A stretch of 36,245 nt of DNA from an uncultured bacterium (GTDB lineage: Bacteria > Verrucomicrobiota > Kiritimatiellia > RFP12 > UBA1067), in contig CADCGZ010000013.1 in assembly GCA_902801025.1 (NCBI GenBank), positions 1 through 36,245 on the forward strand, given 5' to 3'. This document shows, one piece after another, positions 1 through 36,245 of this stretch. The translations under genes were made by a program, and so were the position numbers. The stretch's first letter is position 1, and each line of letters starts with the position of its first letter. The notes under the pieces are model-generated. The model worked only from the letters and a program-made list of their open reading frames with translations, made no database searches and was not told where the DNA came from.

Positions 1-24
1 CACAACACAGGCCACGGTGTTTTT

Positions 25-33
25 TGGTAAAAT
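25..33 (+). promoter_or_regulatory. Extended -10 promoter of the pilB-rpoN pair, leaderless arrangement
   Basis: TGgTAAAAT at 25-33 is an extended -10 element (TGn followed by a 5/6 match to TATAAT). Its last base is separated from the ATG at 41 by 7 nt, so transcription would start at or beside the A of the start codon. No Shine-Dalgarno is present. No good -35 is visible, though the window begins only 24 nt upstream. Confidence 0.5.
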
Positions 34-40
34 ATAGCAC

Positions 41-1729
41 ATGAGCGAGAACTCTCTTGCAAACATGATACTGAAGTCCGCCGGAATCTACTCCGACGAA
101 CAACTTCAGCGCATTGCCGAAAACCGCGCGGCGAACCCCGGAATGGGGCTCGCCGAGGCCGCCGTCAAGTTCGGCGGCGCGAAGGAAATCGAGTTCCTTT
201 CGGCGGTCGGGAAGTCGCTTGGCCTTGAGACGGTCAACCTTGAGCGCCAGCAGCCGAACCCGGATGCGCTCACGAAACTCCCCGCGTCGGCAGTCTACCA
301 GTATAACGTCCTCCCGTTCAAGACCGACGGCACTTCGCTTACAATCGTCACCTCCGACCCGTTCGATACCTCCGCGGCGGACGGCCTCCGGCTCGTCGCG
401 GGCTGCCCGATAAAGACGGCGCTCGCCCCGAAGGAAGAAGTCGAGAAGGCCGTAAAGAAATATTACGGCGTCGGCGCGGACGCGATCGAAAAGATGATCG
501 AGGACGGTCGCTATTCCGTCGACGAAGACATCGGCGCGATGACGAAGATCGACGTCAACGAGATGGGCGAAGAAGCGTCGATCGTCAAGTTCGTAAACCA
601 GATCATCGCCGAAGCCGATCGTCAGGGCGCGACTGATATCCACATCGAGCCGCAGGAGACGGAACTCCGAATCCGCTACCGCATCGACGGCATGCTCCAC
701 AAGGTCGACGTTCCGCCCCAGCTGAACCGCCTCAAGAGCGCGATCATCTCTCGTATCAAGGTCATGGCGAACCTCGATATCGCCGAGAAGCGCCTCCCGA
801 TGGACGGCCGTATCGGCATCCGCATCGCGGGCCAAGACATAGATATCCGCGTCTCGACCATGCCCGCCGCGTACGGCGAGTCGATCTCGCTCCGACTTCT
901 CGCGAAGAGCGGCAACTTCGTCAAGATGGACGACCTCGGCTTCAACGAGCGCGACTACGCGGTAGTCAGCAAGATTATCCACCGTCCGAACGGCATCTTC
1001 CTCGTGACGGGGCCTACGGGCTCCGGCAAGTCGACGTCGCTCTACTCGTTCCTTTCGGAAGTCAACAAGATCGACGTCCGCATCATGACGGCCGAGGACC
1101 CGATAGAATACCACATGGCCGGCATCAACCAGGTGCAGATGCAGTCGGAGATTGGCATGACTTTCGCGAGGGCTCTCCGCGCGTTCCTGCGTCAGGACCC
1201 CGACATCATCATGGTCGGCGAAATCCGCGACCGCGAGACGGCCGAAATAGCGATCAACGCGTCGCTCACGGGCCACATGGTGTTCTCGACCTTGCACACG
1301 AACGACGCCGCGGGTGCATTCCCTCGCCTTATCGACATGGGCGTTGAGCCGTTCCTTATTGCTTCGGCCGTCGCGGGCGTGATGGGCCAGCGCCTCTGCC
1401 GCCGCCTCTGCCCGCAGTGCAAGAAGGAAGTCCCGCTCGACATGAAGTACTACTCGCTCGATACGCCCCCCGAGAGGAACACGGTGTTCGAGCCCGCTGG
1501 CTGCGACGCCTGCACCAGGACCGGCTACAAGGGCCGTCGCGCGCTTTTCGAGGTGCTGGAAGTCGACGAAGACATCGAGGGCGCGATTGTTCGCCGCGAG
1601 AACGCGACTCAGATACGCAACATCTCGCTCTCGAAGGGCATGAAGACGCTGCGCGAGGATGGCTGGGCGAAGGTGTTCGCAGGCGTCACTAGCGTCAAGG
1701 AAATCTTGCGCGTCACGGAAGATCAGTGA
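41..1729 (+). CDS. pilB: Type IV pilus / type II secretion assembly ATPase (PilB/GspE family)
   Basis: This is a cytoplasmic hexameric ATPase that powers pilus polymerisation or pseudopilus assembly. Residues 1-150 form an MshEN-like N-terminal domain. The core has Walker A GPTGSGKST at 324-332, a Walker B segment (DPDIIMVGEIRD) near 386-397, and the Asp and His boxes expected between and after them. A zinc tetracysteine is present: C453, C457 and C460, then C488 and C491. The length of 562 aa is normal for the family. PilMNO and secretin genes nearby favour a pilus role (PilB), but GspE of a type II system cannot be excluded because no pilC, pilT or pilD is in the window. The start has no Shine-Dalgarno and sits 7 nt after a -10 box. 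The stop overlaps the rpoN start (TGATG). Confidence 0.92.
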   Translation: MSENSLANMILKSAGIYSDEQLQRIAENRAANPGMGLAEAAVKFGGAKEIEFLSAVGKSLGLETVNLERQQPNPDALTKLPASAVYQYNVLPFKTDGTSLTIVTSDPFDTSAADGLRLVAGCPIKTALAPKEEVEKAVKKYYGVGADAIEKMIEDGRYSVDEDIGAMTKIDVNEMGEEASIVKFVNQIIAEADRQGATDIHIEPQETELRIRYRIDGMLHKVDVPPQLNRLKSAIISRIKVMANLDIAEKRLPMDGRIGIRIAGQDIDIRVSTMPAAYGESISLRLLAKSGNFVKMDDLGFNERDYAVVSKIIHRPNGIFLVTGPTGSGKSTSLYSFLSEVNKIDVRIMTAEDPIEYHMAGINQVQMQSEIGMTFARALRAFLRQDPDIIMVGEIRDRETAEIAINASLTGHMVFSTLHTNDAAGAFPRLIDMGVEPFLIASAVAGVMGQRLCRRLCPQCKKEVPLDMKYYSLDTPPERNTVFEPAGCDACTRTGYKGRRALFEVLEVDEDIEGAIVRRENATQIRNISLSKGMKTLREDGWAKVFAGVTSVKEILRVTEDQ

Positions 1730-3147
1730 TGCCAGGTCTTTCAGGCGAGCTACGGCAGAAACTTACGCAGAGCCAGACTCTTGCTCCGCAGATGCGGCAA
1801 GGGCTCGAGCTTCTTGCGATGAGTCTCCCAGAGCTCCGCCAGCGGCTCCACGAGGAGATGAGCCGCAATCCCTGCATCGAGGACATCGAGGCGACGCTCG
1901 AGAAGACGACCGTCTCGGAGAAGGTGCGCGAGATGGAGCGCGACGAGAGCGCCGACGATTCCGATTCTTCAGACGAGGACTACGAGCCCGAGTTCGGGGC
2001 TGCCGCGGCGATTACGCGGGACGAAGAGGCGGACGAGAGGCGTCAGCGCTTTTTCGACAGGCAGACGAAGGAGGAGACTCTTGAAGAGCATCTTCTCGCG
2101 CAGCTCAAGATGTCCGACATAGACGAAAAGGACCTGCCGCTCGCGGAGATGCTGATTGGCGAGCTGAATGCCGACGGGCGTTTCATTGGGTCAATCCCGG
2201 ATATCGTGATGGTTTCTGGCGAAAGCGAGGAGAAGATCGTCGCCGTCCTCAAGGAGATAATGCAGCTCGACCCTCCGGGATGCGGCGCGAGAACTCCGCA
2301 GGAATGTCTGCTTGCGCAGATAGACAAGCTTGACGGCTCGCCATACCAGGAAGAAGTGCGCGCGCTCATCGAGCGCCATTTCGAGGACATGGCCGGTGGG
2401 CGCATAGCGGCCATCGAACGCGACCTCGGCATTTCGCACGAACGCTACGCCGACGTGCTGAGGGCGCTTCGCACGCTCGAGCCGCGCCCAGGCCGCGCGT
2501 ATGACCTCGCGGGGAAGTCGATAAGCTATGTCCATCCAGAGGTGCATGTCGTCAAGACCGACGAGGGATGGAAGGCGAGGGTCGACGACAGGAGTCTTCC
2601 CGAGGTGCATATCTCGCCGAAGTACCTGAAGATGCTCGCGGATCCTAATGTCGACAAGGAGACGAAGAGTTACATACGCCAGCGCATAGCGGCGGCGAAC
2701 GCTCTCGTGGAGGCGGTCGAGCGCAGGCAGAAGACGATTACCGACATCGCCCAGGCGATTTTCGACGCACAGCCGGGGTTCTTCGAGAAGGGGTTGAAGG
2801 GCCTGAGGCCGATGACGATGCAGGAAATCGCCGAGAAGGCGGGAGTGCACCACGCTACGGTGTCGCGCACCGTCCGCGACAAATACGCCTCGACTCCGAA
2901 GGGGACTGTCGAACTTCGCAAGTTCTTCACGTCCGGAATCACGACCGACTCGGGAGAGCAGGTTACGAAAGACGCACTTCGCGACCGACTTGCCGCGATG
3001 ATTGCGGAAGAGGACAAGGCGCACCCGCTGTCGGACGACCGGCTTTCGGAGATGCTGAAAAAAGAGGGGTTCCCGGTCGCCCGCAGGACGGTAGCGAAGT
3101 ACCGTGCCATCTTGGGCATCCCGGGAACGTCAGAGCGCCGTCACTAA
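1729..3147 (+). CDS. rpoN: RNA polymerase sigma-54 factor RpoN
   Basis: This is the alternative sigma factor that binds -24/-12 promoters and needs an AAA+ activator. Region I is the Gln/Leu-rich N-terminus (residues about 8-45, including SQTLAPQMRQGLELL). Region II is acidic (about 75-105). The core-binding region follows, then a helix-turn-helix near 363-390 (MTMQEIAEKAGVHHATVSRT). The diagnostic RpoN box ARRTVAKYR lies at 451-459. Length is 472 aa. The ATG at 1729 shares one base with the pilB stop, so the two genes are probably translationally coupled. A GTG sits one codon earlier but the ATG is preferred. Pairing of rpoN with a pilus ATPase fits the two sigma-54 promoters seen further right. 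The 3' end overlaps the convergent secretin gene by 4 nt. Confidence 0.96.
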   Translation: MPGLSGELRQKLTQSQTLAPQMRQGLELLAMSLPELRQRLHEEMSRNPCIEDIEATLEKTTVSEKVREMERDESADDSDSSDEDYEPEFGAAAAITRDEEADERRQRFFDRQTKEETLEEHLLAQLKMSDIDEKDLPLAEMLIGELNADGRFIGSIPDIVMVSGESEEKIVAVLKEIMQLDPPGCGARTPQECLLAQIDKLDGSPYQEEVRALIERHFEDMAGGRIAAIERDLGISHERYADVLRALRTLEPRPGRAYDLAGKSISYVHPEVHVVKTDEGWKARVDDRSLPEVHISPKYLKMLADPNVDKETKSYIRQRIAAANALVEAVERRQKTITDIAQAIFDAQPGFFEKGLKGLRPMTMQEIAEKAGVHHATVSRTVRDKYASTPKGTVELRKFFTSGITTDSGEQVTKDALRDRLAAMIAEEDKAHPLSDDRLSEMLKKEGFPVARRTVAKYRAILGIPGTSERRH

Positions 3148-5171
3148 TTGTCGCTTGCCTTTAGCTCCTCGTTCAGCTTCTGGAGCTCGGAGATAGATTC
3201 GTCTTCGCTTGCCGGCTCTTCGGTTTTCGCTGGCTCTGCTGGCATTGTGGGATATTCCCCCATTGCCTCGGGCGCGAGTTCCTGCTGGGCTGGTTCGGAG
3301 ATGGGAGTGATGGTCACCGCCCCTTGCGCCTTGGTTTTCCTGCGCTTGTCTAGCTCGGTCATGTTGAGTTTGAGGACTTTGGTGCCGGAATCTTCGCGGT
3401 CGCCTGGTTCAAGCTGGTTTCCGCGGACGAATTCGCGGCCAAGTATGGCGTTCTTGGGAAGACCAATGTCCTTCGGAAGATCCGACGGATTCGCGATGCC
3501 GATGGTCACGAAGACTAGGATTTCCTTCTGGACCTTTTGGCGGCTCTTCCAGCCGAACATCTTCTGGCCAATCCATGGAATCTTGCGGAGATAGGGAATC
3601 CCCGAGTCGGTGTCTTCCTCGACCGACTTCGAAAGACCGCCGATAACGGCTGTCGCGCCGTCTTTCATCGTGAACTCCGTCGTGAGGCGCTTGACCTCTA
3701 TGATCGGGTACTGCGTGTAGGGAGTGTCGGTCTCCTGGCTCGAGTTGACCTTGAGGTAGCCGGTGCAGTCGCTGATCGTCGGGACGATCTCGACGGAGAT
3801 AAGCCCGTCTGGCGAGATGCGAGGCGTGACGGAAAGGGAGATGCCCCAGCTGAAGAACGCTTCCTTCGCGAACATGAACTTGTCTTCGCCTGGGATCGTG
3901 TCGAGCTTGGTGGAGATCGAGAGGTTCTGCGAATTCTGTCCGGTGTAGTTCGAGTCGATCGTGACATTCGGGTACTTTGTCGTCATGTCGACCTTCGCCT
4001 CCTTGCCGTTCGAGACGATGATCTTCGGGTTTGAGAAGACCTTCGCGTCGCTCATCTTCTCAAACGCGCTCATCGCAAGACGGAAGTCATCCATGGAGAG
4101 TTGCCCGGAGAAGCCGCGGGCATTGTGCCATGCCATGTCCTCTACGGCTCTGCCAGCGCCAGTTGCCGCGCCGATTGCCGTTGGGGCGATCCCGGTGTAG
4201 CTTTTCGATTCGCTGAAGGAGGTGGACGAGTTGAGAGTCGTTTTCCCGTCGCCGTCAGTGGAGCTTGACGATGTTGGGCTCCTTGACGTTGTGGACGAAG
4301 AAAGTGCGGTTCCGTAGTTAGCCGCGCGTCCGCTGTTGTACTCCCAGCCGCCCGAGATGTTTCTGACCGATGCGCCCCAGCTTTCGAGCGAGTCCCACTG
4401 CATTCCGATCTTGTGCATGGCTTCCGTCGAAAGCTCAATGAACCTCGCCTCGATGTATATCTGCGCAATGGCTTCGTCTACAGCCGCTATGATCGCCTCG
4501 CAGTCGGAGAGTATCTTGTCTGTCGTGGTAACAACAACGACGTTTGCGCCGGGGAAGCTTGATGCGATCGGAGATTTTATTTTACCGGCAGGATCCTTCG
4601 GCGCATATGTCGCGTTGAATAGGTCGGCGAGTTCCTTGGCGGATGCGTGGTTGAGCTTGAAGGTTCGCGTCGATACGGGTATCAGCTGCAAGTCCTCGAT
4701 TACGCGGTAGATGTTGTCGCGGATCTCAATGCGGAATCCGCGAGAGCCGAGAATGGCCGTCATGCCCTGGAGCCAGGGAACGTGCCTGAGCGATACGGAA
4801 ACGCGCCGCTGGAGGTTTGTCGAGTCGTCGGAGATGATATTCGCCCCAGTCGTCTTCCGAAACTGGCGGAGGATGTCGGCGAGCGTCGCGTCGTCGCAGT
4901 CGATGTCGACGAGCGACATCGTGCCCTCCGTCATATCGCCTTTTATCTGCGGTTTTTTGGCGGCGATGGCGGAGTCGTCCTCTTCGAGGTCGATTTCATC
5001 CGTTCCCTCGTCCTGCAGCGTTGTCGTCGCATCTGCGGCAACCGGGGCTTCGGCCTTTGCGACCGGAGCGTCAGGGGCACCGCCGGCCTTTTCCTCCGCA
5101 GGTGCGGCCGGCTCTTGCGCAATCGCGGCTGAAACCAGCAGCGCGGACATTGTTGCCGAGAGACTCTTCAT
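3144..5171 (-). CDS. pilQ: Outer-membrane secretin of the type IV pilus (PilQ/GspD family)
   Basis: This forms the outer-membrane channel through which the pilus passes. It has a signal peptide (residues 1-18, cut before Q19), then an Ala/Glu/Asp-rich segment to about 75. An STN/N0-like domain is near 85-150 (VDIDCDDATLADILRQF) and a secretin N-domain near 165-240. The C-terminal secretin beta domain is about 360-570, with the hallmark stretch KDGATAVIGGL followed by GIPYLRKIPWIG. A Ser/Thr-rich insertion at about 290-330 interrupts the core. The 100-residue tail after the secretin domain is charged and low in complexity. The start overlaps the upstream gene (ATGA), and a good Shine-Dalgarno (AAGGAGA) lies about 9 nt before it. 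It is the last gene of the pilMNOPQ-type operon. Its stop TAG overlaps the rpoN stop tail to tail. Confidence 0.9.
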   Translation of the reverse strand: MKSLSATMSALLVSAAIAQEPAAPAEEKAGGAPDAPVAKAEAPVAADATTTLQDEGTDEIDLEEDDSAIAAKKPQIKGDMTEGTMSLVDIDCDDATLADILRQFRKTTGANIISDDSTNLQRRVSVSLRHVPWLQGMTAILGSRGFRIEIRDNIYRVIEDLQLIPVSTRTFKLNHASAKELADLFNATYAPKDPAGKIKSPIASSFPGANVVVVTTTDKILSDCEAIIAAVDEAIAQIYIEARFIELSTEAMHKIGMQWDSLESWGASVRNISGGWEYNSGRAANYGTALSSSTTSRSPTSSSSTDGDGKTTLNSSTSFSESKSYTGIAPTAIGAATGAGRAVEDMAWHNARGFSGQLSMDDFRLAMSAFEKMSDAKVFSNPKIIVSNGKEAKVDMTTKYPNVTIDSNYTGQNSQNLSISTKLDTIPGEDKFMFAKEAFFSWGISLSVTPRISPDGLISVEIVPTISDCTGYLKVNSSQETDTPYTQYPIIEVKRLTTEFTMKDGATAVIGGLSKSVEEDTDSGIPYLRKIPWIGQKMFGWKSRQKVQKEILVFVTIGIANPSDLPKDIGLPKNAILGREFVRGNQLEPGDREDSGTKVLKLNMTELDKRRKTKAQGAVTITPISEPAQQELAPEAMGEYPTMPAEPAKTEEPASEDESISELQKLNEELKASDN

Positions 5172-5641
5172 TTCGCTTTCTCCTTGTTTTTGAGGATGTC
5201 GTTAAGCTTGGCTTCGTCTGGCGTGGAGTTTTCGATCTCCTTGACGCGGATGCGCACCAGCTTGATGGTATCTTTGCTCGTGAGCCCCTTAACGCGCCAG
5301 GTGAACCGGTGGTCGCCGTGGTTCACGGATACGAGGTCGCCGTCGCCGTAGGCGAGTCCGTTGAGCATTATGCATTGGCGTCTCGACCCGTCCGGACCCG
5401 TGATGACGGTGATGCCGCCTGTTCTTAGGGTCTTGCGCGCCTCGCTCCAGTGGCGGTCGGATATTATCTGCGACGAGCGCGCGACGGCGCCCGCGGTCGC
5501 CGTGTCGTCGTCGGACGGGGCGATTGCCGCCTTGACGTCGACTGTTGGCTCTGCGGATATGACCTCTCTCGTCCCCTCGAAGCCGATGGGCCAGAAGGGA
5601 TTCCTGACGGCAATCGCAGCTGCAAGGATCAATGGGCTCAT
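5168..5641 (-). CDS. PilP/GspC-like pilus alignment protein (small, NPFW type)
   Basis: This is a 157-aa protein between the PilO and secretin genes, exactly where PilP sits in pil operons. The ATG at 5641 is preferred because it forms the same ATGA overlap found at the other junctions. A start 10 codons upstream is possible. The N-terminus has a short hydrophobic stretch (SPLILAAAIAV) followed by RNPFWPIGF. The middle is low-complexity. The C-terminal half (about 85-145) looks like a small beta domain (GDLVSVNHGDHRFTWRVKGL), comparable to the PilP/GspC HR domain that docks on the secretin. No lipobox is seen, unlike classical PilP. Function is inferred from position and shape; sequence similarity to PilP is weak by eye. 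Confidence 0.6.
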   Translation of the reverse strand: MSPLILAAAIAVRNPFWPIGFEGTREVISAEPTVDVKAAIAPSDDDTATAGAVARSSQIISDRHWSEARKTLRTGGITVITGPDGSRRQCIMLNGLAYGDGDLVSVNHGDHRFTWRVKGLTSKDTIKLVRIRVKEIENSTPDEAKLNDILKNKEKAK

Positions 5642-6237
5642 TTGCGCGTCAGACCTCCTTTCGCGGGCCATTCGAGGACGATGGATATGGACTGCGATCT
5701 TGGATTCTGCTGGGCCGTTATGTCGAACTGCTGCAGGGAAACGAGAGGCATTTCCCTCTCGATGCGCAGCAGGAACGACACAGCCTGCTGATAGCTGCCT
5801 GTCGCCGTAAGCTTGACCGCCGCACGGGTGTGGAGCTGGCGTGGCATTGGTGTCGGCAGGGGAAGCGCCCGGAAGGGCTCGTCGGAATAGGTTACGTCTT
5901 CAAGCCCAGCGCCAAGGGCAAGCGGATCGATGATTGACTTGGCTCGCATGGCGTACGACTCGAGAAGGGGAACGAGCATTGCGTCGCGGAAGGGCTTTAG
6001 CGCGTTCTCGAGATCCTCGAGGTCTTTTGCGACCGTGCTTGAGCGCTTTAGGTCGACGTCCGTCCTGTATTGCCTGTCCTGAAGTTCTGCAAGGCGTCTT
6101 TTTGCGGCGGTCAGTTCGTCGGCGCAGGGCTGCACGCAGAAGAGATAGAGCACTGTCGCGATGGCGGAGAGCACCACGGTGACGACGAACGACCGCTTCG
6201 CGTTCGGGGCCATGTTCTGGAAGAGTTCGCCGTTCAT
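5638..6237 (-). CDS. pilO: PilO-like inner-membrane pilus assembly protein
   Basis: This is a bitopic inner-membrane protein of 199 aa. A short cytoplasmic N-terminus precedes one TM helix (about 14-35, VVTVVLSAIATVLYLFCV). A coiled-coil segment follows (about 38-75, LTAAKRRLAELQDRQ), then a periplasmic ferredoxin-like domain. The layout and the position after PilN are typical of PilO, which pairs with PilN to form the inner-membrane alignment complex. The 4-nt ATGA overlap with pilN upstream, and with the ATG chosen for the PilP-like gene downstream, suggest coupled translation at fixed stoichiometry. Primary sequence is weakly conserved in this family, so the call leans on topology and gene order. 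Confidence 0.8.
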   Translation of the reverse strand: MNGELFQNMAPNAKRSFVVTVVLSAIATVLYLFCVQPCADELTAAKRRLAELQDRQYRTDVDLKRSSTVAKDLEDLENALKPFRDAMLVPLLESYAMRAKSIIDPLALGAGLEDVTYSDEPFRALPLPTPMPRQLHTRAAVKLTATGSYQQAVSFLLRIEREMPLVSLQQFDITAQQNPRSQSISIVLEWPAKGGLTRK

Positions 6238-6884
6238 TTCGCGAACCTCCTCTCGGGCATGGTGTATTCTACTTCGAAGCTAAGGAGCTTCCTGCCGTCG
6301 ATTTCGGCATTGTCCTGTTTGAAGGAGTTTATCTTGTGTTCGCTCGTGACTAGTTTCTCGAAGCCGTTTTCAAGGGACTCCATAAGCGAGACGACGGGGG
6401 TTTCCTTAGTCGTAAGTCCGGCAATCACGAGCTTTTGCGTCTCGACGTTTTCCGTCGGGCCAAAGAGCGGGACCTTTAGCCCTGGAGGCATGAGGACCTG
6501 CGGCTTCGGCGGGGTTATGGACATTTCCTTGAGTTGGACCCTGAGGGGGACCACTTCCGCAAACTTCGCGAGCGGCTCTCCTATCGAGCGCACGCCTGAC
6601 TTGTAGTATTCAAGCTGTTCTAGCTGGAGCTTCAGCTCGCGCGCGAGATCGCGCTTCTGGATTGCCTCGGCATGGGCGCTGTTCTTCGCGGTGAGGTCGT
6701 CTTCGATGCCCTGCGCCTGGGTCTTGGCAAGGATGATCTGCGTGAAAAGGACGCCCCACCACACGAGAAGCCCGGCGCAGGCGAGGGTGGCTCCGACGGG
6801 GAGCATTATCCTGAGGCGCACCGGCGACGACGAGAGGACCTCGTTTTGCCTGAGGAGGTTGAGATGGAACGACGATGCCTTCAT
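6234..6884 (-). CDS. pilN: PilN-like inner-membrane pilus assembly protein
   Basis: This is a bitopic protein of 216 aa. The cytoplasmic N-terminus (MKASSFHLNLLRQNEVL) is the part that in PilN binds the PilM groove; here NLLRQ resembles the usual INLLP-type motif. One TM helix follows at about 28-52, then a coiled coil (about 53-95) and a periplasmic domain to the end. It is second in the operon, with ATGA overlaps to pilM and pilO. Together with PilO it should form the periplasmic dimer that links the cytoplasmic PilM/ATPase platform to the PilP-like protein and secretin. Confidence 0.82.
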   Translation of the reverse strand: MKASSFHLNLLRQNEVLSSSPVRLRIMLPVGATLACAGLLVWWGVLFTQIILAKTQAQGIEDDLTAKNSAHAEAIQKRDLARELKLQLEQLEYYKSGVRSIGEPLAKFAEVVPLRVQLKEMSITPPKPQVLMPPGLKVPLFGPTENVETQKLVIAGLTTKETPVVSLMESLENGFEKLVTSEHKINSFKQDNAEIDGRKLLSFEVEYTMPERRFAK

Positions 6885-8080
6885 GCCGACACCTCCGCTC
6901 CCGCAATCGCAGCGCCAAGTGCGATGAGGTGGCGCGAGGCGTCGCCCGCGTCTACGCCCTTGTCCAGCGCCAGGCCGTCGAACGGGTTGGGCGAGACGAG
7001 CCGCAGATGCAGCGATTCCTCGGCATATCTTGACCAGTGCGACGCTCCCGCGTCTACGCCCATGAGAAACGCGTGGTCGAACTTGAGGCCATGCTTTCCC
7101 GTTAGATAGTCGAGCGACAGCGACAGCTGGCCGAGGATTGGCCTTACAAACGGCTCTAGCGCGGGGCGCGGGTCGATTAGCGACTCGTTTAGGACCGAGT
7201 CAACGAGTTCTTCGTCAAGCCCGAGGGTCTTGCGCACGGCATCCCGCATCGCGAGGATCCCGCCCACGCCCGGGCAGCGGCGCCACAAGACAGGTTCGCC
7301 CTTTTTGTAGCCGGCAAGGTATGTTGCGTCTGACCTCGCGAATATCGCGAGCGCGCTGCCGTCCGCGGCGATGAATTCCGGCTGCAGGAGGATGCTTGCC
7401 ATCAGCGCAGACTCCGCCACTTGTATCGACGAGGCAGTAGGCCTTTTCCCCTCGGGGAGAAGGCGGGAGAGCCACAGCGTCTGGAATTCCGGAAGCGAGG
7501 CGCAGAGGTGGAAGTTCTCCTCGGACATGGGGCGAACGACGAAGCGGCGTCCGTTCTCGGAAACCGGCATCCCAGAGGACGGGAAAGCGGGCTTCCGCGC
7601 GGAGGGTTCCTGCTTTGCGGCAGGTTTTGGCGCCAGCTGTGTCGATTGCTCTCGCTTTATGCCGAAACGTCTCTTGCCGTCGGAGGACGACTTGTCGCCT
7701 CCTGGCTGTCTCTCGTCATGCTGGGCGGCGAGACCGGTCGTCATGTCCTGGACAACGGCGTCGGCCGTAGACTGGGCAAACGTGGCCATCGGAGAGTTTA
7801 TGGCGAGTGCGGCATGGGGAGAGGCGAAATCGCGCGGGAACTCCCATGCCGGCTGGTGCGGCGTGTCTTCCCACCGCATCGGGAGCTCGCCGTCCGGCGG
7901 CTTTACAAAGCCCGACGCCGCGACATGCCATGACTTCTTCCTGTGGACGAGGCGAATGGCAGGGCATTCGCCCTCTCCGGGGGAAAACAGTTCAACGCCC
8001 GTAATGTCGGATACAGATTTCGCCCCGCCGGAGGGAAATTTGATCTCGATTGTCTTGTCTTTCGTCAGTTGCAATTTCAC
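6881..8080 (-). CDS. pilM: PilM-like cytoplasmic actin-fold pilus assembly protein
   Basis: This is a 399-aa soluble protein and the first gene of the five-gene - strand operon. It lacks TM helices. The second half (about 235-399) shows the PilM/GspL-type actin-like pattern, including a TYLAGYKKGEPVLW strand pair and the PILGQLSLSLDYL helix. About residues 135-180 form a charged, low-complexity linker that splits the protein, which is unusual for PilM. The start is GTG at 8080; a start about 5 nt from the predicted sigma-54 transcription start implies a nearly leaderless message. PilM binds the PilN N-terminus and couples it to the motor ATPase. Confidence 0.78.
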   Translation of the reverse strand: MKLQLTKDKTIEIKFPSGGAKSVSDITGVELFSPGEGECPAIRLVHRKKSWHVAASGFVKPPDGELPMRWEDTPHQPAWEFPRDFASPHAALAINSPMATFAQSTADAVVQDMTTGLAAQHDERQPGGDKSSSDGKRRFGIKREQSTQLAPKPAAKQEPSARKPAFPSSGMPVSENGRRFVVRPMSEENFHLCASLPEFQTLWLSRLLPEGKRPTASSIQVAESALMASILLQPEFIAADGSALAIFARSDATYLAGYKKGEPVLWRRCPGVGGILAMRDAVRKTLGLDEELVDSVLNESLIDPRPALEPFVRPILGQLSLSLDYLTGKHGLKFDHAFLMGVDAGASHWSRYAEESLHLRLVSPNPFDGLALDKGVDAGDASRHLIALGAAIAGAEVSA

Positions 8081-8095
8081 GACAAGACATATTTT

Positions 8096-8111
8096 AGCAA
8101 ATTGCGTGCCA
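8096..8111 (-). promoter_or_regulatory. Sigma-54 (-24/-12) promoter of the pilM operon
   Basis: On the - strand this reads TGGCACGCAATTTGCT, a full match to the sigma-54 consensus TGGCAC-N5-TTGCW. GG and GC are separated by exactly 10 nt. The -12 C is at 8097, so +1 falls near 8085, about 5 nt before the GTG of pilM. It faces away from the ntrC promoter, with only 7 nt between the two elements. A sigma-70-like TAAAAT at 8090-8095 (- strand) overlaps the downstream side and could give basal expression. Confidence 0.88.
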
Positions 8112-8118
8112 CCTGCGC

Positions 8119-8147
8119 TTGCCGAACGAAAAATTTTGTAGTATAAT
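8119..8147 (+). promoter_or_regulatory. Sigma-70-type promoter of the NtrC-family regulator, leaderless
   Basis: TTGCCG at 8119-8124 and TATAAT at 8142-8147 are separated by 17 nt. The -10 box ends 7 nt before the ATG at 8155, so the transcript should start at the start codon. No Shine-Dalgarno is present. The housekeeping promoter implies the activator is made independently of sigma-54. Confidence 0.8.
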
Positions 8148-8154
8148 TCTTTCC

Positions 8155-9495
8155 ATGTCGAAGATTTTGATTGTCGATGACGAGCCGCGGATACTTCTTC
8201 TTCTGCAGAGCTTGCTGAAGGCGAACGGATATGTCGTCGAAACTGCGCGCGACGGAAACGCCGCGCTTGACATCGTGCGAAAGGGCGAGGTCGACATAGC
8301 CGTCACCGACTTGCGCATGACGCCAATGGACGGGATGTCGCTTTTCCGCGAGATAAAGGCAATCGCGCCGACCATGCCCGTTGTGCTCCTGACCGCATAC
8401 GCGAGCGTGGAGACGGCGATTGAGGCGATGAAGAGCGGGATTTTCGACTACCTGACGAAACCTTTCAAGGTTGACGATCTTATTGCGTGCCTGAAGCGCG
8501 CGGAAGAGCAGATTGCAAAGGCCGCAACGACTGCGGTGAAGCCGGATCATCCCGTGAGGTATCGTTTCGAGAATCTCATCGCGTCGTCTCCCATGATGAT
8601 GAGCGTCTGCGACACCATACAGAAAGTCGCTCCTACTGCGGCTACGGTGCTCATCAATGGAGAGAGCGGCACGGGCAAGGAAGTCATTGCCAGGACCATA
8701 CATCGCAATTCTACCCGCGCGAAGCGCCCGTGGGTGGCCGTGAACTGCGCGGCAATTCCCGAAAATCTTCTCGAAAGCGAGATGTTCGGGCATGTGAAGG
8801 GCAGTTTCACAGGGGCGGTCTCGGACAAGGAAGGTCTTTTCGAGGCCGCGAATGGCGGAACGCTTTTCCTTGACGAAATCTCGTCAATGCCGCTTATCTT
8901 GCAGGGGAAGCTCCTCCGGGTTCTCCAAGAGAAGGAAATTCGGCGTGTCGGCGGCACGAAGTCGATTCCTGTGGACGTGCGCGTGATCGTGGCGTCGAAC
9001 GCGAATCTCGAAGAGGCCGTCGTGAAGGGGGCTTTTAGGAGCGACCTCTATTATCGCTTTGCCGTGATTACGATTGACATTCCGCCTCTGCGCAAGCGTC
9101 CCGACGACATAATCCCGCTTGCACGGCACTTTATACGCGCGGAGCGCGGGAATGCGGTGTCTCCCGAGATTTCTGCAGATGCCGCAAAGGCGCTTATGGC
9201 GTATGACTGGCCAGGCAATGTGCGCGAACTTGAGAATGCAATAAAACATGCGCTGACATTCTATCATGGCGGTGAAATAACATGCGAACTTCTGCCTCAA
9301 AAGATCCGTGAGCATAAACCTGCGCAGGCAACTTCTGAAGTCGCTGCCAATGCTTCGCTCAAATCGTTCCTTAAACAGAAAGAACGTGAATATATTGAGC
9401 AAATACTCAACAATACGGGCGGTGACAAGGAAAAGGCGGCAGAGACGCTGAAGGTTAATTTGTCAACTCTTTATAGAAAGCTTTCCGACGATTAG
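8155..9495 (+). CDS. NtrC-family sigma-54-dependent response regulator (PilR-like)
   Basis: This is a 446-aa two-component response regulator. The receiver domain (1-120) has the acidic pair D8/D9, phospho-acceptor D52 (TDLRMTPMDG), a conserved Thr in LTAY and the Lys in TKPF. The AAA+ domain (about 145-380) has Walker A GESGTGKE at 169-176, the sigma-54 contact loop GSFTGA at 216-221 and Walker B GGTLFLDEI. GSFTGA is a variant of the usual GAFTGA. The C-terminus is a Fis-type helix-turn-helix (about 415-446). The ATG at 8155 is chosen because longer frames run into the -35 box. Two sigma-54 promoters flank it, one for the pil operon and one for the pilin. It is therefore probably the local activator, a role like PilR. 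No partner histidine kinase is in the window. Confidence 0.93.
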   Translation: MSKILIVDDEPRILLLLQSLLKANGYVVETARDGNAALDIVRKGEVDIAVTDLRMTPMDGMSLFREIKAIAPTMPVVLLTAYASVETAIEAMKSGIFDYLTKPFKVDDLIACLKRAEEQIAKAATTAVKPDHPVRYRFENLIASSPMMMSVCDTIQKVAPTAATVLINGESGTGKEVIARTIHRNSTRAKRPWVAVNCAAIPENLLESEMFGHVKGSFTGAVSDKEGLFEAANGGTLFLDEISSMPLILQGKLLRVLQEKEIRRVGGTKSIPVDVRVIVASNANLEEAVVKGAFRSDLYYRFAVITIDIPPLRKRPDDIIPLARHFIRAERGNAVSPEISADAAKALMAYDWPGNVRELENAIKHALTFYHGGEITCELLPQKIREHKPAQATSEVAANASLKSFLKQKEREYIEQILNNTGGDKEKAAETLKVNLSTLYRKLSDD

Positions 9496-9610
9496 AATTT
9501 TTGCATTGATGCGAAATATTCTTATAAATGAGAAAGAAAAGGCAGCGGAATAAAAGTGATATATGGAGATATTCTTCGGATGAACTGCGGTTATATGCAC
9601 ATTTCTTATC

Positions 9611-9627
9611 TTGGCACATAATTTGCA
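9611..9627 (+). promoter_or_regulatory. Sigma-54 (-24/-12) promoter of the pilin gene
   Basis: TTGGCACATAATTTGCA matches TTGGCAC-N5-TTGCA perfectly, with GG at 9613-9614 and GC at 9625-9626, 10 nt apart. The expected +1 is near 9638, giving a 5' UTR of about 53 nt that contains two copies of GTGTCGGCA. The AT-rich region 9496-9610 upstream would hold the activator sites. Confidence 0.92.
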
Positions 9628-9638
9628 CAAAAGATTTT

Positions 9639-9658
9639 GTGTCGGCATGGTGTCGGCA
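9639..9658 (+). repeat. Direct repeat GTGTCGGCA in the pilin 5' UTR
   Basis: The 9-mer GTGTCGGCA occurs at 9639-9647 and again at 9650-9658, an 11-nt period, directly at and after the predicted transcription start. Its role is unknown. Confidence 0.6.
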
Positions 9659-9690
9659 CAAATAAACAAACACAAAAAAGGAACACAACC

Positions 9691-10071
9691 ATGAAAAAGA
9701 TGTTGAAGGGTTTTACCCTCGTGGAAATCATGATCGTGGTCGCCATCATCGCCATTTTGGCCGCTGTCGCGATCCCGAACTTCATTAAGTATCGCCGTTC
9801 GTCTCAGGCGACTGCCTGCGTTTCGAACCTCAAGCAGATCCAGGCTGCCAAGGAACAGTGCCTCATGGCTGGCAAGGAACTCAACTCGGCGAATCTGTTC
9901 GGCGATGCGGGCTACATCAAGGTCGAGCCCAAGTGCCCGGCGCAGATGACGGTTTCCTATACGATTGGCGATGCCACGACCGATCCGAGCTGCTCCTATT
10001 CGCAGACGGATGCAAGCGACACGTCGACCTGGCACTCGCTCAATCGTGCGGCGACGAGCACCGGTACTTGA
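9691..10071 (+). CDS. Type IV pilin (probable major pilin)
   Basis: This is a 126-aa prepilin. It has a short class III leader (MKKMLKG) cut before F8. The mature N-terminus FTLVE carries the assembly Glu (residue 12 of the precursor), followed by a hydrophobic helix to about residue 30. Four cysteines (43, 57, 82, 101) could form two disulfides. The C-terminal 25 residues are rich in Ser, Thr and Asp. The ATG at 9691 is supported by an AAGGA Shine-Dalgarno 8-9 nt upstream and by the leader. The gene is monocistronic between a sigma-54 promoter and a terminator, the usual setting of an abundant major pilin. A type II pseudopilin (GspG-like) is the alternative, since the N-terminal segment cannot tell them apart. 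Confidence 0.9.
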   Translation: MKKMLKGFTLVEIMIVVAIIAILAAVAIPNFIKYRRSSQATACVSNLKQIQAAKEQCLMAGKELNSANLFGDAGYIKVEPKCPAQMTVSYTIGDATTDPSCSYSQTDASDTSTWHSLNRAATSTGT

Positions 10072-10078
10072 TAAGCTG

Positions 10079-10094
10079 ATGCACGAAAGTGCAT
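10079..10094 (+). other. Stem-loop with GAAA tetraloop after the pilin stop
   Basis: ATGCAC (10079-10084) and GTGCAT (10089-10094) form a 6-bp stem closed by the GNRA-type loop GAAA. It lies 8 nt after the stop and just before the terminator hairpin. It has no T-tract of its own, so it may be an mRNA 3'-end stabilising element. Confidence 0.55.
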
Positions 10095-10100
10095 GACGCC

Positions 10101-10133
10101 ACGGGCGGTCTGAAAGGGCCGCCCGTTCGTTTT
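10101..10133 (+). terminator. Rho-independent terminator of the pilin gene
   Basis: A 10-bp stem (10101-10110 with 10117-10126, one T-G wobble), rich in G and C, has loop TGAAAG and is followed by TCGTTTT. It ends the pilin transcript 15 nt before the next start codon, or attenuates read-through into the glycosyltransferase gene. Confidence 0.85.
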
Positions 10134-10142
10134 AAATTAACA

Positions 10143-12176
10143 ATGGATTTCGCAGAGATATCGAAAAGGCGCAACCTTCTTCTTCTTGCAGGTTGCGTGG
10201 CCTTGGTGCAGGTTGCCTGCTACTATCTGGCTGGCGCCACTGTGCGCGGCGACGGCGCGCTTGCCATTGCGCAGCCGGACACTTTGCTCTACTGCCAGGC
10301 GGCGCGTAGGATAGCGGAGGGCTTTCCGTTTTCATTTTCCGAAGGAACGGCCGTCTCAACCGGCACGACTTCAGTAGCATATCCGTTTGTTCTCGCCGTT
10401 CCGTATGTGCTTGGTTGCAAGGGGACGGCCCTCCTGACGGCGGGCTTTCTTCTCAATGCAATCTTCTATCTTCTTTTCGTAGTCGGATGGGGTGCTGTCG
10501 CCTGTCGCGTCTTTGAAGGGCGTCCGACTGCGCGTGTCGTCTCCGTCGCGCTTCTTGCATTGTTCGGGCCTTTTGCCTACTGCGCTCTTGCCCAAAGCGA
10601 CATCGGTCTTTGGATGGCGGTAAGCGCATGGCTTGCCTATGGTCTTTATTCAGGCAGAAAATGCCTGTATGTGCCGCTTCTCCTGATTGCGCCCTGGGTA
10701 AGACCAGAGGGAATGGTCGTCGTTGTCGCATATTGTGCGCTTTGCGCCATGGAATGCATTCGTGGCCGACGTCTTTCAAGTGAAATTGCAATAGCCGCAG
10801 TCGCAGTCGTTTCTACATTGTGCGTTTTCGCGCTTAACTACGCGCTTACCGGGGCTTGCCAGTTCTCGTCGGTGGCGAACAAGGGCTATTTTACTAATTT
10901 GTCTTTTTCGTCTGCGATTTTTGCGTCGGCTGTTGATGCGATGAGGATTGCAAAGGCGTATCTCCTCGGCATTCCACAGGAATCTCCGCGTGATTTGTTC
11001 TATCTGCCTCTTGTTGGCGCGGCGTTTCTGTGGATCGGCGTGTTTTCCCGTTCATGGCGCGAGGTTTCCTGGCGGGAACTTGCGTGGTATCTTGCAATGT
11101 TGGGAGGGGTTGCCACTGTCGCCACGAGCGGCTGGCAAAATACGAACCTCGATCGCTATCTCGCATGGATAATGCCTGTCCTTGTCCTTTATATGTCGTT
11201 TGGTGCCGATGTTGTTGCCTCTCGCCTCAAGTCTGGCATTGCAGAGAGACTCCCGCATTTGGTGCTTGTCGTCTTCTCGGCGGCAATGGCGATTGTGTTT
11301 GTCGGGATATTCCACGGCAGCGCGGCCCGCTCCGACCAAGACCGTCATTTTGCCGTGCGATGTGAAGCCGAGATTCCTCGTGGATCCTCCGTCGGGGCTC
11401 TGAGCGTGGCTGGGCTTGCCTACGAAATGACGCCTCGCCGTTTTGCGCATATTTCGGGTATCTATTCCCCAGAATTTCAGGCGCATTCTGCCGCTGCGAG
11501 TATTGAGATACTCAAAAACGAGCCATCGACCCGTTTCGACTACTGGTTCGTGAAGACCGTTGAAAAGAAGTCGGCCATGTGCGACAAACCGGACGTGATC
11601 GCCGGTGAGACTGTTCTGTCGTGTCCTCCTGACTTCGAGTTGCGCAAGGCCGATTGGTCTGCCTACGATGCTGCGGAGGCCGCACCTTCGTATCTCGCGT
11701 CAAACATGACTCTTTCCGCGCATGTAGACGTTGCCTATGAGAAAGACGAAAAGGCGTATGACTACGAGGCGCTTTCGCGCGACGATTATCCGATCTTCGC
11801 GCCGTATCACGCCGCAGGCGAGCTTAATGGCACTAATGTCGTAGATGGCGGTAGATTTCTCTATGGCGGCGATGCGATGACGGTTCCCTTGAAACCCGGG
11901 CGCGACGTTCATGTTGTCATGCGCACGGCGCTTAAATGTTCTGTAGCTACGAGCCGTGAACTCTGGGGGACGCGGAGCGATTTCGCGTTGAAAACCCCAA
12001 TGACGCTGAGGGTCATTGTCAATGGAGAGGATGCCGGAGATGTCTCGTTCCCTGTTTCAGAGGGCGACTTTGCCGACGTGCATTTTACCGTCCCTGGGCG
12101 CTTCATCGTCTCCGACGCGACTCGCCTCGCGTTTCTCGGCGAGCATGTGGCTTTTGCCTACTGGTTCTTCCAGTAG
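10143..12176 (+). CDS. GT-C fold membrane glycosyltransferase (PMT/ArnT-like), candidate pilin glycosyltransferase
   Basis: This is a 677-aa polytopic inner-membrane protein. About ten or eleven TM helices span residues 10-405, followed by a soluble C-terminal region of about 270 aa. The first loop carries QPDTLLYCQAARRIAEG followed by a GTTS motif, the pattern of lipid-linked-sugar GT-C transferases, whose catalytic acidic residue lies in this loop. WVRPEG and a later LDRYLAW segment also fit the group. The ATG at 10143 is chosen because longer frames run through the terminator. No Shine-Dalgarno is seen. The position directly behind the pilin, whose tail is rich in Ser and Thr, suggests but does not prove a role in pilin glycosylation. 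Third positions look less GC-rich than in the genes after 15 kb. Confidence 0.72.
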   Translation: MDFAEISKRRNLLLLAGCVALVQVACYYLAGATVRGDGALAIAQPDTLLYCQAARRIAEGFPFSFSEGTAVSTGTTSVAYPFVLAVPYVLGCKGTALLTAGFLLNAIFYLLFVVGWGAVACRVFEGRPTARVVSVALLALFGPFAYCALAQSDIGLWMAVSAWLAYGLYSGRKCLYVPLLLIAPWVRPEGMVVVVAYCALCAMECIRGRRLSSEIAIAAVAVVSTLCVFALNYALTGACQFSSVANKGYFTNLSFSSAIFASAVDAMRIAKAYLLGIPQESPRDLFYLPLVGAAFLWIGVFSRSWREVSWRELAWYLAMLGGVATVATSGWQNTNLDRYLAWIMPVLVLYMSFGADVVASRLKSGIAERLPHLVLVVFSAAMAIVFVGIFHGSAARSDQDRHFAVRCEAEIPRGSSVGALSVAGLAYEMTPRRFAHISGIYSPEFQAHSAAASIEILKNEPSTRFDYWFVKTVEKKSAMCDKPDVIAGETVLSCPPDFELRKADWSAYDAAEAAPSYLASNMTLSAHVDVAYEKDEKAYDYEALSRDDYPIFAPYHAAGELNGTNVVDGGRFLYGGDAMTVPLKPGRDVHVVMRTALKCSVATSRELWGTRSDFALKTPMTLRVIVNGEDAGDVSFPVSEGDFADVHFTVPGRFIVSDATRLAFLGEHVAFAYWFFQ

Positions 12177-12184
12177 CCGAATTA

Positions 12185-12193
12185 TGCTATAAT
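12185..12193 (+). promoter_or_regulatory. Extended -10 promoter of the ABC operon, leaderless
   Basis: TGcTATAAT at 12185-12193 is a perfect extended -10. It ends 7 nt before the ATG at 12201, the same spacing as at pilB and ntrC. The -35 region (TTCTTC at 12165-12170, 17-nt spacer) is poor, as is common with extended -10 elements. No Shine-Dalgarno is present. Confidence 0.75.
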
Positions 12194-12200
12194 TACTCTC

Positions 12201-12881
12201 ATGGTATATGCGTTGCGAAAGCTGATCGCCTTCGTGTTCCTCGGCGGGATGTTCTGGTTCATCTACCAGGACCTTGACAATCTCGGCAAGCCGTGGTTCA
12301 TGCATGCGCTTGGCCTCATCGCCATCGTATTTGCGTTTTTCTGGCTTTTGATACCGATGGTCGTCGTGTGGCTCAGGATCAGAAGCCGCCGTGCGAAAAA
12401 CCGCGAACGCCATGCGCAGTGGCTCGCGGAAGGAGGCATCGAGAGTCTGCGTCCTCGACCGGTGAAGAAGGGCGAAGGAGCGAGCAAGGGTGCAAAAGTG
12501 ACATCCATATCGTCTGACGACCAGGTGTTTTACCACGAGAAGGGGACGCTTTACACGGAGTTGGATTCTGACGCTGTCGATTTGTCGCACAATGCAGGAC
12601 GACCTGTAGGTCGCCCGAGCGACGTCGCTTTCCCGGGCATGCGGAGGAAGTGCAGCGTCGCGCAGCGCACGCACTGCTATTTTACTGACCGCCGGATTGC
12701 TTTTGCCAGCAAGGACATGGACTTCGGCATCCCGTTCGGCGAATTGAAGTCTTTTTCCGTGATGCCCGGCGGTCTTGTCTTCAAGGCGGATGGTGGCACA
12801 TCTGCCGCGCGTTTTGCGTTCACTTTCCACAACCCGCTTGTGGCTGCGGACGTTCTGCGCTTTCTTAAGGAGAAATCATGA
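12201..12881 (+). CDS. Two-TM protein with a possible PH/GRAM-like C-terminal domain
   Basis: This is a 226-aa protein and the first gene of a four-gene operon. Two TM helices (about 8-24 and 36-60) are followed by a basic segment, so the remainder should be cytoplasmic. Residues about 105-226 contain a YFTDRRIAFASK pattern followed by IPFGELKSFSV. This resembles the TDRR strand motif of bacterial PH or GRAM-like domains. No enzyme motif is visible. The stop overlaps the start of the ABC ATPase gene (ATGA), so it may be an accessory subunit of that transporter. The domain call is by eye only. Confidence 0.6.
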   Translation: MVYALRKLIAFVFLGGMFWFIYQDLDNLGKPWFMHALGLIAIVFAFFWLLIPMVVVWLRIRSRRAKNRERHAQWLAEGGIESLRPRPVKKGEGASKGAKVTSISSDDQVFYHEKGTLYTELDSDAVDLSHNAGRPVGRPSDVAFPGMRRKCSVAQRTHCYFTDRRIAFASKDMDFGIPFGELKSFSVMPGGLVFKADGGTSAARFAFTFHNPLVAADVLRFLKEKS

Positions 12882-13609
12882 GCGAGTGCTCGGATATTGT
12901 TCAACTCGAAGGTGTCACCCGTGCGTTTGCCGGCACAAAGGCGGTCGACGGGCTCTCGCTTAAGTTGAAAGCCGGCGAGGTCATGGGCTTTCTCGGCACC
13001 AATGGCGCCGGCAAGACGACGACGATAAAGATGATGCTCGGGCTTCTCGCCCCCACGTCCGGCACAGTCAAGGTGCTTGGCGGCGATCCTTCCGATCCGC
13101 ACGTCCGCGCGCACATCGGCTACATGCCCGAGGTCGCGACATACTATCCCTACCTCAACGCGCGCGAGCTTCTCGCGTTCTACGGCGGCATCTGCGGACT
13201 CGACGCAAAGACCGTTCGCTTGCGCGCAGACTCGCTTCTCGAGTCCGTCGGGCTTGCCGATGCCGCGAAGCGTCCGCTTAAGACATACTCTAAAGGGATG
13301 CTGCAGCGCGCCGGGATAGCCCAGGCGCTTCTCGGCGATCCCGATCTCCTCGTTCTCGACGAGCCGTTCACGGGGCTTGACCCGCTTGCGCGAATCCATT
13401 TCCGCGAGCTCCTGCGCGGACTAAAGGAGCGTGGCAAGACTATTTTCTTCTCTTCGCACGAGCTTGGCGAGACCGAGCTTCTTTGCGACCGGGTCGCGAT
13501 AATGAAGAAGGGCCATTGCGTCTACCAGGGGCCTGTGAAGGACATCGCCGGCGACGGCGCGACAAATCTTGAGCGTCTTTTCCTCAAGACACTGGAGGAG
13601 GCGAAATGA
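12878..13609 (+). CDS. ABC transporter ATP-binding protein (ABC-2 type exporter)
   Basis: This is a 243-aa nucleotide-binding subunit. Walker A is GTNGAGKTT (about 40-48), the signature is YSKGMLQR (137-144) in place of LSGGQ, and Walker B is LLVLDEP with D161/E162. The switch His is in SSHELGE. The Y/F-SKGM signature is typical of the NosF/CcmA/Nat-like group that pairs with ABC-2 permeases. ATGA overlaps occur at both ends, with the two-TM protein upstream and the permease downstream. The substrate is unknown. Confidence 0.93.
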
Positions 13610-14385
13610 AACTCTTTGCACGACAAGTGTGCGCTCTCGTGAAGCTCTCGTTCGTCGAGCTTTGGCGCCGCAACGACATTTTCGCCCTCGTCCTTCTCGG
13701 TCTTGCGTTGATGGTGCCGCTTTCGATGGCGACTCCTTTTGGCGCCGAGGGTGCGTCGCGTTATCTCGACGAGATGGCGCTCCTTCTCGTGTGGGGATTT
13801 TCGCTCTTCATCGCGCTTGGCACGGGGCAGCGGCTTTTCCCGCCTGAATTTGAGTCGCGCACGATCTACCCGCTTCTCGCAAAGCCGATTTCGCGCGGGC
13901 GTCTCCTCGTCGGCAAGTACATCGGCGCGGTCGCGGCGTCGTGGTCGGCGCTTGCGTTCTTCTATGTCCTCTTCGTTGCAAGCGTTCTTCTGCGCGGCGG
14001 CACATTTGCCGCGGAACTGCCGCAGGCAATTGTTCTGCACTTTGCGTTCGTAGCGCTTGCCGTCTCCGTCTCTCTCCTTGGATCTCTTCTCGTTTCAGCA
14101 TCGGCGAACCTGACCTTGTCTGCGCTTGTTCTCGTAGGCATGTTCTTCTTTGGCCGTCGCCTTCCCGAATATGCTGAAGGTCTCAATCCCGCGCTCGCGT
14201 GGGTCGTGAAGACAGTTTACGCGATTGCGCCGCATTCAGAATTCTTCGACATGCGCCAGCGGCTCGTGCATGGCTGGGGCGCAGTTGACGGCGGCGTGCT
14301 TGTGGCTGTCCTTGCCTATGCAATGTGGTATGTCTTTGTCGTTATATTGCTGGCGGATGTTGTTCTCAATCGGAAGCGTGTGTAG
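13606..14385 (+). CDS. ABC-2 type transporter permease (NosY-like)
   Basis: This is a 259-aa integral membrane protein with about six TM helices (near 25-43, 57-74, 104-125, 140-163, 166-182 and 232-253). The segment ESRTIYPLLAKPISR between the second and third helices is characteristic of the NosY-type ABC-2 permeases that couple to the preceding ATPase family. It overlaps that ATPase gene by ATGA and ends 2 nt before the TPR gene. It probably acts as an exporter or envelope-remodelling transporter; the substrate cannot be inferred. Confidence 0.88.
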   Translation: MKLFARQVCALVKLSFVELWRRNDIFALVLLGLALMVPLSMATPFGAEGASRYLDEMALLLVWGFSLFIALGTGQRLFPPEFESRTIYPLLAKPISRGRLLVGKYIGAVAASWSALAFFYVLFVASVLLRGGTFAAELPQAIVLHFAFVALAVSVSLLGSLLVSASANLTLSALVLVGMFFFGRRLPEYAEGLNPALAWVVKTVYAIAPHSEFFDMRQRLVHGWGAVDGGVLVAVLAYAMWYVFVVILLADVVLNRKRV

Positions 14386-14387
14386 AC

Positions 14388-15176
14388 ATGGAGAAGCTTT
14401 TTGCCAACGTCCGCGCCTTTTTTCTTTTATGCCTGTTTTTGGGGCTCTCGCATGTCGCTCTCCTGTCGAGTATGGGCCCGCGCTTTGGCGAAGCGATGCC
14501 CCAGGTCGTGAAGGGCGATGGCGCTCTTGCCGTCGCGTTCGGTGACGCTCGCGAGACGATCAGTCAGGCATTCGTCCACAAGGCAGACTCTTATTTCCAC
14601 GGCGGAATTGACATGGAGTGCGATCATCTCGCGGAGCATGGAAACGCCGCCCACGATGACGATCACGACCATGAAGACTGCCACGACGAGCACGACCGTG
14701 GCGAAGCGATGCAAGGCGCCTTCGATCCGTGGCATTGGATCAACTCGCATGTCCGCGCGCCAGACGTGCATCGGCATCTTGGCGGCGGCGAGACGATAGA
14801 GCTTATGCCGTGGTTCTGGGCATCCGTAAAAGCCGATCCGCACAACATCGACGCATGGTCGACGACGTGGTATATTGCGAACAACATGATGAAGGACAAG
14901 GATCTTGCGCTACGTGTCGTCACCGAGGGGCTTGAGAAGAATCCTGACGATCCGGAACTCCTCATTTGCCGCGGACGGACGATTTATGACAATGGCCGCG
15001 GCGAATTCGCCGCGGCGCGGGAGGCGTTTTCGGCGGCAGTCGCGGCGGCAGGTCGCATGTTGCAGCGCGGCGGCTCGCCGGACGAGCGCATTTTGAAGGC
15101 CCGTGACTTTGCACAGGCGTATCTTGACGACCTGGAGAAGAAGGCGTCTATGGAGCACGGCTCGGGCGGCCGTTGA
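14388..15176 (+). CDS. Membrane-anchored TPR protein with a His/Asp/Glu-rich loop
   Basis: This is a 262-aa protein with an N-terminal hydrophobic helix (about 10-29), a membrane anchor or uncleaved signal. YFHGG (69-73) is followed by an acidic, histidine-rich stretch at 78-104 (with HDDDHDHEDCHDEHD), and then FDPWHWINSHV. The C-terminal half (about 145-255) reads as TPR-like helix pairs (WASVKADPHNIDAW; LEKNPDDPELL). The dense His, Asp, Glu and Cys residues suggest metal binding. The ATG at 14388, two bases after the permease stop, is preferred over longer frames inside that gene. It is probably a partner of the ABC transporter. I recall YFHGG-type TPR proteins in PVC genomes but know no assigned function. 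Confidence 0.75.
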   Translation: MEKLFANVRAFFLLCLFLGLSHVALLSSMGPRFGEAMPQVVKGDGALAVAFGDARETISQAFVHKADSYFHGGIDMECDHLAEHGNAAHDDDHDHEDCHDEHDRGEAMQGAFDPWHWINSHVRAPDVHRHLGGGETIELMPWFWASVKADPHNIDAWSTTWYIANNMMKDKDLALRVVTEGLEKNPDDPELLICRGRTIYDNGRGEFAAAREAFSAAVAAAGRMLQRGGSPDERILKARDFAQAYLDDLEKKASMEHGSGGR

Positions 15177-15218
15177 AGGAACTGTGGGATTTACTTGGAG
15201 GACTTTAAGACACCGACT

Positions 15219-18200
15219 ATGAAAACTTGCAAGATCATCCTTTCTGCGGTTGCCATGCTTGCCTCTGGCGCGGCATTGGCGAGGAATCCCAACTACAACG
15301 AGGCAAAAGTGGCGCCTTACACGCTCGAGGATCCGCTGACATTCGCCGACGGACGCAAGCTTCCCAGCCCTGCCGACTGGCCGGCACGTCGCGCGGAGAT
15401 ACTCGGCATATTCGCGAAAGAGATGTATGGCCAGCCGCCGCCGGCGCCCGAGGTGGTCGTCACGGAGCTTCGCGAGGAAGGCCCGACGCTCGCGGGCCTT
15501 GCCATCCGCCGGCAGTACAGGATGTGGTTCAAGGCCGACAAGTCGGGACCGTTCATCGACTGGTTGCTCGTCCTGCCGAACAGGATCCAGGGCAACGATG
15601 CAAATGCCGTAGACGGACGCGTAGTCTGCGAAAATACGGAGAAAGTCCCTGTCGTGCTGATGCTGAACTACCGCGGCAACCACACGGTTCTCGACGACGC
15701 GGAGGTCCCGCCGCCAGAGGGCGGATGGCAGAGAAAGTCCGCGGCGCGCACGCCGGAGGAGTCGGCTAGGGGCTATCTCCGCCGTTCGGCGTCGCGCAGC
15801 ACGGTCCCCGCCGGTTTCCTCGCCGCGCGAGGGTATGCGTTGCTAACGGCAAGCTACGCGCAGGTGTCGCCGGACGTCGAGGTTCACGGCGGCGATGACG
15901 AACGTGTCGCATATACGCGTATCTTCGACTTGTGGCCGAAGCGCGACGAAAGTCGCGACGACAACACGACGGCGCTTGGGGCGTGGGCGTGGGCGCTATC
16001 CCGCGGGCTCGACCTCGCCGGGCGCATCTCTGAGATAGACGCGAAGCGCTGTGTCGTCACAGGATCTTCGCGGCTTGCGAAGGCGGCGCTGCTCGCCGCG
16101 GCGCGAGACGATCGGTTCGTCGTGTGCGTCGCCAACCAGACGGGCGGCGGCGGCTGTCCGCTGGCGAAACGCGACTATGGCGAGAACGTCTCCACCGAGA
16201 TGCAGAGCTTCCCGCACTGGTACTGCAGGGCGTATGCCAAGTACGTCGACAACGAGCAGGCGATGAAGTTCGACCAGCACCTGCTGATTGCGGCGATTGC
16301 GCCGCGCGCCTTGCTTATCGAGGGCTTCAACGAGGGCTGGTTCGACACGAGGGGAGAGTATCTTGCCGCGAGGGCCGCTTCCCCGGCGTGGGAGTTTCTC
16401 GGGAAGAAGGGCCTGCCGGAGGGCGCCTTCCCCAGAAACTACGATACGTCCCTGATCGGCGAATCGCTTGGCTACGTCCGGCGCGGTGGAATGCACGGCA
16501 TCTCCGAGATCGATTGGGGCTGGACGCTCGACTTCGCCGACCGGGCGCTCGCGTCTTCTCCGGTTGGATGCTGCACGGCATCCGGCACAGGGAGCTGGCC
16601 TGTGCTGCGCGAGTACAGGGGCGAAGGCCTTAGGCGCGTGGCAATGCCGATAGGCGGCGTCGGGACCGGTGCGATTTCGCTTTCGGGGAGGGGCGGGCTT
16701 GAGTCGTTCGAGATCAGGAACGTCGCGGAGAAGAAGTTCACGCCTTGCCGTCAGTCGGTGCACCCTGCGTTCGTGATTCGCACGAAGGACGAAAAGGGAG
16801 CCGTCGTCGCGCGCCTTCTCGAAGGGCCGCTCGACAAGTCGCTGTACGAAGGCGCGTTCGGCTGCAATGCCCCCAACCACGGCTATCCCCGCTTTGCCGA
16901 GAGCGTGTTCCGCACGGCGTATCCGCTCGCGGAGGTGGCGCTTTCCGATCCAGGAGTGCCGGTCGCAGTCACGCTGCAGGCGATGAATCCGCTTGTGAAG
17001 GGAGATGAGGATGCGAGCGGCATGCCTGTCGCCCTGATGCGCTGGCGCGTAACCAACAAGTCGCAAGGTCCCTTGAGCGTCACGGTCGCGGCGGCGATGC
17101 CCAATCCCTGCGGCGGAACGCTTTCGCAGGAGCGCGTCGCATCTGCCGCGTTGAATGGCGTCGCCTTTCGGGGTGACGCCGACAGGCCCGGGGAGAAGGA
17201 GCCGCGCAACCGCGAGACTGGCGAGTTCGCGATCACAGTTCCCAAGAGCGCCGGCACCGTCACCGTCGGTGCATCGATTTGCCACGCAGGGTGGAGCGAC
17301 GGGCTCGACCAGTTCTGGAGGCGGCTCGTGGAACGCGGCGACATGGGCGACATGGAAGGGCGCGAGAAGTGCGCCTTCGGAACGCTCGCCGTGGCCATCG
17401 AGCTAAAGCCGGGCGAGACCAAGACGATTCCGTTTGCGCTCTCGTGGCGCTTCCCGAACCGCGCGCAGTGGGAGAGGACCAACAACGGGTTCTACGAGGA
17501 TATCAACCACGTCGGGAACCGCTATTGCGAGACCTTTAAGTCCGCGGTCGAGGCGGCCGAGTCGTTCTTTGCGCGTCTCCCGGAACTTGAGTCGAAGACG
17601 GTCGAGTTCGTCCGCTCGGTTGTGGACGCAAAGGGCGTGCCGGACGTCGTGAAGGAGGCGGCGCTCTTCAATCTCTCCACGCTGCGGTCGTCGACGTGCT
17701 TTCGCACGGCCGACGGGCATTTCTTCGGCTGGGAGGGGACGGGCGATTCGTCCGGCAGCTGCTACGGCAACTGTACGCACGTGTGGGGCTACGAACACGC
17801 GCTCGTCGACATCTGGCCGACGCTCGCCAAGGACATGCGCGACCTCGAGTTCCGCCATGCGATGACCGACGAGGGCGCGATATCGTTCCGCGTAGGCCTC
17901 CCGCTCGACAGGAACGCCAAGCGACTTGGCAAGGCCGCGGCCGACGGGCAGATGCAGTGCATCGTCAAGGCGTATGAGTGCTGGGCGAAGACGGGCGACG
18001 ACGAGTGGATGCGCTCGCTCTATCCGCTAGTCAAGAAGGCGCTCGAGTTCTCGTGGGCCAAGGGTGGCTGGGATGCCGACTGCGACGGCGTGATGGAGGG
18101 CTGCCAGCACAATACGATGGACGTGGACTACTACGGGCCTAATCCGCAGATGGAGTTCCTCTACCTCGCCGCGCTCCAGGCGGTGGAGCGCCTCTCCGCG

Positions 18201-18851
18201 AAGTTCGACGACGACGGGGCTTTCGCCGCGAAGTGCGCGGAACTGCGGGCGAAGGGAGGCGCATGGACGGAGAAGAACCTCTTCAACGGCGAATGGTATG
18301 AACACAGGGTCGCGTCGGCGGAAGGGGAGTTCAATCCGGCGACGAGGGGAAGCTGGACGAAACTTGCAGACCTCAAGAACCCCGACTTCCAGCTCGGCCC
18401 CGGGTGTCTCGTCGACCAGCTCGTCGGCGACTACGCCGCGCGTGCGGCCGGGCTCGATCCTGTGGCCGATTTCGCCCATGCGCGAAAGGCGACCGAGACA
18501 ATCCTGGAGCGCAACCGCCGCGAGCCGGACGCGCCGCTCTTCAACCACATGCGCGACTTCGCGCTTGCGGGGGAGAGATCGCTCGTGATGGCGTGGTATC
18601 CTCCGGACCGAAAGCCGAAGACTCCGTTCCCGTACTATCCCGAGTCGATGACCGGCTTTGAGTACGTCGTCGCCGCGTGGCTTGCCGAGACCGGCGACTT
18701 CGCCGCGGCGGAGGAGGTCGTCCGCGATATCCGCAATCGCTATGACGGCGAAAAGCGCAATCCCTTCGACGAAGCCGAGTGCGGCCACCACTACGCCCGC
18801 GCCCTCGCTGCGTGGTCGGTCTACAAGGCGTTTGCGGCGCGGGGCAAGTAA
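15219..18851 (+). CDS. Exported CE15 esterase - GH116 glycosidase fusion
   Basis: This is a 1210-aa exported protein with a signal peptide (1-22, ending ASGAALA). Residues about 25-455 match the CE15 (glucuronoyl esterase) fold. The nucleophile motif is GSSRLAK with Ser284, where the usual form is GxSRxGK. Family stretches FPHWYC, DQHLL-AAIAPR and GMHGISEIDW follow, with candidate catalytic His426. Residues about 465-1205 match GH116 (DUF608/GBA2-type beta-glycosidases). Features are MPIGGVGTG, then WEGTGD with candidate nucleophile Glu839, GNCTHVWGYE, and HNTMDVDYYGPN with candidate acid/base Asp968. Likely substrates are plant or algal glucuronoxylan-type polymers. Start: the ATG at 15219 precedes the signal peptide; a GGAGGA lies 16 nt upstream, rather far. 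The activity of each half is inferred from motifs only. Confidence 0.82.
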   Translation: MKTCKIILSAVAMLASGAALARNPNYNEAKVAPYTLEDPLTFADGRKLPSPADWPARRAEILGIFAKEMYGQPPPAPEVVVTELREEGPTLAGLAIRRQYRMWFKADKSGPFIDWLLVLPNRIQGNDANAVDGRVVCENTEKVPVVLMLNYRGNHTVLDDAEVPPPEGGWQRKSAARTPEESARGYLRRSASRSTVPAGFLAARGYALLTASYAQVSPDVEVHGGDDERVAYTRIFDLWPKRDESRDDNTTALGAWAWALSRGLDLAGRISEIDAKRCVVTGSSRLAKAALLAAARDDRFVVCVANQTGGGGCPLAKRDYGENVSTEMQSFPHWYCRAYAKYVDNEQAMKFDQHLLIAAIAPRALLIEGFNEGWFDTRGEYLAARAASPAWEFLGKKGLPEGAFPRNYDTSLIGESLGYVRRGGMHGISEIDWGWTLDFADRALASSPVGCCTASGTGSWPVLREYRGEGLRRVAMPIGGVGTGAISLSGRGGLESFEIRNVAEKKFTPCRQSVHPAFVIRTKDEKGAVVARLLEGPLDKSLYEGAFGCNAPNHGYPRFAESVFRTAYPLAEVALSDPGVPVAVTLQAMNPLVKGDEDASGMPVALMRWRVTNKSQGPLSVTVAAAMPNPCGGTLSQERVASAALNGVAFRGDADRPGEKEPRNRETGEFAITVPKSAGTVTVGASICHAGWSDGLDQFWRRLVERGDMGDMEGREKCAFGTLAVAIELKPGETKTIPFALSWRFPNRAQWERTNNGFYEDINHVGNRYCETFKSAVEAAESFFARLPELESKTVEFVRSVVDAKGVPDVVKEAALFNLSTLRSSTCFRTADGHFFGWEGTGDSSGSCYGNCTHVWGYEHALVDIWPTLAKDMRDLEFRHAMTDEGAISFRVGLPLDRNAKRLGKAAADGQMQCIVKAYECWAKTGDDEWMRSLYPLVKKALEFSWAKGGWDADCDGVMEGCQHNTMDVDYYGPNPQMEFLYLAALQAVERLSAKFDDDGAFAAKCAELRAKGGAWTEKNLFNGEWYEHRVASAEGEFNPATRGSWTKLADLKNPDFQLGPGCLVDQLVGDYAARAAGLDPVADFAHARKATETILERNRREPDAPLFNHMRDFALAGERSLVMAWYPPDRKPKTPFPYYPESMTGFEYVVAAWLAETGDFAAAEEVVRDIRNRYDGEKRNPFDEAECGHHYARALAAWSVYKAFAARGK

Positions 18852-18874
18852 CCGCTTTCGCGTAAAAGTTCCAC

Positions 18875-18908
18875 TTGCCAGCCAGATTGGGATTTAGTAG
18901 ACTATAAA
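18875..18908 (+). promoter_or_regulatory. Candidate promoter of the giant TPR/ExbBD operon
   Basis: TTGCCA at 18875-18880 is followed after 17 nt by TAGACT (18898-18903), overlapped by TATAAA at 18903-18908. Either -10 places the start of transcription within a few bases of the ATG at 18914, and no Shine-Dalgarno is seen. The 62-nt gap from the previous gene holds no terminator hairpin, so read-through is possible. Confidence 0.45.
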
Positions 18909-18913
18909 CAATT

Positions 18914-21900
18914 ATGAAAAGACAGTTTTTTCTTCTTGTCGCCTTTGCGGGAGCCGCAGCCGTCGCCTTCGCCGATGCGGATCTTGAGAAGGAGTTCGAC
19001 GAGGCCGTCAAGTCGGGCCATCCTCTTGCTGCCGAACGCGCCTTTAAGAAGCTTTCCGAAGAACGCCGCGACCTCTCGCCCAACCGCTACTTCGAGGCGG
19101 CCGAGGTTTCGCGCGAGCTTGGCAATGACGTCGACAGGCGCACCCGGCTATCCCACTTTATCAAGGTCTCCAAGGCGTGGAACGACGCCGTGGAGCAGGC
19201 GGCGTGGGAGCTGTGCCTCAATTCTGACGATCCCGACGCGTTCGTGCTCCTCGCCGAGAAGTCGGCTGGTTCGCGCAGGGTCTACGACAACGCCATGCGG
19301 CTTCTCGAAGGCTTCCGCAAGCAGAAGCGCGCCGCCGACTTCCTCAAGGTGGCCGACGCCGCGCTCGCGGCGTTCAAGGCGGACAAGGACCGCACCGAGA
19401 TCCTTGCGCGTGTCGTGGCGATGGAGACAGAGGTGGGGCTTGGCCTTTCCGACGAGGACTTGCGCGGTTTCTTCGGGCGCAACGTCTGCCGCGATCTTTC
19501 CGTGCTAAACCCGGTGTTCAACTCGCGCGGCGATGCCTTCCCGAAGTCGTGGAGAATAGACCTCTCCTGTTCCACCGGCGCGCTTCTTTCGCCCGAGACG
19601 CTTACATGGCTGGCGAAGGTCGGCACCAACAAGGCGGAACGCGCCGACGCCGTGCGTCTCTTCAGGAAGTTCGAGCCGCTCGTGTTCGACGGCAGGCACG
19701 GGCGCCATGCATGTGTCATGACGAAGATGCACGTCGCGCTGGCTCCAGAGCTCCTTCCTGCCGGGGCGGAGGCCGTTTCCGCCGCGATATGCGCCGACAT
19801 CGACAAGGTCGTGGCGAGCGATGGCATAGTGACGAACGAAGTGGCGAATCTGATGCAGCATTGCGCCAATTCCGCGTTGACGCCGGCCGATGTCGCAAAG
19901 ATGAGGGAGAAGTACGCCGTGTTTGTCTCTCCCGGCGACATGCCGGGCTTGTTCCGCCTCGCCGAAGCGTGCGAAAAGGCCAATTCCACGAAGCCCTACC
20001 ACGACATCCTGCCGCGCTGCAGCGACGAGTCGTGGGTGCGCTATGCGATGATGCCCACGTTTGCGAAGCTGGGGGACGATAAGGAGCTGCGGAAGGCGTT
20101 TGTCGAGCAGATGCTGTTCGGCGACCCTGATCCCAACCACGTGCTTTCGTCGATCGCGGCGAGCAAGATGTCCGACAGGGAGAAGGTTGCCCTCCTTGAG
20201 ACGGCATATGCCAAGTCTGGCGCCAATTCCTTCTGGCAATGGTGTGTGGAGCACAAAAGGGCGGCGAAAAGTCCCGTCTTCGCGAGCCAGCTCGCGAAGG
20301 GCTTCCTCTCCAAGGTAAAGACGGACGCGAAGTCGAATGTCCGGCTTGTCGAAATACGGCGCGAGATGAATGCCCTGAAGCGAGGAAGCGGGAACAAGGC
20401 GCCGGAAGTCGCGCACAAGCTGTTCGAAGAGGCCTGCCGCGAGTTCAAGGGCCAGTGGCCGCAGCCGAACAAGTGGGAAAGCAGGGTGTTCCGATCGATT
20501 GTCCGCAAGTACGTCGATCTTTGCCAGCACGACGGCGCCGCCGCGCCGATTGCGATAAAGGCAATCGCGGACAAGCTCGACCCCAAAGACGACAATGCCT
20601 GGCGGGAGGCCAACGTCTTTGATCTCGTTACCAACAGCATAGGCGAGCGCAACGCGCTTCTCGACGTGGCGCGCATAAGGCAAAAGGCGGACTACATCAC
20701 GGAAGTCCGTCTTGACAAGGGGACGGAGAGGCTGCCGGTCCCCGTAGAGGCGTTCGCAAAGGTCGATCCTGGCGCGGCGGTCGGCTTCATCGACCGAAAC
20801 TGGCACAAGGACAATCCTGACGAACGGCGCCTGACGCCGGAACTCGCGGCATCGCTCGTCGCCGTGGTGATGAAGAATTTCGACTGCGGGAAGCTCGGCC
20901 CCGGCAAGGCCCATGGCAAGCTTTTCCCCGTGGCCATGAGCATCGCGCGCACGTCGCCGCAGCTCGCGTCCGCCTTCCCCCTCGACAAGGTTGCCGGCGA
21001 GGTGCTCGACCCGGCTCTCGAGGCAGGGCGTCCGGCGCAGGCCTTTCTTGCGCTGGCCGCCGCATGTGGCAGGCTTGACGCATATCTGAACAGGTACATG
21101 TCGATGCTTTCGAAAGTCGACCCGCCTACCCGTCTTGGAAGTCTCGTCGCCATCTGCGAGAATCCAGATGTCGCAACGTTCGGCAATGCGGAAAAGGGGA
21201 CGATCGACCGCTTCGACGGCATTTTCGCGACGCAGCTCATGCCGACGCTAAGGGCGGTCAAGGCGAAGTCCGCGGCGTGGACATGGCTTGGCGACGACGA
21301 CGGGACGCTTGCGAAGCGCGTCAACGAATGGGCCTCTTCGGCCGTTCGCAGCGGCAAGCCGGCGACAAAGTCAATCGTCGACGAGTTCTTCCGCGAGATG
21401 GTGCGCCTCAAGAACGCCGGCGGCGGGGGCTGGAACGACTGGGCCGGCCGCGGCAGGGTTCCCTATTACAAACATGTCTACAGCCAGGGGCTTGCGTCGA
21501 CAAACGCCGTTCTCCTTGCACAGGTCGCCCATTCGTTCGGCCGCGCCATCACCCGCCATGCTATCAGGGACGATGCCGTCATGGACATCCTCGATCGGTC
21601 GCGCTCCGAGGAGATGTGGGAGCCGATCTACCTTTTCGTATGCGCAGTTGCGGGCGACAACAACAAGGAGGTCTTTGACATGGCGGCGCGCTTCCGCGCC
21701 GAGGCGTCGACCCATCTGCCGGGCGTCTATCCCGTTCCCGAGAACGATCCCCTCTATCCGCTCTACGTTGCCGCCGACGAGTTCGTGCGCAACAACTTCG
21801 AGCGCGCGACCGAGCTTCTGACCTCGCATTTGCGGGAGTTCGAGCGTGACGCTGCGAAGCTGCCGCCGGCCTTCACCGCCTGGGCGGTCGACCAGATGCG

Positions 21901-24900
21901 CCTCATGCGCGGCGAGAAGGACGCGATGCTGATACGCGCCCGCGCGCTCGCCACCAAGCTCCTCGACGACGAGTCGAAGCTGACTCCCGAAGTCGCCGCC
22001 GCGATGATCCTCGTCCGTGCCGAGTCGTTCCGCGACCAGCAGAACTTCGAGGCGGCGAAGCTCGAGTACCAGACCATCCGCAACAACCCGGCGTACGCCA
22101 AGACACCGGCCGCGCGACGCGCCATGTTCCGCGCCGTCGACCTGATGATCGAGTCCGGGAACGCAGCGTCCGCGGAATCGACGCTTGAATACTGGCTCAG
22201 CCAGCCCGACACTGAAATCCAGGCCCAGGCGCACTATTTCCTCGCTCGTATCGCCTTCGAGAGGAAGGACTACGAGGAATGCGCCAAGCGCCTCAGGGAG
22301 GTGTTCGCGATCGACTTCACGCACACCGAGGCGCGGTTCCTCCACGGCCAGTGGAAGCTCGCGACGAACAGTGAAGTCGACGAGACCGAGGTCATGGTCG
22401 GCAGCGTCGCCGACCGCACGGCCGTGCGCCCCGGCCAGCAGCTCTCGATCACCGTCCAGGACCGCAACCTCTCGGTGGCGGGCGGCGGCAATACGATCCC
22501 CGTCGTCATAAAGGCCGTGCCGGGCGGCGATTTCGAGACGATCCAGCTCACCCCCTCGTCGCGCGATCCCGGGCTTTTCAAGGGCGCGATCGACGTGCGC
22601 CTCGCCTCTGCCGTTCCGACCAACCTCGTTCTCGAGGTGACGGGCGCCGATACGATTTCGTATGCGATCGACCCCGCCTTCCTCGCGGCGCGCGGGCTTC
22701 CCGCAGGCCGTCCCAAGCTGGTGTCCGTCGTGGACGACGCCCGGCTTGCGATAGGCGCGGGGTCTCCGCGCGTGGACGAGGCCGAGTCGGCCGCGCAGGT
22801 AGAGGCCCTGGTGGACGACGGCGTTGCAGACGATTCGCCTGGCATCAAGTCGCTCCGCCCGGGCAATCCACTGCACATCGCAGTCTCCGACAAGGACCGC
22901 TCCATCGGCAAGGACGGCGGGTCGGTTCAGGTCGTGGTGTCAACGACGTCCGGCGACCGCCTGCCCGGCGTGGAGCTGAAGGAGGTCCGCCCGTTCTCGG
23001 GCGTCTTCCGCGGCTCCGTGCGCACGGCGCTTCCCCCGCCGCGCGCCTTTGCAAGCGATACGGCCGTCGGGTTCAATCCAGGCGACGTGATAAACTCGAC
23101 GCGCAGCGGCTCGTGGCGTTCCCTTGCGGACGGCCAGCCGGTCAAGTGGCTTGAGGTCGACACGATGGGTTCGCATCTCTTCTCCAACGCCGTCGTCCGC
23201 ATGGAGAATCCCGACGACATAACGAAGATCCGGCTTGTCGGATCCCTCGCGGGGAAGAGATTCAGTCTCGGCACTTTCCCAGCGGCCGATCCCAAGACCC
23301 GCGTCGGCCTCCGCCGTCAGGTCGCTGAGCAGGGCGGCTTCCGCGGAGAGCAGTCTCTCAGGGACTTCATGGAAAGCTCCAAGGCGCCGAAGGGCGAGAC
23401 CGCCACGAACATAGTGTTCGCGCCGATGTCGCATGGTCCCGCGACTGCGGCCCTTTTCTCCGGCGTCTTCGTGACTCCCGAAAAGCTTGACTTCATGCGG
23501 TTCAGGATCGTCCAGCATAGCAAGGGCGCCAACGCCCTCAAGGGCGTGTGGCTTTCGATCGCCCTCGACGGTGAGACGGTGTTCTCGGGCTCGGGGATGC
23601 AGCTTGCCGGCGCTCTCGCCGCCTTTGAGATATCCGTCGGCGTCCACCGCCTCGAGGTGTTCGCGACAGGCGCGGGCCAGGGTCAGGGTTCCAGCGCTCG
23701 CGACTCCTTCAGCCTGCTGTGGGAAAAGGCAGAAGGCGAAACTCCGGTGCCCGTCCCGGCCGAGTGGTTCGACGCGGAGAAGCACCCCGAGATCCTCGCC
23801 TTCGTAGCCGACCGCGCGACGATCGTCCGCGACGCCGACGGTTTCTCGGCCACGTTCCCCGAGCCCGTCCGCCTTCGCGCCCTGCGCTGGGAGTTCCTCG
23901 GCCGGCGCGGGCCGTACGTCTCGATCGACTCCATGGCCGCAGTGGATGCGGAGGGCGGGCAGATCCTTCCCGTCGAAAGCGACTTCTCCGACGCGCAGCG
24001 CAACGACATTCTCGAGGTCGCGCCGGGCGACCGCATTTCGGTGTCGTACTTCGACGAGCGCACGACGCACGGCGCCAGGAGGAAGGTCGAGAAGACGATG
24101 CTCTCCAGCTTCAACAACGCCTCGGTCGGTTTCTTCTTTGAAAGCGACGACTACGTGCCCGGCAGTGGGGATTCGCGCTTCCACGAGGCCTACCGCTTCG
24201 TCCCCGGCGATTCCATCGTCGTGTCCGTGTCGGACAGCGACCTCGACGCGTCCGACGAGGCCGACACGATAGAAGCCAAGATCGTGGCGCGTTCCGGGAA
24301 GAGCGTCGTCCTGAAGCTTTTGGAGCAGGAATTGAGCCAAAACGCGGACGGCGTCCACACCGGCAAGTTCCTCGGGCTCCTCAAGACGGCGCCGGCGGGC
24401 GGCGGAGGCGGAAAAGACACGATCGAGACGGTCGACAACGACGTCCTGACGCTTGAGCACCTCGACCGCGAGAACACCAACCCGGGAGTTCCCGTCGTCC
24501 GTACCGCTTCCATTAGCGCCACGCGCCGCACAAAGCCGGTCGTGACCCTCTTCCGCGCCGGGACGGAGCGCGTAGTGGACGAGTCCCCGGCCGCGAAGCT
24601 GCGCATTGACTCGATACGCCGCCGTCCCGGCAACGAGTCCGTCGACACCGTCTACCGCGACAATGTGTTCGCCGAGCCGATGGATGCCGTCGTGACCGAC
24701 ACGACGAATGCCATCGTGATGAACGTCGACGCTCCGATCCTCGTGCGCGTAAACGACCTGTCGCGCGCGCGCCATGCAGCGTCGTTCCTCACGCTCGAGG
24801 CCGTCGCCACTTCCGAAGCCGAACTCGCCGAGGAGGAGGGCATGGAGCCGGAGTCGGTCTGCGCGTTCATGCGGCTTGGCGGGGCCTTCGACGGAGTGAC

Positions 24901-26497
24901 GCTGAAGTCCGGCGGAGAGACGCCGCGCGTCGCGCGCCAGGCGGGCAGCTTCAACGGGATGATTCGCGTCCTGGTAGGCACGGCTGAAGCCGCAGCCGCC
25001 GCGGCTGCGGAGATGGCCGCCGCCGAGAAAGGCGGCGGCGCCGGCGAATACCGCGGCATACTCCCGATCGTCGGCAACGATACCGTGCGCCTCAGGGTGA
25101 AGGACGGCGACGAGGTCATAGCCGAGCGCACCGTCTCGTTTGCGGACGACGCGACGCTTGACCTGATGGACTCCACCTTCTCCGCCGAGAGGACCTCGGT
25201 CCACTGCGGCGAGCGGTTTTACGTCCGCGTAAGGGACGCGGACTGCGACACGACCGACGAGGCCGACAAGGTCGAAGTCTCCGTCAAGGGGTCCGGCATG
25301 GGCGTCGCCCGCAAGATCGAGCTCGTCGAGACGATGCCGCACTCCGGCGTCTTCACCGGCGTCGTCCGGCCCGTCATCTTCCCGAAGGGCGAGGAGATCC
25401 CCTCGGTCGTGACCGGCGGCGTCGCCACGGCCGCGGCCGACGCCGTGGACGACCGGCTCCCCGTCAGGTACGGCGACAGCGTGGAGTTCTCCTACGAGGA
25501 CGAGAAGCGCTTCTCGCCGGGCCCTGCGCAGACTCTCACGGCCACTGGCAACGTCAGCAAGGGCTCCGACGGCTCGCTCCGCATCTTCTCGAAGCGCTTC
25601 CGCGACGTCGACCAGGCGGTGCTTGTGCAGTTCCGCCTCGCGGAGTGCCTTTTCGAGCAGGCGAAGGAGCATCGCCGCAGGAAGCAGACCGAGAAGAGCT
25701 CCGAGGCGATTGCGCGCGGCAGGTTTATCCTAGAAGAAGCCCTGAAGAACTACCCGGGCACGGCCCATGCGGCGCAGGGAGAGTTTCTGCTCGCGAACCT
25801 CTCCCAGGAGCTTGCCGCCGAGAGCAGGGAAGCGGGCGACGAGGAGAAGGCGCGCCAGCTCTACACCGAGGCGCTTTCGCGCTTCTCGACCATGCTCGCC
25901 GCCTCTCCGCGCGGCGAATACGCCGCTCGGGCGCAGTACCACAAGGCGCTCTGCCTCGAGATGCTGGGCGATTTCAGGCGCGCCGGCGAGGAATACGTCA
26001 AGATGACGTATCTCTATCCCGACTCCGAACTTGTCGGCGACGCGACCGTGCGCCTCGCCACGCACTACTACAAGAACGAGAAGCGCTACGACGTGTCGGC
26101 GCGCATCTACGAGAACTTCCAGAAGCGGTTCCCCAACCACTCCAAGGCGTCACGCGCTCTCTTCATGTGCGGCAGCTGCTACGTGAAGGAGGGCGATCGG
26201 ATACAGGCGGAAATGGAGGAGCAGGGTTCCGGCTCCCTCTCGCCGAAGGCCGAGAAGATGTACACTAAGGCGATGAAGGCGTTCGAGTCGATGGCAGAGA
26301 TCTATCGCACAGACAAGCCGGAGATGCGGGCGCAGGCGCTCTACTGGGCGGGCGACGCGGCTCTCAGGGCTCGTTCGGCCCGTAGCGCGTATCTCTTCCT
26401 GAAACGCACGGTCCTGGAGTATCCCGAGACCGAGTGGGCGCGCCGCGCGCGCGGCCTGCTCCTGCAGGAGTCCGACATGTTCAAGGATATGGAGTGA
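18914..26497 (+). CDS. Giant exported TPR / beta-module protein (2527 aa)
   Basis: The signal peptide is residues 1-20 (ending AVAFA). The N-terminal 1150 residues are almost all helical, with TPR- or HEAT-like repeats; the clearest TPRs lie at about 950-1160. Beta-rich modules follow near 1163-1233, 1313-1375, 1763-1829, 1939-2026 and 2095-2159. Each opens with a strand pattern like PGDxIxVxVxDxD. The best ones close with SRDPGLFKG (1216-1224), RPFSGVFRG (1359-1367) and MPHSGVFTG (2141-2149). Between them, about 1500-1720 resembles PA14- or discoidin-like lectin folds, though this is weak. An Ala/Gly-rich linker is at about 2027-2050. Classic TPRs occupy about 2236-2527. It should be periplasmic or surface-exposed and probably a scaffold. 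No catalytic motif was recognised. It heads a run of eight collinear genes that includes ExbB/ExbD. Confidence 0.8.
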   Translation: MKRQFFLLVAFAGAAAVAFADADLEKEFDEAVKSGHPLAAERAFKKLSEERRDLSPNRYFEAAEVSRELGNDVDRRTRLSHFIKVSKAWNDAVEQAAWELCLNSDDPDAFVLLAEKSAGSRRVYDNAMRLLEGFRKQKRAADFLKVADAALAAFKADKDRTEILARVVAMETEVGLGLSDEDLRGFFGRNVCRDLSVLNPVFNSRGDAFPKSWRIDLSCSTGALLSPETLTWLAKVGTNKAERADAVRLFRKFEPLVFDGRHGRHACVMTKMHVALAPELLPAGAEAVSAAICADIDKVVASDGIVTNEVANLMQHCANSALTPADVAKMREKYAVFVSPGDMPGLFRLAEACEKANSTKPYHDILPRCSDESWVRYAMMPTFAKLGDDKELRKAFVEQMLFGDPDPNHVLSSIAASKMSDREKVALLETAYAKSGANSFWQWCVEHKRAAKSPVFASQLAKGFLSKVKTDAKSNVRLVEIRREMNALKRGSGNKAPEVAHKLFEEACREFKGQWPQPNKWESRVFRSIVRKYVDLCQHDGAAAPIAIKAIADKLDPKDDNAWREANVFDLVTNSIGERNALLDVARIRQKADYITEVRLDKGTERLPVPVEAFAKVDPGAAVGFIDRNWHKDNPDERRLTPELAASLVAVVMKNFDCGKLGPGKAHGKLFPVAMSIARTSPQLASAFPLDKVAGEVLDPALEAGRPAQAFLALAAACGRLDAYLNRYMSMLSKVDPPTRLGSLVAICENPDVATFGNAEKGTIDRFDGIFATQLMPTLRAVKAKSAAWTWLGDDDGTLAKRVNEWASSAVRSGKPATKSIVDEFFREMVRLKNAGGGGWNDWAGRGRVPYYKHVYSQGLASTNAVLLAQVAHSFGRAITRHAIRDDAVMDILDRSRSEEMWEPIYLFVCAVAGDNNKEVFDMAARFRAEASTHLPGVYPVPENDPLYPLYVAADEFVRNNFERATELLTSHLREFERDAAKLPPAFTAWAVDQMRLMRGEKDAMLIRARALATKLLDDESKLTPEVAAAMILVRAESFRDQQNFEAAKLEYQTIRNNPAYAKTPAARRAMFRAVDLMIESGNAASAESTLEYWLSQPDTEIQAQAHYFLARIAFERKDYEECAKRLREVFAIDFTHTEARFLHGQWKLATNSEVDETEVMVGSVADRTAVRPGQQLSITVQDRNLSVAGGGNTIPVVIKAVPGGDFETIQLTPSSRDPGLFKGAIDVRLASAVPTNLVLEVTGADTISYAIDPAFLAARGLPAGRPKLVSVVDDARLAIGAGSPRVDEAESAAQVEALVDDGVADDSPGIKSLRPGNPLHIAVSDKDRSIGKDGGSVQVVVSTTSGDRLPGVELKEVRPFSGVFRGSVRTALPPPRAFASDTAVGFNPGDVINSTRSGSWRSLADGQPVKWLEVDTMGSHLFSNAVVRMENPDDITKIRLVGSLAGKRFSLGTFPAADPKTRVGLRRQVAEQGGFRGEQSLRDFMESSKAPKGETATNIVFAPMSHGPATAALFSGVFVTPEKLDFMRFRIVQHSKGANALKGVWLSIALDGETVFSGSGMQLAGALAAFEISVGVHRLEVFATGAGQGQGSSARDSFSLLWEKAEGETPVPVPAEWFDAEKHPEILAFVADRATIVRDADGFSATFPEPVRLRALRWEFLGRRGPYVSIDSMAAVDAEGGQILPVESDFSDAQRNDILEVAPGDRISVSYFDERTTHGARRKVEKTMLSSFNNASVGFFFESDDYVPGSGDSRFHEAYRFVPGDSIVVSVSDSDLDASDEADTIEAKIVARSGKSVVLKLLEQELSQNADGVHTGKFLGLLKTAPAGGGGGKDTIETVDNDVLTLEHLDRENTNPGVPVVRTASISATRRTKPVVTLFRAGTERVVDESPAAKLRIDSIRRRPGNESVDTVYRDNVFAEPMDAVVTDTTNAIVMNVDAPILVRVNDLSRARHAASFLTLEAVATSEAELAEEEGMEPESVCAFMRLGGAFDGVTLKSGGETPRVARQAGSFNGMIRVLVGTAEAAAAAAAEMAAAEKGGGAGEYRGILPIVGNDTVRLRVKDGDEVIAERTVSFADDATLDLMDSTFSAERTSVHCGERFYVRVRDADCDTTDEADKVEVSVKGSGMGVARKIELVETMPHSGVFTGVVRPVIFPKGEEIPSVVTGGVATAAADAVDDRLPVRYGDSVEFSYEDEKRFSPGPAQTLTATGNVSKGSDGSLRIFSKRFRDVDQAVLVQFRLAECLFEQAKEHRRRKQTEKSSEAIARGRFILEEALKNYPGTAHAAQGEFLLANLSQELAAESREAGDEEKARQLYTEALSRFSTMLAASPRGEYAARAQYHKALCLEMLGDFRRAGEEYVKMTYLYPDSELVGDATVRLATHYYKNEKRYDVSARIYENFQKRFPNHSKASRALFMCGSCYVKEGDRIQAEMEEQGSGSLSPKAEKMYTKAMKAFESMAEIYRTDKPEMRAQALYWAGDAALRARSARSAYLFLKRTVLEYPETEWARRARGLLLQESDMFKDME
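24990..25039 (+). repeat. Two perfect inverted repeats inside the Ala-rich linker of the giant gene
   Basis: CCGCAGCCGC (24990-24999) and GCGGCTGCGG (25001-25010) are perfect 10-bp arms around one base. GCCGCCGCC (25016-25024) and GGCGGCGGC (25031-25039) are perfect 9-bp arms around GAGAAA. Both lie in codons for Ala and Gly, so they may be a by-product of composition. Confidence 0.5.
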
Positions 26498-26502
26498 CGG
26501 CG

Positions 26503-28149
26503 ATGGATGCAAGAAGCTTGATATTTGTCGCCTTTGCGGCGATTGTTCCGGCGGTGCACGCCTGGGACTGGCGCACCGACTGGCGGATGCGTGGCGACAT
26601 CTACCGCACGTTCGACTTCACCGTGCGCGGCGGCATCGACCGCGCGTCCAAGGCGTTCGACAAGGCCGTGACCGACGAGTTCAGGGGCGGGCAGTCCGAA
26701 CAGGACCGCATCGCCAGCTTCCGCGCCGCGGCCGCCGAGTGGCGCAAGGTGCAGGTGCAGTCCGAGACAGGCGACTTCGACGAGAAGATCCTCTCCTACG
26801 CGCTTTTCATGCAGGGCTGCGCCCGCGAGCGCGCGAAGGACTCGAACGAGGCGTTGCGCCTCTACTCCGAGGTCATCGAACTCTATTCCGACATCACCTG
26901 GGTGTCCGTCCCCGCCAAACTGCGGCTCGGCTGCCTCCAGATGTCCATGGGCGACGTCCGCAAGGGCGAGGCGACGCTCATGGAACTGCTCGACGACCCT
27001 GCGTCGCAGAAGACCGTCGCGAGGGCGATTGCGCAGCGAATCATGGGGGACCGGCTGTGGAACGCCGGGAAGTTCGACGACGCGATCGCATGTTTCAGGG
27101 AGGTCATGGGGACGGAGATCGCTGGCGAATCGCGCAGAAACGCCGCCCGCGACCGCCTTGTGGCCATCGCGCTCGCGCGGGGCGACTATTCCAATTTCGA
27201 CGAGCTCACGTTTTTCGGCGTACAGAACGGCGATGCCCCTCGCCTCGACGCGGTCCGCCGCATGTTCGACACCGTGTGCTACGTGTGGCTCCGCAACTTG
27301 GGATGGAACGACTTTGGCTCGCGCATGGAGAAGCTCTATCCCGGCGAATCGGCCCGCAAGAAGAAGCTTGACGCCTCGAAGGCCTCGTTCCTCGCGTGGT
27401 TCGAGGGGAAAAGCTCGCTCTATGCCTCGCTCGGGAGGCAGATGGACTACGCCCTTGACTGCCTGCGCGCGGCGACGCTTGTCGACAAGAACGACGTGGT
27501 GTCGGCGCGGCTCAAGGCCGTGGAAAACGCGATTCGCGCCCAGAAGGACGAGTCCGCCGCGTCGAAGGCCGCGTGGGCCGCAAAGGACATTCTCTGCACG
27601 GTGCAGAAGTACGACCTCGCCCGCCGGATCCCCGATCTCGTGAAGAATCCGCTTTCCTCGTCGATGATGCGCCACCAGATCGAGCTCTCCGCCGGCAAGC
27701 ATGCCGCCGCCGCAATGTGCCTCGAGGAGTATCTCGGCCACAAGCCGCCGCCCGACGCCGCGAAGAACGCGAAGATGACACTTGCGCAGATATACCGCGA
27801 CAACCTCGGAAAGTACGACAAGGCAATCGCGATCTTCCAGGAGTTGAACGACCCGCCGCGCACGCTCTGGGAGCTCTACTCGACGTATTGGAAGGCCGGC
27901 AAGAAGAAGGAAGCGTACTCGATGCTCGTCGAACTCGAGTCGATGTTCCCGCCCGAGGCGCCTCGTGCATTTTACACCCATGCGCAGCGGCTTGAGGAAG
28001 ACGGCAACGTCAAGCAGGCGATAGCGATCTACAGGCGGCTTCTGTCGCAGCCGGAATGGAAAAAGACGGCCGAGTCGTCGTGGGCGCACCAGGCGCTCGA
28101 GCGGCATGGCGTCGCGACTGGCGGAGCCGTGGTGAACGAAGTGAGATAG
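26503..28149 (+). CDS. Exported TPR protein (548 aa)
   Basis: A signal peptide (1-19, cut after VHA) precedes the mature start WDWRTDW. The rest is helical and reads as TPR-like repeats throughout, for example FMQGCARERAKDSNEALRLY, MGDRLWNAGKFDDAIACF and TLAQIYRDNLGKYDKAIAIF. No catalytic or beta module is seen. The ATG at 26503 is chosen because it gives the signal peptide and has GGAG 8 nt upstream. It begins 5 nt after the stop of the giant gene, which argues for one transcript and a shared complex. It is probably a periplasmic adaptor for the larger proteins. Confidence 0.8.
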   Translation: MDARSLIFVAFAAIVPAVHAWDWRTDWRMRGDIYRTFDFTVRGGIDRASKAFDKAVTDEFRGGQSEQDRIASFRAAAAEWRKVQVQSETGDFDEKILSYALFMQGCARERAKDSNEALRLYSEVIELYSDITWVSVPAKLRLGCLQMSMGDVRKGEATLMELLDDPASQKTVARAIAQRIMGDRLWNAGKFDDAIACFREVMGTEIAGESRRNAARDRLVAIALARGDYSNFDELTFFGVQNGDAPRLDAVRRMFDTVCYVWLRNLGWNDFGSRMEKLYPGESARKKKLDASKASFLAWFEGKSSLYASLGRQMDYALDCLRAATLVDKNDVVSARLKAVENAIRAQKDESAASKAAWAAKDILCTVQKYDLARRIPDLVKNPLSSSMMRHQIELSAGKHAAAAMCLEEYLGHKPPPDAAKNAKMTLAQIYRDNLGKYDKAIAIFQELNDPPRTLWELYSTYWKAGKKKEAYSMLVELESMFPPEAPRAFYTHAQRLEEDGNVKQAIAIYRRLLSQPEWKKTAESSWAHQALERHGVATGGAVVNEVR

Positions 28150-28171
28150 TACGACGGAGGGATGTCGAGTC

Positions 28172-30412
28172 ATGAAGCAAAACCTGAAACATTCTGCAAA
28201 TCCGTTCGCGGCGGCCGTCGCCGTGGCGAGTGTCGCGCTTGCGTCCGTGTGCGCCGTTGCTCAGGATCAGCCGCAGGAGGGGGCCGCACCCGTGCAGGCC
28301 GCCTCGAACGAACGGCTCGTCGAGGCCCGCGCGGCAAGGATGGTCAAGAGCGCCATCGCGCTCTTTTCCTCCAACGAGGAGGATCGCGCCGTCGGCATGC
28401 TCGAAGCCGTGTCGAGACTGTATCCAGATTCTCAGATGCGCTTTTCCGCCGCGCTTGAGCTTGGACGCCACTTCCTCGAAAAGCGGGTCTTCGACCGCGC
28501 TCTCTCCGAGCTTACGCGGGCCGGCGGCGCCACGGACCCCGAAGTCCGCGCCGAGTCGCTGCTCCTGCTCGGCCGCATGTATGCGGCGAAGGGCTCGGCT
28601 TCGGAGGCGGCGATGGCGCTCAGGCGCCTCGTGCAGGACCATCCGTCGAGCCCGTTCGCGAACGACGCCTACTTCATGCTCGGCCAGCTGCACTTCGAGT
28701 CCGGCCGCTGGTCGCGCGCCGCAGAGGCGTTCGAGATGGTCGGAACCGCCGTTCCCGAGAGCTCGTCAAAGTCGAACGAGACGGTTCTCGTCGAGGCGGG
28801 GCAGCGCGTGTTCGTACATGTGCGAGACAAGGACCTGACGATCCTCGACTCGCTCGGCGAGAAGTCCTATGTCGAGCTTTCGAGCAAGTCCGGCGACGCG
28901 GAGAAGGCCGAGCTCGTCCGCTTCGGGCGTGCAGAGGGCGAATTCCTGGCGTCCGTGCAGATTTCGCCTTCCGATACGCCGAAGGGCGACGGAGTGCTTA
29001 CGGTGCACGGTTCCGAGCCGGTCCAGGCCGTCTATGTCGACGCCAACACCGAGAGCGGCGACGTGAACAGGAAGGTCCTCGCCGAGTCGTCCGTCGTGTC
29101 GTCGGCGTCGATAGCGTTTCTCGACGGCGCCCAGCGAGAGAGCATCCACGGCGTCTTTGTCGGACAGCCCACCTTTGTGCAGCTGAGGGACTTCGACCTC
29201 GACGTCTCTGGCACTCCGGACACCGCGAAGATCATCGTCAAGACCCTCTACCGCGAGCGCCCCGAGTGCGCCCCGGGCGAGACCCAGCCGCCGCCGCCCG
29301 CCCCTGACGCGCCGTGGCTGACCCGCACCGAGACCGAGATGACCGTCACGGAGACCGGCCCTCGGACGGGAGTCTTCTCGTGCAGGGTCGTTCCCGTCTT
29401 GATGCCCGACGGTACGAATGCGCCGCCTGCCGCGGCGGCGGGGGAGGTGTACGTCCGTCCCGACGAGAAGATCGCCGTCGAGTACATGGACGCGCGCCAC
29501 ATCGAGGGCTTCAAGCCCGTGGCGAGGGGCGCCGAGGCGTTTGTCCTCGTCGGCGGCTCTACCGAGCCACAGTCTACCGTTTCGCATTCTTCCGTCGCCG
29601 CAGTGCAGGCGAAGAAGCTCCTGATCGAGGCGCGGCTTCTCTGCAAGTGGGGGCTCATCTTCAAGGACGTCGGGCTCCAGGAGAACGCGAACGCAAAGGC
29701 GGACGAGGGTTTGATGCGGGTCTCCGAGATCTTCGACCTCGCGTCCCGCAACTCGCTCGACAGGTCCATCGTCGAGGAGGCCTACGAGGCCCGCTGGAGT
29801 CTTCTCATCGTCAAGGACGCGTTTCGCCAGGCGATCGAGACATGCAATGCGCTCGTCAAGCGCTATCCCGACACGGTGCTTGCGGACAGGGCGTTCCTGC
29901 AGATCGCCAACGCCCGCATCCAGGAGGACACGAAGGAATCGCGTGCCTCGGCTCTCGGCGTCCTTTCCGCGATCATAACCCTGCCTAGCTCCCCCCTGAA
30001 GGCCGAGGCGCAGTTCCGCATAGGCGAGGTGCGCGAGGCCGAGGCGCGTGCGCAGGCCGCCGAAAACGGCGGGCGCAAGGCCGACTTCTCGGCGGCTATC
30101 GCGGCCTACCGCCTCTGCGCGGAGACCTATCCGTCGAGTTCGTTCGCCGGCGAGTCGTTCAAGCGCATCGTAGACTACGACATCTCGATCAAGAACTACG
30201 CCGCCGCGCAGGAGACCCTCGAACGCGTCTTCCAGGACTATCCCGACGCGCCGTGGCTCGACGAGATGATGCTCAAGTGGGGCGTTGTGCGCCACAGAAT
30301 GGGCGACACGGAGGGCGCGAAGGAGAAGTTTCGCCAGCTTCTCGACGAGTATCCTGGCGGGAAGGCCGCGAAGACGGCATCCGATTTCCTTGCGAAGCTC
30401 GGCGACGAGTGA
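28172..30412 (+). CDS. Exported TPR / beta-module protein (746 aa), smaller relative of the giant protein
   Basis: The signal peptide is about residues 1-30 (ending CAVAQ). TPRs lie at about 45-195 and again at about 470-746. Between them are two beta modules like those in the 2527-aa protein. Module one (about 205-290) has EAGQRVFVHVRDKDL. Module two (about 320-440) has VGQPTFVQLRDFDLDVSG and closes with GPRTGVFSC (396-404). The TPR-beta-TPR plan repeats that of the giant gene on a smaller scale, so the two may be paralogous or interlocking subunits. A GGAGG lies 11 nt before the ATG. The gene follows the 548-aa gene after 22 nt. The 39-nt gap behind it leads to exbB. Confidence 0.8.
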   Translation: MKQNLKHSANPFAAAVAVASVALASVCAVAQDQPQEGAAPVQAASNERLVEARAARMVKSAIALFSSNEEDRAVGMLEAVSRLYPDSQMRFSAALELGRHFLEKRVFDRALSELTRAGGATDPEVRAESLLLLGRMYAAKGSASEAAMALRRLVQDHPSSPFANDAYFMLGQLHFESGRWSRAAEAFEMVGTAVPESSSKSNETVLVEAGQRVFVHVRDKDLTILDSLGEKSYVELSSKSGDAEKAELVRFGRAEGEFLASVQISPSDTPKGDGVLTVHGSEPVQAVYVDANTESGDVNRKVLAESSVVSSASIAFLDGAQRESIHGVFVGQPTFVQLRDFDLDVSGTPDTAKIIVKTLYRERPECAPGETQPPPPAPDAPWLTRTETEMTVTETGPRTGVFSCRVVPVLMPDGTNAPPAAAAGEVYVRPDEKIAVEYMDARHIEGFKPVARGAEAFVLVGGSTEPQSTVSHSSVAAVQAKKLLIEARLLCKWGLIFKDVGLQENANAKADEGLMRVSEIFDLASRNSLDRSIVEEAYEARWSLLIVKDAFRQAIETCNALVKRYPDTVLADRAFLQIANARIQEDTKESRASALGVLSAIITLPSSPLKAEAQFRIGEVREAEARAQAAENGGRKADFSAAIAAYRLCAETYPSSSFAGESFKRIVDYDISIKNYAAAQETLERVFQDYPDAPWLDEMMLKWGVVRHRMGDTEGAKEKFRQLLDEYPGGKAAKTASDFLAKLGDE

Positions 30413-30451
30413 CGCCCGAAAGATCTAAAACAAAAGAAGGGAGAACACGAC

Positions 30452-31084
30452 ATGATGGGATATCTGATGGACGGAGGATGGATGATGCTTCCACTTCTCC
30501 TGTGCTCTATTGCGATGGTCGCGGTCATAATCGACCGCGCCCGCGCGTTTCGCGCTGCGTCGCGCGTAGACCCGGTTTCGCTTAGGGAACGAGTATGCGC
30601 GGCCGTCGCGTCGGGCGACCTCGCGGGAGCCGCCGAGGCGTGCTCGTCGAGCGAGGGACCTGCTGCGGCGGTAATGCTCTGCGGCATCGAGCGCCTGCGC
30701 CACATGAAGGAGAAGGGCAAGGGCGAGTCCGAAATCGAGCTCGGCGTCTCGAAGTCGATGGAGGACTACGCGCCAAAGGCGATGAACGGGCTTGAAAAGC
30801 GCATGGGCGCGATGGTGCTCATAGCGTCGATCTCGCCTCTTATCGGAATGTGCGGGACGGTGACGGGCATGATCAACTCGTTCTCCGCGATGGCCGAGGC
30901 GGCGGGCCTCGATCCGGGGGCGGTCGCGGGAGGCATTTCCGAGGCGCTCATCACGACGGCGGCCGGCCTCATCATAGCGATCCCGGGCGTCGTCGCCTAC
31001 AACTTCTTCCAGAAGAAGGTCGAAGAGTGGAACATGGAGCTCGAGGCCTCCATAGCTGGAATCGTCGCGGCGGTGGGCGCGTGA
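30452..31084 (+). CDS. exbB: ExbB/TolQ/MotA-family proton channel subunit
   Basis: This is a 210-aa inner-membrane protein with three TM helices (about 11-28, 118-141 and 164-187). The MotA/TolQ/ExbB core is clear: LIGMCGTVTGMINSF in the second helix, and the TTAAGLIIAIPGVVAYNFF stretch of the third. Five such subunits surround an ExbD dimer and use the proton gradient to drive a periplasmic linker. AAGGGAG lies about 8 nt before the ATG. The stop overlaps the GTG start of the first ExbD (GTGA). It is more likely a dedicated motor for the three upstream TPR proteins than a TonB-uptake motor, because no TonB-dependent receptor is nearby. That assignment is an inference. Confidence 0.93.
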   Translation: MMGYLMDGGWMMLPLLLCSIAMVAVIIDRARAFRAASRVDPVSLRERVCAAVASGDLAGAAEACSSSEGPAAAVMLCGIERLRHMKEKGKGESEIELGVSKSMEDYAPKAMNGLEKRMGAMVLIASISPLIGMCGTVTGMINSFSAMAEAAGLDPGAVAGGISEALITTAAGLIIAIPGVVAYNFFQKKVEEWNMELEASIAGIVAAVGA

Positions 31085-31500
31085 AATCAAAGAAGAGAGC
31101 TTCCGAAGACGGGATCAGCCCGGACTTGACGTCCTTCTCGGACATCGCGAACCTGCTGATCATCTTCTTCATCCTGACGACTTCGCTCGTCAGGCCCTTT
31201 GGCCGCCGCATGGACATGCCGGCCTCGGCGAAGCCGCCCGAGACGCGCCAGCAGGACAATACCCCGACGGTGCGCGTCACTGCCGACCGGCTGATGCTTT
31301 CCGAGGGCGAGGGCAACGAGCGCGAGGTGACGATGAACGAGCTGAGAGCCGACCTCTGGCGCAGGAACTTCCCGAGCCGCAAGGAGACCGAGCGCGCCGT
31401 AGTCGTCGAGACGGCCCCCGAGGTCACCTACGAGCGCTATTACAACGTAGTCACGGCAATTGCGGCGGCGGGCGGCGTCGTGGCTCTCATGACGGAGTGA
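31081..31500 (+). CDS. ExbD/TolR-family protein 1
   Basis: This is a 139-aa bitopic protein. A short basic N-terminus leads to the TM helix with the proton-carrying Asp (D21 in SFSDIANLLIIFFIL), followed by a periplasmic domain. The start is GTG at 31081, inside the exbB stop (GTGA), which also gives a normal ExbD N-terminus; longer frames run inside exbB and are not credible. It is paired with a second, different ExbD just downstream. Confidence 0.9.
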   Translation: MKSKKRASEDGISPDLTSFSDIANLLIIFFILTTSLVRPFGRRMDMPASAKPPETRQQDNTPTVRVTADRLMLSEGEGNEREVTMNELRADLWRRNFPSRKETERAVVVETAPEVTYERYYNVVTAIAAAGGVVALMTE

Positions 31501-31504
31501 GAAG

Positions 31505-31903
31505 ATGGCGATAAGACGGAGAAAAAAGCCGAACCTCGTGTTGCCGCTCTCTTCAATGGGAGACATCGCGTTCCTTCTCATCATCTTCTTCATGCTTGCG
31601 TCCAACTTCATGAAGACGGGAAACGTCGACCTCCAGCGCCCCGGGGCGCCGACTCTCGAGCAGCAGGAGCCCGCAAAATGCTCGGTGATGGTCGATAGGG
31701 ACGGCGTAGTGTGGTGCGACGGCGCGCAGGTTTCGGCCGCCGAGCTCGCCTCGATCATCAAGCCGCTCGTCGAGCGGGACCGTGAACTTGCAGTGCACGT
31801 TTCCGTGCACAAGGACCTGAAACGCGACGAATTCATGCCCGTCGTCGAGGCCGTAAGCGAAAGCGGGGCAAAGATAGTTTTGACAGGAGAACCGGAGGAC
31901 TAA
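31505..31903 (+). CDS. ExbD/TolR-family protein 2
   Basis: This is a 132-aa ExbD paralogue, with basic N-terminus MAIRRRKK and TM Asp D20 in MGDIAFLLIIFFML. The periplasmic domain ends with the usual VVEAVSESGAKIVLTG strand-helix-strand. It starts 4 nt after ExbD 1. Two non-identical ExbD genes behind one ExbB is the layout of the AglQ-AglR-AglS gliding motor of Myxococcus and of some TonB systems. Confidence 0.93.
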   Translation: MAIRRRKKPNLVLPLSSMGDIAFLLIIFFMLASNFMKTGNVDLQRPGAPTLEQQEPAKCSVMVDRDGVVWCDGAQVSAAELASIIKPLVERDRELAVHVSVHKDLKRDEFMPVVEAVSESGAKIVLTGEPED

Positions 31904-31906
31904 GCC

Positions 31907-32344
31907 ATGGCAAGACCAGATGAACTTCTAACGGACATAGAGCGTTCCGTATTCGGTCGGGCGCTCGTCGTGTCGATCATTCTGCACGCGGTGCTGATAG
32001 GCGCCACGTCCATATCCCTTTTCAAGGACTGGACGGAATACGGCGTCCACTCGCCCTCGTGGATCAACGCCGAAAAGACCAAGGCGCGCAAGGAGGCGGA
32101 GGAGACCCGTCGCCGCGAGGAGGCCGAGAAGAAGGCCGCGGCAGAGGAGGCGAAGGCGGCGGAGATGCGCGCGGCCGCGTCTAACGAGACGGCGAAGGCG
32201 TCCGCAAAGGCCGCAGAGCCCGCGCAGGCGGCTCCCGCCGAGGCTGCGAAGACCGAGGCCAAGGAGGTGAAGCAGCCGCCCGAAATAAAGCCGCTTCCTC
32301 CCAAAAAGGGCTTTGAGTACGGCGAGGACCTTTCGCTCGACTGA
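31907..32344 (+). CDS. Short TonB/TolA-like membrane anchor without a C-terminal domain
   Basis: This is a 145-aa protein with a single N-terminal TM helix (about 19-39). It carries the S-x-x-x-H motif (S23, H27) that TonB and TolA use to contact ExbB/TolQ. A TolA-like Ala/Lys/Glu helix follows (about 55-115), then a Pro/Lys segment (KPLPPKKGF), and the protein stops. There is no TonB-C or TolA-III domain, so it cannot bind a receptor in the usual way. The frame is intact and the stop lies 11 nt before the next start, so this is probably the native form. A GGAGG lies 8 nt before the ATG. The distal partner may be supplied by a TPR protein or by the DUF4159 protein. Confidence 0.8.
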   Translation: MARPDELLTDIERSVFGRALVVSIILHAVLIGATSISLFKDWTEYGVHSPSWINAEKTKARKEAEETRRREEAEKKAAAEEAKAAEMRAAASNETAKASAKAAEPAQAAPAEAAKTEAKEVKQPPEIKPLPPKKGFEYGEDLSLD

Positions 32345-32355
32345 GACAAGGCAGG

Positions 32356-33975
32356 ATGAACCTTCCCGAGGCCATATTGACGACAGTGGAGCGTTGCTAC
32401 GCGGCGGTTGCCGGCGCGGCGCAGACGGTTCTGTCGTTCGTATGGCGTCTCCAGTCCCGGTTCTCCGCGACATTGCGCCTTTCGGTCGGAATGTGCGGCA
32501 TGGCGCTTTTGCTTGTTGTCAGCGCCTCGCTTGTCTCCGGCCATTACGTCTCGCTTTGCGACTTTGACGCAGCGCTCGTGCGCTATCTCGAGGTGGCGGG
32601 CCATCTCGCGGGAGGTGTGCGGCTGGCGTTCGTCTGTGCGGCGGTCGCGGGGCTTTGCGCCCTCACTGCGGCGCTTTTGCCGCTGAAAAAGCCGTTCGTC
32701 TTCCGCGTCGCTGAGGCCGCCTTCGCGGCGGCGACGGCAGTCGCGGCTTGTGCGTTCGTGTGGATAGTGCGCGTTCCTGCGATTCTCTTCGCCGCCGACC
32801 GCAAGACGTTCGACGCGATGTCGCGCAACGACCTCTGGACGTCTGCACTTGTCTGCGCCGCGCCCGCGCTCCTCTGGATAGCGCTTCTCTTTCTTGGGCT
32901 CGTCCAGAAGTCGGTGCGGGAACGCTACGGCGTAGCTTCCGTGCGCTGGGGCGACGACATGTTGCGCTCGATCAAGACTGGCGGACGCGACCGCCGCTGG
33001 CGCTCGTCGATCTACTGTGCGGTCACTCTTTTTCTTGCGGTTCTTTTCCTTCCATATCTTTTCTCGCTCTGGGGATGGGAGAAGGCGTACACGCTCCCAA
33101 AGGGCGGTGGCGAACAGGTCTTCGAGGTAGTCAAGGTCAAGCGCGAGAAGCCGAAGAAGAAGCCGAAGAAGATGACCGTCAATCCGTGGAGTCCCTACAT
33201 TCTCGAGCGCATGGACATCGACGACGTCGTGACGCTGAAGGAGCTCGAGCAGGAGACGATGGACACCTACGTCGCCCAGCAGAACGCCTCGAAGGGCGGC
33301 AAGGGCAAGGGCAGCGGCGGATGGCCCAAGGGCATGGCCGATTCCGCGATACGCTTCATTCGTCTCAAGTACTCTGGCGGCGACTGGGATCAGGACATGG
33401 GCAAGGGCGCGGACTACAACCTCCTGATCAAGTTCCATGAATGGACCGGTATGAAGATCGCGCGCGAGACGGAGTTCCGCGAGATTTCCCGGCTCAAGTT
33501 CTTCCCGAAGAAGAAGGCGCCGCCGTTCGTCTTCATGACCGGCATGCGCGGCATCTCGATTTCCGACTCCGAGGCGAAGGTACTTCGCGAATACTGCCAG
33601 CGAGAGGGCGGCATGCTTTTCATCGACAACGGCGGCGGCAGCTTCGATTCGGCCGTCAAGAACATGCTGAGAAAGGTGTTCCCCGGGTTGCCGCTCGTCG
33701 ACGTTCCGAACGACGACCCGATCTATCAGCGGCCCTATGCGTTCCCCGATGGTGCGCCGCCGTTCTGGCACCACGCCGGATATCGCGCGAAGGGCATCCG
33801 CGATGACGGGCGCTGGCTTGTCTACTACCACCCGGGCGACGTGAACGACGCGTGGAAAGACGGTCATTCGGGCGCGTCTGCCGAAGTGGCGGACCAGGCG
33901 TACAAGCTCGGCGTGAACGTCATGTTCTACGCTTTCAACCAGTACTATCGCCGACACTACGGCGACGACGAGTAG
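32356..33975 (+). CDS. Five-TM membrane protein with a C-terminal DUF4159 domain
   Basis: This is a 539-aa protein. TM helices are near 44-64, 86-108, 117-140, 160-184 and 220-242. A basic, proline-containing linker follows (EVVKVKREKPKKKPKK, about 257-272). The DUF4159 domain is about 330-535 (IRFIRLKYSGGDWDQDMG; FMTGMRGISIS; GGMLFIDNGGG). DUF4159 has a ThuA/glutamine-amidotransferase-like outline, but its role is unknown to me. The VKREKPKKKPKK linker resembles the TonB spacer. With an odd number of helices the domain and N-terminus lie on opposite sides, so DUF4159 may be periplasmic. It closes the run of eight collinear genes. Confidence 0.82.
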   Translation: MNLPEAILTTVERCYAAVAGAAQTVLSFVWRLQSRFSATLRLSVGMCGMALLLVVSASLVSGHYVSLCDFDAALVRYLEVAGHLAGGVRLAFVCAAVAGLCALTAALLPLKKPFVFRVAEAAFAAATAVAACAFVWIVRVPAILFAADRKTFDAMSRNDLWTSALVCAAPALLWIALLFLGLVQKSVRERYGVASVRWGDDMLRSIKTGGRDRRWRSSIYCAVTLFLAVLFLPYLFSLWGWEKAYTLPKGGGEQVFEVVKVKREKPKKKPKKMTVNPWSPYILERMDIDDVVTLKELEQETMDTYVAQQNASKGGKGKGSGGWPKGMADSAIRFIRLKYSGGDWDQDMGKGADYNLLIKFHEWTGMKIARETEFREISRLKFFPKKKAPPFVFMTGMRGISISDSEAKVLREYCQREGGMLFIDNGGGSFDSAVKNMLRKVFPGLPLVDVPNDDPIYQRPYAFPDGAPPFWHHAGYRAKGIRDDGRWLVYYHPGDVNDAWKDGHSGASAEVADQAYKLGVNVMFYAFNQYYRRHYGDDE

Positions 33976-34001
33976 CCGCGCCACGGGATTTGAAGATTGC
34001 G

Positions 34002-34047
34002 TATAATCTCTTCCTGCTCGCAAGGTGTCCGTGATTTTTGGTATAAT
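34002..34047 (+). promoter_or_regulatory. Tandem -10 boxes upstream of the GH97 gene
   Basis: TATAAT occurs at 34002-34007 and at 34042-34047, exactly 40 bp apart. The second is an extended -10 (TGgTATAAT from 34039). Neither has a good -35. The second would give a 5' UTR of about 85 nt that contains the GC-rich repeat tract. Confidence 0.55.
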
Positions 34048-34071
34048 AACCCAACATTTTAGCGGCAAAGC

Positions 34072-34118
34072 AAGTGAGCGAGGGCGAAGCCCGAGCGGAA
34101 CGAGCGGCGCCGCGAGCC
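34072..34118 (+). repeat. GC-rich low-complexity tract in the GH97 5' UTR
   Basis: GAGCG-type units recur here. CGAGCGG occurs at 34092-34098 and 34101-34107. GGGC-GAA-GCCC forms a small hairpin (34082-34092), and GCGGCGCCGC (34104-34113) is a perfect palindrome. It lies between the promoter boxes and the start codon, so it could affect translation. No known riboswitch was recognised. Confidence 0.5.
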
Positions 34119-34138
34119 TGATTAACAAAGGAAAAATT

Positions 34139-36145
34139 ATGAAGATGTCTATTCTTGCCGCGTCTGCGGCGGCTTTGACCCTGGCTGGCTGCCTGTGCGG
34201 ACGTGCGTTCAATCCCGATGTGAACTCGGCCGTTTCTCCTGACGGCAAGAACGAGATTCGCCTTTATTCCAATCCCCTCGCCTACGAGGTCATTCGCGAC
34301 GGCGTTGTCGTTGTCGCCAAGACCGAGATTGGCATGAAGATCGGAGGCGTCTGCCTCAATGGTGGCAAGCCTGTCAAGGTTGTCTCGGGAGGCGTCAGCG
34401 GAGAGGTCGCGACTCCCGTTTACAAAAAGGGGGCGGTCTCGCTTCTTGCGAACGAGATGTTCGTCGACTTCGGCGACTGGGGCGTTCGGCTCGCCGCACG
34501 CAATGACGGCGTCGCCTACCGTTTCGAGACGAAGAAGCCTGGCATCGTCGACTGCGAGAAGGCCGATATAACGCTTCCCAAGGGTGCTCGCTGCTGGTTT
34601 AACCGCACTAGTCGCGGCTCGCTCGGCTGTGAGGAGACGGTTCCCGAGTTTGCTGATGCGTCCGCTCTCAAGACCGATGCCGGCAAGGCGATCTATCTCC
34701 CGTTCGTCTACTCCACCGGGGTCAATGGCAAGACCGTCGCGGTCGTTGATGCCGGTCTCCACGACTATCCGATCTGGAACTTTGGCGACGTCGAGCAAAC
34801 CGAGGGCGGCACGAAACTCAAGTCGCTCTTCGCGAAGTATCCGAAGACGACCGAGCGCGTCGGCGGCTGGGGCAATGAAGCTGGGCTTCAGAAGGGCGGC
34901 CGTTGGGTTAAGGTCAAGGAGACGGAGGCTTTTCTCGCCAAGGCAGATGCGCCGCGCGCGTTCCCCTGGCGCGCCTTCGCGCTCGCCGATTCTCCTTCCA
35001 AGCTTTGCGAGGCAGACATCTTCTACGCGCTCGCGACCCCTGCCGCGAAGGGCGCCGATTTCTCCTGGGTGAAGCCCGGCAAGGTCGCGTGGGACTGGTG
35101 GAACGCCTTTGACAACAAGGGTGATCCGCAGGGCTGCACGACCGAGACCTATGTTCGCTTCATCGATTTCGCCGCGAAGACCGGCGTCGAATATGTCATC
35201 TTCGACGAGGGCTGGAGCGCGAAGCTCAACATTTGGGAGTATAGCCCGAAAGTCGACGTTCCCTACCTTATCGACTACGCGAACAAGAAGGGTGTAGGCA
35301 TCATCCTCTGGATGGCGTGGGCGCAGGTCTACGGCGAGGAGGAGAAGGTCGCGGAGCACTTCTCTAAGCTCGGAGCGAAGGGCTTCAAGGTCGACTTCAT
35401 GGACCGCGGCGACGCCGAGGTTGCGAGCTTCCTCGAGAAGTTCGCGGCGGCGTGTGCAAAGCACAAGATGCTCGTCGACTACCATGGCGCGTATCGCCCT
35501 GTCGGGCTCCAGCGCACCTACCCCAACCTCCTCAACTACGAGGGTATCCACGGGCTTGAGCAGATGAAGTGGGGCAAGAAGGACAAGGACATGTGCTACA
35601 ACGATGTCGCCTGCTTCTTCCTCCGCATGACAGCTGGTCCCATGGACTACACGCCTGCCGCGATGGACAACTACAAGATCGGCGACTACAGGGGCAATGG
35701 CACCAACCCCGGCTCGGTCGGCACGCGCTGCCACCAGATGGCGCTCATGGCGCTCTACGAGGCGCCGCTCCAGATGCTCAGCGACTCGCCCACGAAGTAC
35801 GAGAAGAACATGGAGTGCTTCGCGTTCATGGCGAAGACGCCCGTTGTCTGGGACGATACTATTGGCTTGGGCGGTTGCCCTGAATCGTTCGCGGCGGCTG
35901 CAAGGAAGGCCAAGGATGGCTCGTGGTACGCGGCTGCAATCAGCAACAAGGAATCGCGCGACTTCGCGTTCAAGACCTGTTTCCTCGGCGGTGGCGAGTG
36001 GAAGGCCGAAATCTTCCGCGATGCTGGCGATGCCGACGAGAATCCGACGAAGTATATCCATGAGACGAAGACTGTCAAGGCGGGCGAGGAGCTCTCCTTC
36101 CACATGGCCTCCGGCGGTGGCTTTGTCGTTCACTTCACGAGGTAG
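34139..36145 (+). CDS. GH97 family glycoside hydrolase, lipoprotein
   Basis: This is a 668-aa protein. A lipoprotein signal (LAGC, lipid-modified Cys18) predicts anchoring in the envelope. An N-terminal beta-sandwich (about 22-295) precedes a (beta/alpha)8 barrel (about 300-560; WDWWNAFDNKG, YVIFDEGWS, GFKVDFMDRGD, NYEGIHGLEQ) and a C-terminal beta domain (WDDTIGLGGCPESF onwards). GH97 enzymes cleave alpha-glucosides or alpha-galactosides. Asp419 (KVDF) and Glu474 (HGLEQ) fall where the retaining branch has its nucleophile and acid/base. The real start is the ATG at 34139, with AAAGGA 7 nt upstream and the lipobox; a longer frame from 34025 runs through the repeat tract. Codon use is somewhat less GC-biased than upstream, and repeats flank both sides. 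Confidence 0.9.
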   Translation: MKMSILAASAAALTLAGCLCGRAFNPDVNSAVSPDGKNEIRLYSNPLAYEVIRDGVVVVAKTEIGMKIGGVCLNGGKPVKVVSGGVSGEVATPVYKKGAVSLLANEMFVDFGDWGVRLAARNDGVAYRFETKKPGIVDCEKADITLPKGARCWFNRTSRGSLGCEETVPEFADASALKTDAGKAIYLPFVYSTGVNGKTVAVVDAGLHDYPIWNFGDVEQTEGGTKLKSLFAKYPKTTERVGGWGNEAGLQKGGRWVKVKETEAFLAKADAPRAFPWRAFALADSPSKLCEADIFYALATPAAKGADFSWVKPGKVAWDWWNAFDNKGDPQGCTTETYVRFIDFAAKTGVEYVIFDEGWSAKLNIWEYSPKVDVPYLIDYANKKGVGIILWMAWAQVYGEEEKVAEHFSKLGAKGFKVDFMDRGDAEVASFLEKFAAACAKHKMLVDYHGAYRPVGLQRTYPNLLNYEGIHGLEQMKWGKKDKDMCYNDVACFFLRMTAGPMDYTPAAMDNYKIGDYRGNGTNPGSVGTRCHQMALMALYEAPLQMLSDSPTKYEKNMECFAFMAKTPVVWDDTIGLGGCPESFAAAARKAKDGSWYAAAISNKESRDFAFKTCFLGGGEWKAEIFRDAGDADENPTKYIHETKTVKAGEELSFHMASGGGFVVHFTR

Positions 36146-36154
36146 CTTTTTTAA

Positions 36155-36186
36155 ACGCAGAGACGCAAAGGCGCAGAGAAGCAGAG
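36155..36186 (+). repeat. Four tandem 8-bp units (RCGCAGAG) after the GH97 gene
   Basis: The units are ACGCAGAG, ACGCAAAG, GCGCAGAG and AAGCAGAG, end to end. Short CGCAGAG tracts of this kind occur between genes in many bacterial genomes as dispersed repeats; that comparison is from memory. No coding or terminator function is evident. Confidence 0.7.
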
Positions 36187-36213
36187 CGCTTTTCATATAA
36201 GGGAATTGGTTAA

Positions 36214-36245
36214 ATGAAGATAGCCATATTAGGTGCGGCGGGACG
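36214..36245 (+). CDS. Start of a Rossmann-fold protein, possibly DapB (cut by window end)
   Basis: Ten full codons and two further bases are present: MKIAILGAAG followed by CG-, which must be Arg. This is a nucleotide-binding glycine loop. Dihydrodipicolinate reductases often begin MKIAIxGAAGR, so DapB of the lysine/diaminopimelate pathway is the best guess, but other NAD(P)-binding enzymes start similarly. An AAGGGA lies about 9 nt upstream, and a TATAAG at 36196-36201 could be a -10 box. Confidence 0.45.
   Translation, partial: MKIAILGAAG

What the first reader, a model, noticed from the sequence alone, without database searches (positions are those of the whole stretch)
18914..33975. Candidate undescribed envelope machine: giant TPR/beta-module proteins with a private ExbB-ExbD-ExbD-TonB-like motor and DUF4159 protein
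Eight collinear genes with gaps from about -4 to 39 nt encode three exported TPR proteins (2527, 548 and 746 aa), a complete proton-channel set and a five-TM DUF4159 protein. There is no TonB-dependent receptor, Pal or TolB nearby, so ordinary Ton or Tol function is unlikely. One TolQ-type plus two TolR-type genes with large TPR partners recalls the Agl/Glt gliding machinery of Myxococcus, but no direct homology is claimed. A force-transducing complex acting on the outer envelope or cell surface is the simplest reading. Its purpose (motility, polymer uptake, S-layer or cell-wall upkeep) is open.
Basis: partly seen in the sequence, partly recalled or inferred. Interest (0 to 1): 0.85.

Follow-up and report, generated by a model that had tools for sequence, protein, structure and literature searches.

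The report
Conserved motor-driven bacterial envelope machine
A gut bacterium of the Kiritimatiellae, and many relatives, carries a conserved eight-gene kit that pairs its own proton-driven membrane motor with giant repeat-built exported proteins; it looks like a so far undescribed machine for pulling on the outer cell envelope, though what it pulls is unknown.

Summary
Eight collinear genes (18,914-33,975; gaps -4 to 39 nt) encode three exported TPR proteins (A 2527, B 548, C 746 aa), ExbB (D), two ExbDs (E, F), a TonB/TolA-like tether without C-terminal domain (G), and a five-TM protein with a DUF4159 domain (H).

In 288 Kiritimatiellia genomes, all 41 with H also have C, and 40 of them have ExbD E; three have C without H and two E without H, all at contig ends or in genomes under 70% complete. 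Where contigs allow a decision, the blocks are linked in about 30 of 34; the four apart are in the window's genus. The set recurs outside the class.

G keeps the invariant motor-binding histidine of TonB/TolA. The ExbB forms its own clade, apart from paralogues of this genome. A and C carry S-layer-like beta modules (weak matches).

Best reading: a private 5:2-type motor transmitting force to a TPR/Ig-like scaffold. The load is unknown; gliding, uptake and envelope upkeep stay open. The nearest published system (vWA force transducers, PMC12204202) shares the layout but not the parts; a vWA-type set sits elsewhere in this genome.

The parts
18914..26497 (+). A: giant exported TPR / beta-module / TPR protein, 2527 aa
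   Evidence: ORF; YfiO/TPR matches; 14 homologues of about 2500-2900 aa aligned; contains C-like modules
23993..24469 (+). S-layer-like beta module in A (aa 1694-1852)
   Evidence: NCBIfam Kustd1514 S-layer family E=1.4e-11 (far below its whole-protein cut-off), found in 12 of 14 A homologues; A profile's best PDB chain is 8c8k 'Cell surface protein', E=6e-4
26503..28149 (+). B: exported TPR protein, 548 aa
   Evidence: ORF; TPR; homologue in place in A-B-C loci
28172..30412 (+). C: exported protein TPR (aa 41-199) - beta (205-460) - TPR (476-745), 746 aa
   Evidence: ORF; AlphaFold model mean pLDDT 84.8; 44 of 288 class genomes
30452..31084 (+). D: ExbB/TolQ proton-channel protein
   Evidence: PF01618 E=1.8e-29; own clade in ExbB tree, support 0.94
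31081..31500 (+). E: ExbD/TolR 1, TM aspartate kept
   Evidence: PF02472 E=5.8e-14; Asp in all aligned homologues; 42 of 288 class genomes
31505..31903 (+). F: ExbD/TolR 2, TM aspartate kept
   Evidence: PF02472 E=2.8e-17; Asp kept in the homologues shown
31907..32344 (+). G: TonB/TolA-like tether: one TM helix, charged/Ala/Pro-rich stretch of about 100 aa, short acidic C-terminal peptide, no globular domain
   Evidence: Alignment of 27 homologues with invariant TM histidine; C-terminal peptides
31973..31987 (+). S-x3-H motor-binding motif of G (Ser23, His27)
   Evidence: motif definition in PMC12204202
32356..33975 (+). H: five-TM protein with linker (aa 251-320, low confidence) and DUF4159 domain
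   Evidence: TM segments; AlphaFold mean pLDDT 77.9
33352..33936 (+). DUF4159 domain of H
   Evidence: PF13709; fold matches PDB 4i66, E=1.3e-9, TM-score 0.82 on the target; sequence E=7.1e-10
18875..18903 (+). Weak sigma-70-like promoter candidate upstream of A
   Evidence: only site found in 18600-34400, but not more than chance

Best explanation
The eight genes encode one proton-driven, force-transmitting machine of the cell envelope, found in part of the Kiritimatiellia and a few other Verrucomicrobiota. Shown by sequence: an ExbB with two different ExbDs (both with the TM aspartate), a tether (G) whose TM helix keeps the TonB/TolA motor-binding histidine but which ends in a short acidic peptide instead of a globular domain, a five-TM protein with a DUF4159 domain, and three exported TPR proteins, two of them with S-layer-like beta modules; they are inherited together. 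Inferred: D forms a pentamer around an E/F heterodimer as in 5:2 motors; proton flow turns or shifts it; G sits on the flank of D and carries the force; its C-terminal peptide hooks the TPR scaffold (B/C), which passes the force to giant A at the outer envelope or surface; H, placed beside the motor with its DUF4159 domain in the periplasm, couples or gates the contact. The likeliest load is a surface or outer-membrane layer that must be pulled, moved or kept in register. The load is the weakest step.
For: Conserved unit: synteny in many loci; H and C together in 41/41 genomes, E in 40/41, over about 18 families of the class; gene orders A-B-C-D-E-F-G-H, B-C-A-D-E-F-G-H, D-H before A-C (G007, read across two contigs), and split, so the link outlives rearrangement. 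Private motor: clade apart from paralogues of this genome. Motor residues kept. G motif: invariant His in 27 of 27 aligned, C-terminal peptide conserved within subgroups. Fusion evidence: in a related system (TPR-ExbB-ExbD-giant, L108, L062, L107) a TM helix with S-x3-H lies on the same reading frame as a VWA, and in L108 and L062 as a DUF4159 domain too, which joins the G and H functions in one chain. Surface link: S-layer-like modules in 12 of 14 A homologues and best PDB profile match 8c8k 'Cell surface protein'. Outside the class: G469, G320, and G522, a single-contig 5.68-Mb genome.
Against: No interaction, localisation, expression or phenotype data. No outer-membrane anchor, barrel or lipobox was seen in A or C (one weak pattern hit in one C homologue), so how force would reach the outer membrane is unexplained. 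The S-layer matches are weak and partial. TPRs match many unrelated families. In five genomes of the window's genus (G012, G016, G025, G033, G264) A-B-C and D-H lie on separate contigs. Most genomes of the same genus lack the set, so it is not a housekeeping function.
Confidence: 0.68

Rival explanations
1. It is a Tol-Pal-like envelope-stability machine: TolQ (D), TolR (E, F), TolA (G), a CpoB/YbgF-like TPR protein (C), keeping the outer membrane and wall together.
For: C passes NCBIfam's YbgF cut-off (109.4 against 90.1 bits), all 26 C homologues match that model; D is nearest the TolQ model; G is TolA-like in layout.
Against: No TolB or Pal in the set; present in only 41 of 288 class genomes; the genome has one OmpA/Pal and six other ExbB/MotA loci. 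D is far below the TolQ cut-off (118 against 221 bits).
Confidence: 0.2
2. It is an uptake machine for large substrates, Ton-like, with TPR/beta proteins in place of a receptor.
For: GH116 and GH97 genes flank the set here.
Against: The glycosidase neighbours are not kept: among the loci compared, GH97 follows H only in L032 and L033, and other flanks include what look like translation and ribosomal genes. No beta-barrel gene in the set; receptors lie elsewhere.
Confidence: 0.17
3. It is a gliding or surface-motility machine like Agl-Glt of Myxococcus.
For: One TolQ and two TolR as in AglRQS (PMC9389320); large exported partners with surface-type modules.
Against: No Glt/Agl component by family search (a 16-bit GltJ match to G is low-complexity). 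The paper searches turned up no motility record for these bacteria.
Confidence: 0.15
4. Two independent operons (A-B-C and D-H) that happen to be neighbours.
For: Separate contigs in five related genomes.
Against: 41/41 co-occurrence, E in 40/41, several gene orders, correlated distances.
Confidence: 0.05

Closest known systems
vWA force transducers with TolQ/TolR motors (PMC12204202, Mol Biol Evol 2025)
   Same: [quoted passage not shown] TM helix with the SHLS motif; first seen in Tichowtungia, also a Kiritimatiellia; function unknown.
   Different: There one protein has TM helix, linker and a vWA domain. Here the tether (G) has no C-terminal domain and a separate five-TM DUF4159 protein follows; giant A and B are added. 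A vWA-type set (ExbB-ExbD-TPR-VWA with S-x3-H helix) lies at another locus of this genome (L161). I could not fetch the paper's own sequences to test homology.
Tol-Pal system
   Same: TolQ/TolR-type motor, TolA-like tether, YbgF/CpoB-like TPR protein.
   Different: No TolB, no Pal, no TolA C-terminal domain; second TolR; giant TPR/beta protein; DUF4159 protein; patchy distribution.
Ton system (ExbB-ExbD-TonB)
   Same: Motor proteins and the TM helix of the transducer.
   Different: No TonB C-terminal domain, no receptor in the set.
Agl-Glt gliding machinery of Myxococcus
   Same: One TolQ-type and two TolR-type proteins.
   Different: No detectable Glt or other Agl component.
Type IX secretion / gliding motor GldLM with PorW/SprE
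   Same: Proton motor with a large periplasmic TPR partner; weak PorW/SprE TPR match in C (43.9 bits, cut-off 250).
   Different: No GldL/GldM family match; the TPR match is generic.
DUF4159 protein Hoch_4089 (PDB 4i66)
   Same: Fold and sequence of the H domain.
   Different: A 200-residue structure recorded as uncharacterized, without the five-TM part.

Membership tests
5:2 proton motor (ExbBD/TolQR superfamily) | MotA/ExbB protein plus ExbD-type partner with TM aspartate | tested here: met
5:2 proton motor (ExbBD/TolQR superfamily) | Pentamer:dimer assembly and proton conduction | not testable with these tools
   needs complex structure and flux assay
Ton system | TonB C-terminal domain on the transducer | tested here: not met
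   No match in G by Pfam or NCBIfam; all homologues end in a short peptide
Ton system | TonB-dependent receptor partner | tested here: inconclusive
   none among scanned window ORFs; two elsewhere in the genome
Tol-Pal | TolB and Pal in the locus | tested here: not met
   absent from the conserved set; one OmpA/Pal on another contig
Tol-Pal | YbgF/CpoB-type TPR protein | tested here: met
   C over the TIGR02795 cut-off; TPR similarity is generic
vWA force transducers (PMC12204202) | TPR - tolQ - tolR - tolR - transducer gene order | tested here: met
   C-D-E-F-G; G and H in place of the transducer
vWA force transducers (PMC12204202) | TM helix with SHLS motif and conserved His | tested here: met
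   His invariant in 27 of 27; Ser at -4 kept in the window's subgroup, replaced by Ala/Thr in others
vWA force transducers (PMC12204202) | vWA C-terminal domain on the transducer | tested here: not met
   no VWA match in any of A-H; H domain matches 4i66, no VWA among the shown fold matches
Agl-Glt gliding machinery | Glt scaffold and outer-membrane proteins | tested here: not met
   no significant NCBIfam match
Zorya and other anti-phage systems | PADLOC model match | tested here: not met
   no match for A-H

The most novel reading that the evidence does not exclude
A distinct class of trans-envelope motor in which a headless TonB-like tether pulls, through a C-terminal peptide, on a giant TPR/S-layer-like scaffold that reaches or forms part of the cell surface, driving movement or renewal of that surface in Verrucomicrobiota.
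Probability: 0.22. Interest if true: 0.85.

Novelty: new variant of a known kind. Interest (0 to 1): 0.63.

Why it matters
Few proton-driven envelope machines are known (flagellar stator, Ton, Tol, Agl, Gld). This would add one with its own parts list, conserved gene by gene across a bacterial class and found beyond it, and gives DUF4159, a domain named in no paper of the open library searched, a concrete molecular setting. A tether that ends in a peptide rather than a docking domain would be a different way of coupling a motor to its load.

Tried and rejected
Anti-phage function (Zorya-like motor): no PADLOC match. Ordinary Ton or Tol system: missing defining parts. Chance neighbourhood: rejected by co-occurrence. 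Glycosidase link: neighbours not conserved. Type II secretion / pilus genes upstream in the window: not seen next to the set in the other loci read. AlphaFold plus Foldseek for C gave only TPR matches at the top, so its beta part stayed unplaced; for H the only strong match was 4i66. First profile script timed out. Literature: no paper with DUF4159, and none linking Kiritimatiellae to such a motor beyond PMC12204202.

Full report
What is there. The window is one contig of a Kiritimatiellae gut genome; a near-identical copy lies in the goat MAG JAFQYM (98% at H). Eight genes run on the + strand from 18,914 to 33,975 with gaps of 5, 22, 39, -4, 4, 3 and 11 nt. Family searches give TPRs in A, B and C, MotA_ExbB in D, ExbD in E and F, DUF4159 in H, and nothing meaningful in G.

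Is it a unit? Protein searches over 288 genomes of the class gave strong H matches in 41 genomes, C matches in 44 including all 41 (Fisher P about 1e-46, which ignores shared ancestry), and E in 42, including 40 of the 41. The exceptions are G043 and G169 (C only, the block near a contig end), G153 (C and E, 59% complete), G229 (E only, 68% complete) and G278 (H and C, no E). Counting by eye from the contig positions in those tables, the blocks are linked in about 30 of 34 genomes where this can be decided; the four apart (G012, G016, G033, G264) belong to the window's genus, as does G025, seen in the smaller search. In G012, G016, G025 and G033, A-B-C and D-E-F-G-H were read and each stays intact. 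Other orders exist: B-C-A before D-H in many families, and D-H before A-B-C in G007, the last read across two contigs. Carriers fall in about 18 families, several of which also have non-carriers, so the set was probably gained or lost as a whole more than once.

Phylum. With a profile of H, 24 of 388 genomes of the phylum matched, four of them outside the class. G469 and G320 carry A to H in the window's order; G522, a single-contig genome, carries one set with two giants (its far end not read) and a second, diverged one; G562 is a fragment.

Motor. Both ExbDs keep the aspartate in the TM helix, and D keeps the conserved TM motifs, in the homologues shown (part of the F listing was cut). D homologues form one clade (support 0.94) apart from the three own-genome paralogues that could be aligned and from the ExbBs of a related system; its two main branches largely match the two gene orders. 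The genome has seven ExbB/MotA loci and ten ExbD matches.

Tether. G has one TM helix with S-x3-H. The histidine is invariant in 27 aligned homologues; the serine is kept in the window's subgroup and replaced by Ala or Thr in others. In TonB and TolA this motif binds the motor (PMC12204202). After some 100 charged, Ala- and Pro-rich residues G ends in a short acidic peptide, conserved within subgroups (for example FEYGEDLSLD here) but differing between them. That this peptide docks on TPRs is my inference.

H. Five hydrophobic segments, then a low-confidence stretch (251-320), then the DUF4159 domain. By the positive-inside rule (my reading of the sequence) the domain faces the periplasm. Its fold matches 4i66, Hoch_4089 of Haliangium ochraceum (E=1.3e-9, TM-score 0.82 on the target).

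TPR proteins. C is TPR-beta-TPR in a confident model. A contains C-like pieces: TPR plus beta at about 1052-1249, beta at 1694-1793 and 2046-2209, TPR at 2320-2512, so A looks like an enlarged C. Twelve of 14 A homologues match the Kustd1514 S-layer model in part, and the A profile's best PDB chain is 8c8k, 'Cell surface protein' (E=6e-4). These are weak, partial matches; they suggest a surface-type module, not an S-layer.

Related systems. In L108 and L062 an ExbB neighbourhood (with TPR and ExbD in L108) is followed by a giant with VWA, a TM helix with S-x3-H and a DUF4159 domain; in L107 the same VWA and helix are on one frame and DUF4159 on an overlapping one. This ties the G-type helix to DUF4159 on one chain. 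In this genome, locus L161 has ExbB-ExbD-TPR-VWA, the VWA protein starting with an S-x3-H helix and a Pro-rich linker: that fits the published vWA transducers (PMC12204202). So the window's set is a different system in the same cell, though kin in layout. I could not compare it with the paper's own sequences.

Mechanism and limits. The parts fit a proton motor pulling on an exported scaffold. Composition, co-inheritance and motor residues are shown; assembly, force path and load are inferred.

Noticed in passing
window:41-8793: Type II secretion / type IV pilus-like genes upstream: GspE/PilB-type ATPase, RpoN (sigma-54), secretin, GspM- and PilM-like proteins. Not seen next to the motor set in the other loci read.
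   Followed up: partly
window:10089-15176: ABC transporter genes (ATPase and ABC-2 permease) with a 695-aa and a 226-aa protein of no known family.
   Followed up: partly
window:15195-18851: One ORF joins a glucuronyl-esterase-like domain to a GH116 glycosidase; its first listed start is TTG.
   Followed up: no
L190:5093-6811 with L165: Another motor set on two contig ends of the same genome (TPR-ExbB-ExbD and ExbD-transducer, joining assumed): the 572-aa protein has a TM helix, a Pro-rich linker and a weak squalene-hopene-cyclase-like match (E=1.4e-4, below cut-off), another kind of possible transducer head.
   Followed up: partly
L161:2758-7223: vWA-type force transducer locus in the window's own genome: ExbB, ExbD, TPR, and a VWA protein with an S-x3-H helix.
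   Followed up: partly
L150:805-3612, L059:1441-3405, L145:17712-18848, L058:14925-16577: A membrane protein without significant Pfam match follows H in the B-C-A type loci; also a small gene (about 111-135 aa) between A and D in several of them.
   Followed up: partly
L061:6919-10758: One protein combines a zinc-finger anti-sigma domain, TPRs, DUF4159, VWA and YfbK_C, next to what looks like a sigma factor gene.
   Followed up: no
L094:1206-2570, L095:5929-7296, L098:15503-16873: In split genomes an M18 aminopeptidase-like gene directly follows C (Pfam on L094 only; similar starts in L095 and L098).
   Followed up: no
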